From contig CM049307.1 in the NCBI GenBank assembly GCA_026874595.1, forward strand, positions 75,244,643 through 75,308,642: a stretch of 64,000 bases of DNA, in the 5' to 3' direction. The notes beneath the pieces were generated by a model, which searched no databases, had not been told where the DNA came from, and saw only the letters and a program-made list of their open reading frames with translations. The translations under genes and the position numbers were made by a program. Source of the DNA: Sipunculus nudus (Eukaryota > Annelida > Sipuncula > Golfingiida > Sipunculidae). Of the stretch, positions 1 through 64,000 are shown one piece after another. Numbering within the stretch: the stretch's first letter is position 1; each line of letters starts with the position of its first letter.

Positions 1-3000
1 TGAAACAGTCTCATCTTGAGGCTCGGCTGACCTTGTTCAGGAAGTTCACCATCTGTAATAAACATGTCTGATATAATCTAGGTAAGAAAAACAGCAAAAA
101 GTTACACCTTTCACATGGCAATCCAGTGTTTTCAAACCGTTTTGGGCAAAATTTTTTGGATCAAGCCCAGGAGGTGGTTTTTAAACTGTTTTAATGCAAA
201 ACATTAGTCCACTTTGCTTAAGTGTTGTGTAAACGTTAAAGAATGGTTTGGATCTAGTTTTCAGCAAACTGGTAAATTGTTTACGGCATTTCCCTCCAAA
301 ACTATTGGTTACATCCCCTATTTCCTTTGGCCTTATGTCCGTGTGAATGCACAAAATGGATTCAAACTGATCTGGTCATACTGATTTGCCCAAATCGTTT
401 TAAAAAGCTTATTGTGTGAAAGGGGTAATAATATAAACAGAAATTCTGACAGTAAATCCTTAATTTATTAATGCTAAGGTCAAAAATATCAATTATATGT
501 TTCTCAAGCACTTTTTTTGGAAAACAATGCTGGTGGGCAGCTTTTCATTTTTATTTTTTACTGTAAAAATAGCACTGAATATTAGAGTAAATATCAGACA
601 TCATTAGGGGGTAAATTGACCAGTTTTGGGGTCACAGATTATTTTTGTTAGTAGTGAACACACAAAAACACACATGATTATGTGCCTGGGATAATACCTC
701 ATGTTCAACTGTTTGTCTTGCTGCACTACAAGAATTAAGATAAAAGTACCAGAAATGCCAAGGAGGAAAAATCATAAAGAAAGGTCAGGTGTGTAGATGG
801 GGCTTTTTAATCACCAAAGTTTTATTATCGCAATAACTTCTGTTTCGCAAACATTGCTAATTTGAAACCCTCATGAACAAAAGGGCAACAACAGTATTCT
901 GTACCTGCTAATGGGTCTAGCTTGTCTTTCTCCTTCAGGTCTTCTGTCAGGGAGTCATGTAGAAACTCAGGCAGATTATCTGGGTTGAAACAGCAGTATT
1001 TTTTATGAGATGATAAAAGCCCAAGTTGACCAATGAAGCTGCAACCATTGCAGCGGAAAGGGCATGCTACCTGAGGAATAAACAAATTTTATAATAATCA
1101 TGATATAGAAGACACCCCACCCCATGTAAAATGTAATAATTTATTTGCTGAATTTCAATACTATATACCTCAGATATATACTAACTTTACAATATCTGGT
1201 AGCTGTTAATTATCATTATGTTTAGCTGAAGTATAATTCACTATATACAGATTGCAGTATATAAAATATAATACTCATTTAATTGTTTTGCCCTTTTTTA
1301 AATAAAAATTTACAATAAATACAAACAATTTTGGCCAAAGAAGAGTATTTTCTGAGTGGTATGCTTTACCTACTTCTATCACTCACTGGTCTTTCCACAA
1401 TTTATTTCAGATAAAACAGGCCATTTAAAGCTGCATGGTCATTTACAAAAAAAGTCCAGATTTTCACATTTACATTTCATATTTTTCCACAGTGATTAAA
1501 TATATAAATATGGTGCTACTATACAGAAACCTGAAACCTAACCTTACCTGTTGGTCTCCAATAATATTCTCCAGGATAAAGTCATGGTGCATGTCCTGCT
1601 TCCGTAAAGGTTTTCTGAAAAAAAACAAAATGTTTTCTGAAATAATACAAAAGTTTTTCTGAAATAATACAAAAGTTTTTCTGAAACTAGAATACTGACA
1701 GGTCAGGAAAGGCCCTGCAAAAGGCCTGTGACCTTGACTTTTGACCTTTTGACCCCAAAGTCAAAATGTTTCCTTCTGCTATAGGTAGGTGAGCTATATG
1801 TGGAAGACAGATGGTTTGAGATGAAAAGTTTGGCTGAAAATACATCCACAATCTTTTTAAAGAAGTGGGTCAATCCATCCTGAAGTTATCATCCAAAAAC
1901 AAGGGACAAATGGACGGAAAGGGTGATTACTATAGGGCACCCGCTTTTTCAAGCTAGGCCCTAATAATACAAAAGGTTTTCTGAAATAATACAAAATATT
2001 TCATGGTACTTATGTGAGGATCAACAATCAAACATTACATTATTACATGTTTGACAATTAAATATTTATTTCTACATATCTGTTAAATCATTCACATAAA
2101 TAAATTCTGCTTCAGATAAACATTTATACTCTGAAATTATCAAACTGACTTTATTCAGAGTATGCATACTGTACCATATATACTCTGTTCTACCAACCTA
2201 TGTCCACCTGTTTTTTTTTAAACTTTCTTAAAACTTTATTTTTTTCAATAATTTCCTAATAAGCTGCATATGGAGGTGAAGGCCTTATATGAGAATCAAG
2301 AACTTTACAATAAATCTCTGGTTTCTGTTTCTTTTATTAATTCAAAGGTTTATATACAATTGTGACATAAGGCAATTCTTTGTTCACAAGGAGACCACTC
2401 CATTTATGGCTATTAGGGTCATAATTGTATCCGCCAAAACGAAGTTTTGCGGATACTATATTTTTGACCGGGTTCCACCATCACCGCCGCGGCGTTCATT
2501 TCGGGAAAACTCCTCTGAGACTACTGGACGGATTTTTCCTAAACTTACACAAATTATCGGGTCACATGTGAACTGCTGCGCCCCCATTTTGTTTTGACCT
2601 CTGACCTTTCCTCTCTGCCCAGCGTCCATTTGTGCATCTGTTTCCACACATAAACCCACATATCTCGGGAACCGTTTGACCGATCAAGAAAAAAATTTTA
2701 CACAAATGTAGCCCTTGGATAGCTTTATAACATACAGAAAAAAAGGTGGCGCCACCTGCAACCATGTTCACACAGTGTCCATCTGTTCATCTGCCTTGGG
2801 TTAAAATCACTCATATCTCTGCAGTGGTTTGACTAATTCACCTAAAATTTGGCATGCGTATACATCCTAGATAGCTTTCATGATTTTGTGACAGGTGGCG
2901 CCTCCTACATTCATGTTAATGCTGCAGACATCCAAGCTCATATCTCAGGAACCGTTTGACCAATCAGTAAAAAAATTTTTACACAAATGTAGCCCTTGGA

Positions 3001-6000
3001 TAGCTGTATAACATATACAAAAATGGTGGCGCCACCTGCAGCCATTTTTGCACAGCGTCCATCTGTTTGTCTGCCTTGGGTTAAAATCACTCATATCTCT
3101 GCAGTGGTTTGACCAAATTACCTGAAATTCGGAATGCATATACATCCCACATAGCTTTCTTGATTTTATTACAGGTGGCGCCACCTACATTCATGCTGTA
3201 GACATCTATGCTTATATCTCGGGACTCGTTCGACCAATCAGGAAAAAAAATTTACACAAATGTAGCCCTTGGGTAGCTTTATAACATAAACAAAAATGGT
3301 GGCCCCACCTGCAGCCATTTTTGCACAGCGTCCATCTGTTTGTCTGCCTTGGGTTAAAATCACTCATATCTCTGCAGTGGTTTGACCAAATTACCTGTAA
3401 ATCGGCATGCATATACATCCTGGATAGCTTTCTTGATTTTATGACAGGTGGCGCCAGCTTCATTCATATTCACGCTTCAGACATTAATGCTAATATCTCC
3501 GGACTCGATTGACCAATCAGGAAAAAAATTTTACACAAATGTAGCCCTTGGATAGCTTTATAACATACACAAAAATGGTGGCGCCACCTGCAGCAATTTT
3601 TGCACAGCGTCCATCTGTTTGTCTGCTGTGGGATAAAATCACTCATATCTCTACAGTGGTTTTACTTTTCCACCTGAAATTTTGCATGTGTATACATCTT
3701 GGATAGTGTCTCGTTCAAATAACAGGTGGCGCCACCTACAATCATGTTTCTAATATGTAACACATGTAACTCTATTTCCCCTTGCCACTCAATCCATGCC
3801 TCACTTCACCCGTCCTACTCTGATTCTGGTGGATACACGTAGTCGCTTGTCGACTACCCGTATTATAGTTTTTTAGGCAACTGACCAGGTGAACTATACT
3901 GAAGCATGACATTGTGCAGGAAGAAAGGTAAACTTGATCATGGGAGCCCTGGGGGATTATCAGGTAGTCATAGGGATACACACTTTATTTTAGATTTTTT
4001 GTATTAAAATTTAATATAAAGGTCATTATCATACCTGTCTTCTGGACATGTTTTACTGTTCTTCAGCCATTCTGTGATGCACTACAAATAAAATATTTTA
4101 AAATTTTCAGTTTTCAGTGGTATTAACCTTGACAAAAAAAAATAAGTAAACTTAAATAAGGAGTTCATACAGCACACATATATATTTTGAAATGAAACAA
4201 TAGCTTTGATTACAAAACAATTATTTGATACAAAGCAGTGTATACTAATGGTTTGCCATTTAATTGACTATATCATGATCATATCAATAATTGGTCACTT
4301 TCTTTCATAATTGATTAAATTGATTGTATATGCATAACTGATCATAAAGCATTATGTATGCAAATCAACATAATTTCCATTATCCCCATAAGATATTCTT
4401 ATTCTGTCAGAGATAAAAGAAAGATGGGGAACAAACAGAGTAACAACATTAAAACTTGTCTAACATATTAACAAGTTATAATCTGTAAATAAATTAAGGC
4501 AGAGTAACTCCAGGTTTTTTTTAAGATTTCAAATTTTCAAACCATGGAATGTTATATGGACTTACTGTATTACAAAATGTGACCAAATGGTGCCCTGTGA
4601 CAATTAACTGTGTTATTGACAAGGCACCACATTGTGCCCTGTGACAACTAACCATATTACAGAATGTGTGACCACACGGTGCCCTCATTGGGTCCCGGAA
4701 CACTTCCTGGCACACTGAGCAGTACAGATGCTGACTCACAGACTCCGGGTTTAAGAAATATCTGTAGAGTAAAACAAAAACATGTAAAACATTGCCAAGC
4801 TGTGAAACCTGAGCCAACAAAGTTATTGGCCTTTCAGAAGAACTACACAAGTGGCCCATGGGCCATGAGGCTCAGCTGAATTTGACATGTATTATAAGAA
4901 TTGACCTAATTTCAGGATTCAAAGGAGACTTGCCAAGGTTAAGGACCTCCATGGAATTTACAATAGAAAGTTCCAAGGAAAATGGATGCAATTTGTACCA
5001 TGTCTGGCTGCTCAGATTCATATTTGTGGCCCATAGCTCACATAATATAGCCTATTAGGCCACCATGACCTAATCCCCAAGAACTTTTGCCAGAGACCTC
5101 CCAGAATTTTACGTTAGAAGATTCTAGGCCTACTGGATACAATTTGTGCCCAGTCTGACTGTGTGGGTGCTTATATGACATCTTTTCCCTATAGATATAG
5201 GCTGACAACAGAGGTATGGAAGATTAAATATTGGCCTGATGTTCAAAAATGTAGGCTTCAGTTTATTTAACAAACTGGATCACTTCAGTTTAAATATGAT
5301 CACCAGCCACCACCACCATTAAGACCTATTTTAAGTCTGAATGTGTTTCCCTTGTTCGTTATATTATAGGTCACAATAAAAATCTGTTATTTTATTAATT
5401 GTCCATGCATATGTATGCTCTGTTTATGTTGATGTAACTGAGATAGTTATAACAAGTTCTGAATTAAGAGGTACACTTATTTCTATCACCCAATCAGAAA
5501 TACTCCGAGTCCCTGTAACAAAATGGTGAAGTCACTTTAAAAGTGAGTCCCAATTTTGAGGGAAAGAATTATAAACTATCCAAAATATTATGGTGATTTA
5601 GAAAAAATAAATAAAATTTTAGATATAACCTTGAAGACCAAATTTTGAACTCATCAGAGAACATGAGAAAACTGGTGTGTTAAATTTAAGGCAAATATCT
5701 TCAGTATTTCCAAACTTATGGCCATCACTGTTATACTCACAATAATCCCAGAATTGCACTGGTTTGACCTTGAACATCAATTTCAAGATCACCAGATATC
5801 AATCTCTTCTGAGAACTTGGTGAACTCAATTTGTGTTTCAAATCTGAGGGGGGGGGGAATTCAATACTTCCTAAGTTATCAAGTTCACAAGAAATCCTGT
5901 ACGGGATGAATTATAATTCAGCTTATTTGACTTTGAAGATCCTGGTCAAGGTCACCAGTTGTTTAATACCTGCAAATTGCTTATTATTATTTATGCATGT

Positions 6001-7256
6001 CTATACATGATGTACATAAATACATGACTGGTATTCACCTAGGCACAATAGAGTCTATATTATCACCTCTGGGTAATTTTACAATTCAAAATGCACACAC
6101 ACACACAAATCTGAACAAACCTGTACAGATAAGGTCAAACTCCTAGTTAAGGCTATGTTCACATTTTAAACAGGCCTTTTCCTCTAACCTACATTTATGC
6201 ACATATAAAAGTTGACAAAGATAAAAAATCCAAAGATCCATGAAAGTATTTTTGAGTTATCTCAATTGCAAGAAAACTCTGCAAAGGCAAAAGGACCGTG
6301 TTAAAAACATGGTATCCACTGTCTTTGTCTGGGGATACAATAAGTATAGATCTATTCTGCTTCAAGGTTGAAACTGTTGTTGAGGCTCAAGTAGTACTGG
6401 CAGATACTCAAAGTCAGGACCAGCCTAGAGTCAGATTTTAGACTTCAGCTTGGAAGGCTAGATGCACAAAGTCACCAGTCTTTGAAAATGTCAGACAACT
6501 CCACTGAAACCATTTCTGTATCAAATATTGAAGGGAAAATATGCAGTACTTCAAAAGTTACACACATTGGGTGATACCAGCAAATATGCATGAACACAAC
6601 AACTGCTCAAGTCGTCGTTTAATACCGCGTTAATAACAGCAAAAGTCCTAAGTCCATTGGTCTGCTTGTATAGGAAATGAACACTGCTTATCAAACTGCT
6701 ATAGCAGACTTGCATGACATAAATATATGCAGCAGACTGATGCAGTTTGACACACAGTAAGCTATATATAAGATTAATATGGAATGACTTTCTAGTTTTT
6801 ATCCCACAGAAGTACCAGAATTACATGCAAATGCTCCAGGCTGGTCAGCAGGATAGATCCTCACCGGAGTAGGCTGTTGCACTAACCATGCCAACCATGT
6901 TCAAGTGGTACATACTGTAGCTACCAGGTGGCGTGCCTGCTTTGTTTATGCAACTGATCTCTCCCAGTGCATATTTTTTTCCACATGTGTACAGGAATAA
7001 GCAAACGGTTTCAGAATGAAACATTACACATAATGAAAAAAAAAACACATCGAACACTTCACATTACGTTAGACATAGTTACAGTAAATAGGTAACAATA
7101 TTCAATAACAATTAACATTCTGTCATTTCTGAAGTCGCTTCCCAAGAAACAAGTGCCAATACGTCTGGACATGAAAACTGACCTTTCCTCATAAGTCTCT
7201 TTGTCTTCTATATTATCATCTTCTTTTCTGGATCGTTTTTTACCCCGTCCTGACAT
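1..7256 (-). CDS. RING/TRAF-type zinc finger E3 ubiquitin ligase, NRDP1-like (3' end beyond window)
   Basis: Coding exons, in transcript order, are 7256-7183, 4761-4653, 4081-4035, 1614-1548, 1070-905 and 52 to the left edge. Each has AG/GT borders and all phases fit (2,0,2,0,1), giving about 171 residues so far. The ATG at 7256 opens a basic, acidic-tailed N-terminus. A RING finger follows with C39, C42, C54, H56, C59, C62, C73 and Asp76 as the eighth ligand. This ends in CPEDR, as in NRDP1/RNF41, which has CPVD there. A TRAF-type finger follows with C102-x6-C109-x11-H121-x3-C125, the same spacing as NRDP1. By family it should be a cytosolic ubiquitin ligase; the substrate is unknown. The donor at 905 is preferred over reading on to a stop at 825, because 830-904 resembles a dispersed repeat also seen near 39316-39365 and the exon at 1-52 fits the phase. 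The name is uncertain; the RING and TRAF folds are well supported. Confidence 0.85.
104..430. mobile_element. MITE-like element with CCCTTTCACA inverted ends
   Basis: The left end reads acacctttcacatgg and the right end gtgtgaaaggggtaa, which are inverted copies. A second copy lies at 27706-28103 and shares the ends and internal text such as 'gcccaggaggtggttt'. No coding capacity is visible, so this looks like a small non-autonomous DNA transposon. It sits in the last visible intron of the ligase gene. Confidence 0.6.
825..904. repeat. Dispersed repeat fragment next to ligase exon 5 donor
   Basis: The stretch 'atttgaaaccctca..aacaaaag' at about 856-881 recurs near 39316-39365. It abuts the splice donor of the exon ending at 905. 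An in-frame extension here would end at a stop codon at 825, but the repeat nature argues that this is intron. Confidence 0.45.
1615..2005 (-). repeat. Tandem copies of a 3' splice site upstream of ligase exon 4
   Basis: Read on the minus strand, a unit of about 22 bp, TTTCAGAAAAACTTTTGTAT followed by TA, is repeated immediately upstream of the real acceptor TTTTCAG/AAAACCTTT at 1615. Copies lie at about 1621-1690 and again at 1965-2005, where TTTCAGAAAACCTTTT matches the exon start closely. A piece of about 270 bp (1690-1960) with GACCTTGACTTTTGACC text separates the two blocks and appears inserted. The array therefore duplicates both the acceptor and the first nine exon bases. Confidence 0.7.
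2427..3868 (+). mobile_element. Helentron-like non-autonomous element, family A, copy 1
   Basis: The left end starts GTATCCGCCAAAAC and folds into a hairpin with the following GTTTTGCGGATAC. Near the right end the inverted motif TCTGGTGGATAC recurs (TTTTGGCGGATAC in copy 2), followed by the hairpin GTAGTCG-cttgt-CGACTAC and, about 10 bp on, ATAG/TT (CTAG/TT in sister copies). Asymmetric terminal repeats, a 3' hairpin, a CTAG-T end and a core of tandem repeats match Helentron-type non-autonomous elements and bivalve 'pearl' elements. The core alternates two related units of about 140 bp (dimer 273-279 bp), most with a GGTGGCGCCACC-type box. It sits in the intron between ligase exons 3 and 4. 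No transposase is visible. Confidence 0.7.
4559..4700 (-). repeat. Three tandem copies of the RING-exon 3' end and its splice donor
   Basis: On the minus strand, units of about 44-46 bp begin GGGCACC and end in a donor-like site. The first is the authentic exon end with GTTAGT at 4652. The second has GTTAAT at 4608 and the third GTAAGT at 4565. The copies run into the intron from the RING exon ending at 4653. The third site is closer to the consensus donor than the authentic one. Confidence 0.7.
4762..7182. other. First intron of the ligase gene: fragmentary repeats
   Basis: No exon was recognised here. The stretch 5700-5960 carries 'tgaccttgaa..caaggtcacc' text resembling repeats at 56760-57070. 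The remainder is AT-rich with no structure I can name. Confidence 0.4.
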
Positions 7257-8525
7257 CGTGTTCTCCTCGGCTTCAATTCAACAGTTTCAACATTCACTGA
7301 CAGCAGTTGTGGACTGTGCTGTCACATCTGTTCAAATCGCCCGCGAACCAAGTAGGACAACAACATGGAAAAGTCGGCTCATTGAGAACTCGACACCTAA
7401 AAAGACTGGTACGCAAATCAACGGTTATTACTGAAACGCGTTCACTGTTTATACAAAAATGCTAACGTGCATGCGGCCTTAAGTGCGGACGCCGTATAAA
7501 TCGATATAAATCTTGCAAATATAAACTTAAATAAGAAGTTTTGACTGACATTTTAAAAATTTAAGATGAAGTTTTTCAATTTCAAAAATGGATAAAATTT
7601 ATCGTTTAAAGGGGCCTAATCACCTATCTGGCCTTCATAAATTAATGGTAATCCCTTGGGGTTTTTACAAAATATCCCAGAAAACGTGGATATCACCGCA
7701 CACAAGCTGCTTGTTTTGTTTATATCAAAGTGTTCATGACATAAAAATAATCACAAAATAATCAAAACAAATTTAACAAACGCATCTGGCGGTAAGCCAG
7801 ATAAGCCAGAGCTTTGCAAATGGTGTTTTGCAACAAGTGACCTTTCTCCCTCCGCATATATGCATTATGCAACCTACCACCTGCCGTGTTTAAAAACAAT
7901 TAAGTTTAAACATCCTTCATGGGGGCGTTATAAGAACTTCAGAAAGCCAGAATTATCCTTAAATAATTGATATATGATCAGAGGAAGCCAGATATCCCAT
8001 AAATTCTTTTTTTTTTCAATAGGTAGGTGTGAATAAAAGTGTAATAATAGCATTAAAAATATTTACATTATGTCATCAATTCAAGTTGTCGCATGTCATA
8101 AATATAGATTCAAATTAGCTATTAGCCGAAAATGAGAATGAAAAAAATGAATACTGTACCCTTGTAACATTTCATATTTTAATCCCGTCTCTGTCCACAT
8201 TTTGACATTTAAAGCTCTTTTCTTGCAAAATTACGTTTTATTTGATATTTGTTGATTGTTCCACGAGAATTATAAAGATATTAGTAGAGACCACGCACAA
8301 ACAACAATATTTTTTTTTTTTTTTTTGCAAATGAGAACCAGGTACTCGGTAATGTTGCTATTTTTTTCTCTTTCTTCGATTCCTTCATGGAATTCTTAAA
8401 GTAATGGTAACGGACTGATATTTTTTTAATTATATGTAATATTTCCAGTTTTTCGGTTTTAATACTTGCAAGCGTGCAAAGTTTTTATGCACGTGTCTCA
8501 ACAGGTAAATGCAATAATAATAATT

Positions 8526-8569
<44 letters not shown>

Positions 8570-9036
8570 TATAATAATGATTCCCCTGCTCGGACCATAT
8601 TTTTAGTTATCATATTTGGTAGATCGACAGATTTATTAATTTAGGTTTACAATTATTACTTAAAATGTCCCCGAAGAAAGTTAATGTTTGTTTGTTAAAA
8701 TTGGAAACCAGCGCGTGTAAGTGTGCGTGCATTTAAAGGCCTATTCTTTTTTTCAAACGATATTATTACATATTTATTCTATATATTTAGCCATTCTCTT
8801 ACTCTTAATGATAAATCAAAAGGTTTCCTTTTATTTTCAAAATAATTATATTGATTATTTCTTTTCGGACAGGCACACCTATAGAACTCGTAATTATGTG
8901 ACACCTATATATTTGATTTTTTTTTTCGCGTAATGTTGGTGTAATGAATATGTCCAGTTCCACGAACATGCGCATTGCGTACGTATATATGCTTATCGTC
9001 TGCTCTGTTCAGGTAGCATGAAGTAGTAACGCGTAT

Positions 9037-9069
<33 letters not shown>

Positions 9070-9209
9070 AGTTACGACAGATACAAATCAGAGGTTCAAA
9101 CAGGAACATTCGTCGTTATAAAATAGTTTTATCTTTTCACCTTTAGAATCTGAGATATGATTATATTATATTATATTATAAAGTGTCAAGATCTGATCGC
9201 TCTTTGTCG
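7257..9209. other. Upstream region of the ligase gene with simple repeats
   Basis: This is the presumed promoter side of the minus-strand ligase gene. No TATA box or clear motif could be assigned. It holds a (TAA)n microsatellite at about 8518-8579, a poly-C run at about 9040-9068 and a TTATA repeat at about 9153-9180. No gene was seen. Confidence 0.5.
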
Positions 9210-9299
9210 ATGTCCACCAGTGTTCAGTTCCAGTTGCTGAAGATAGATGGCGCTAGTTCCGTGGGCCAGGTCTGGTCCAAATTCGGACGGGGCTTACAG
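9210..9299 (+). CDS. Candidate first coding exon of an unknown gene
   Basis: An ATG at 9210 opens 30 codons that end exactly at CAG/GTAAAG. The peptide begins MSTSVQFQLLKIDG and ends KFGRGLQ, has no odd composition and is more GC-rich than its flanks. No downstream partner exon was found before the ankyrin gene, and no family is recognised. The sequence TAGATGGCGC inside it also matches a CTCF core motif, so a regulatory or chance origin is possible. Confidence 0.3.
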
Positions 9300-10732
9300 G
9301 TAAAGAAATACAAAGCAGCGGGCAATGCTGAGAGCTAAACCAGGTTTTATCACACTGCCATAAAAAGTAAAAAAAAGTAGTCTTGTATAGACTAGAAAAA
9401 GCGACCTTTTCCTCGAAGTATCTGAAAATACTGATACATTTCCGAGCTTTTTTATTTCCAAAAATGAAATATATAATTATATAGCCTATCCAACCATATA
9501 CAAATCATGATCCATTCGACATACACTTAGTATGTTTAATATTAATGTTTAAAGAGTACAGATTTATCGGTAATAGTATCCCCTACGGATTTGAAACATT
9601 TCATAGATTATAATTTCAACCATTTTTTTAGCTCTCAACTGTATATATTTGTGGAACAAGGTGATATTTAATGCTGCTGATTTTACCTCCACTGGCATTA
9701 TTAACACAAGGATTATATAACCTTACTTGCCTCTCCTTTCTTTTCTTTTCTTTGCTTTGCTTTCCCTTCCTCCCTATTGCTTTCCTTTCCGTAATACTAT
9801 CCTTTCCTTTCCGTAATCCTTTACTTGATATAATACATCTGTTTCCCCAATATAAACCTCAAATCTGTGTATACCACTGATACCTAAAAAAAGATTCTTC
9901 TGTTACAAATTGATCACTTTTATTTACAAAGTACTCTGTAAAACCAAAACTTTTTTTAAATAGTGCTAATGACCTGTCCTTAACACTTCCCACGCAGCAG
10001 TCGCATTCCATTCCCGTAATTCATTTCATGAAGGGAATGGATTACAGAAATGGAATGCGACCGCCGCGTGGAGGTAGACAAAGATGCCAATGATACAGTG
10101 TTCGGTACTTATTCTACATAAAATCTATATAATTTTTTCTTTATCCATATTGAACCCACATCATGGAGGCATCTGAAATAATAAGACCAGTAACTTTAAA
10201 CATAGATTTAAGTTTAGTTTTATTTATGATTAAAACAGAGTTCGATTTATTTAGGCCTTTTGTGCCGGTGCCATTTTACGCAAGAGGTTAAATATTTGTC
10301 CTCGCGTGACTTGTTAATCAAGCGATGATTTCTAAATATATACATATCGCTGCAAACTTCACTGATGCAGACGTGTGTATCACGTACACGTATGGACCAC
10401 GTTAATAAATTTCATGTGTGTTGTAAACATTTATTGTCGTCTTTTGTCACATGTCGAATTCGCCATTCAACGGACGGCTCCAGTACTATTAAATTAATTA
10501 ACAACTGCATGTTATTCTATAGACAAAGCCATCAGGATTCGCCATTGGTCAAATGTTTATACATGTATATGTAAAGAGAAACAAGATTACCTGTGTTTGG
10601 TTTTGCATTTGTGTACTTAGAGAAGTTTTGCACACGATACAAGGAATATAAACAATTAATTTTTTTTATAATTTGCATCGATATAACATTTTGGATGCAG
10701 ACCAAACCAAAGGTGCAAACCATGCCATGCAC
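9300..10732. other. Non-coding stretch with one strong palindrome
   Basis: No gene is supported. The only clear structure is the inverted repeat at 9986-10076. A TTTCC/CTTTG pyrimidine-rich patch lies at about 9730-9815. Confidence 0.5.
9986..10076. repeat. Compact inverted repeat, arms about 43 bp
   Basis: The left arm (cgcattccattcccgtaat) and right arm (attacagaaatggaatgcg) pair with few mismatches. The outer bases cttcccacgc and gcgtggaggtag continue the pairing, leaving a loop of only a few bases. It would extrude as a cruciform or, if transcribed, form a hairpin. No element family is recognised. Confidence 0.75.
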
Positions 10733-11065
10733 AGTGGCGGATCCAGAGGGGGGGAGATAGCTGTGGGAGCTATAGCCCCCCCCCCCCCACGAGGTTCTGG
10801 CCTCTCTGAAAAAAACTTAGGCAGTACCTGTGCTTGTCATGCATGTGTAGGTCAGTATAGAATAAGTCTCAAAGCCTGTCTGGTGGACACTCTCCTACTT
10901 ACAGCCAAACGACCAAATCTCTGCCCTGTTCGAGTCCACAACAGTGTAGCATTCTTTTTTTCTTACAATTTCACGTGTGTTGAGTCCTTCCCACTAACCA
11001 GTATGCCAGTAACCAGTAACACTTTGCGACATATTAGCTCCCCGAAATAATTCCTGGATCCGGGT
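10733..11065. mobile_element. Possible non-autonomous DNA transposon end (CAGTGGCGGATCCAG)
   Basis: CAGTGGCGGATCCAGAGG at 10733 resembles terminal motifs I recall from widespread DNA transposons. A partial inverted counterpart, CCTGGATCCG, lies near 11053. The right end is not clean and no target duplication was confirmed. Homopolymer G and C runs lie at about 10748-10790. Confidence 0.3.
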
Positions 11066-12770
11066 TCGAAAATTTCACTCCTCGTTATTAACTAAACGTT
11101 ACAACAATTACATTGCCATTCTTAAGATGTCTATTTTTTCTTTTATTACGCAGAAATCTAGTGACTATACAGTCTTCTAGAATTGATCAAAACTTGCAGA
11201 CGGTTATCTTTTACTTGGATAAAATCCTAAGTAATTTCTGAAAGTGTGATAATAATTGCTGGCTCCTCCCGACCCCAGTATTGTGAAACGAAACGCTAGC
11301 ACTTAAGGATGCAAATTGGTTTTTATAGCAGTTGGTACTTCCATAAAGTCTGTACATAATTAAATTAACATTTGCTCCCAACACCATCACAACATTACAG
11401 TATATAATGTTTATTTTCGTAAATGATATCGACATTGTAAGCGGCAGTGACGTAGGACGCTGCCTGTTGGGCCGCAAACTGTGAGATCAAGTGTCAACAA
11501 CTCTTTAATGATCATTTGTACCCGATTGTCAACAGTGCCACCTACCGAGAGACTACGAAACGCTCATTTGCGAAACCTCCATTTTTGGTATTTGTAAAAT
11601 TAGAGCAATTAGTCCCTGTACCATTGCACTAAATGCATGTTCATGTGTTTATTCTTGTGTTAACATTCATTTATATGATATTTAGCAAATTATCAGTTTA
11701 CAATAATTCCCGTTATAATAACATGATGCAATATTTTCTTTAGTCATTTATACATGCAGAATGTCTGACGGTTCTCTAACACTATCACTATTTAACACCT
11801 ATATGTAAAAATGCAAAAATAATTCAAAATATTTGATATATATACACCTTATCAGAAAATATTTCTTTTGTATGTAGATATTAGTGCCAACAGGCACAGG
11901 AATAAACTTATTTTTCCGCCACTCTTTCACCAAAAAAAAATTGGGGGACGGGAACAGTCCCTCGATGCAGCCAATTAACCTTAGAAATAGGCCGTTCAGT
12001 GACAACATGAATTTGTTTGTAAACAGCTATAAACATATGAGTTTTACATGGATTCTACAAAAAGTTATAATAACTAATCGAGGTACTTTTCATGGCTCAG
12101 GTTGTGGCGTTCAGCAGAATCTAGAGATGGAGGAAGAAACCTGAGAACCAGATAATGTAATAATATATAATAATAAATAATAATATATAATAATCTACAA
12201 TAAAATATAATATTATATATAATAATATATATACATATATATATATATAATAATATATATACATATAATATAATAATATATATACATATATATATATAAT
12301 CTACAATAAAATATAATATTATATATAATAATATATATAATATAATATAATAAAACATAATACAATATAATATAATACTGATGAATAGTGATGAATAGTG
12401 ACAACTGATGAAACATATGTATAAACCCCCTGGCAAAAATTAATTTGTTCTCACAAATTATTTTTTGTTAATTTTGTTTAGTCAAAGCATGAATAAAACA
12501 CAAAGCTAGCCCTCACAGTCGGCATCTTAAATGAGTGATTAAATACCGTTATATGTGTGGTGTAAATTCTCGTCCGCGTATAAAGTTAAATGTGTTTATT
12601 GGGCACAATGCAACATAAAGAAAATGAAAGTCAGAGGCTATCAATAATTATTAATGCATAATTTGTTAACATACATAGCAGCAATACGCAAATGTAGATG
12701 TTCATTATTATGCGAGGAATTTTAACCTATATATTTTGATATTGATAATCTATATTTAAAGCATATATGT
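11066..12770. other. AT-rich non-coding region
   Basis: No gene is seen. Positions 12150-12376 are an ATA/TATA-rich low-complexity tract with an internal duplication: 'aatctacaataaaatataat' occurs twice about 108 bp apart. Long apparent reading frames on the minus strand there are only Ile/Tyr-rich translations of this tract. Confidence 0.6.
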
Positions 12771-13680
12771 ATGCAACATTTTCACGAGGGATTTAAACAT
12801 ACATTTAAATTATGGATAGGCGTCACACAGCACGTGGATTTCTATACTCATACAGCTGGCAACGTATTAGATGTGGTAATCACTGAAGCGGGCAGTAACA
12901 TTAAAGTGACCAAATGTGTACCTGGACCTTTTATTTCCGATCATCGTGCTGTAGTGTGTAAACTTACAACTCCAAAAGATGACCTAACACCACAGATGTG
13001 TTAATATAGAAAGTTAGATGGAAACAGAGATGGAAAAGGATCTAAATGAAATCACATTGTCTGATAAAACAGTGACATTGACATATTAGTAAACAAGTTA
13101 GAAAGTGATTTCCGTGCTATTCTGGACAAACATGCCTCACTTAAAGCTAAAAAACAGAAAAAACAGTATCCATGGTATAATGAGGACATTAAAGAACAAA
13201 AAAGAAAACTAAGACGCAGAGAGAGGCTGTGGAAAAAATACAGAACAGATCCGACACTGAAAGCTCTAAAAGTAGAACGGGCTAAATATAACAACATGCT
13301 TTAATTATCAAAAATAAATACACTAAGTAAAAAAGATACAAGAATGCGGAGATAACACAAAGAAACTGTACAAGCTTGTCACTGAGATTACAGGTGTTAA
13401 TAAAGCAATCCTCTGCCAGAGGGGCTATGTGATAAGGATCTATAGCCAACCAATTAGCCGAATTTTCCTGAGTAAAATAAACAAAATAAGATCAAGTCTG
13501 GACAAATTTCCACGATAACAGCTTCAAGAAAAGATGTAAAATCTTTAAATAACTTCTATTTTAACTTTTAAGTGTCATTGTTAATTTAGTAAAAATGTGG
13601 TTCAATTTTTAATTATGATGTTTTAGTTGTAAAGCGCATTTGAAACATACGTGTAAAAATTGCGCTATATGAAATAAATA
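12771..13680 (+). mobile_element. Broken non-LTR retrotransposon remnant (CR1/L2-like)
   Basis: Frame-broken coding matches the end of an APE-type endonuclease, with the SDHRAVV motif near 12938-12958. The linker typical of these elements follows (YPWYNEDIKEQKRK near 13168-13210). The reverse-transcriptase region is missing. After about 13500 comes a 3' tail with 'gtaaagcgcattt' and 'gcgctatatgaaataaat', the kind of ending seen on CR1/L2-like LINEs. It therefore looks internally deleted and inactive. The clade is a guess. Confidence 0.7.
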
Positions 13681-13846
13681 TAGCTATAATTGTAGTTATA
13701 GTTATGTATTCCGATAGTCTATCATACACAGCGCCAGTTGGCACTGCCAAAGTTGATTTGGTTGGTGATTTGTCACACCTCTGTCAGACCGGGCTACTTT
13801 TAGCTCAAGGATCGTCTGTTTGTAACGCCTGGCGGACTGGTGGAAA

Positions 13847-13858
13847 TGCGCATGCGCG
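13847..13858. promoter_or_regulatory. NRF1-type palindromic site
   Basis: TGCGCATGCGCG matches the NRF1 consensus YGCGCAYGCGCR. It lies about 600 bp upstream of the ankyrin gene start, in the only locally GC-rich patch, which suggests a promoter or 5' exon nearby. Confidence 0.4.
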
Positions 13859-14034
13859 AGTCAGTGGCGGCAGTTTGTCACACTTTAGAGAATATGCCAT
13901 GTAACTGGTGCTGCGCGTGCTTGACAACCAGAATATTTGTTGAACTTGAGAGAAACACATTTCTGCTACGTCATATGGACATTTACAATACTCCGGGAAA
14001 CAGGATCATAAAACTGAAACATCGTACCAAACGA

Positions 14035-14400
14035 CAGAAATACCGATTTACGCATCCCTCAAAGTCAAACAGAAAAGGTACCGGTCTATTTTCTTCCTTT
14101 TATAGACTTATACTGTTGGAAATATAAACCGAGGATTCTAAACGTTCATCACTTAAACCAAACGACAGCGATGCAGAAAAACTCATCAATACAAGTCAAA
14201 GTGTACAGGTACCAGTCTATTTTCTTCTTTCTTTAGACATATTTGCTTAATATATACTGTCTGAAATACGGATCGTGGAACCAGGAACTTATTTCAATCG
14301 GACATAAAGACGGGAATGCAGATTTACTCTTCGCCAAAGGTTAATGAGTAAAGGGACCAATCTATTTTAATTCTTTAATAGACTTAAACACTGTTTAACA
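14035..14400 (+). repeat. Three diverged tandem copies in the 5' region of the ankyrin gene
   Basis: The motif 'ggtaccggtctattttcttc' near 14077 recurs near 14206 and, more diverged, near 14350, spaced about 129 and 145 bp. Each is followed by 'tagac' and A/T text. The first two carry AG/GTACC, which could act as splice donors. A 5' untranslated exon with duplicated donors is possible but not shown. Confidence 0.5.
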
Positions 14401-14449
14401 TAGACTGAGATTCTATAATATATTTATAGTGGTGAGAATTATATTACAT

Positions 14450-17116
14450 ATGCCGACGAAAATTGAAAATTTCATCAACATGGGCGCGTTGGTAGAAGAT
14501 ACCAGCGGCGGTGTGCTCCTGAAGGCCGTTTCTGCCGGTAGAGTGCGCCAGGTGCGCCTGCTTTTAGATTCAGGAGTGGATATTGAACGAGAAGACGACT
14601 GCGGACAAACCGCGCTGATTCGAGCAATCTTTGTGGAGAGGACGCGCAGCCGAGAGAAGATAATCCGGATTCTTCTGCGTCACGGCGCCCGGGTAAGTCA
14701 CGCCGATATCGTAGGACGCACAGCTGTGTCCTGGGCTTGTATGTACGGGCGGGACAGGGAGGTGACCCAGCTGCTGCAACATGCTGACGTAGACTTCGAT
14801 CCGAACAAACCAGACAGTCAAGGCAGCACTCCCCTTCTGTATGCAGTCTCTTCTGGCAGTGCTGGCGCAGTCAAGACTATGGTCGAAGTTCTGCGCAGAT
14901 ACGACTTGAGCGTTGATGTACCGAACAACGGTGGTATAACTCCGCTTACTTTGGCCACCCAGCTGGGTTATGATGTATGTGCAAGTATTTTAATACAACA
15001 AGGGAACGCCACAGCAGGGTCTGTTGCACCGGACCGCTGGGCCATAAAGACAAGGCCTGGTATTCTCCAAAACAGCAAATCTCAATTTCCTCCTATTCTC
15101 GAGCAAGCCGTGGCACAAAAGATAAAATTCAGAGAAAACAGAGCTAGCCAGCAACGAATTTACACGCCGGTCGAATCGGACGAAGATTCAAGTTACGGAT
15201 CTGAAGTTTCATACTACAGCGACCAGTCGTTCGATCATATCCACATCGGATCGCCGCGAGGTGGCGCTTTTTCTCCTCTCCTGACACGTCGGACGCCATC
15301 TTTGACTTCTAGCACTGAGGGTAATATCAGCTCCAGTGCTGACGAGGCTGACCTTGTTTCTCAGCCAGTCACGGAAATTCGGAGAAAGAAGCGAGCTGCT
15401 TTCCAACCAGCCAGAGATCTTTACCAGATTTTTCGTATCATCGAACAAGAGATGAGTCCAGCCTATCGCCAGCCCGCCGTGACGCCCTCCGTCCCGCGTT
15501 CTACGACCCCATTGAGTGAGTCACGTGGTATCGTCAGCAGCACTCCAAGAAAGAGTAAAGGTAATTACACATTTATTTATTTATTTATTTTATATAAATA
15601 AAAGTAGGATCTTCGCCTGTAGGGTGGCGCTTTCTTTTATATACATGGATATAGATTTCGGCACTTGCATGGGGTTGCACCAGGTGGCCACTAAGGATAA
15701 CTAAAATAGACAAATCTGATAGCACATTTTAGTCACCAACCCACCTATGCACTTGAGTGGGATCATAAACACTGTACAGTTTGTATCTTTAGAAAGGGCA
15801 TACCCCATAAAATCACGGGTATTTTTTTTTTCAGACACAATTCAGGTTTGAAAAGTTAATACCGTAAAGTTAGGTATGTGTAGATCATTATGTAATACAA
15901 TAATAGTCAAAGCCAAGTCGCTACAAATACATTTTCACTGCCATTGTCAGGGCGGCTGTGGGCAATGTGGGACCAAGATACACAATAACTGATATAAAAC
16001 TTCCTGTTGCAAATGTGTAGCCGTTGGTATATAAATAAGATACTTATAACTGTATGTATAAGACCAAATATGAATATGAATCAGCCATTATTGAACGCAT
16101 TCGTTAAATTAGCTCATTTTAGATAGATTTATTCAGAACTTTATACGATATGGTATACGGTTATGTTTGATCACAGGCGCTTGAATTGCTATTACTGTAG
16201 ATTTCGGCAAAGTTTATTATAACTATTATAAAAATTTTAACTATTACTTATCTGACATTTTCCTAGCGTCTAGCGCAATATATGGCCCATCTCTTTATTA
16301 TTTACTTCATATTTGAGATAGGAAGGCAAGAAGCCCCCGTTGTTAGACCCGACAGCCATGGCATAGCAACCGAGGACCCGCTTTCTGATTGGCTGATATG
16401 TCTACTACTGGAGTCTTCAGATGGTGACACCGCTGACGTAACAATTGTTCAGCCAATCATGCATGTACTTCAAATTTAGCCTGAAACCGATGTGCCATGG
16501 CTGTCGGGTCTAACAACGGGGGCTTCTTGCCTGCCTATCTCAAATATTAAGTAAATAATAAAGAGATGGACCATATATTGTGAAAAACGCAAGGAAACTG
16601 TCAGATAAGTAATAGTTATAAGTAAATGACTCAGAAAAGTAACTAATTTAACCGAAATCTACACTAATAGCAATTCAAAAGCGCCTGTGGTTTGATGTGC
16701 GTTGCGGACTTTGGTTCGCCATGCACCAGTCCCTATGTATGACGCTTGGGACCATGGCTCCCCTAGTCAAAAGTTATACAAATAAGATGCGTTTTGATCA
16801 CGTGAACTATCACTGCATGGTTAATTATTTGTCTCTTGCAGGAAAGAAAACCAGCGACCCACGACAGGTCGACCTGAGGCGCCATCTGCTGAGCAAAAGC
16901 AACAAATCAAACCTGGTGGCTCAGGACTGTCCCGTGTCATCTACGTATCTTCCCGCTGTCATTGATTCTCTATCGAGTTCCAGTGATGAGAGTCTGTGCT
17001 CCTACTCAGCACCCAGGAAACAGATTTTACCAAAGATTTCTAAGACAATTCCATTGATTCAAAATCATCGCGCTAATGCCACAGTGCCCTCACCTAAAAA
17101 TTATTCCTACAACTAG
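14450..17116 (+). CDS. Ankyrin-repeat protein, ANKRD34-like, two exons
   Basis: Coding exons are 14450-15560 (donor AAAG/GTAATT) and 16842-17116 (acceptor CTCTTGCAG). They join in phase 1 to 461 residues, with a stop at 17114. The ATG at 14450 is the first in frame; ATG 14480 (AACATGG) has a better start context. Residues from about 18 to 195 hold about five ankyrin repeats, with GQTALIRAI, GRTAVSWAC, GSTPLLYAV and GITPLTLAT at the repeat turns. The insert after repeat 2 and the overall layout recall ANKRD34A/B/C, as does the switch to a long Ser/Pro-rich disordered tail. Acidic and Ser clusters (ESDEDSSYGSE, SSSSDESLCSY) suggest phosphorylation sites. Ankyrin repeats bind proteins; the partner and role are unknown. 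The intron contains a large foldback. No poly(A) signal was identified. Confidence 0.8.
16165..16697. mobile_element. Giant foldback element in the ankyrin gene intron
   Basis: Two arms of about 235 bp pair across a short centre. A core of about 70 bp is almost perfect, including 'ttgttagacccgacagcc' on the left and 'ggctgtcgggtctaacaa' on the right. The centre still pairs through TGATTGGCTGA and TCAGCCAATCA. The outer ends read 'cacaggcgctt' and 'gcgcctgtgg'. No coding is present. This is a MITE or foldback transposon that would form a long RNA hairpin in the pre-mRNA, ending about 145 bp before the 3' splice site. Confidence 0.85.
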
Positions 17117-17593
17117 AGTTTTCTATTTTTTCTGAGACTGTTGAACAGTAAATGATAAATTTACGAAACTAACTTACGAAACCAATTTGTGATATATAAG
17201 CTATTTACATGTTAGAGATATTGATATATAGATTATGCACGGAAGTTTGTTACTTTTGCTCACATTAATTTCGTCCTGTTTTATGCAAACGTCTATGCAC
17301 TTTAGATCTTGTATACAATTATTGTTTTTTTAATCTGTTAGGTTGATAGATATTGCTTACATAAAAGTGTTTTTCTAAAGCTTTTAGTGACTTTACGAGT
17401 CAGATACAAATTATTTGGTATATAGGCCCATTCCGTATTCATGCAAATTTAATACTGATGGTGTTTACAATTTTCCATCCTTCCGCCAGAGGTCGTTTCT
17501 AACCACAATGCACCTCTTCCTGTTTGGGCACTGTGGGACTGCCGGGCTACTTTTCTCAGCTGTCAAACTTTACAATCAAAATTGGGTACATAA
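17117..17593. other. Presumed 3' UTR and flank of the ankyrin gene
   Basis: The stretch is AT-rich. No AATAAA signal was spotted and nothing else was recognised. Confidence 0.4.
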
Positions 17594-20500
17594 CAAGGAA
17601 ACACCTTTTGTTTACATTTCACATGCGCATGCTTACATAATATTACTTATTCCACTAAGTCCTTGCCACAAGAAAACCCATGTTTATGTAATTTGACTTG
17701 AGCAAATTCTTATTCAACGTACTTAACGGACTCAATACCCTCTTCACTATTTATACTACGCCATCTGTATATGCAGAAGCCCCGGTGCATTGTGGGCTGC
17801 ATATTTAGAAGCCTACAAACCCTAACCAGCAGAGTCGTTATCTTGAGAGTCCGATTCTGCCCAATGTGACAGTTATCCACACGGTTCTTTGATTGACTGG
17901 TCACTTACGGCAGCCAGAACAAGAGCTAATCAAATTTGGACATTACAGTCTAAACGTTAGGCGGTAGAGAGTTTTCCTTAGTCACATTTTTATTACATAT
18001 ATCATAGGGATCGAAACTTGAAGTGAGGAATTAAAGGCAAAGTTTGAGAGAGATTAGTTTAGTCATAAAAGGCATTTATTTCTTTTTAATTATCTGAGTG
18101 TACTCATGATCAAGATACATATATTAAGTTACAAAATACCTGGGAGTCTGAAATTGAGCCAGCGACGTCATTATTGTTTTTCATCGTGGATATTGATAAT
18201 TTTATCAGCAACATGAAGAGCGCAAGGAATTCAAACAAAAGTTTCAAGGTTTAGTACCGTTTATGTTACACAGTTAACACATTACGCCAGTCAGCCAGAT
18301 AATCAAATAATCCAATGATTCACACTTTAGGGATCTGTGTGAACTTCTAATTTTTTCATTTAAACAATTCGTTTTTTTAGCCGTTTCGTACCGTTCCTTC
18401 CTTTTCACAATCCGTGTATCACATGTGACGGTTTTTGCGGTGGTCTGTTAACATCTTTCATTTCGCGTGTCAAATGACAGGCCTTTCCCGGTATTTCGGC
18501 AAAACCTATCTTTTCGAGTGTCATGTATTTCGCGGTATTCTGTTATTACATCTCATTTCGAGTGACACATGACAGGCTTTTCCCGGTATTTCGGCAAAAC
18601 CTTTCTTTTCGAGTGTCACGTATTTCGCGGTATTCTGTTGTATAATCTCATTTTGAGTGTCACGTGTCAAGATTTTTACGGTGGTCTGTTAAATCTTTCA
18701 TTTCGAGTGTCATATGACAGGTTTTGCCCTGTATTTGACGTACCTATCTTTTCGAGGGTAACGTATTTCGTGGTATTCTGTAATAACATCTCATTTTGAG
18801 TGTCACGTGTCAAGATTTTTCACGATGGTCTGTTAAAATCTTTCATTTCGAGTGTCACATAACAGGTTTACCCCAGTATTTCGACATAAACGTTCTTTGT
18901 CGAGTGTCAGGTGTTTCGCGTTATTCTGTAAAAACATCTCATTTTGAGTGTCACGTGTCAAGATTTTCACGGTGGTCCGTTAACATCATTAATTTCGAGT
19001 GTCACATGCAGGCTTTTCCCGATATTTCGGCAAAACCTATCTTTTCGAGTGTCACGTATTTTGCGGTATTCTGTTGAAACATCTCATTTCGAGTGTCACG
19101 GGTCTAGCTTTGCGCGGTGATCTGTTAAAATCTTTCATTTCGAGTGTCACATGGTAGGCTTTTCCTGGTGTGTCGACATAAAATTTCTTTTTCGAGTGTG
19201 CTTTTATAACATTTCATTTTGAGTATATCATATCACGCTTTCCGCGGTGATCTGTTAAAATCTTTCATTTCGAGTGTAGCGTGTCACCGCTTTTCGCAGT
19301 GGAATTTTATTATCTGTCATTTCGAGTTTCGTGGTTTGTTGTTATAGGTTAGTGTCACGTGTCATGTATTTCTTCGTTTTATTATAGGCTACTGTTATTT
19401 AATTTCAGTTGTCGCTTATTTCTCTGTTTTCTTCAACAACCGGTCATGTTCGAGAGCAAGTTTGCAAGTATTTCATCGTACTGTTATGGTCTTTTATAAA
19501 GTATACTGATTCCTTATATGTCTATTGTGCCTTACTGCGTGATAGATTTTTTACCATCTTTTTCTGAGACAGGTTCCTGAAAAGTTTATGTTACCTCATA
19601 CTGGGAAAACGGGGATTATAAAGACGCAATGTTCAACCAACAACTAGGGCTACAGGCTTGCTATTTTGGTTTTCCCACTGCTTCGGTGGTTTAATTTGTT
19701 TCACATATTCGGTTTCACATATTACCTTTCAGTTATGAATATTTAAACGTAGCCTTTATGCGATTATACTTCGCACATTTTCTCACGATATAACACGGTA
19801 TTACAATAATCCCGGTGAACTGAGTAAATAAAGTTGAAGTCAGAAAGGCACTCTATCACATGGTCTTAACATATACTGTGGTAGGCGTTTTGTTCGCGAG
19901 GGTTTCAAGTGGGCGGTATTCGTGAAATAATAAAACCTTCATGAGTAAGGCGCCACATCTGCACAGAAATTTATTTTATAGCCTCATCTCACGTATATTG
20001 TGCTGGTAGCGTCATTGTTAGCATACATTTTATGTTAACCGAAATTCAAATTTTGATTGATAATTTAAATTATATCAATTCTTATATATATCCGACACTG
20101 TTGTATATTATGAATTTCAAGCTGCTCAATGTTTTCATAGTTCTTCGTGCAATTGTTAAGACATATAGGTATCTTAATTATAAGGTGCATATGAGGTATA
20201 ATTAATAGAATAAGGGATATGTACATTATGAAAGTTACTATACGGTAAATCTCGAAAACGAAACCCTCACGAAATGCTGAAGAAGTGAAATTCGCGAATG
20301 TTTAACGTCGCGGAGGTGAATCCAATCACATCCGTTCAGCCTTAGGCATGCTGTGCATTCTTCCATAATGAATAATATCTCTTATAGTGAACCATGGCAT
20401 TATGGAGGTAAATCTGTTATAAAAGGAAGAATTAGGAGTGATCTTGATGGTGTTTTTGTTGGCTCAATATACATTGTCTTTCGATTGGCGGACTTTTCCC

Positions 20501-20762
20501 AATACCGTTGCATGGTAAATGGCACACTGCGCACCGCCGGTTAGGGTTTGTGGGTGTCAGATGTTGGCGCCCACAATGCACCGGGGCAGAAATTCAAAAT
20601 ATACCAGCGGCACAGGTATAAATGTAGTGAAGAGGGTGATGCAGTGCGTTCAAATATGTTCGACAAGAATTTTTTCACGTGGGTGTTTTGTGGTAAAAAC
20701 TTCACGGAATACGTAATATTTTGTAATATATATGCATGTGAAATGTGAACAGGTGTTTCTTG
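17594..20762. mobile_element. Long inverted-repeat structure enclosing a satellite
   Basis: A left arm at 17594-17930 and a right arm at about 20420-20762 are diverged inverted copies. Matching landmarks are 'caaggaaacacc' with 'aggtgtttcttg', 'ccccggtgcattgtgggc' with 'gcccacaatgcaccgggg', and 'aaaccctaacc' with 'ggttagggttt'. The enclosed 2.5 kb has no transposase-like frame and holds the satellite at 18430-19330. It may be a DNA transposon with about 340-bp inverted ends, or two insertions in opposite orientation. Confidence 0.5.
18430..19330 (+). repeat. Higher-order satellite with three alternating subunits
   Basis: About 17 units start with (T)TCGAGTGTCAC or a close variant. Three subtypes alternate: one continuing 'atgacaggcttttcc', one 'gtatttcgcggtattctg', and one 'gtgtcaagattttcacgg'. 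Subtype 1 starts at about 18556, 18700, 18848, 18993 and 19139, giving a higher-order period of 144-148 bp from monomers of about 43-53 bp. Units degrade toward 19200-19330. Confidence 0.8.
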
Positions 20763-21720
20763 AAATTTAACATATTTTGTTTTTTAAAGTTTTACAGTTG
20801 AGACAATTAGTCCCGGCCGTCCAACACTGCCTTACTGGAACAGCTTCATTATGAGTGGAAGGGTGGGTAAATGTATGAAAATGTATGGATGGGCTATTCG
20901 GCGGCACGAAATCCCACACAACAAAGTTAAAAGTGTCTTCTCGATAACCTTGTAAGACAAAAGTGTCTCCCTATAGAAAGAAGACATTCTCATTTTAGGA
21001 AAACAAGAACTCTGTGTTTTAAAGTATTGCTGACATAGGCGGAGCGAACATTCGCCGCTGAATGAAGTATGAAGACATTGTACTCACTAAAGTCGTGAAT
21101 TATAGTTCGGTGTTACTGTACTTGTGAATTTTTTGTGTGTGTTTTCCGATTACTTATTTAAAGAGAATCACGATTATTCTAATATATTCATTGATTCTTT
21201 TCAGTCTTTTAAATTCAGAACTTGCAATTGGCACTTCATGTACATATCATGTACTAGTATCACATATGTTGATTAAAAGATGTCCAGTTGAATATCTGTG
21301 TGTGTTCAATATAACTTTTAAAACATATCCTTCCCTCAGTATTAAAACGTTTCCTTTCTTCAGTAAAACAATAACATGAATTTCAATATAAGTGTATCAA
21401 TAAATAATTATTTAATTAATATATATTATATCATAATATATTATTTTGATTTTTTTGTGTTCTTTTGGTAGAGGACATGTTAGTGTAATGTTAAATATAA
21501 TCATGTTATTAATATATTATGTAAACAAAATTTAACGAACAAACCTTAGCAAGTATCCTAGGAAAAATGTTTAACTGTTAATCTGCTAATTTGAAAGCCT
21601 GTTTTGTTATCTTTATGAATCAATAAAATCGCTTTGGAAACGTATTTAGATAATCTGATATTGGATTCTTGGCGCAAACATGTTGTAATCATGAGTTCGC
21701 CTGCAAGTGCGCCCGCTGAT

Positions 21721-21732
21721 AGCGCCCTCTAT
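21721..21732 (-). promoter_or_regulatory. CTCF-core-like motif (minus)
   Basis: The reverse strand reads TAGAGGGCGC, matching the YAGRKGGCRS core of the bilaterian CTCF site. It pairs in opposite orientation with a second match at 21911, about 190 bp away and both within about 520 bp of the NPRL3 start. The motif is short, so this is a weak call. Confidence 0.25.
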
Positions 21733-21910
21733 GTTAAGCATAGCGTGTAATAATATTAATTACAAGAAGCTTACAATATATTCTTTCTCACAGAATGCTA
21801 TTTTAATATATATTTGGTTATATAGAATGAACAATCAAAATAAAAATTTCATTTTATCATTAATTGTTGAGTGTCGTCTGCGTTGAATATCAGCTATTTC
21901 TGGTTTGCTA

Positions 21911-21920
21911 TAGAGGGCGC
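21911..21920 (+). promoter_or_regulatory. CTCF-core-like motif (plus)
   Basis: TAGAGGGCGC occurs on the plus strand, in divergent orientation to the match at 21721-21732. It may alternatively be the arm of a small inverted repeat. Confidence 0.25.
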
Positions 21921-22218
21921 TTTAATTTATTTCCCACACGATTCCTCTCTTACAAGATATTTAAAAACACATATGTGACGACAAGGGGTGACAAATCCTT
22001 TTTATTTTACATTTTCAGCTTAAATAATAACAAACTTTACTGCACATAGCGCCTAAAGGATTGTCAGTATCAATTATTAACGCTTTGGAATCTTTACGGT
22101 AGCTATCGTTATGCTGCCACTCATGAATATGTATGACTGGCTCAGGGCCGTCATTTAATCTGATGTGATGGTCATGGGAGTTTTCGTGTAGTACCTCGAA
22201 ATAGGAGCAGATTTGAAG

Positions 22219-22224
22219 ATGTAA
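22219..22224 (+). promoter_or_regulatory. Start-stop upstream ORF (ATGTAA) before NPRL3
   Basis: ATG directly followed by TAA lies 17 bases before the NPRL3 ATG at 22242. If it is in the mRNA, a scanning ribosome would meet a minimal start-stop element there. Its presence in the transcript is inferred from proximity only; an acceptor-like CAG at 22227-22229 or 22234-22236 could exclude it. Confidence 0.4.
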
Positions 22225-22241
22225 AACAGCAAACAGGTGAC

Positions 22242-22386
22242 ATGACAGACGAGTACGACCCACTCGGACTGATCCTCGGTTCTTCAGGGAGCAGGGGAGA
22301 CAGGCTGCTGTTCCGATATCCCTATGAACCGGACGGAATACAGGAAAACACAGGCAGACGTATGAACTCATCCCTCCCTCATTCCT

Positions 22387-22426
<40 letters not shown>

Positions 22427-25400
22427 GAGAACTAACTTTTGTAGACCTTCTCATTACCTTTTATATGTGTTTCATTTTTATGACTGTTTAAGGAATTGCA
22501 CTTTACCAGACGCTCCTGTATAATTCTACTCCATGAATAATTAGCTTCCACTTCCTTCCCACTCCATTGTGACATTGACATGTTATTTTAATGCATGTAT
22601 CATGATATTAAGACAGGATTTCAATGTATTTTATCTAAGCCATGTTCACACATGGGATAAAAAAGCTTCAACACCATGGACTGCTCTGTTAAATTTGACA
22701 GCATACAGATGACTTTGGGATGGTACATGCAAAAAAATTATGAACAAAATGAATAGATTCAGAGGTTAATGATCAGTTACAATTTAATTGAGGGCTCTCA
22801 ATTCAATGCATCAATTTTTTGATGCACAAGTACACCTCTGTATAATATAGTTGCATTCTACCTCCTTTTGATTAATATTAGACACCTAAGTACTTGATAT
22901 CATCATTTCGCCTGTCTGTTTACATGTGAAGGTCAGTTGACCTGAACCCTGCTCAAACACACACAGTGGAAAAGGTCTGTTATAATTAAAATTATGCATT
23001 AATTTGCATCCACTGGATGATTTCGCTTTCTTACTGTTTTACCAGTAAACCAGAAACTAGATAGTTGTCAGAGACCACAGAATCCTTATCAGACCTTTAA
23101 TAAAAGTGCACATATTACACATGTGTGTCATGGTTTTCCAATTTCATCACAGGTTAGCTCTGGAACAAAGGTGGCTTCAGTACCAGTGATTGGCCCGAGC
23201 AGGATAAAGATATTGCCATATACATATCACAGTGGTAAACAATTCTATAAATTAAAAAATATTTGTGGTGTTCTAAATTACCTCCATAATGTAATGGATT
23301 TTTTTTTCCTGGAGACCACTGTCACCCTAATCCTTCTCAAAATTGCATCACATCTATTCATAACATGTTACAAGGAGATACACCAACAGACAAAACAAAT
23401 GACTAACCAAGCAAGGGAAAACATATTAACTCACCACCTGACATAGGTACAGGTATCAAACTAAAAACAGGTGGACAGGGGTAGTGAAACAGTATTTCTA
23501 AGGCATATTATAAAGTGTGAGATCTGGTCCAATCTAATGTGAAGTTTATTTAGTTGTAGGTAAGGCTGATGTGGTAAATCAGTATATTAACTGGCTGAGT
23601 TTTTTTTTAGCTCAGTGGCTCAGCTGATAAAGACTGATAAATATTGGTATTTTATTAACAATCTCAATCTCATCAGTCCCTAAACCTGATCATTAATTTC
23701 AGAATTGGTTTGTTTCTTAGCCACCCCTCTCTCAATTCTTTCAAGAAAAAAAAAATGATTGAATTTTTTATGATGTTCTTTTATGTGTTTAAATAGCAAA
23801 ACAATTCTGTTATTATCATGATGTCCCCTGATCATGAGAACTTTAATAGAAAAAAATTGGAAAACATGGTAAAACAAAAATCCAATTCATGCACTATTTT
23901 ATTAAAAAAAAAGTGGATGAGAACCAACACTTTTTTTTCAAGCTTAGTGCACTTTATTAATTTTTACTGACCGGCACAGGATCAGATTTACAATTTATTT
24001 GCCAACATATCTGCTGGCATATTCAGCATACAGAAGTCTGGCAATGTCATGGTATCTGCTGTACCAGATGTTAATGACTCATTTATGACTCAGTCATTTA
24101 ATAGGAATATTTTCATTGAGTTTGTTTTAAGTTAATTGCTTGTTATGCAGGAAACTTCAACAACCCTTACATAATTTCTGGTGCTGAGGACTTCCAAGCC
24201 AACAGGTCAGTCAACAGTGTTTTGTATATCCTTAATAACACAGACAGCTTTTGGTGTTAGTTACTAAACCAAGTTACCTAATGAATATTATTATGGTTAA
24301 AAATTTTCATGTATATGTGTATCTACCAATGAATGAATACAGTTAAACCTGTGTTATTAGACCACCCATGGGACTGACCAAAAGTGGTCTTAAATTAGAT
24401 GTGGGTTTATTATACAGGTCAGTTAGAACCAATGTGAATTGTTTCATTTCTCCAAAGGGTGGTCTTAATAGACAGGTCTTATAAGACAGGTGGTCTTAAT
24501 AGACAGGTGGTCTTATAAGACAGGTGGTCTTTATAGACATGTGGTCTTATAAGACAGGTGGTCTTAATAGACATGTGGTCTTATAAGACAGGTGGTCTTA
24601 ATAGACAGGTGGTCTTATAAGACAGGTGGTCTTAATAGACATGTGGTCTTATAAGACAGGTGGTCTTTCAGACAGTATTGTTTTATTGGTTTATTTATAT
24701 AATTATAGGGAAAGAGTGAAAATGGATTTAATTGATTACTGCTCTGAATTTTTGTATTACAGTTTTAAAGATTTTCCATTTAAATGGGTTCCCAGAATCC
24801 CTGATTTGTTAAAAATGCTGTTATCTGATATGCTTTAGGTTGGGTGGGGATGTTCTGCATGTACAGATATCAAATGAGGGTTGATCTGTGTAACCTTGAT
24901 CCCCTGCTGCATAGATCTAAGTACTGCGTGTAAGTGTATGGGGAACTCAAAAACTTGGGTTTGACTAATTTTCACAGTGTGAATATGTAAAAATTTACAG
25001 TTACCCCCCTTAACAACCTCCTCCTTTTAGGAACCACCTCAAAATAACAACAACTTGTTTACAGTTTAATACGCTGGTCATATGATAGGAGTTTTATGGT
25101 ATACCCACCATCCATCCATTAACTTTTATAGTGTTGCTGTGATAACTTTTTTCACGAAACTCACCTGAACTACTTACCAACAGATTACCAGCATCTCACC
25201 TAAGTTCGATTATGGGCAACATCCACGCATATTTAATAGGGTCATGGGTCACTAGGCTACAAAGTTAGATTTTCAGCAAAATCTATGCATATTTAATGAG
25301 GTAATAGGTCAACACACTTTGGAAGCATCTTGGTGACTTACCAAAAATCCTATGGATTTTCATGAAACTCGTTATACATGTTTACCAATTAAGTTTCTCA

Positions 25401-28284
25401 CCTGAATTACCTTCTCATCAAAATTCATGCATATTAAATGAGGTCAGAGATCACTAGGCATCACAACAGGCGTATTATGCACTTTTGCTGTGCTCTTGTT
25501 AAATCTGTTTTGCTCTTATATAACACCTGGCTTAGGTGACCACCTCGAAAATGTTACCATTTTTTCCAGGTCCTGTTGGTTAGATGAAATTTCTAGGTTT
25601 TTTACTGTACATTAAGTAGATACTGGAATAATTGTAAAAAAAAATTTAAAAAATGATTTCAATATAGTGTACCAAAGCTGGATCTGCTCTAGGCCTTGGT
25701 TGTCTGGAAATGAGTCATTTGCCTCAAAATATGCAATTAGACTATTTAGGTTAATTATTATATGCTTACTTTATGAAAAACATTGTTTTTAATTTAATGG
25801 AAAAACAAAGCAAAACCAGGTTTATAATTGACCTTGTTTAATTGTGAAAAAAATTACTTTCAAGATGCGAGGTACTATTTCATTATTAAAGACCCTCCAG
25901 AAGGGTCTTATCTCTATAAATGTCATATCATCATCTACATTTAATCAAAATATCCTCTCCCACAACAACATTATTTGAAATTCAATAATATTTTTTATAA
26001 TGTACACCGTAAACAGATCTAAGTTTAAGAGATCATGTGTTTAGAAAAATAAAACAGAAACATTAACAAATATTGAAATGTGGGTTTAATAAAGATAGTG
26101 TAGGTAATTCTGTAAAAAAAATAAAGAATTTTCATCTGTTTTTCTTAGGCAAGGGATTATCAGTATCAGATATGTGATGGAATCAAAGAGTTACTTTAGT
26201 AAGCCACCATGGCCTGATATTCTTTGGGGTCAGAAAAGGTCACAGGGTGGCCATAAGGTCATGGTCACACAAGGTCAAGGCCATGCCATGCACTCTACTG
26301 GTAGTTATAAACAGTGTAGTATTTCACCATCAGGGCATATCTAGCACTAGTAGCAGGATATACATTCAGATGTTATATGTCTAACTGGAACTCCCATGCT
26401 TATTGACAGTATTGAATCAGTTCAGTCATTTCATTAGGTGTGGGAGTCTGGTTACAACTATAGTGTGTTCCACCATGGTATGCCAAGTAAAATTTGGCAA
26501 TGCTTATGCTGCATTCCTTACCTCTGGGTAATATGGTAAATACCAGTTGACAAGTAGAAAATGCCATTGGACAAATGGTCCCTGTGGTATTCACCATTGT
26601 CCCACTTGGTGACCATTATCCACGGCAAAGACAGCTTCCGGGAGCAAATAATGAAACCAGTATTTTACTAGTGTACAAAATAGTTCTTGATGACAAATAA
26701 AATTGAACAAATATGATAGGAGACATTTAATACATCAGTTTCTGTTTGGTTACTCTGACAATCTAGACAACGGGTCAACGGGCCTTTTGGTGGGTACCAA
26801 AATGTTTGCAAGTCATTTGCACTACTTGACATCTGCTGATTACATTAAATCCCGGAGGAAGCGAACACAGCATTGTATCGCACTTATGGTGGTCAAGGTC
26901 GTCCGTCACATGCAGAAAAGTATGATTTGACATCTGCAGGCGATTGGTTGTTACACTCCACACAAGGTTGTACACTGCAGTCTGTCCAGATCCTCTGTGT
27001 TTATATGCTGCTGTGTACAGCAAGGATCTCTGAATCCTTCCACCAGTGGGCACACAGGGCAAACAACTGAAATCACACCAATGAGAGTAGGGTATCACAT
27101 TGTGCATCCAACTCCCAAGTTTTAAATCTGCAATTCCTTGCTCTTATTAGTCTGATTCTTGGCTCTAATGTTAAGCCAAAAAACTTGCTTAACACAGCAG
27201 TGGTTAAAACAAAGGAGATCTGGAATGACTGGAGTGTCTGCCTGCTGCATGAGCAGCGTAATTGGTTGTTGGGTGTTATACATACTTTATAAATTAAACC
27301 ACCCATTAGAGATGTCATGTCATTTTACACCTGCCACTGATCCAGAAAGTTGTAAAATATACCAGTAAATGGTATTTTCATCAAGCCATTTTTCACCTTT
27401 AGACCTCCATAACTTTTAGTATCGAATTCTGGGATAATTTATGTTTTAGAGTATAATCACCAGAGAAAATCATAATGGTTTTCAGTGGGCACCCCTTGGT
27501 GGAACACGCTATAAATACTGTCATTGCTAACCTGTGTTGTTTATTACCATGTGGCATGCTTATATTAATTTTACTCATGGTAAACTGTTTCAGACATGAA
27601 CCCGTTTCAAGTATATCTAATGGTGTATTGGTGGGGTAAGTTGGTGTACTAACACCTGACATTTTATCAACTTTTTACATTTGAATAAAGCCTGTGTTGA
27701 ACCTTTACCCCTTTCACATGGCAAATGAAAAACGGTATCAAAATGTTTTGAATGTGAATTGAGTATTCTCAAGGTGATCCAAAGAGTTTTTAATCTGTTT
27801 TGCCAAACCGTTTTGAGCCCAGGAGGTGGTTTCATACAATATCCAATGCGAATTGAATTATGGGCTCAACACTTGTGCCATGTAAATGCTGTAGGAAGGT
27901 TTTGACCTAGTTTATGAGTACCCAGGTGCTATTGCACATAGCAATGACTGAATTGTTCGTTTTAAGGTGTTTCCCCCAAAGAAAAGCTCTCCATCACAAC
28001 CCCTCAATTCATCTAGGCCTTGTATGAACATTGGATTGTAACCAATTGGATCAATTGATATTGCCTTACCTGTTTTGAAACCTTTTTGTGTGTGAAAGGG
28101 GTATATAACTGTTTACAGCTAACATAAATTGACAGAGTGCTATAGTTGCTTATATAAATTAACTCTGCCTACAGTCAAAATATCTTTTTGTGTTCCAGGA
28201 AATCCTGTGAGTTTGACTTTATAGCTTTATAATTGTGAGCTGTAAAAACCAGTTTGCCAGTATTGTATTTAAATTTTATGGGAA

Positions 28285-28324
<40 letters not shown>

Positions 28325-31300
28325 TTATTTACAGTGGATTCATAAATGTTTTATCTAATTGATGGGTTAATATAACTAAACTGGTATACAGTGAGTTATT
28401 GTTAGTTAGTAGTTTAAAAATTTTGGTTTGCTCATATTTTAAGAAATTTCTGTATAGACCTGTACTAGGGGGTATATCAAAATGCTGTGATGCTGTTTTG
28501 TAACAGATCTTGAAGAATCTGCCCATGTCATGACATTTATTAGATATAAAAAGACTTTGGGCTTCCTCATGTTTAGCTCATTCAATGTTTTCTTGAATTA
28601 AGTCTTCACAAATGTAAAAAAAAAAATTAAGGCAAAAAAAGGTTTGGTTTTCAGGCATGTACTTTCAGAAATCTGAGATATTTTTACCTTTTTATTGTTT
28701 TGCTAACAGGTAAAAGCACATCATAACAAAACCTCATTGAAATTTTATTATTTTATTTTATCCCCTTGAAAGACATATCCCTGCAGCTGGAGCTCATTAA
28801 AGATAAATTTCTAATAAAAAAAACATGGGGGGGGGGGGGGAATTGATGCATGTGGTGCCTGAGAAACCAAACTGTATATTTTTTGGCCTAATTCATATAC
28901 TAAACAGGGGTGGATCCAGGATTTATGGAAAAGGAGAGATCCCTCCCCTGGATCTGCTTCTGCTTAATATTTCTGCTTCAAGCTAATAATTCAATTGTAT
29001 TTTCTTACCTTTAGATTTGCGGATGATATTCTTGCTCACACTGTGGCAGCTAAATCTGATCTCTGTGGACACAAGTTCCAGGTGACAATCGGCGATGTCA
29101 TGTTTGTTGGCTATCCCATGTTGCTGCAGCAGGTCAAACCTAGTCAACAGGGGCAAAAACGTGATGTGCCTAGCACCATATCATTCAATGTTGTGTTTGC
29201 CTTAAGGGTAAGTTTAAAATGGTAAACCCATTTAAGAGGATACCAACAAGTCCACAGAAATTATAACAAATTATTTTAGTCACAGCATATATTTTCTTTT
29301 TTTTTCTTGGTTTTAGATATGTATACATTAAGTATCTGTAATAGCCATCTGTTTAATTGCACCATGTTGGTAGTGATCTCATTTATCAGGATGATACATT
29401 TTGTACCCCTTACATGTGATTACTAATTTTTGTTTTCAAACCAATTGGAGTTAAAAAAAGTCAGATGAATACTTAAGTCAATTGAGTTTTTTGCCAGCAA
29501 CAATTGTGTCACTTAGATGACTCCAGGTTCTACTGAATTAGTATTACAAATAAAATTGTTTAACATGTGGACCAGATAAAAATGAATAAAAATGTCTCTT
29601 CTGTCTGTCTTAGGCTACATGTGAGCATATGCTTGTGTGCTGCTACCAAGAACTTGCCCGTCAACTAGCAACAGCTCTTAAACATGAAGAGAAGCGCTGT
29701 GGCTACTTCAGTCAACAGAAAAATGTTATGCTGGCAGTTCAGGACGATGTTGCCAACCTCCCAGAAGGTCAGGGGAGGGTGTTAAATTTTTAGCATCTGT
29801 TGATTTTGTGTTTTATATTTTATATTTGCTGTACAGTTTTCTGTTAACTATCTTAAATATCTCAAGAAAATTGGAATTTCCCTCATCAGATTTATACAAG
29901 ACTAAAATGTATATATCAAAACGTAACAAAATTTGTTTTTTCATTATACACACAATTCAGACATCCATGTGCACATCATACTAGTTTCAGTTTCACTTCA
30001 TAATGTTTGTGACAAGTTTGGGAAACCATATCATACACTACACTAAATGTAACTTATAATTTTTTTTATTTTGTTATAGTTATACCAGTCTGGCTTCACT
30101 ATTTCATATTCATATTATCACAGGAATTCTTTTGTGACTTCTAAAATATGATTTAAATTCAGATGTCCTGTACTTGGTACATAGAGGAATATTTTATGTA
30201 CTGTACATCCTCTATTAATTTTGATAGAATTTAATTATTTTTATCATAGAAATTCCAATTAAACCAATAAAAATGAGTAAATAGTATTTTTCTCTTGGTT
30301 GAACCTTAGATTTACCATAGTTCTTAAGTGGGTAATAATAACAGAAGTTAGGAATATTTACTTTTTTTATATTTTACCATGTTTGCATGAATCTATTTAC
30401 AGATTCTTATGAATCTCCTTACAAAGCCATGATGTCTAAGAGTGAGCTGGCCAAGTGTCTGAAAAACATCTGGGAAAGGTAAAGTCATTCATCTCAATAC
30501 AGCAACAGCTGTCATGAGGGGACACCTGGGGGATATCCCCAAAATGTCTCAGAATCCAGGTATCTGCTTATGTTGTCTCCCCCCCCCCCACACACACACA
30601 TCAGCTACTGCTGTAGTAATATGTGTCCTAAAGTCTGAGTTATTCCAATATGAGTATAAAGATACACAGAGGTATTTTATGAGAATTGATAGCCCAGAGG
30701 AAGAGCATCTTATGTGAAATAGTAAGGTCCTAGTTTGATTCCGTTTTAGAGCAGTCCAAACATTTCAGTCTATCTCTGTCCTATTCTGATATATATATAT
30801 ACAATACATGGACCACCATGGCTACATTATCATGTATATACACATATATACAGCACACCTTATAAAGCCATTAAGTCAGCTTAAGTTAGGTTGTCCAGTA
30901 TGTCTTTGATACATTGATGCTGCCTCTATTAGTACACATACAAGTCATTTTTGAGTCACAGGACCACATTAGAAGGAAGCATAAAACTCTCCATGTTGCA
31001 AAGACGAGTCAGTATGGATGGAAAATTAATTTATTTCTTCAAACTTGCTTTTATTATGATAAATAGACATTTTCTATGAATTTACATTACCATGAACAAT
31101 GACAACAGTGAAATTGAATTTATTCAATACAAATAGCCTTTCTGCACAAGTACACTCACATTAGCTATATGCAAAGGGTCTTGTCTAATAGTATATATCT
31201 GAAGTGTAATTATTATTTATATAATATAATGCTGCACACCATGGAATGACAATCAGGTGCATCTGTATTACACAGTGCATCCTCAAGTAACAACTATTCC

Positions 31301-34300
31301 CACAACTTTCTTGTAACTGCACACTAACTGTTGTTATACCTGCTGAATATGAGTTTGCTATCAGAATACATTATTACGAATAATTGTGAAAAATCTTATT
31401 TACAGGTCTTTAATACCTATACTTAAGCTATTCTATACTGTATTGTGTTGATTGCAGCCTGAGGGAGGTAGGCCACATCAGTGTGTATATAAACAACTGG
31501 GTTCCCATCAGCTTCTGTCTGCCTCATAAAATGTACACAGAGCCCGCTGACTGCCAAAGGGTAAAGGTATGCAAGCCTGTTACAGTACCATAATGTATAA
31601 TTGGCAAAGTCATTATGTTGGTAAAAATTTTAAAAAGTGTCATCTGTGTCACAATTAATAAAGATGTTAAAATACATCATCCATGATCTAGTTCAGAAGT
31701 TTCATGCAACAATTAGTCGTTTAATGCTCAGTTGAGTGGTAAATTGCTTGGCTCTCTGCTGGCTACCTGGGCTCAATCCCCAGTGTGGTTGTGAGGATGG
31801 GTTGTAATTGGCCATCCAAGGTTGATGGTTTACTTGGGGACCCCTGGTTTCCTCTGCCCCCATAGACTACCAAACACCATCATCTGAGCGATGAAGAAAT
31901 CGCCTAGCATTAGTTATTATAAATAGTTGTAAGATTTATGTAAAATAAAAGTTTATATAGTTGTCAACAGTTGACCAGCCTGGCAATAAGATGAATGATC
32001 CAGAATGATCCGGGTAATATGGATAACTCCTGTGTGAAATGTTTTTAAAGCTGCTATGCATGCAACAGGATACATACACTCCTTATGTTGCAGGTTATGT
32101 AATTAGATAGCAAGGTATAGCAATGTTTATTGTATGTCAAGTATGAAAACGGCTGTTACACATAAATCTTTATCAGCATGCAAATTTGAAGCTGATTAGC
32201 CAGCCCTTTTCTTCTGGAGTGATGCTTTAATTGTTTCAATTTACTTTCTGTCAGGTCCACTTTGGGTAGAATTCCATACAAAAGTTAATAAAGTGAAATA
32301 TTAATAATTAATTCATGGATTATCAAGAAATTTGCTATGCATATTCATCTTGTTATACAGCCTGAAGCCATCCAGAAAATGCTGTCAGGAATAAGGTAAC
32401 AGAAAAAGCTGACTTCTATGACAAATTTAAAATCATGATAATACAGCTGTCTGTGTATTAATTAAAATATAATTTGATTGAATCATAAATGAACAGAGCA
32501 AAGTTTGTCTAATCTAAACATAGGAGTAGTAAGAAATAGATAATATTACAATATCTTGTCTAAAGTTGAAAAAAATGTAATAAAATTTAAAACTTTTGTT
32601 TATTTTATTAAATATCTCACAATTTGTTAAGTTATTTTATAATTATTTATTTTTTGTTCATTAATCATTGATCACAGGACGGCTTGGCTCCATTCACAGA
32701 TGACACCATTTTTATATTTTCAGACCATATCATGGTGTGCTGCTTCTCGTTGATCAGAGTGAGCTGCTGAAGTCATTGCCTCTGGATGCCAGCCCATCCC
32801 TCACTCGCCTCATCAAAGTGGCCAGTTCCCTGAAAAACCTGCAGAGCCTGGCTGCTGATGCTGATCTAGCTCTGTCGCATGTGAGTACCAGCAGAGCCAC
32901 ACTGATGCTATATGCTGCCTGTACCTCTGTTGTAACTAGCTCTGTCATGTGTGAGTAACAGCAGAGCCACACTGAAGCTATATGTAGCCTGTATCTCTAT
33001 TGTGACTAGCCCTGTCATGTGTGAGTAACAGCAGAGCCACGCTGAAGCTATATGTAGCCTGTATCTCTATTGTGACTAGCTCTGTCATGTGTGAGTAACA
33101 GCAGAGCCACACTGAAGCTATATGTAGCCTGTATCTCTATTGTGACTAGCTCTGTCATGTGTTAGTAACAGCAGAGCCACGCTGAAGCTATATGTAGCCT
33201 GTACCTCTTTTGTAACTAGCTCTGTCATGTGTGAGTAACAGCAGAGCCACACTGAAGCTATATGTAGCCTGTACCTCTGTTGTAACTAGCTCTGTCATGT
33301 GTAAGTAACAGCAGAGCCACGCTGAAGCTATATGTAGCCTGTACCTCTTTTGTCACTAGCTCTGTCATGTGTGAGTAACAGCAGAGCCACACTGAAGCTA
33401 TATGTAGCCTGTACCTCTGTTGTAACTAGCTCTGTCATGTGTGAGTAACAGCAGAGCCTGGCTGAAGCTATATGTAGCCTGTACCTCTGTTGTGACTAGC
33501 TCTGTCATGTGTGAGTAACAGCAGAGCCACGCTGAAGCTATATGTAGCCTGTACCTCTTTTGTAACTAGCTCTGTCATGTGTGAGTAACAGCAGAGCCAC
33601 ACTGAAGCTATATGTAGCCTGTATCTCTATTGTGACAAGCTCTGTCATGTGTGAGTAACAGCAGAGCCACGCTGAAGCTATATGTAGCCTGTATCTCTAT
33701 TGTGACTAGCTCTGTCATGTGTGAGTAACAGCAGAGCCACACTGAAGCTAAATGTAGCCTGTACCTCTTTTGTAACTAGCTCTGTCATGTGTGAGTAACA
33801 GCAGAGCCACACTGAAGCTATATGTAGCCTGTATGTCTATTGTGACAAGCTCTGTCATGTGTGATTAACAGCAGAGCCACACTGAAGCTATATGTAGCCT
33901 GTACCTCTGTTGTAACTAGCTCTGTCATGTGTGAGTAACAGCAGAGCCTGGCTGAAGCTATATGTAGCCTGTATCTCTATTGTGACTAGCTCTGTCATGT
34001 GTAGGTAACAGCAGAGCCACAATGAAGCTATATGTAGCCTGTATGTGTGAGTAACAGCAGAGCCACACTGAAGCTATATGTAGCCTGTACCTCTGTTGTA
34101 ACTAGCTCTGTCATGTGTGAGTAACAGCAGAGCCACACTGAAGCTATATGTAGCCTGTACCTCTGTTGTAACTAGCTCTGTCATGTGTGAGTAACAGCAG
34201 AGCCTGGCTGAAGCTATATGTAGCCTGTATCTCTATTGTGACTAGCTCTGTCATGTGTGAGTAACAGCAGAGCCACAATGAAGCTATATGTAGCCTGTAT

Positions 34301-37300
34301 CTCTATTGTGACTAACTCTGTCATGTGTGAGTAACAGCAGAGCCACGCTGAAGCTATATGTAGCCTGTACCTCTTTTGTAACTAGCTCTGTCATGTGTGA
34401 GTAACAGCAGAGCCACACTGAAGCTATATGTAGCCTGTATCTCTATTGTGACTAGCTCTGTCATGTGTGAGTAACAGCAGAGCCACGCTGAAGCTATATG
34501 TAGCCTGTACCTCTATTACAACCAGCTCAGCTGAGTAGCAACAGAGCAACACTGTTGTTTTGCACATTTCTCTGTTACATTAGAGTTGCAGCAGAGCCAC
34601 ACTGCTATAACTAGCTCGGTCACATATGACAAGCAGCAGAGCCACAAATAGTGTCAAATAGGATGATTTTTAATTTGTAAAAGTTTGCATTTAATGAGAC
34701 TTTGCTTGGATGTGCAACCTGTCATATTCCACAAATATATGTAGAATCACCTGTCAAGAATTATAAATGTTGCCAAGAAGTAGTGGGTAGCCAAACTTTA
34801 CTAACCTCTTATGTAAATATAACTTTTACTGCAACATAACATTAGGATGCATTATTTGAATGTTTCTCATTGTTTATTCAAATCATGCTGCCTTATGAAT
34901 ATAAGGGATGCCTCATAATGCTTAAATAAATTTTTCAAATTTGAGATTCCTTTTTATGTCCCACCAATACCAAAATAAGCCCAAAGTATTGAGAATATGA
35001 ATAATAATAAAGCTTTTGAGAATTCACATTTGAATTTGCCCACCCCTGCTTTCCATCGAGTTTGAACAAAGATAAATGGATGTCTTAAAATAAGATGTTT
35101 TTTTTCTCCCTTCAGGTCAACATTATTATAACTGAGGTTGCTGTTTTCTTCAGGTGTGTCAGCTGGTCTGCCATCTTGTGTACTGGGGTAAAGCGTTGTT
35201 GATTTACCCTTTGTGTGAGAGCAACACGTATGTTCTGTCCCCAGATGCCAATACATTCTTGTAAGTATAAACATAGTGGATATATTTAGAAATATTCACC
35301 ACATAAAATTTCAGGCAATAGGAAGGTGATTAAAGTTATCCAGCTGTGCAGGAATGTCTCCTTTGTGTGGTTCTGTTTAAAAAAGGTTGGTTTCTCAAGC
35401 AATATGTGCATCAATATTGAACACCCCCCCCCCCCCCCAACCTCGAAACATTTTACTTTGGTTTTAAGTAGGCATTTTCCAATTTTGAGCTCCAGCCACC
35501 TATACATTTCTTTCATGAAAAATGAAATTTCCTTTTGTTATGAATTGCTTTTTATTAAACAGCGATCATATAACCTGAGTATTATGGTAAACCCACTGTC
35601 TGTCTGTCTGTCCATCGATCTGTCCATGATTACCGTAAAATCTCCACTTAAAACCGCACTTCCGATTAAAACCGCACCCAGACTTCGCCGAAATTCCAGG
35701 TGAGACACCGCGAGAGGCTCAAATACTAAGAACCCCCCTTTAAAACCGCACCAATTTTTGCTACGGAATGATTTGACAAAAGACACAATCAAGCTATCAT
35801 CTAGAAATGAACAGGCGTAGGTTGCGACTCGGCCATTCCTGTCAACATTAAAATTCCTTGGGCATATTATTTAAACACATCATAACACTTTTTTTTGCAG
35901 GGTCACTCAAGCATGAAGTTTGGGAAGACGTAAGGGCCGATGAACCTCTGCCTGTTTATCCAGATTTTATATTCCGTGCCGTATTCTTGTTTACTACCGA
36001 TTTGTCATTGTATTTTGGAAAAAAAAATATTCTGCTGATGCATTTTAAGTCACTGTATATTTTAATTCTAAAAGTTATATTTTGAAATCTTAATTTTTGA
36101 TGAAAATTCCATTTTCTGGAATTACTTGGAAGATTCAAATCATTTTCATACCGGTTACTTCGGTATTATCATCGTCACATCGTACGTTGACATCGCTCCA
36201 TATCACAATTTGCTGGTGCGTTTGAAAACATCGCTGGTCTACTTAACTAAATATCAAAGTAACTGAAGTTACCTTGTCGAGATACGCACGTATAGGAAAC
36301 ATGACGCTTGAAAACGAGTGTTTTTAAGGTAAAATTAAAGTGGCCAGTCCGGGTAAGCAAGTTTTTTCCTGAAGAAAGTTTCCGTGTGGGGAGCCATTTT
36401 GTCAAGGCAGTGTTCGCGCAAGGCACGATGGGACGAAATAGGTGGCTGTTCTGTTTACCATCCACAGCGTACAGCCGTTCAAAATATTCTTGGCAGAATA
36501 CCAGGGCGTTTCAGCACATGGCGGCACTCAAACTTGATTTTAAAACGATCGTCTGCCATTGTGTGACTCTTTACGATGTCAGCCTTTTATTCATTTTACG
36601 TTTGAAACAAATAATTATTGCTAAATAATGCCGCAAATGGGTTTAAAGTAGGCTTTTATTTCAATTTTGCTTGACCATGCCCAACGAAGTGGGCCGCTGT
36701 GTGTTACAGCAGGGTTGTTGTAAACGTATTATTTGGTGACAATTACCAAGATTTTATTACAAGTTATATATCACACGAAAACTAATCAGCAATATTTAAT
36801 CTATAAATAACAAATAATCGTAAATAACACATTTACACACGGCTGCCATGCATGCGAGACTGCTGCTTAGAACGGCCTTCGAAAGTTGCGATATTATCGC
36901 CCACTCGCCGGCCCAAAAACGATGTCTGTCAGGAAGATATTCAGGAAACCCTTCTAGTATAAACCGCACAGTGCTTTCAGGAAATCAACCCGATTTCAAG
37001 ATTTTGAATTTCTTGATTAAACCGCGGTTTTAAGTGGAGATTTTACGGTACTTACCAACAGATTATCTGGCCTGAGTTAGATTACGGGCAACATCCACAC
37101 ATATTTAATAAGGTCATGGGTCATTAGGCTACTTTGTGGTGTTGCTGCAATAACTTTTGAAGGATATTGATAAAACTCATCAGAAATGTTAATCAATAAA
37201 ATATCTCGCCTAAGTTCGATTTCCAGCAAAACCAATGCATATTTAATGAGGTCTGAGGTCACTGCACTTTGGTGGCACCTTGGTGACTGACCAAAAATCC

Positions 37301-40300
37301 TATGGATTTTCATGAAACTCATTATACATAATTGCCAATAGAGGTTCTTACCTGAATTACCTTCTCATCAAAATTCAAGCATATTTAATGAGGTCAGAGG
37401 TAACCAGATACACAACTGGCGTATTATGCACAAATGCTGGGCTCTTGTTCTGTTTAGCAAATAGATTCTGTTATTATCATGTTGTTTCGATTCCCAGATG
37501 ATATGAAGTTTTTATCCAAAACCTGATATAAGACTGTTAAAAAATATAACCTGGCTGCACTGATTTCTGAAAAAAAGTGCCTGACAAGGGACAGGTAAAA
37601 TTCTCAAACGGCTTATAAATAAGTGCTAGTTTAAGTTCTTTTTGGCAACATACTAACATTCACTTCCTTATGTAATCTCCAATGATATATTGATTCAGCT
37701 GATGATAAATTAGTTCTGATTATCCTCCCAGCCATCTTATATGTTATATAATATACACAGCCTTTTTTAACAAACCTTTGAGGTTATGCAGTGGCGCAGC
37801 ACCTGCTGTTGTCCGCACCTTAATCCATGCTACCTCAAAAACCGTCTCAGCTAGCAGGGCCAAATTTTATGGAAGAATCAGTCATATTTCAAACTATATC
37901 GGATTGAGCTTATTTTTTGGCTACCTGCATTGACTTGGATTAAAATATCTTCCTCTCCGAAACTGTCAAACCAAATTGTTCAATATTTCACAGAAATAAT
38001 TCAAGAAATAATCTTTCTCAAGTATGTTCGAAGGGGTTTAGTTCAGTGATTTTTGGCAGTTACTGGAAGCTGAACATAGTCAAGTACCAAAAAAAGCATA
38101 CTGAAAATACAATCTCAGAAATGGCTGGAGCTTTTATCACCAAATTCTATGCAAATGTTGGCCTCATGATTCATATTTGAAATTGAGGTATTGTTGGCAC
38201 CACCTACATCCCCATTTTTGTAAGGGGGTCATCCTTTATCAGTACATTAACTCATAATTTCTCAGGAACAGCAAGAGCTAGCATCTGCTAATTTTATGCA
38301 AAAATCAGTCACATATCAAATGATTGACCTTTTTGTGGGGACACCTGCATCAACTTAAATTTTATGGAGAAAAGCTGTAAAACCTTTGAAAATATTCGCT
38401 GCCAAAATCGCTCAGCCAAATTATTCAATATTCACAGAAATGGTCCCAGAGATGAGCTCTCTCAAGTTTGTTCAAATGGTTTTGGTTCGATGAATTTTGG
38501 TCAAGTTACAAGAAGGTTAACTTAGTCATTTGGCCCAGTAAGCTTACTAACATTACAATCTCAGGCAAGGCAGGAGCTAGAATCACCAAGTGTTGTGCAA
38601 ATGTTTGTCACATGACTCATATTTGAAAATGAGGTTTATGTGATGCTATCTGCATCAAGCTGATTTTTACAGGCAAAAAACTAGTAATTTCAGCCTCTTT
38701 CTTCCACTGCATTAGAAATGTTTTATGATGGAACTGTCAACCGAATGGATTTATTCTTCACAAATGTTATCCTACTGTAGGGGTTTCTCATTTGTATAAA
38801 AATATATCTGGTTCATTGTTTTTTTGAGTCATAGAAAGCTGAAGATGGTCTTGTGGCCAAGTAAGCCTATATCAAACTAGGGGATGCAACAGTCTTTTCT
38901 GCAAAACTCTTGTTTCAAATTCTGAATCATTGCATAAAAATGACTTAATGGTGGCCTTGTTAAAGTTTACTTAAAGCATTTTTGGTTGAAGTTTGGACTT
39001 TTGTCTTTGGATAAATAAATCCATGAATAAAATATATCTGTATTCTGATTTAGCTTTCGATAGGCATCTGTTATTATTCTAAACCTTTTGATTAAAAAAT
39101 TCTTATGAATATGTCAGTTTGAAAAAAAAGCATTGTAGCCAGTCTTTCAGTGTGTTTAAACAGATTTACCAACAGGCCAAGGTTGTGTCTGTGTCTTTAA
39201 ATAGCTTGGCAGACTGCCAGCTATTTCAGATTTGGCAACAGACCAAGTTTCAGGTTTACAACATCCTTTTGATGACTGGCCCTCTTATTCATGGGGGTTT
39301 TATTTTCACTATAATGTCCCTTTTGCGAATATAGTGAATTTGAAACCCTCAATAACAAAAGACAACTGGAGTTTTTAGCCCTCAGCTCTTAGGCTGATGG
39401 GCTATTGTCGTCACCCAAGCTGTCCGTCTGTCCGTCCGTCCGGCGTCCGTTAACTTTTACCTTGTGAGCCGGATATCTTGAAAAGGATTCACCATCAGAA
39501 TTTTATTTCCTCGGTAAAGATGTATATCGACAAAATCTCAGTCAAGTTCGAAGATGGGTGACCTTGACCTATTTTTCTACATTTTAGAGCTGATTATAGA
39601 AAAACACTTAGATGCTAATTACTCAGGAACCATTTGGTGGATTTTCACAAAACTTACTATGGTTATTGGGACTGATAGTCTGTACCTGCTATACAAGTTT
39701 GGTGGCGCCACCTACAATTTCTGATTTTTAATGAATTTTTATCGGATTTTTCAACTTTGGTATGTGAGCGTATCCGGATATCTCGAAAAGGATTCACCGT
39801 AAGAATTTTATTTTTTCGGAGAAGATGTATATTGACAAAATCTCGGTCAAGTTCGAAGATGGGTGACCTTGACCTATTTTTCTACGTTTTAGAGCTGATT
39901 ATAGGAAAAACACTTAGATGCTTATTACTCAGGAACCATTTGGTGGATTTTCACAAAACTTACTATGGTTATTTGGACTGATAGTCTGTACCTGCTATAC
40001 AAGTTTGGTGGCGCCACCTACAATTTCTGATTTTTAATGAATTTTTATAGGATTTTTCAACTTTGGGCTTGTGAGCGGGATATCTCGAAAAGGATTCACC
40101 GTAGGAATTTTATTTTTTCGGAGAAGATGTATATTGACAAAGTCTCGGTCAAGTTCGAAGATGGGTGACCTTGACCTATTTTTCTATGTTTTAGAGCTGA
40201 TTATAGAAAAAACATTTAGAAGCTTATTTCTCAGGAACCATTGGATGGATTTTCACAATACTTACTATGATCATAGGGACTGATGGTCTGTAACTGCTGC

Positions 40301-43300
40301 ACAAGTTTGGGGGCGCCACCTGCAATTTCTGATTTTTTATTGAATTTTTCTTGGATTTTTCAACTTTGGCCTTGTGAGCGGGATATCTCTAAAAGGATTC
40401 ACAATAGGAATTTTATTTCTTTGGTGAAGATGTATATCGACAAAAATCCCGTTCATGTTTGAACATGGGTGACCTTGACCTACTTTTCAAGGTCACAGAG
40501 CTTATAATAGAATAAAACTTAGAAGCTTATTTTTCAGGAAGCATTTGGTGGATTGTTATGAATCATGGTACATACCTCTCCATTTTAAATTTATAACTGA
40601 GATATGTACAGATATCAACCATGTGAGAACAGATATTTAGTACTTGTTACTGTTACCACCTCTAAACACTGTTCATTTGGCTGAGGGCTTTTGTCAGCTT
40701 TTGCTGATATTCTAGTTATATCTATTTCACAGGATGGCCAAAATTTCTGACGAGTTTGCTCAGAAGTTCTCGGGGATATCCCTGCAGGCAGTGTTGTCAG
40801 AGTTCTCTCTCCCCACATCCCTGGTGGAACATAGAGATATACTTGGCCAGCCTCAGCAGCAGGTAATATAATTGTCATTTATTGTAATACCTTGATTGTT
40901 ATCGCCATCTTGTGTTCATGCATGGAACTTTTGTGTTACTGACAGGTAATGCTTGTTATCTGTATCTTGTACTTGAATTATGTATTAGTCCATTTTGTTT
41001 TCATGTGAAATTTAAAGGATAATTTACAATGAATTAAGTGCCAAGGTGTTGTTATGATATTGAAATGATACTGCATATATTAAGATATGAGGTATCAAAG
41101 GTAGTGAATGTAATTTTACATGGTAATTTGACAAGAAAAAGTTATTGTAATATTTATATCCCAAGCAAAAGTCTGTGATACTATGGTTTTAGCATGGTCC
41201 CACCGCAGCCACAGGTAAATTTTGTTTGTGTGATAACTCAAATTCATTTTACTAATCTTTACCATACTTGATATGTGCATAGATATGGATGAGGGGACAA
41301 AGCCTATTAAAATGGGGTCATGACCTCTGCTAATAAAGTGACCTTGACCTAGAATATTTCCATTTTTTGTGAAAATTGCACAAATTTTGATTTATCTCAA
41401 GAAAGCTTGCATGGATTGATCCAAAAATCAGGTTGACTGAAGATCATGGATAGCGTTGTCAGGTACCAGAAACCGGTTTGACCACCTGTTATGCTTTTCT
41501 TGTTTTCGCGCCTTTCAATACCCCCATCATTGCCACTTGACAGTACTGTGAGCATTACAAGTCAAAAATTATTTGACAGATTCCTTTCATGTTGATTTCT
41601 AGATTTCTTTCTTAAAATATTAACAGGTTGCTCCTTGGGTGTTACCCTAACCTGTTCAATTTTTAAGAAAAATCATGCTTGGTTTGTCTGTTAGCAATTT
41701 ACGCAAAAGTATAAATCTGTTCATTACTTTTATGTAAATTGCTCACAGACAAAGCAATACACTGAGTTGAACACATAATACATTTGCTCCCTGGCAGTTG
41801 TATAATAACACAGAACCTCTCATTATAGATATGTGTATGTATTCCCACAGAAAGAGCAAATAGAGATGGTGATTTGGATGCTGCAGCGCCGCCTTTTGGT
41901 ACAGTTACACACTTATGTGTTCTTTGTACCAAGCCCAGCAACAGTAGGGCGGAGGAATCAGAACCACAGCACAAACACAGGATCAGTGTCTGACGCAGCT
42001 TCAGGTTAGTCAGTACAAACACAGGATCAATGTCTGACACAGCTTCAGGTTAGTCAGTACAAACACAGGATCAGTGTCTGATACAGCTTCAGGTTAGTCA
42101 GTGACAAACACAGGATCAGTGTCTGATACAGCTTCAGGTTAGCCAGTGAAAAAAACAGGATCACTGTCTGATACAGCTTCAGGTTAGTCAATGACAAACT
42201 CAGGATCACTGTCTGATACAGTTTTAGGTCAGTCAGTACAAACACAGGATCAGTGTCTGATACAGCTTCAGGTTAGTCAGTACAAACACAGGATCAGTGT
42301 CTGATACAGCTTCAGGTTAGCCAGTACAAACACAGGACCAGTGTCTGATACAGCTTCAGGTTAGCCAGTGAAAAACACAGGATCACTGTCTGATACAGCT
42401 TCAGGTTAGCCAGTGAAAAACACAGGATCACTGTCTGATACAGTTTCAGGTCAGTCAGTACAAAAACAGGATCAGTGTCTGATACAGCTTCAGGTTAGTC
42501 AGTAACAAACACAGGATCACACTATTAATGATCTGCGAAACCTATGTTTTTGCAAGGGTTCTGCTGCTGTCTCCAAGTTAGTTACGGAAGAACTTCTCTG
42601 AGACCCTTGGACTGATCTTTCTGAAAACAAACATATTTGTTCCCTCACCTATGTAGTTGTGCGTAACAAAGACAGTAGGCATCACCTACAATCTTTTCTG
42701 TGCAGAACGAATGTGGGTGTCTTTAAGATAATAGCTGGTATCTCAGGAGTGGTTCAATGTATGGAGCTGAAATTTTGGATGTGTATAGATCTGGGATCTC
42801 TCCATCCTGTGATGGAGTCTGGGGGTGCCATTTAATTTTTATGTAGCATCCATCTTTGCATTTGCCATTTGTTCATCTTAGTGGTTGTTCAGAGTATTGG
42901 GTTGAAAATGTGCAGGTCCTAGACACCTCCATCTTGTAAGCAAGACTAATGATGGCATCTGCAATAGTTTTTGCATGGTGTACATCCGTAAATTTGTTTT
43001 GGGTGAAAATTGCTCATATCTTAGGAGTGGTTCAAGGTATTGGTCTGAATTTGGCATGTCCATCCATCTTGGAAGTTAATTCATAAACCAGACAGGTGGC
43101 TTCACCTATCTTCCCGTTTTTGTGGAATAAATTAATGCTCTTTTCTCAGGAGTGATTTGCTGTATTAGCTTGAAATTGTGCATATAACATGACATGAGAT
43201 TTATTAAGTGTTTATCTAACATAGAAAATCTTTACAGGTTTTGCAGTTAAAATGATGATTAAATTCTGTGGAAATTCCTGTGTGTAACAGAAAAATTGTG

Positions 43301-46300
43301 CATAAGCTATTATTGTATCCCCAGACAAAGTCGGGATACTATGGTTTCACGACGGTCCCGCCGCCGTCGCAGAAAAACCTTGTGAGCGGGATAACTCAAA
43401 AAATATTTCACTGATCTTTTTCAAACTTTACATTTGTATAGATATAGGTAAGGGGACATAGCCTATTTAAAATGGGGTCATGACCTATGCTAGGAGAGTG
43501 ACCTTGACCTTGAATAGGTCCATTTTTGCTGAAAATAACACAAATTCTTAAATATCTCAAGTAAGCTTGCATGGACTGGTCCAAAAATCAAGGTGACCAA
43601 TGATCTTGGATAGCCTTGCGATATACCGGAAACTGGTGGCGCCTGCTATTATCCTTTTCTTGTTTTTTCGCCTCTTAATACCCCCATAATTGCCACTTGA
43701 CAGTACTGTAAGCATTATAAGTCAAAAACTAATGGACAGATTTCTTTCATATTATGCACATGTAGAGAGATGGGTTATGGGATGAGGTCTATTTACATTT
43801 GGGTCATGACCTTTACCATGAGAGTGGCCTTGACCTTTAATGTGTCCATATTTGGTGAAAATCACACACCTCTTATGATATCTCCAGTTTTGATAGCCAT
43901 ATGGATTTCAAACGTGACTTATGTATGGCTCATCACTAAAGTAAAAACCCTATAAGTTCTAGGGTCATGAGGTCAAAGGTCAAAGTCACTGGACTCGCAT
44001 CTTAAAAGATACTGTGGATGCATTTTAAGCCAAACTTTCATCCCAGGTCTTCTATCTTGAATATATAGCTCACTTGCCAATAGTGGATGATCCATATCAA
44101 TTTTGGGGTCACAAGGTCAAAGGTCAAGGCCACAGGAGCTATCTGTCAAAAAATTAGTTTCTGAATGATAATTCCTGCTTTTATTGATGTATGGATTTCA
44201 AACTTGACTTGTATATGACCCATTGGAAAAGCAAGACCCGAATTGATTTTGGGGTCATGAGGTCAAAGGTCAAGGTCACAGGACACATCTTTAAAAAGAT
44301 TGTGGATGCATTTCCAGCCAAACAATTCATCTCAGATCTTTCATCTTGCACATATAGTTCACCTGCCAAGAGAGGAAGACCCCTATCAATTCTCAATCAA
44401 ACTCTTAAATATCTCAAGATCGTTTGCATGGATTGGTCCCAAAATCAAGGTGACAGAAGATCTTGGATAGCCTTGTGATGTGCCAAAAGGTCAAGGTCAC
44501 AGGACCAAAATCTTCAAAAAGATTGTGGATTGATAGATGGAAGAAACAATAATTGCTTGCCAAGTGTCAGTAAATGGTGCTAAAAATGGGGGCCTATTCT
44601 TAAAGGGGGGGGGGCGTACTATGTCTGGGGATACTGTGGCACATGCGGTGCCAAGAAATGTCTGGTTTTTAGCTCAGCTGACTTTCAGTCATGCTGAGCT
44701 ATAGCAATCACTCTTTGTCCGTCGTCCGTCTGTCCGTCCGTCTGTCCGTCTGTCCATTAACCTGGCACAAATTGTAACCGCTGGATTTAGAATCTTGTAA
44801 CTTTACATTCTGAGAGGTCAATGAAAAATCTCCTTGGAAACCAGAAATTAGGTCTCTGTTACCCATATCCTTCGAGCTATGGGGCCCCAAAGTACCCCCC
44901 AGAAAAGTAAAAAATTTCATACAAAAACTTCAATATCTCATTAACTACTTGACTGATGGTCATGATTTTTGGCATACTTATTGATCAAGAGATATTTCAT
45001 CAGTTCCTGAGGACTGGTGGCGCCACCTGTATTTTTCGATTTTTTACGAAATTTTTCTGTATTTTTGAGACCTTTAAAGATATGAACATCTGTTAACAGG
45101 GCACAAATCGTAACGACTGGACCTAGAATCTTCATTCTCGACGCACTGAGAGACCTATGAAAAGTCTCAATGGAAACCAGAAATTAGGTCTCTGTTACCC
45201 ATATCCTTCCAGCTATGGGGCCCCAAAGTACCCCCCAGAAAAGTAAAAAATTTCATGCAAAAACTTCAATATCTCATTAAATACTTGACTGATGGTCATG
45301 ATTTTTGGCATACTTATTGGTCATGAGATGTTCCATCACTTCCTGCAGACTGGTGGCGCCACCTGTATCGTTCAATTTTTTACGATTTTTTTTTCTATAT
45401 TTGAGACCTTTCAAAATGTGAACATCTGTTAACAAGGCACAAATCATAAAGACTGGACCTAGAATCTTAATTCTTGACACACTGAGAGGTCCATGAAAAA
45501 TATCCTTGGAAACCAGAAATTAGGTCTCTGTTAACCATATCCTACGAGCTATGGGGCCCCAAAGTACCCCCCAGAGTAGTAAAAAAATTCATACAAAAAC
45601 TTCAATATCTCAATGACTACATCACTGATGGTCATGATTTTTGGCATATATATTGATTATGAGATGTTCCATCAGTTCCTGCAGACTGGTGGCGCCCCCT
45701 GTATTGTTCGATTTTTCATGATTTTTTTCCTCTATTTTTGAGACCTTTAAGGATGCTGTCATCTGTTTGCGTGGCACAAATCGTAACAACTGGACCTAGA
45801 ATCTTCATTCTCGACACACTGAGAGACCTATGGAAAGTCTCCTTGGAAACCAGAAATTAGGTCTCTGTTACCCATATTCTTTGAGCTATGGGGCCCCAAA
45901 GTACCCCCCAGAGTAGTAAAAAATTTCATACAAAAACTTCAATATCTCATTAACTACTTGACTGATGGTCATGATTTGTGGCATAACTATTGATCATGAG
46001 ATTTGTCATCACTTCCTGCAGACTGGTGGCGCCACCTGTATCGTTGGATTTTTTATGAATTTTATTCTCTATTTTTGACACCTTTCAAAATGTGAACATC
46101 TGTTAACAAGGCACAAATCGTAAAGACTGGACCTAGAATCTTAATTCTTGACACACTGAGAGGTCCGTGAAAAATCTACTTGGAAACCAGAAATAAGGTC
46201 TCTGTTACCCATATCCTTTGAGCTATGGGGCCCCAAAGTACCCCCCCAGAGTAGTCAAAAATTTCATACAAAAACTTCAATATCTCAATACCTACATCAC

Positions 46301-49117
46301 TGATGGTCATGATTTTCGGCATACATATTGATCATGAGATGTATCATCAGTTCCTGCAGATTGGTGGCGCCACCTTTATTGTTTGATTTTTTCACGATTT
46401 TTTCCTCTATTTTTGAGACCTTTAAGGATGCTGTCATCTGTAAGCATGGCACAAATCGTAACGACTGGACCTAGAATCTTCATTCTGGAAACACTGAGAG
46501 ACCTATGAAAAGTCTCCATGGAAACCAGAAATTAGGTCTTTGTTACCCAACCCTAGAGCTATGGGGCCCCAAAGCACCCCCCAGAGTAGTAAAAAATTTC
46601 ATACAAAATCTTCAATATCTCAATAACTACAACACTGATGGTCATGATTTTCGGCATACATATGGATCATGAGCTGTTCCATCAGTTTCTGTAGACTGGG
46701 TGCGCCACCTCTATTTTTTTCAAATTTTTACGAATTTTTTTTCATATTTTTTGAGACCTTTAAAGATGTGGTTATTTGTCAACAGGGTACAAATTGCAAC
46801 AACTGGACCTAGAAACTTCATTCTTGTCATGCAAGGAGGCCCATGAAGAGTGCCTGTGGAAACTTGAAATTAGGTCTCTGTTACCCATATCCTTCAAGCT
46901 ATAGAAGCCTCAGAATAATGGACAATTTGATATAAAAGCTGAAGTATCTGAACAACTAATGCGGAGATCACCATGATTCTTTGCATGGAAATTGACCATT
47001 AAGTGTTTTTGTTTGTTTCTGCAGACTGGTGGAGCCACCTGTATTTTTGTATCCTCCAAAACGAAGTTTTGCAGATACTATGTTTTTGACCGTGTTCCTC
47101 CGCCGCCGCAACGTTTGTTTCCAGAGAGCTCCTCTGAGAAAATTGGACCGATTTTTCCGAAACTTACACTAATTATCTAGTCACATGTGAACTAGTGCCT
47201 AACCAATTCGTGTTGACCTCTGACCTTTCCCCTCTATCCAGCATCCATTTGTGCGTCTGATCCACACATAAACCCTCATATCTCGGGAACCGTTTGACCA
47301 ATCAGGAAGTAAAATTTATACAAATGTAGCCCTTTGATTGCTTTATAACATACACAAAAATGGTGGCGCCACCTGTAACCATGTTTGCACAGTGTCCATC
47401 TGTTCATCTGCCTTGGGTTAAAATCACTCATATCTCGGCAGTGGTTTGACATATCTGCCTAAAATTTTGCAGTTTTATACATCCTGGTTAGCTTTCTTGA
47501 TTTTATGACAGGTGGCGCCACCTACATTCTAGTTTATGCTTCAGACATCCGAGCTCATATCTCGGGAACCGTTTGAACGATTGGGCCAAAATTTTGCATG
47601 TGTATAGATCTCACATAGGTCTTTATCATACACAAAACTGGAGGGGCCACCTGCAACCATTTTTGCACAGCGTTTGTCTGTTTGTCTGCCGTCGGCTAAA
47701 ATCACTCATATACATGTAGTGGTTTGACTTTTCTGCCTAAAATTTTGCATATGTATACAACTTGGACAGCTTTCTGGATTTGTGGTAGGTGGCACAACCT
47801 ACATACACATATAGGCTGCAGACATCCATGCTAATATGCAACATACCTTACTCTATTTCCCCTTGCCACTCAATCCATGCCTCACTTCAACCGTTCCACT
47901 CTAATTTTGGCGGATACACGTAGTCACTTATCCGCTACCTGTATTCTAGTTTTTAAAGTTTACACATTTTTTCTCTATTTTTGAGATATATAAATACAGA
48001 CTAAATCTTGGCCTGTTGGTTAATCTGTTTGATGCTTCAGTTGAATGGGTATATACTACCATTCTGATGATAAAATTTCCTTTAGCGAATCTCTTCCCAG
48101 TCAGCTGAGCGTCATGACCCATGGGTCACTTGTTAAATGCAAAATGATCACAGGTGAGCTGTGGTCCTTGAAGCAATAGTTAATACCATATTATGCCTAT
48201 CAGTATGCTGACATGATGTTATGTTGTTAATCAGAAAAACACTGGACTGACTGGGTTTTTTTTTTTGTTTTTTTTTTTTGCAGTGTTCAGTGATGACACA
48301 CAGAGCTTGACATTCTCCACAAAAACTCCGTCAGTAGATGTAGCCTTGGATGGAATGGTGATAACTGAAGAAACACGATCACACTGGAGGCATCAGGATA
48401 CCATGCTGTCCAGCCTTACCCAGCAGCAGGACTATGTGCTGAATGTACCTGCTGCCAGTCAGCCTGAAGATCTTAAACTGTTTAAAAGGTATGTCATGCT
48501 GTATGCCAGCTAGTGTTTGTAATTATTTGTAATATCACATTTTATGATTGACAGCAAAAAGCAACCAATCATTTATTACTGATTATTACTGTTTCTGTGA
48601 AACACCAACTTGCGCAGGGCAGACTGCTGTTTTGTCAGACTTTTGATGGTTTTGCATATTTTGTTTGCTGTATCTTCCTACATCTGCTACTGACCTACTG
48701 TTGAGCAATAATAACTCCAAAACTAATCAACATCTCTTATATTTAGTATGTATATAACGATGAGTGACTGCCTCTAGTTTGATAGTTTGAAGCAAGATTT
48801 GTGTTGCCACCTAGTGTCAGGAGATATGAGTTAGAGGAAGGCGCCCGTTTTAAATTAGATATAAGGGATAAAGAACTGTAGATACTATGACAGCCATATA
48901 TTTCGAGTTATTTACAATTCATTTTTTTCAGAGAATATGTATTGTTTTCTGTTGCAGGCTTTGCCCATACTTCAATGGTCGTCACCATCTGGAGGAAATT
49001 ATGTTTTATGAAAACTTACGAAGATCGCAACTGGTGACATTGCTGGACAAATTTAGAGACGTTTTGATCACATGTCAACATGAGGATCCTGTAATGACCG
49101 CTTGGGTCCATAGGTAG
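22242..49117 (+). CDS. NPRL3: NPRL3, GATOR1 complex subunit
   Basis: Thirteen coding exons join in phase: 22242-22359, 24151-24205, 29015-29207, 29614-29767, 30403-30478, 31458-31566, 32361-32395, 32724-32880, 35154-35260, 40733-40862, 41851-42004, 48284-48488 and 48958-49117. They give 550 residues; vertebrate NPRL3 is about 569. Family signatures seen are [16 protein letters not shown] at the N-terminus, [67 protein letters not shown] and, at the C-terminus, GRHHLEEIM and HEDPV. GATOR1 (with NPRL2 and DEPDC5) promotes GTP hydrolysis by RagA/B at the lysosome and restrains mTORC1 when amino acids are low. The exon 1 donor (AGAC/GTATGA) is the weakest border, and exon 6 could instead end at 31560, also in phase. 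Exons 8 and 11 end inside tandem arrays. Confidence 0.95.
22360..24150. other. NPRL3 intron 1
   Basis: A (TC)n microsatellite at about 22390-22423 lies just downstream of the exon 1 donor. The remainder is AT-rich without recognised elements; no exon was needed here to keep phase. Confidence 0.6.
24450..24675. repeat. 34-bp minisatellite (GGTGGTCTTATAAGACA type) in NPRL3 intron 2
   Basis: The unit alternates 'ggtggtcttataagacag' and 'gtggtcttaatagaca(g/t)'. GTCTTATAAGAC is itself a 12-bp perfect palindrome. About six to seven units are present. The leading text at 24345-24450, 'attagaccaccca..gtggtctta', looks like the founding sequence of the array. Confidence 0.75.
25080..25505. repeat. 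Dispersed repeat, family E, copy 1
   Basis: Text such as 'gcaacatccacgcatattta', 'tatggattttcatgaaact' and 'ggcgtattatgcac' is shared with 37050-37450 in NPRL3 intron 9. It ends in 'gtgctcttgtt' in both. It is probably a non-autonomous element; the class is not assigned. Confidence 0.55.
25506..27705. other. NPRL3 intron 2, unassigned part
   Basis: The region is AT-rich, with several interrupted frames on the minus strand at 26775-27107 and 27399-27835. These may be decayed transposon coding, but no motif was recognised. Confidence 0.35.
27706..28103. mobile_element. MITE-like element, second copy
   Basis: Ends TACCCCTTTCACA and TGTGAAAGGGGTA are perfect inverted repeats of 13 bp. The interior matches the element at 104-430. 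It is flanked by TA-rich sequence, consistent with a TA target. It lies in NPRL3 intron 2. Confidence 0.75.
28291..28321. repeat. (TA)n microsatellite
   Basis: An uninterrupted TA dinucleotide run in NPRL3 intron 2. A poly-G run lies at about 28828-28840. Confidence 0.9.
31720..31945 (+). mobile_element. tRNA-derived SINE in NPRL3 intron 6
   Basis: A tRNA-like head carries an A-box-like 'gttgagtggtaaattgcttgg' region and a B-box-like 'gggctcaatccc'. A body and AT-rich tail follow ('aaatagttgtaag..aaaataaa'). A second copy of the head lies at 49926-50049. Confidence 0.6.
32866..34525 (+). repeat. 70-bp minisatellite copying the exon 8 splice donor of NPRL3
   Basis: The array begins inside exon 8: CTAGCTCTGTCGCAT/GTGAGTAcCAGCAGAGCC is unit 1, and later units read CTAGCTCTGTCATGT/GTGAGTAACAGCAGAGCC. 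Donor-like sites fall at 32881, then every 70 bp to 34001, then at 34047 (one shortened unit), and every 70 bp to 34467: 24 in all, counting the real one. Most are GTGAGTA; variants are GTTAGT (33161), GTAAGT (33301), GTGATT (33861) and GTAGGT (34001). Degraded units continue to about 34650. Confidence 0.95.
35580..35630. repeat. Family E repeat, left piece of copy 2
   Basis: 'ttatggtaaacccactgtctg' matches the start of the repeat at 25093. Its remainder resumes at 37051 after the inserted transposon at 35631-37050. Confidence 0.5.
35631..37050. mobile_element. DNA transposon with about 27-bp inverted ends, TA target
   Basis: The left end CCGTAAAATCTCCACTTAAA and the right end TTTAAGTGGAGATTTTACGG are perfect inverted repeats, each bordered by TA. 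'AACCGC' text continues inward on both sides. The TA duplication suggests an IS630/mariner/Tigger-like or similar source. No intact transposase is visible in the 1.4 kb, so it is non-autonomous. It interrupts a family E repeat in NPRL3 intron 9. Confidence 0.85.
37051..37455. repeat. Family E repeat, right piece of copy 2
   Basis: It continues the repeat broken at 35630: 'cttaccaacagattatctgg' parallels 'cttaccaacagattaccagc' at 25174, and both end in 'gctcttgtt'. Confidence 0.6.
37790..38892. repeat. Old tandem-repeat element in NPRL3 intron 9
   Basis: Diverged internal units recur, for example 'atgcaaatgttggcctcatgattcatatt' and 'gtgcaaatgtttgtcacatgactcatatt'. A degenerate box 'ttggcaccacct' lies at 38195. 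It is probably an aged member of the same class as the Helentron-like elements. Confidence 0.4.
38893..39340 (+). repeat. Dispersed repeat, family F, copy 1
   Basis: The stretch matches 52440-52950 in order. Shared landmarks are 'tctgtattctgattt', 'catctgttat', 'gaaaaa(..)gcattgt', 'cagactgcca' and 'ctatttcag'. The class is unknown. Confidence 0.6.
39377..40715 (+). mobile_element. Helentron-like non-autonomous element, family D
   Basis: The left end AGCCCTCAGC folds with GCTGATGGGCT. The inverted partner GGCTGAGGGCT is at 40679. The 3' hairpin TCAGC-tttt-GCTGA follows at 40694-40707, and the end is tatt-CTAG/TT at 40715. The core has four units of about 303 bp, each with 'gatatct(c)gaaaaggattcac', 'ggtgaccttgacct' and, in the first three, a GGTGGCGCCACC-type box. 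Its 3' end is 17 bp from the NPRL3 exon 10 acceptor. Confidence 0.75.
40703..40732 (+). promoter_or_regulatory. NPRL3 exon 10 acceptor with transposon-derived branch point
   Basis: Only TTATATCTATTTCACAG separates the element end (CTAG at 40715) from exon 10 at 40733. The best branch-point match, CTGAT with A at 40707, lies 25 bases before the acceptor AG, inside the element's terminal hairpin. The branch-point call is inference from consensus and spacing. Confidence 0.5.
41159..41590 (+). mobile_element. Helentron-like family B, truncated old copy
   Basis: 'atcccaagcaaaagtctgtgatactatgg' is a decayed version of the family B left end. The following 'gataactcaa', 'ggggtcatgacct' and 'agtgaccttgacct' parallel 43315 onward. 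The 3' end is missing. It lies in NPRL3 intron 10. Confidence 0.55.
41970..42530 (+). repeat. 44-45-bp minisatellite copying the exon 11 splice donor of NPRL3
   Basis: Each unit contains about 34 bases of the exon 11 end (acaaacacaggatcagtgtc, then tgatacagcttcag) plus the donor GTTAGTCAGT. GT positions are 42005 (real), 42049, 42093, 42138, 42183, 42228, 42272, 42316, 42360, 42405, 42450 and 42494. Variants include GTTAGC and GTCAGT. Reading past the real donor gives TCA GGT TAG, an immediate in-frame stop. Confidence 0.95.
42540..43240. repeat. Decayed tandem-repeat element in NPRL3 intron 11
   Basis: Units such as 'catatcttaggagtggttcaaggtattggtctga' recur and match the interior of the family B element at 55280-55870. 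No clean ends were found. Confidence 0.5.
43315..44665 (+). mobile_element. Helentron-like non-autonomous element, family B, copy 1
   Basis: The left end GTATCCCCAGACAAAG folds with the adjacent CGGGATAC. Near the right end GTCTGGGGATAC is its inverted partner, followed by the hairpin TGGCAC-atgcg-GTGCCA and then CTGG/TTTTT. The core has repeated 'ggggtcatgacc', 'gaccttgacct' and 'caaaggtcaaggtcaca' blocks. It lies in NPRL3 intron 11 and ends five bases before a family C element starts. Confidence 0.75.
44671..48132 (+). mobile_element. Helentron-like family C, copy 1, with nested family A
   Basis: The left end AGCTCAGCTGACT folds with AGTCATGCTGAGCT, followed by a CCGTCTGTCCGTC-type tract. 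Near the right end CAGTCAGCTGAGC is the inverted partner, followed by the perfect hairpin TGACCCATGGGTCA and cTTG/TT. The core is seven units of about 335 bp, each with a GGTGGCGCCACC-type box (45016, 45352, 45688, 46024, 46364 and degenerate boxes near 46697 and 47028). The family A element at 47049-47949 is inserted in the last unit. It lies in NPRL3 intron 11. Confidence 0.75.
47049..47949 (+). mobile_element. Helentron-like family A, copy 2 (nested)
   Basis: It starts GTATCCTCCAAAACG and ends CTAG/TT after a GTAGTCACTTATCCGCTAC hairpin. It sits inside family C copy 1 at the same position as copy 3 inside family C copy 2. Confidence 0.75.
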
Positions 49118-49925
49118 CAGCGCTAGCAACTTATAACTTACAGTCCTTTTGTTTGGAATGATTATGGTAGAAACGGGAAACGTGAAATACCAGGAGGAAG
49201 AAATAACTGTACCACCTTGGATTGTTCCCAGTGAACCATGGAACATATGGTTACGGCATTTAACCTTAGTGGAGATAAAAGATGCATTTCCTCACTGCAG
49301 AACTGAAGGAAATACAACATCACCAAGTTGCATTGTAATAATATTAATGTATTCTCGATTATGTTCATGGCTGTATAGTAATGCATTAATCCACCTGGAT
49401 CAATAACAGGACTCATTCAGTTACTAGTAGGGCCTTGTGTTCTAAGGGTAGCACCTCATCCATTTTCATTTTGTATCATTCATTTTCATCCTCTTGACGG
49501 TGCCATCTCTAGGCCAAATAATGGCCATTGAAGATCAAATTAATACTGTATTTATCATTAAATATAATAAGACTGTGTGTTGTCATTTGTTTTACCTTCT
49601 GCAGTGTCTCAGTAGTTGTGTTTGAGGGAATGTGGGATATTCATGTTATTTAATGCCAATCTTCAATATGGTCAGATCAATGAGATCTCTATTAATTGCC
49701 CTTTGTCCATCTTCCATCTGGCTGAATGTCCTTTCATCTGTGAAAAAGGCTAAAAATGGTAACTGTCATAGAAACCTTAATTTTCATCAAGAGAGGTCCT
49801 CTTATGACCTCCTTTGAAATCTGAAATTATATCAGGGGGACTTTTATTTTATGAGCTGTTAATATTACAATTTCTAGCTATTTCTTACAATTTGACAGTT
49901 GTTTTGGTCTTAAAATCAAGTGTTC
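49118..49925. other. NPRL3 3' UTR and flank
   Basis: The NPRL3 stop is at 49115-49117. A plausible poly(A) signal follows at 49557. Nothing else is recognised before the SINE at 49926. Confidence 0.5.
49557..49562 (+). terminator. Possible NPRL3 polyadenylation signal ATTAAA
   Basis: ATTAAA is followed within 15-35 bases by a GT-rich stretch (actgtgtgttgtcatttg), the usual arrangement of signal and downstream element. This gives a 3' UTR of about 460 bases. AATAAA hexamers further on (for example near 51244) are alternatives. Confidence 0.4.
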
Positions 49926-50049
49926 GGGGCCTGGACAGCTGAGTGGTAAAATGCTCGGCTCTCTGCTGGCTACCCAGGTTCAATCCCTGATATGGCCATG
50001 AGAGTGGGTTGTAGTTGCCAATCTAAGGCCGGTGGTTTTCTCCATTTTT
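49926..50049 (+). mobile_element. tRNA-derived SINE head, cut by a Helentron-like element
   Basis: 'gctgagtggtaaaatgctcgg' and 'caggttcaatccc' resemble A and B boxes and match the copy at 31720. The SINE stops where the family C element begins at 50050. Confidence 0.6.
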
Positions 50050-52003
50050 AGCTCAGCTGACTATAAGTCATCTGAGCTATAGTCTTGGTCCTTTGTCCGT
50101 CGTCTGTCCGTCCGGCCATCCTGCGGTTAACAGGGCACGTTTTAAAACTGTTGGACCTATGAATCCAAATTTCTGCATACCATTAGATGTCCCCAAAATC
50201 TCCTAACATACCGAAAATTGGGTCATTAGGACTTCATTCCTTCGAGATATTAAGGGAAAACCAAAAAAAGCCATTGTTACACTTCAAAGGCTGCCTTATA
50301 TCAAAACCACTGATCTGTTTTTGATCATATTTAGTATTCATATTCTTCCATACATTTTCTGTGCACATACCAAAAATTAGGTCAGTATTGGGTACTATTT
50401 TGAAGTTATGGGCCCAAATATAAAGCAATTTTTTTTAAATCAGGAAATATATTTGCTCACTTAACATGAGAATTGCTGAAGCTGGAGACTTTTTTTCAGG
50501 AATATAACTTTATTTAATCAAGATTCAATTGTTTACCCAAAATGAGATCTGAATTTTGCAAATTTTTCATGTTATTAGCATTAATAAAAAATAATACCTT
50601 AAATTTTGTCCAACTTTGGCAATGGCACGTTTTTTCCCTGTAAGCACTGTTGATTTAATTTTCACAGCATATATACAAAAGGATTTATTCTTTTAAAATC
50701 TGAAATTTCAAAGGAATTGTTTGAAAAGAGTAGCTTTTATTCAAGTTTTCATACACCTAGTAGTACAGCCTTCACTTGCATTATGTAACCCACCCCAGGC
50801 AGCTTGCCTTGGCTCAGCTTGGCCACTACTAGCAGGCTTCCCCTCTGCCCTGCACTCCCCCCCCCCCCCCCCCCAGCTGGTGCATAAACTAGATGAATGT
50901 TATAATTTTCTGTATTTTATTTTACTCTTGGCTATGCTTCATTTTAGATTTTGTATTGTACCACCAGGGTTACAGTGATTAAAGTGCACATTTAAATGTG
51001 TTCACAAAGTGATGTATTGCTATGAAAGTGTGGATGTTCATCAGATAAGTAATGCTTTACTTCAGAAGAGTAAAACTTCACCAGGTGTGAAATTGACTAA
51101 TCATTTCAGTAATTAGTTATAGCTGAGATTGTAATTAGCATAATGATATTGTTTGTCCCTCATTTAACCAACAGTGTGTATACTTTATTTGAAAAGATGT
51201 TTTTATTTTATCAAATTTACTGAATCTTTTATTTTATTTCAGTGAATAAAATTAAGCATGTACTGAAAACTCCAATGTGCAAAACTTTTTAATAGGGATT
51301 CAAGGAATAATCTTGTAGATGCCATGTTGTGGCATTATTTTTCTTTTAAATTCAGTTTAAACATTTGATTTTAAAATAATAAAATATATGTGTATGCATA
51401 ATATGACCCAATATGAGCTACAATCTGGATATATAATGATTGCAACTTAGAATTCTAATATTTTAACTTATATTTTCAGTTTTTTTTATTACAAATTTAT
51501 AATACTTGTAAATGAAAAAAAATGAATCAGATAAAAACTATTAATGGAAAAAGTGGATATTTTAAAAAATAGGCTTATATATAAACTTAAATGCATCCGA
51601 CCACCCGAGCGGCATCCGGTGAGGCATCCAATTTGGCATGTGACGTGACATGTGGCATCCGGGTTTTAGTCCGTACCATATATAAACTTAAATGCATTGT
51701 TCCCTTGAAAGTGAAATAAAGATATTAGTCCATTCTGTCCACTTGCCTGTCCATCTGTAAATTTTTCATTTACATCACAGTATCTCAAAACTTTTACTGT
51801 TTTTCTTCATGACAGTCTTGTCAGAGTATTAGTTTGCAATCATATTTTTAGAACTTTACTATAACCAAGTAGGAGGGCCCCTTTCCTCTTAGCTTCTCAT
51901 ATTCTTATATAAATGAAAAACCTTACAATAGAATTTTTTTCATATTTTGCATTTGGAAAAATTTCAAATTTAAGCTGGGCGCCGTGACCCATGGGTCCTT
52001 TGT
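50050..52003 (+). mobile_element. Helentron-like family C, diverged copy 3
   Basis: The left end AGCTCAGCTGACTATAAGTC and the tract 'tttgtccgtcgtctgtccg' match family C. The right end 'gtgacccatgggtcctttgtt' near 51990 is the degraded terminal hairpin. The interior lacks the 335-bp box units and contains a poly-C run at about 50859-50874, so it is a divergent or internally replaced member. Confidence 0.55.
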
Positions 52004-52439
52004 TTATATTCTGGATTCTCAACATCATTGTTTGGCTAAAACTGAATAAATACCAGACATGGTGTGAATACTTTGCAAATGTATTTGAATACGAATATGA
52101 ATATGTACTCCATTGTAAAATTTCTTGCTAAGAATGGGAATTCTGGTAAAAATGAAAGTATTTGAATACCAGTGCAAATACTTTCAAAATGTATTCATGA
52201 ATGCATTCATAATTATATTCTATAATATTATTTTAATAATCATTTCAGTTACATTTTATTAGAAAAAATCATATGATTCTCTTATTATTTTTAATAAAAA
52301 TTATATTTGGCACAATATTTGTTATTAAATTTTAATAAATAGTTAAACTCTTATCTTATATGTGCTGCTTATAGTTATATGGCCAAGTCAAAATCTGTAT
52401 GACAATAGCACTATTTCACACTGAGGGCTACTATAATAG

Positions 52440-52950
52440 TCTTCGGCAAAACTATTAATTCAGCTTCTGTAACATTGCACAAAAAATGATTCTATGTGAC
52501 CTTTGTTCAAGTTTACTTAAATGATTATTGGCAGAATTATTGGACCTTTAACAATAAAAGGACTGTGAAATACTTTGGTAAAAAAAAACCTAGTAGATTT
52601 ATTGTATTAACAAATTTAGCTCTTTGGATGTATAAACAGAGCTGTACAGGCAACATAAATAATTGGTTCCATATCCAGCTTATGCGCAAGATAAATTAAT
52701 TAATAAAATAAATCTGTATTCTGATTTTGCTTTCAATAAGCATCTGTTATAATTCTAAACATTTTGACCAAAAAAAAAAATTATCAATATGCAGCCTGAA
52801 AAAGCATTGTCCTTCAGTATGTATAATCAGATTTGGCAAGATTTTGTCTGTATCTATAAATACCTTGACAGACTGCCAACTATTTCAGTCTCAGTCTGGA
52901 TCTATTTATAACTTAGGCATATTGCTAACTGTAACAGATTTTGCAACAGG
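52440..52950 (+). repeat. Dispersed repeat, family F, copy 2
   Basis: It matches 38893-39340 in the same order of landmarks. The class is unknown. Confidence 0.55.
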
Positions 52951-53099
52951 CCAAGAGTTCACTCAGTGCAGCCAGTTACAGGTCAAGAGTTCATTCAGTG
53001 CAGTAGCTGCACCTGCCAATTTGCTTCTATTGACTTGGGGCAACTGCCTGCCTCAGCTGATCTTTGTCAGCCCAGTGCACCTGACTCAAGAAAAGTATG

Positions 53100-54700
53100 A
53101 TGTATCGGCTGTGCACGTTAGTATAGCTAGCATTAGGGTGTTTATACAACGTTCGTAACCTGTGCACGATAGTATAGCTGGCATTAGGGTGTAGAACACA
53201 GCTGTATACGTATTGTATACGTTGGAAAAGTCGGCGTTAGGGTTTTAAAGTACAACTTTGACTTATTAAGAGACTATTCTTAACTTGTTACAAGAGAGCT
53301 GTAATAAGCCCACAGCTACTCATTAAGTAACCTTGGTATACGACATGGGTAGTGGTACTTTTCAGTGTCGGATGACCCTGCCACTAAATTCTGCAGGGTT
53401 AGGTCAGTGACTCTGACCACTGAGGATTTACCACTCTCCCTTTGTCTTATCGATTAGATTTAGCAGACGTTCGCGGAGCGTGTCATCCAGTAGTGCCGTG
53501 TACTTATGGATTTGCTAGGTTTTTAGAATCTGTATACCTTGTTAGGTCGGAGTTCGTGTCCGTCAGTTAGTCCGTGTGGTGTCACGGTAGGTTTAAGGAT
53601 AGCATTGAATAAAGGTCTAGACTGGTGTTGTGTCGTAGATCTCGTAATAAAAACATCGCTTCGTGCGTCCGCGTTACGCGATCTCATATCACTATTGACT
53701 TGTTGAAAAAAGCCATAGACTGTGGTAAGGCGATTTGTAAATTTGCAATTTACTGAAGTTTCCACAGAGCAAGGTTGCTCAGGCTAGAGAACGAGCGGAG
53801 GGTGACAGAGAGCGAGCGAGAATCGTGCATGGGCTCGTGGGCACGAGTTAGGGTTACAGAATGGAGAGCAGAATAGAGAGGGGGAGGCTCGTGAACACCA
53901 ACTAGAGTAAACGAAGTTTGGGGTCGCGTCGCGTAAGCAAGCAGCAGATGAGGCTGCACCTGTTTAGTTTCCGGCAGTGAACATTGCCGTCTTTCGATAG
54001 GATCAATGCATATCTCGAGAGATTCGAGAGATTGGCAGTGCGCCAAGAGTATCCGCGAGATAGGTTGGCATTCCACCTCAGTACTTTGCTAAAGAAAAGA
54101 GCTGATGCGTCGTGTAACGATAGTTTAAAGTTAGCCCTATTGAAAGGGATATAGGATGACAGGGGAGAAATACCGATTATTTAGGTCGAGAACACCGACC
54201 GTGGTGAGAAGTCCAGTCAATTTGCCGTTAGGCTTATCGGATTCCTGGTCAATTATATTTAATTCTCAGGACCAGAAAATGATTTTGATGGCCTCGTGGA
54301 CTTGCTGCCCAGAGAGCAATATGTTATTTGCTGCAGCGAGGAGCTAGTAGTCTTCTTAAAAGAGAAGATGTGTAGCTCGATCAGTGAAATGGCCGCGTTA
54401 GCAGAACGTTTCACCGATGCACACAGGGTACATAGTTTTGCGAGAAACGTAAAGAATCCTGAGGATAAAGCCACCTTTCAGGGCAGAAACGTGACCATTC
54501 GCAGGGGTCACAGGTCAAGAAGGACGAAGCGAGTTTTTGCCATTGCAGCCAAATGTGATATTATCGATGTGGTGGAAAAGGTCACAAAATAGCGGAATGT
54601 AGAAAGCCCGATGTATAGGGAAGAGTAAAGGTCCCGATGTAGGTCAAAATAGGACAAACACCATGTTGCGCACCGCCCCCGTCAATTTTGGATCTCGTCA
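53100..54700 (+). mobile_element. Broken gypsy/Ty3-type LTR retrotransposon remnant (gag only)
   Basis: Between about 53970 and 54590, frame-broken coding resembles the gag capsid region of invertebrate gypsy-type elements. An AYLERFERLA-like segment is followed after stops and shifts by an LLPREQY-like segment near 54300. Stop codons and frameshifts interrupt it, and no protease, reverse transcriptase or integrase region is present. Upstream, a 'gcattagggtgt' motif is repeated at 53131 and 53181 and may belong to a decayed LTR or leader. The remnant is inactive; the 3' boundary abuts the family B element at 54744. Confidence 0.6.
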
Positions 54701-54743
54701 AATTATTAGGATTTTGCGCACATATTATTTGAAATAATTAATT

Positions 54744-56154
54744 GTATCCCCAGACAAAGTCGGGATATCATGGTTAATGCTCGGTCGCGCCGCCGCCGCC
54801 TGGAGAGATTTCGTTTGGATGCGATAACTCAAATAATTTTTCACGGATCTTTACCAAACTTTACACGTGCATAGATATGGATGAGAGGACGAAGCCTATC
54901 TAAGATGGGGTCATGACCTTTACTAGGAGAGTGACATTGACCTTGAATAAGTCTAATTTGGGGGGAAATCACACAAATTCTTAAGTATCTCAAGAAATCT
55001 TGCATGGATTAATCCAAAAATCAACTTGACCGAAGATCTTGGTTAGTGTTGTCATGTACCGGAAACTGGTGGTGCCACCTAGTATCCATTTCTTGTTTTC
55101 GTACCGTTTAATACCCCCATCATTGCCACTTAACAGTACTGTGAGCATTATAAGTCTAAAAAAGTGGACACATTAGGCTGCATGTTCATTGATCTTGGAT
55201 ACCTCCATCTTGTATTCAAGACTGGTGGCATTATCTGCAATCGTAATTGTGTTGCGTTTATCCGTACGTTTGCTTTCGGTGCACATATCTCCGTAATGGA
55301 TTAAGGTATTGGTCTGTAATTTCGTATGTCCATCCATCTTTGAAAGTTTTCTCTTAAACCAGACAGGTGGCGCCACCTACCTTTCCGTTTTTGTAGAATA
55401 AATTAATGCTCTTTTCTGAAGAGTGATATGCCCTATTAGCCTGAAATTGTGCATATCCATATAGATCTTGGACTACTCCATCTTGTACTTAAGACTGGTG
55501 GCGCCATCTGCAATCATTTTGCCGTGGCGTCCATGTGTACATGTGCTTTGGGTGAAATTGCTCTCATATTCGGTGTGGTTCAAGGTATTGGTCTGAAATT
55601 TGGCATGTCCATCAATCTTTGAAAGTTTCGTAAACCAGACGGCGCCACCTACCTGTCCGTTTTTGTAGAATAAATTCAAGCTCTTTTCTCAGGAGTGATT
55701 CGCTCTATTGGCCTGAAATTGGGGATATCCATAGATCTTGGAACCCTCCACTTGTACTCAAGACTGATAGCGCCATCTACAATCGTTTTGCCGTGGCATC
55801 CAGCTGAACATTTGCTTCGGGAGAATATTGCTCATATCTCCAGAGTGGTTAAAGGTATTGATCTTAAATTTGGCATGTCTATCAATCTTAGAAAATTTTC
55901 TCGTAAACCAGACAGGTGGCGCCACCTACCTTACCATTTTTATAGAATAATCCCCTTTTCTCAAGAGTGATTCGCCGTATTGGCCTCCATATTTGGGGAA
56001 AAATATTGTTTCTCAAGTTGATAGATGGAAGACACCATAGTGGCTTGCCAAATGTCGGTATATGCTGCTGAAGATAGGTGGCCTATTCTTAAAGGGGGAA
56101 GAGGGTTAATTGTCTGGGGATACTATGGCACCTGCGGTGCAAAGAAATATCTAG
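54744..56154 (+). mobile_element. Helentron-like family B, copy 2
   Basis: It starts GTATCCCCAGACAAAGTCGG and has the inverted partner GTCTGGGGATAC near 56112. The hairpin GGCACCTGCGGTGC and CTAG/TT close the end at 56154. The core includes family units with GGTGGCGCCACC boxes at about 55364 and 55915, and partial boxes near 55497 and 55637. Confidence 0.8.
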
Positions 56155-57645
56155 TTCTTTTTTTTTAATTGAAAACTTTGTGGAGATTTTAACTATATGA
56201 GGAGATCGCGAAAATGGAAGCTAAACCGCAGTATCTAACAGTTACAATAAATTCTTTGTGTGACGAGACTGACGACCACCCCATATGAACAAACATGCGG
56301 ATACTAGAATGGGTTTGTTTTTTGCAGTCGCAAAAACAGATATGTCTCCCCTCTCCATGGGCCTTCACATGAAGAAAAATTAGGAAAACATATGCACAAC
56401 TTCAAGAGTTGTGATGTATAGAGAATACATAAATTTCCACATATTCGACCTGAAAGAATAGGTTCAAGGTAATAAATTTCCAACTACCTGGTTTTCAAAC
56501 TCCTCGAGCACCTGGTTGAAAAATTTAGTGTATCAGTTTTCACGAAAAAATATTGAAGGGATCAAAAGTTAAACTGTATTTACATAAGAAATTCTATTTC
56601 GGCTGATTTGACAGTTGGTAGGACATGAAGGACAGTTAGTAGATACAATTCATGTATGAAATATGATGAACATCTGTGTATAACAAATCTGTGGGGAAAA
56701 TGCAAAAGTTGTTGGTTTCACAATTGAGTGCTTCGCAAATCAGAGTTTTCTTGATTTGACCTTGAAGATGTTAGGTAAGGTCACCAGTTTTCCAATTTTT
56801 GTGAGAACTTGATTAAAAGAATCTGCGAATCAAATCAGAGGAGAGAATATACATTATTTCTTTCATAATAAATCCCTAGGAACAATGAGCAATAGTTCCG
56901 CTAATTTGACCTTGAAGATTCAGGTCAAGGTCACCAGTTTTCCAACTTTTGTCAGCCGAGAGCTTAATTGAAACAGCTTGTCTGTGTATAACAAATCTGT
57001 GGGGAAAATGCAAAAGTTGTTGGTTTCACAATATCTTTATATTTCGGCATACTTGACCTGAAGTTTAAGGTCAAGGTCTACGGGTTTCGACCTCTTTCAA
57101 AATATATATAATAACAACTGAAATAAATTTCCTGATAAAAATATTGAGTGGTTCAAAAGTTAGAGCCTTCAAACAAGAAAATGACATACACGACGACCAC
57201 GGACGATATGACAGGCGACTCGCTATGTCTCCCCGCATGGGAAGGCAGACATGAACTTAATTATAAATGAGCCGACCATCGGAACAAATGAATTGGTGGG
57301 TGTGTGTGTGTGTACTCCTAAAGAAACAAAATCAAATTTACATATACAAATTCAGCTGATACATTATGTAAAAATCTTTTGGTAGATGAAAAACAGATAA
57401 TGGGTTGCCTTGCCAAGTAATCAATTGGCAGATTTTCATCTACATCTTGGTTACTAACCCATTTCGGCCATTTGGCAATAGAAATTTTACGACAGCGTAC
57501 TTATTGTCAGAGTGCCGTTACATCCTTCACCGAGAACCACACTGTAAGGAACTAATATATATAGGATGCAAATATGCAAAAATAAAATGTGCAAAAAATG
57601 GCCGATATAAGCACGCTGTCACTTAACATAAACCGTAAGTTTTTT
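56155..57645. repeat. Unclassified repeat region
   Basis: 'tgaccttgaag..caggtcaaggtcaccag' units recur between 56755 and 57085. A stretch of about 50 bp (tctgtgtataacaaatctgt onward) at about 56672 is repeated exactly at about 56983. The hairpin ATGTCT..AGACAT near 57220-57252 may mark an element end. A TG microsatellite lies at about 57300-57314. No gene is seen. Confidence 0.5.
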
Positions 57646-60600
57646 AGCTCAGCTGACTGAAAGTCATCTGAGCTATAGCGATCACTCTTTGTCCGTCGTC
57701 CGTCTGTCCGTCTGTCCGTCTGTCCGTCCGTTAACCAGGCACAAATCGTAACCGCTGGACCTAGAACCTTGTAACTTGGGATTCTGAGAGGTCAATAAAA
57801 AATCTCCTTGGAAACCAGAAATTAGGTCTCTGTTACCCATATCCTTCGAGCTATGTGGCCCCAAAATACCCCCCAGAAAAGTCAAAAATTTCATACAAAA
57901 ATTTCAATATCTCATTAACTACTTGACTGATGGTCATGATTTTTGGCATACATATTGATCATGAGATGTTACATCATTTCCTGCAGACTGGTGGCGCCAC
58001 CTGTATTTTTCGATTTTTTACGAATTTTTTTCTCTATTTTTGAGACCTTTAAAAATGTGAACATCTGTTAACAAGGCACAAATCATAAAGACTGGACTTA
58101 GAATCTTAATTCTTGACAGACTGAGAGGTCCATGAAAAATCTCCTTGGAAACCAGAAATTAGGTCTCTGTTACCCATATCCTACGAGCTATGGGGCCCCA
58201 AAGTACCCCCCAGAATAGTAAAAAATTTCATACAAAAACTTCAATATCTCAATAACTACATCACTGATGGTCTTCATTTTTGGCATACATATTGATCATG
58301 AGATGTTGGATCAGTTCCTGCAGACTGGTGGCGCCACCTGTACTGTTTGATTTTATACGATTTTTTCCTCTATTTTTGAGACCTTTGAGGATGCTGTCAT
58401 CTGTTAGTGTGGCACAAATCGTAACGACTGGACCTAGAATCTTCATTTTCGACACACTGAGAGACCTATGAAAAGTCTCCATGGAAACCAGAAATTAGGT
58501 CTCTGTTACCCATATCCTTCGAGCTATGGGGCCCAAAATTACCCCCCAGAATAGTCAAAAATTTCATACAAAAACTTCAATATCTCATTAACTACATCAC
58601 TGATGGTCATGATTTTCGACATACATATTGATCATGAGATGTTTCATCAGTTTGTGCAGACTGGTGGCGCCACCTGTATTTTTCAATGTTCACGAATTGT
58701 TTTCTCCATTTTTGAGACCTTTAAGGATGTAGTTATCTGTCAACAGGGTACAATTCGTAACGACTGGACCTAGAATCTTCGTTCTTGACACACAGGGAGA
58801 CCCATGATAAGTCTCCATGGAAACCTGAAATTTGGTCCCTGTTACCCATATCCTTTGAGCTATGGCACTCCAAAGTACAGCTCAGAATAATGGAAAATTT
58901 GATACAAAAGCTAAAGTATCTGAACAACTAATGCAGAGATAACCATAATTGTTTGCATGGATATTGATCATGGAGTGTTTCATAAGTTTCTGCAGACTGG
59001 TGGCACCACCTGTATTTGTTCGGTTTTTTTTACGAAATTTTTCTGTATTTTTGAGACCTTTAAAGATATGAACATCTGTTAACAGGGCACAAATTATAAA
59101 AACTGGACCAAGAATCTTCATTCTTGACACACAGGGAGACCCATGAAAAGTCTCCATGTAAACTTGAAATTAGGTCTCTGTTACCCATATTCTTTAAGCT
59201 GTATGGGTCCAAAATACCCCCCCCCCCCCCAGAATAATGGAAAATTTGATACAAAAACTGCAGTATTTCAATAACTACAACACTGATGGTCATGATTTTC
59301 GGCATACATATTGATCATGAGCTGTTCCATCAGTTTCTGCAGACTGGGTGTGCCACCTCTATTTTTTTTCAAATTTTTACGAATTTTTTTCTTTTTTTTT
59401 GAGACCTTTAAAGATGTGGTTATCTGTCAACAGGGTACAAATCGCAACAACTGGACCTAGAATCTTCATTCTTGTCATGCAAGGAGGCCCATGAAAGGTG
59501 CCTGTGGAAACTTGAAATTAGGTCTCTGTTACCCATATCCTTCAAGCTATAGGACTCCGAAGTATCCCTCAGAATAATGGACAATTTGATACAAAAACTG
59601 AAGTATCTGAACAACTAATGCAGAGATCACCATGATTTTTTGCATGGATATTGACCATTAAGTGTTTTTATTAGTTTCTGCAGACTGGTGGAGCCACCTG
59701 TATTTTTGTATCCGCCAAAACGAAGTTTTGCGGATACTATGTTTTTGACCGAGTTCCTCCGCCGCGGCGGCGTTCGTTTCCAGAGAGCTCCTCGGAGACT
59801 AATGGACGGATTTTTCCCAAACTTACACCTATTATCGGGTCACATGTGAACTGGTGCCTAACCAATTTGCATTGACCTCTGACCTTTCCTCTCTATCCAG
59901 TGTCCATTTGTGGGTCTGTTTCCACTCATAAACCCTCATATCTCGGGAACCGTTTGACCGATCAGGAAATAAAATTGATACAAATGTAGCCCTTGGATTG
60001 CTTTATAACATCTGTTCATCTGCCTTGGGTTAAAATCACTCATATCTCTGCAGTGAATTGACTAATTCACCTGAAATTCGTCATGTGTATACATCCAGGA
60101 TAGCTTTCTTGATTTTATGACAGGTGGCGCCACCTACGTTCACGTTCACGCTGATGACATCCAAGCTTATATCTCGGGAACCGTTTGACCGATCAGGAAA
60201 TAAAATTTATACAAATGTAGCCCTTTGATAGCTCTGTAACATACACAAAAAATGGTGGCGCCACCTGTAACAATGTTTGCACAGCGTCTGTCTGTTAGTC
60301 TGCCGTGGCCTTAAATTACTCATTTCTCTGTAGTGGTTCAACATAACTGCCTTAAATTTTGCAGGTTTATACATCGTGGACAGCTTTCTTGATTTTATGA
60401 CAGGTGGCGCCACCTACATTCTAGTTAACGCTGGACACATCCAAGCTCATATCTCAGGAACCATTTGACCGATTGGGCCAAAATTGTGCATGTGTTTAGA
60501 TCTCACATAGGTCTTTATCATACACAAAACTGGAGGGGTTACCTGCAAAGATTTTTGCACAGTGTTTGTCTGTTTGTCTGCCATGGGCAAAAATCGCTCA

Positions 60601-61011
60601 TATACATGTAGTGGTTTGACTTTTCTGCCTAAAATCTTGCAGGTGTATACAACTTGGACAGCTTTCTGGATTTGTGGTAGGTGGCACAACCTACATACAC
60701 ATTTAGGCTGCAGACATCCATGCTAATATGCAACATACCTCACTCTATTTCCCCCTGCCACCTAATCCATGCCTCACTATCCGATTTTGGCAGATACATG
60801 TAGTCACTTGTCGGTTACCCGTATTCTAGTTTTAAAAGTTTACACATTTTTCTCTATTTTTGAGATATATAAATACAGACTAAATCTTGGCCTGTTGGTT
60901 AATCTGTTTGATGCTTCAGTTGAATGGGTATATACTACCATTCTGATGATAAAATTTCCTTTTGCGAATCTCTTCCCAGTCAGCTGAGCGTCATGACCCA
61001 TGGGTCACTTG
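57646..61011 (+). mobile_element. Helentron-like family C, copy 2, with nested family A
   Basis: The left end, the CCGTCTGTCCGTC tract and the right end with TGACCCATGGGTCA and CTTG/TT match copy 1. Units of about 335 bp carry boxes at about 57990, 58325 and 58660 and variant boxes at 58995, 59335 and 59685. A family A element (59708-60829) is inserted in the last unit at the same site as in copy 1. Flanking DNA outside the ends does not match copy 1. Confidence 0.75.
59708..60829 (+). mobile_element. Helentron-like family A, copy 3 (nested)
   Basis: It starts GTATCCGCCAAAACGAAG and ends CTAG/TT. It is about 220 bp longer than copy 2 through differing numbers of core repeats, and carries perfect GGTGGCGCCACC boxes near 60124, 60257 and 60402. 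Confidence 0.75.
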
Positions 61012-62509
61012 TTTATGTATAAAAACACCTACCGTGTGAAGGAAAAATTTAGCTCAGCATTCCCTTAGTAAATCCCTCTGCATGTTTTTAATTCCTCAAC
61101 CCATGAATAAAAGCATGGCCCGCACGGGTTACTGTACAATATCCAACTTGAGATCACTCGTTACCAAAGAGACAGTTCGGTGTGAGAGCCCACGTGTATT
61201 CTTTTGTGTTAATTCCACATTCGAAGCCATATGTTAGGATTATCGGCTATTTACCACGATATTAATGCAACGGGGTGGATGGCCTTGCAGTACTTTCCCC
61301 ATTAGAGCTTGTATTACCTCTCAAGTCAGGCTTACCAGCGTATAAAAATGCCTACTGAGTCGCTTGTTCAAGGCTATGACTAAACCAGAACGATCTTCCT
61401 CGTCGACTGAGAACTCTATGGAAGTTTTACATGTGCTAGACCTGTTATTTCTTAATGGCTTGGATCAAGGCGGTTCTTTTTGACCCAAGTCAGTTTTTGT
61501 TTGCTTGATAATTTTATTGTTTGCAAAGAAAATGTGGAAGCAACCACATACTGATAATGTGTGAGGATGTGTACTGATAAAGTATGAGGATAAATGACAA
61601 TGAATAATGAAAACGTACGTGAATAATGTATACTGATAACGTATGTGGATAATGTATACTGATAACGTATGTGGATAATGTATACATTGATATGTGTTGA
61701 TAATGTATACTGATAGCGTATGTGGATAATGTATTTTGGATTGTATTCTGCACAAATAACACTGAATCACCTCTCAAACGTAAAAGTAACAGCCATCACG
61801 ACTACATGCAATGATTCATTTCAATGTAATGAATATAAACATAACCGGGTGATCCTGAATGTAATGTCAGATGAAGGACAAGGTAACTAGGAAGTTGTCT
61901 TCTTGGCAAGGCATCCCTTCGTCGTCTACGTGACACTACAGTTAGCCTTTATCTACAGCTTGGCCAGCAAATCAGAACGACCCTCCTGGTTGAAAGAGGC
62001 CTCCGTGTGAGGAAATGATGCTTGTGCTAGTTCTCATTGTTATGGCCAGACCATAGGAGGTTATGTTTTCACCCTTGTCTTTTTTGTTTAATTAATTATT
62101 TTTCTGGGTTTTTTTTATCAGGAGATATCTCTTATTTGTTATCGTATTGTCACCTGTCGGAATCTACGATTGTGTATCAATGCCGAAAGCAGGTTTGTTA
62201 CTTTGAATCAGTTTCTCCGTATCTTTATTTTGTGAACATTACAAAATGTTTAGGGGCTCCTTGAGCATCAACTAACACAGTTTCATATTATTAATAAAAT
62301 ATGCGATAATCAGGGTTTTTAATAAACTTTTGTCTTCTCCCTTGCTAATTAATTTACAAGTTATCTTTTCGTATATTATAGATTAGCCAGTTTCTATTAT
62401 TTTTAAGTACCATCTGTTGTTTTCGGGATGAAATTAAACTGGTCTTCAAGTTCAAAATAATGAACGGGTAGGAGAAGCTAGTATACTACACACACACACC
62501 CTCACACAT

Positions 62510-62550
<41 letters not shown>

Positions 62551-63582
62551 AATATTATTGTCTTTGTGACACATTTCAAATACATCACAATTAAGCATAA
62601 GGTTATATAAATAAGGTATAATGTTCCAGTAAAGGTTAATTTAAACAAGGTTAAGACATATTTCATAGAAAACTCGGAAATCGTACCATTATATAATTCT
62701 ATTTATTAATATATTTCATTTACAGTATGTATAAATATCATTTGCTGAATAGCAGGGGGATAATTACATTGAATATCCCCCTTGCTGAAAGGTTTGGGGG
62801 GGGGGGGGTGTACATTTTGTTTTAAGCACGTGGGGACCCCCCCCCCCCCCCCAATAATCCACATGAATTCAACAATTAAGGACGTTCACCAAACTTTTGT
62901 AAATATCGTTTTGCAATTAGGGACCTTTCAATTTCCACCACATGCAACCAACTACCGCCAGTTGCATGGATTTGCTGTTTCTCAACATGGGCTCATGTAC
63001 GGTGTTTACTAACAGTTTGTAGATAAACAAATTCTGTATTTTCCACAGATACTCCTGGTAAATATCTGGCTTTGTATGAAGGATTATAAGGCAAAAAAAT
63101 AAAGGGTTTTGTTCTCATGCAGGCACCGCTCGCGTCAATTTTAACCCCCCGCATCAAACATTTTTATTTTGATTTTCATCTTTCAAAAAGATAAAATAAT
63201 ACAATTTTGATACGATTTTCTATGTTATGTAGTGCTTTTACCTGTTTAGTAAAAAAACTGTTAATTTCATGCTTTTCCCTGATCATATGAAATTTTTATC
63301 GAAACATACAAAAAAGGTAAACAAATAAAATACCGCCCGCCTGCAGTGATTTCTGAAAAAAAAGTGCCTGAGAACCATACCTTTTTATTTTTTGGCCTAA
63401 CTTTTTATGCACGATGAGTCAACATCGGTGTCATGATGTACCAGGATGAGTTTAATATGTTGATATGTTATTTTGATGGTGTTTACATAACTTTAGTGTT
63501 CCAGAACACTTGATCATAATGCATTTATGGCATCACGCCACAGGAAAATCGTTGCATATAGGCCTACGTTGCCTATACTCAC
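61012..63582. other. Right-hand non-coding region with simple repeats
   Basis: No gene is supported. It includes a 26-bp minisatellite at about 61610-61735 ('ataatgtatactgataacgt' type), a (TA)n run at about 62516-62544, and facing G and C homopolymers at about 62797-62808 and 62837-62852. Confidence 0.5.
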
Positions 63583-63642
63583 AGCTGCACAAGATCGGGC
63601 CAAGTCACTCCCGAGTCTCTCTAGAAGTTGCGCACCAGGCAT
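63583..63642 (-). CDS. Candidate first coding exon of an unknown gene
   Basis: On the minus strand an ATG at 63642 opens 20 codons, beginning MPGAQLLERL and ending ARSCAA, and ends at GCT/GTGAGTATAGG, a strong donor. The composition looks protein-like. No second exon was found to the left, and no family is recognised. It could be chance. Confidence 0.3.
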
Positions 63643-64000
63643 TTTGAGAAGAGAATTTGAAACGCAGTTTTCTCTGTAAGTTAATGATTTCTTTTGATCA
63701 AATTGTTGTCCTGTTCGATATCGAAACATAAGGTTCAGCTGTGGAATTTTTTTTTTTTCATTTCCACCGTCCTTCACATGATATCGCATTATTATAACAT
63801 CGTATTTACGTTATACTTATATTTTCAACTGACAGGGTTCAGGGATGTGCTTCATTTCGCATTGCCGAATAAATTTGGACTCTTTGTTCATTTTATGAAA
63901 GAAAAACACCTGATTTGAAAAAAAAATGTTTTTCTTTGTTTTTTCTTCATGTAATTGCTACCTCTCATCAAAAGTACACTGGTCTAAATATCCCAGGATA
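63643..64000. other. Right edge
   Basis: The stretch is AT-rich with poly-A/T runs. Nothing was recognised. Confidence 0.5.

Follow-up and report, generated by a model that had tools for sequence, protein, structure and literature searches.

How does a spliceosome choose among many near-copies of one 5' splice site, and how does such a series arise? The question is raised by NPRL3 of the annelid Sipunculus nudus. Within the window analyzed (64,000 nucleotides of contig CM049307.1; all features given below are on the forward strand), a 70-bp unit carrying a 5' splice site-like hexamer is repeated in tandem, beginning inside exon 8 and running on into intron 8.

Two boundary-spanning arrays in NPRL3

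The 52-residue translation of exon 8 (whole codons, 32725-32880; acceptor AG ending at 32723) matches human NPRL3 up to ...DADLAL (PDB 6ces, E 3.7e-13). The reading frame and the human protein place the true intron 8 donor, CAT/GTGAGT (the slash marks the exon-intron boundary), at 32881-32886; frame and spacing into the next exon are kept, and the junction with 35154 is phase 0. This placement, and the assignment of exon 9 (35154-35259), also rely on the human sequence beyond ...DADLAL; exon 9 was recognized by that sequence and by its continuity with exon 8 rather than by a search of its own.

The tandem repeat crosses the boundary: it starts at 32866, the exon ends at 32880, and the exonic part of copy 1 is the last 15 nt of exon 8. 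TRF called it as two stretches, 32866-34043 and 34035-34528, with a period of 70 and 93% matches. With CAGCAGAGCC as an anchor, 24 occurrences were counted up to 34475, and a tail of degenerate unit copies (34514 to about 34678) holds two more. This gives 24 copies at 32866-34513, of which a single one is shortened, to 46 bp (33984-34029). The array covers about 72% of the 2273-bp intron. Every copy has its hexamer and GT is kept in 24 of 24; besides the true donor there are 23 intronic decoys (32951-34472), 19 of them TGT/GTGAGT and the others one each of GTTAGT, GTAAGT (33301), GTGATT and GTAGGT. The gene, exon end, start inside exon 8 and copy number of 24 proposed in a sequence-only reading of this DNA are thus upheld by TRF, the PDB match, the frame and the anchor count.

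Insertion of a satellite or transposon is an unlikely origin because the start of copy 1 lies within conserved coding sequence and 32800-33100 matches this locus only: as a query against the single 1.43-Gb genome assembly analyzed it gave 11 matching places, every one within the array, in a search that skips very common words and so does not prove rarity.

A second array spans the end of NPRL3 exon 11 (41851-42004, ending CTTCAG/GTTAGT). This exon matches Pfam NPR3 with E 0.023, short of the curated cut-off, and its phase, 1, fits the next exon. By TRF and inspection of the sequence the array has a 44-bp unit and 12.4 copies (41967-42519). Copy 1 is the last 38 nt of the exon and GT is kept in 12 of 12 copies. 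On a nine-position donor matrix, six of its 11 intronic donors equal or exceed the true donor. The exon 11 array was absent from the sequence-only reading.

Frame cost and donor strength at exon 8

Use of donor 2 (32951) would add 70 nt that are free of stops; exon 9 would then be read out of frame, and both of its other frames contain stops. Just 3' of donor 2 sits a TAA (32956-32958) that donor 3 or any later donor would take in. The earlier argument that distal donors ruin the frame therefore holds, and the GAG TAA stop that it assigned to the first repeat does exist, but it lies beyond donor 2 rather than within the insert that donor 2 would add.

Donors were scored with the nine-position matrix, for decoys up to 34030, beyond which only TGT/GTGAGT occurs. 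The true donor scored 9.1, compared with 5.4 for the common decoy and only 4.6 for 33301, and no scored decoy lay above the true donor. The GTAAGT at 33301 had been described as nearer to consensus than the true donor, which is correct for the six intronic bases and fails when the exonic positions are included. Since the true donor outscores every scored decoy, selection against strong decoys may have acted at exon 8. U1 duplex energies computed with the register free to shift gave no separation of the true donor from the decoys (-7.0 versus -7.1).

The array had also been suggested to act as a U1 sink, and more broadly its spare donors might be the reason for its retention, by protecting or strengthening the true donor or by suppressing premature polyadenylation. 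Sites matching U1, whose 5' end is canonical in this genome (by eye, reverse complement), are many in the first 1.6 kb of intron 8, but the decoys lack the exonic matches, and at least 42 U1 snRNA gene matches were reported in the genome, which would make titration by 23 sites of one intron implausible. Moreover, acceptors do not bind U1, and arrays were found at acceptors too (see below). In the genome sequence we saw no sign of a U1 sink, of buffering of the donor or of variable transcripts, and we consider a decoy or sink function very improbable.

Similar arrays at other conserved exons

The arrangement is not particular to NPRL3 exon 8. Besides exon 11 it was found at 11 further database-supported exons, including those of PKA RI-alpha, PI4K2A, HADH, aquaporin, MMS19 and DOCK. 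Twenty-eight donor-motif arrays were taken in listing order, and adjoining frames were scanned for 25 of them (L009, L021 and L024 were left out), not always in three frames. Eight of the 28 lie next to database-matched exons (L013, L015, L016, L018, L020, L022, L025 and L027), the weakest being L013 (PDB, E 0.0011), with L015 and L016 slightly below the Pfam curated cut-offs; in 17 the frame was scanned and no database match was counted. An NCBIfam scan supported HADH only. On the acceptor side, 3 of 11 listed places adjoin database-supported exons (MMS19, DOCK and USP39), and there the exon-attached acceptor is the last one; at one of the 11 (L062), TRF called no array on the motif. In this genome, boundaries of both kinds, 5' and 3', are thus affected. 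Exon candidates picked by eye without support were left uncounted (L017, L019, L023, L026, L028, L029, L031, L032 and, among acceptors, L063). L019 and L026 have Pfam matches to other families (E 0.01).

The exon is likely to have founded the array, because copy 1 encodes mammal-conserved protein, strongly so in PI4K2A (...VDQKLQLNIVPRTK) and PKA RI-alpha (...FFIITE). At NPRL3 exon 8 only LAL is conserved in the 15-nt exonic part. The exonic part of copy 1 equaled the array consensus in five of ten donor arrays compared, L025 being left out, in a comparison whose loose threshold over-counted the exon 8 copies and misaligned L015.

Open frames running up to the first donor exceeded local GT controls at ≤0.05 in 10 of 24 arrays (Fisher combined p 5e-8). 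These 24 are the 28 listed without L009 and L012, which had no upstream control, and L014 and L021, whose first donor was missed by the automatic search. For the acceptor places the test is weak, with 2 of 11 at ≤0.05 and neither of them database-supported. In 10 of 11 arrays a stop follows the first donor within 78 nt, which is roughly the non-coding expectation and hence does not indicate selection. Single occurrences of AGGTRAGT were database-supported at 0 of 20 places (Fisher p 0.014 versus the arrays), a comparison of little weight since all came from the initial 0.75 Mb of contig C1, where gene density may differ; 13 had no open frame of at least 20 aa, and of the other seven the scan covered six, the exception being a repeat-coded frame (L034).

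AGGTRAGT triples per single occurrence were 2.1- and 2.7-fold those of its backward control and acceptor-motif triples were under-represented (0.5-fold), in counts that are inflated by large arrays and are not independent events. A donor excess together with an acceptor deficit is not predicted by plain neutrality at any boundary. It would fit donor-specific seeding, in which 5' splice sites, through their sequence, R-loops or U1, are hot spots of tandem duplication, as would the listed donor arrays per single occurrence, which were 2.0 times the acceptor places (p 0.067). However, the database-supported shares are alike (acceptor 3/11, donor 8/28, Fisher p 1.0), and over the initial 7.6 Mb of C1, at the same spacing, the backward motif gave four arrays and the donor motif one. 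Those few large arrays filled the backward-motif listing, which was left out of the exon comparison. Seeding of this kind therefore seems quite improbable. The donor-only asymmetry predicted by simple tolerance was not borne out, as acceptor arrays at exons exist.

Donor choice by strength was rejected as a general rule. Of 11 donor arrays to which the nine-position matrix was applied, ten had a median decoy score equal to that of the first (true) donor; the medians omit decoys without GT, and the 11 include L019, an unsupported by-eye candidate. Decoys are thus not generally weakened, and strength alone cannot decide donor choice. The same equality would suit use of some intronic donors to make alternative transcripts, mostly stop-bearing and degraded, which could tune NPRL3 level. 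The human IFI6 minisatellite with multiple splice donors was reportedly described by Turri, Cuin and Porter in 1995. As summarized in PMC4526556, which cites Turri 1995, two downstream minisatellite copies of IFI6 (6-16, G1P3) serve as donors, giving three mRNAs. NPRL3 shares with IFI6 a minisatellite of repeated donors but differs in that use of a downstream copy is predicted to shift the frame or reach a stop. Because the common exon 8 decoy lies about 3.7 bits under the true donor and comparable repeats in lancelets are reported without aberrant mRNAs (PMC3087553, PMC3902484), we regard such use in NPRL3 as unlikely. At one other locus, an ABC transporter exon (L015), each copy could add 14 codons in frame, so that array might be used in transcripts.

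Origin of the arrays and choice of the splice site

The explanation that we consider quite probable is that the exon 8 array is a boundary-spanning minisatellite, or 'mirage', that is near-neutral, with splicing confined to the exon-attached copy. A short segment straddling the boundary between exon 8 and intron 8 would have been duplicated in tandem, then expanded and homogenised as other minisatellites are. The spliceosome would stay with the copy joined to the exon, so that later copies would turn into intron and the transcript would be unchanged. Decoys would be tolerated because exon-attached signals (exon definition) pick the site, and also because use of another copy would give a frameshift or a stop. 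From the DNA we infer that the array is probably near-neutral, that splicing uses the exon-attached site exclusively and that the copies arose by slippage or unequal exchange.

Boundary duplication of this kind is already known from lancelet mirages and human IFI6, and the NPRL3 arrays are an added case. Mirages are described as tandem repeats over exon-intron boundaries of the lancelet genes Adh3, troponin C, globins and PGBD5, at both 5' and 3' boundaries and with splicing reported as undisturbed (PMC3087553, PMC3902484). The NPRL3 arrays likewise cross the boundary and keep the splice signals, the reading frame at exon 8 argues that splicing may be regular there too, and both kinds of boundary are hit in the Sipunculus genome. 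The Sipunculus arrays differ in copy number, with 24 at exon 8 and at least 40 at a dynein exon (L016), and in the occurrence of two arrays in one gene plus 11 further supported exons in a 1.43-Gb genome. That genome is about three times the size of the lancelet genome. Human genes in segmental duplications also have internal tandem repeats at exon-intron boundaries, with 27 intron modifications described from a genome-wide screen (PMC2812944). Minisatellite expansion at exon edges is common to both; the human repeats are further reported to form novel introns and alternative transcripts. The Rogers model of intron gain, as outlined in PMC4974935, similarly invokes tandem duplication of a segment bearing splice signals, but here the copies lengthen an existing intron and the intronic part of the array stays within one intron.

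It is a nearly even question, tilting slightly to the negative, whether splice-site arrays form a genome-wide class in this species, with donors and acceptors in perhaps at least 100 genes, in which the first donor or last acceptor is used despite up to about 40 often identical competitors. If this exon-attached rule is true, then exon definition, rather than site strength or intron proximity, decides in this species. Work on the choice among nearby identical splice sites has relied mainly on engineered constructs. These loci are natural cases, in which about 6 to 40 near-identical donors follow one another and the coding frame marks the copy needed for the normal protein. If only the exon-attached copy is used, they would be a caution for annotators, would illustrate intron lengthening through minisatellites that grow out of exon edges and would provide a direct test of exon definition.

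Donor arrays in NPRL3

The window is part of contig C2, and in it the coding part of NPRL3 exon 8 (window positions 32725-32880) was matched to human NPRL3 in the GATOR1 structure (PDB 6ces, E 3.7e-13). A 70-bp tandem array of 24 copies (32866-34513) begins 15 nt upstream of the exon end; the sequence-only reading was right to place the start of a donor array of 24 copies inside exon 8. Degenerate copies continue past 34513 to about 34678. Intron 8 is 2273 bp long, and the array takes up 1633 bp of it. When positions 32800-33100 were used to query the 1.43-Gb genome in a search that skips very common words, all 11 matching places were at the NPRL3 locus.

From the first donor (32881), exon 8 connects with exon 9 (35154) in phase 0, at the same spacing as in human NPRL3 beyond ...DADLAL. 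Splicing from the second donor (32951) would insert 70 nt and put exon 9 out of frame, where either alternative frame of that exon contains stop codons; donors after the second would take in the TAA at 32956-32958. Donors were scored over nine positions with a human-type matrix, which gave 9.1 for the true (exon-attached) donor, 5.4 for the common intronic decoy and 4.6 for the decoy at 33301. The latter had been thought nearer consensus than the true donor, but its GTAAGT is superior over the intronic part only. U1 duplex energy, calculated with the register free to shift, did not separate true donor from decoy (-7.0 vs -7.1).

Exon 11 (41851-42004; 3' end CTTCAG/GTTAGT) was assigned from a weak Pfam NPR3 match (E 0.023, under the cut-off), its order within NPRL3 and a phase that agrees with the next exon. 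A 44-bp array of 12.4 copies (41967-42519) begins 38 nt before the end of this exon. GT is kept in all 11 intronic donors, six of which equal or exceed the true donor in score by the human-type matrix, and reading through the true donor reaches TAG within 5 nt.

The window contains other tandem repeats. A 302-bp repeat of 3.6 copies (39461-40554) lies between exon 9 and an exon 10 candidate near 40733. A 336-bp family forms two arrays (44717-46902, 6.4 copies; 57690-59707, 5.8 copies), each with a GTCC/TGTC microsatellite in front, an arrangement that resembles tandem-repeat-bearing non-autonomous elements of bivalve genomes. Units of about 273-279 bp make up an array at 2660-3745, and units of 95-145 bp one at 18458-19199, in which the TTTCGAGTGTCA motif recurs.

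Arrays at other exon boundaries

The genome was searched for three AGGTRAGT motifs in series with short and with long spacing. Among the 100 places listed for each spacing, which extend over about 181 Mb (short) and 117 Mb (long), there were 28 distinct arrays (19 plus 9 new). In eight of these, the reading frame that runs open up to the first donor shows a match to a known protein: a SKAP-type PH domain (L013, PDB E 0.0011), an ABC transporter (L015, E 4.5e-6) and a dynein stalk (L016, E 9.5e-5), the last two just under the Pfam curated cut-off, plus PKA RI-alpha (L018, E 1.1e-25), HADH (L020, E 1.9e-8), aquaporin (L022, E 1.6e-12), a TPR protein (L025, E 8.8e-9) and PI4K2A (L027, E 8.3e-32). 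Of the remaining 20, 17 had frames scanned, and these gave no such match. With all upstream GT sites of the same locus for comparison, 10 of the 24 testable arrays had a long open frame running into the first donor at <=0.05 (Fisher combined p 5e-8). By rough extrapolation from the eight supported arrays, the genome may hold about sixty or more for AGGTRAGT alone.

The 42-bp array at the ABC-transporter exon (L015, local positions ~2465-3201) is open in frame over the 60 codons read, and 14 residues could be added per copy. One of the single-motif control places (L034, C1:63334-64000) holds a repeat whose QVRRHKPN-like units are encoded in an open frame of 185 aa that ends at a AGGTGAGT motif. 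At least 42 U1 snRNA gene matches lie on contig C6 in two tandem clusters (50.26-50.37 and 88.24-88.30 Mb), most of them of equal score and spaced by about 2.8-2.9 kb.

On the acceptor side, serial copies of TTTTNCAGG were sought and 11 places listed, one of which (L062) had no TRF array at the motif. At three of the 11 the last copy leads into a conserved exon, those of MMS19 (L057, Pfam 4.4e-13), DOCK (L061, 7.7e-32) and USP39 (L064, PDB 3.6e-15). The frame-length test was weak here (2 of 11 at <=0.05), and these three genes are not among the two. In MMS19 (L057, ~14-266) the exon-attached acceptor is TTTTTTAG and the five copies that precede it in the sequence retrieved have TTTTTCAG, and thus the exon-attached site does not look the strongest.

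Normalised to single occurrences, triples of the donor motif are 2.1- and 2.7-fold those of its backward control; for the acceptor motif the factor is 0.5. Large arrays inflate these triple counts. With arrays as the unit, the ratio of donor to acceptor comes to 2.0 (p 0.067). Such a donor excess is countered by the first 7.6 Mb of contig C1, where at the same spacing the backward motif forms four arrays and the donor motif one. We do not claim that donors are a hot spot for array formation.

Origin of the arrays and choice of site

The exon is the likely founder of the array copies because the residues encoded by copy 1 are conserved in mammalian homologues, clearly in PI4K2A and PKA RI-alpha and for three residues only in NPRL3. 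From the exon copy, arrays would grow via slippage or unequal exchange.

The median decoy score equals that of the first donor in 10 of the 11 donor arrays scored (human-type matrix). A stop lies within 78 nt past the first donor in 10 of 11, roughly the non-coding expectation, L015 being the sole array that stays open and in frame. Judged from these sequence features, normal protein should come from use of the exon-attached copy, and donor strength cannot be the selector of the site in general. Choice would instead be made by exon-attached signals, and faulty products may be removed through frameshift or decay.

The NPRL3 arrays belong to a kind of feature already known. In lancelet genes, tandem repeats over exon-intron boundaries ('mirages') are described at both exon ends, with splicing reported undisturbed and copy number unstable (PMC3087553, PMC3902484). 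Human IFI6 is reported to have a donor minisatellite with downstream copies in use (PMC4526556), and segmental duplications in the human genome, screened genome-wide, yielded 27 intron modifications from exon-edge repeats (PMC2812944). Our literature search, with few subscription papers in reach, found no further genome-wide account of boundary arrays. The initial view that the array is a device peculiar to NPRL3 lacks support. Arrays are also found at other exons on both donor and acceptor sides, and the original observation understates the extent of splice-site arrays. Their interest is that they recur across the genome and supply natural tests of splice-site choice.
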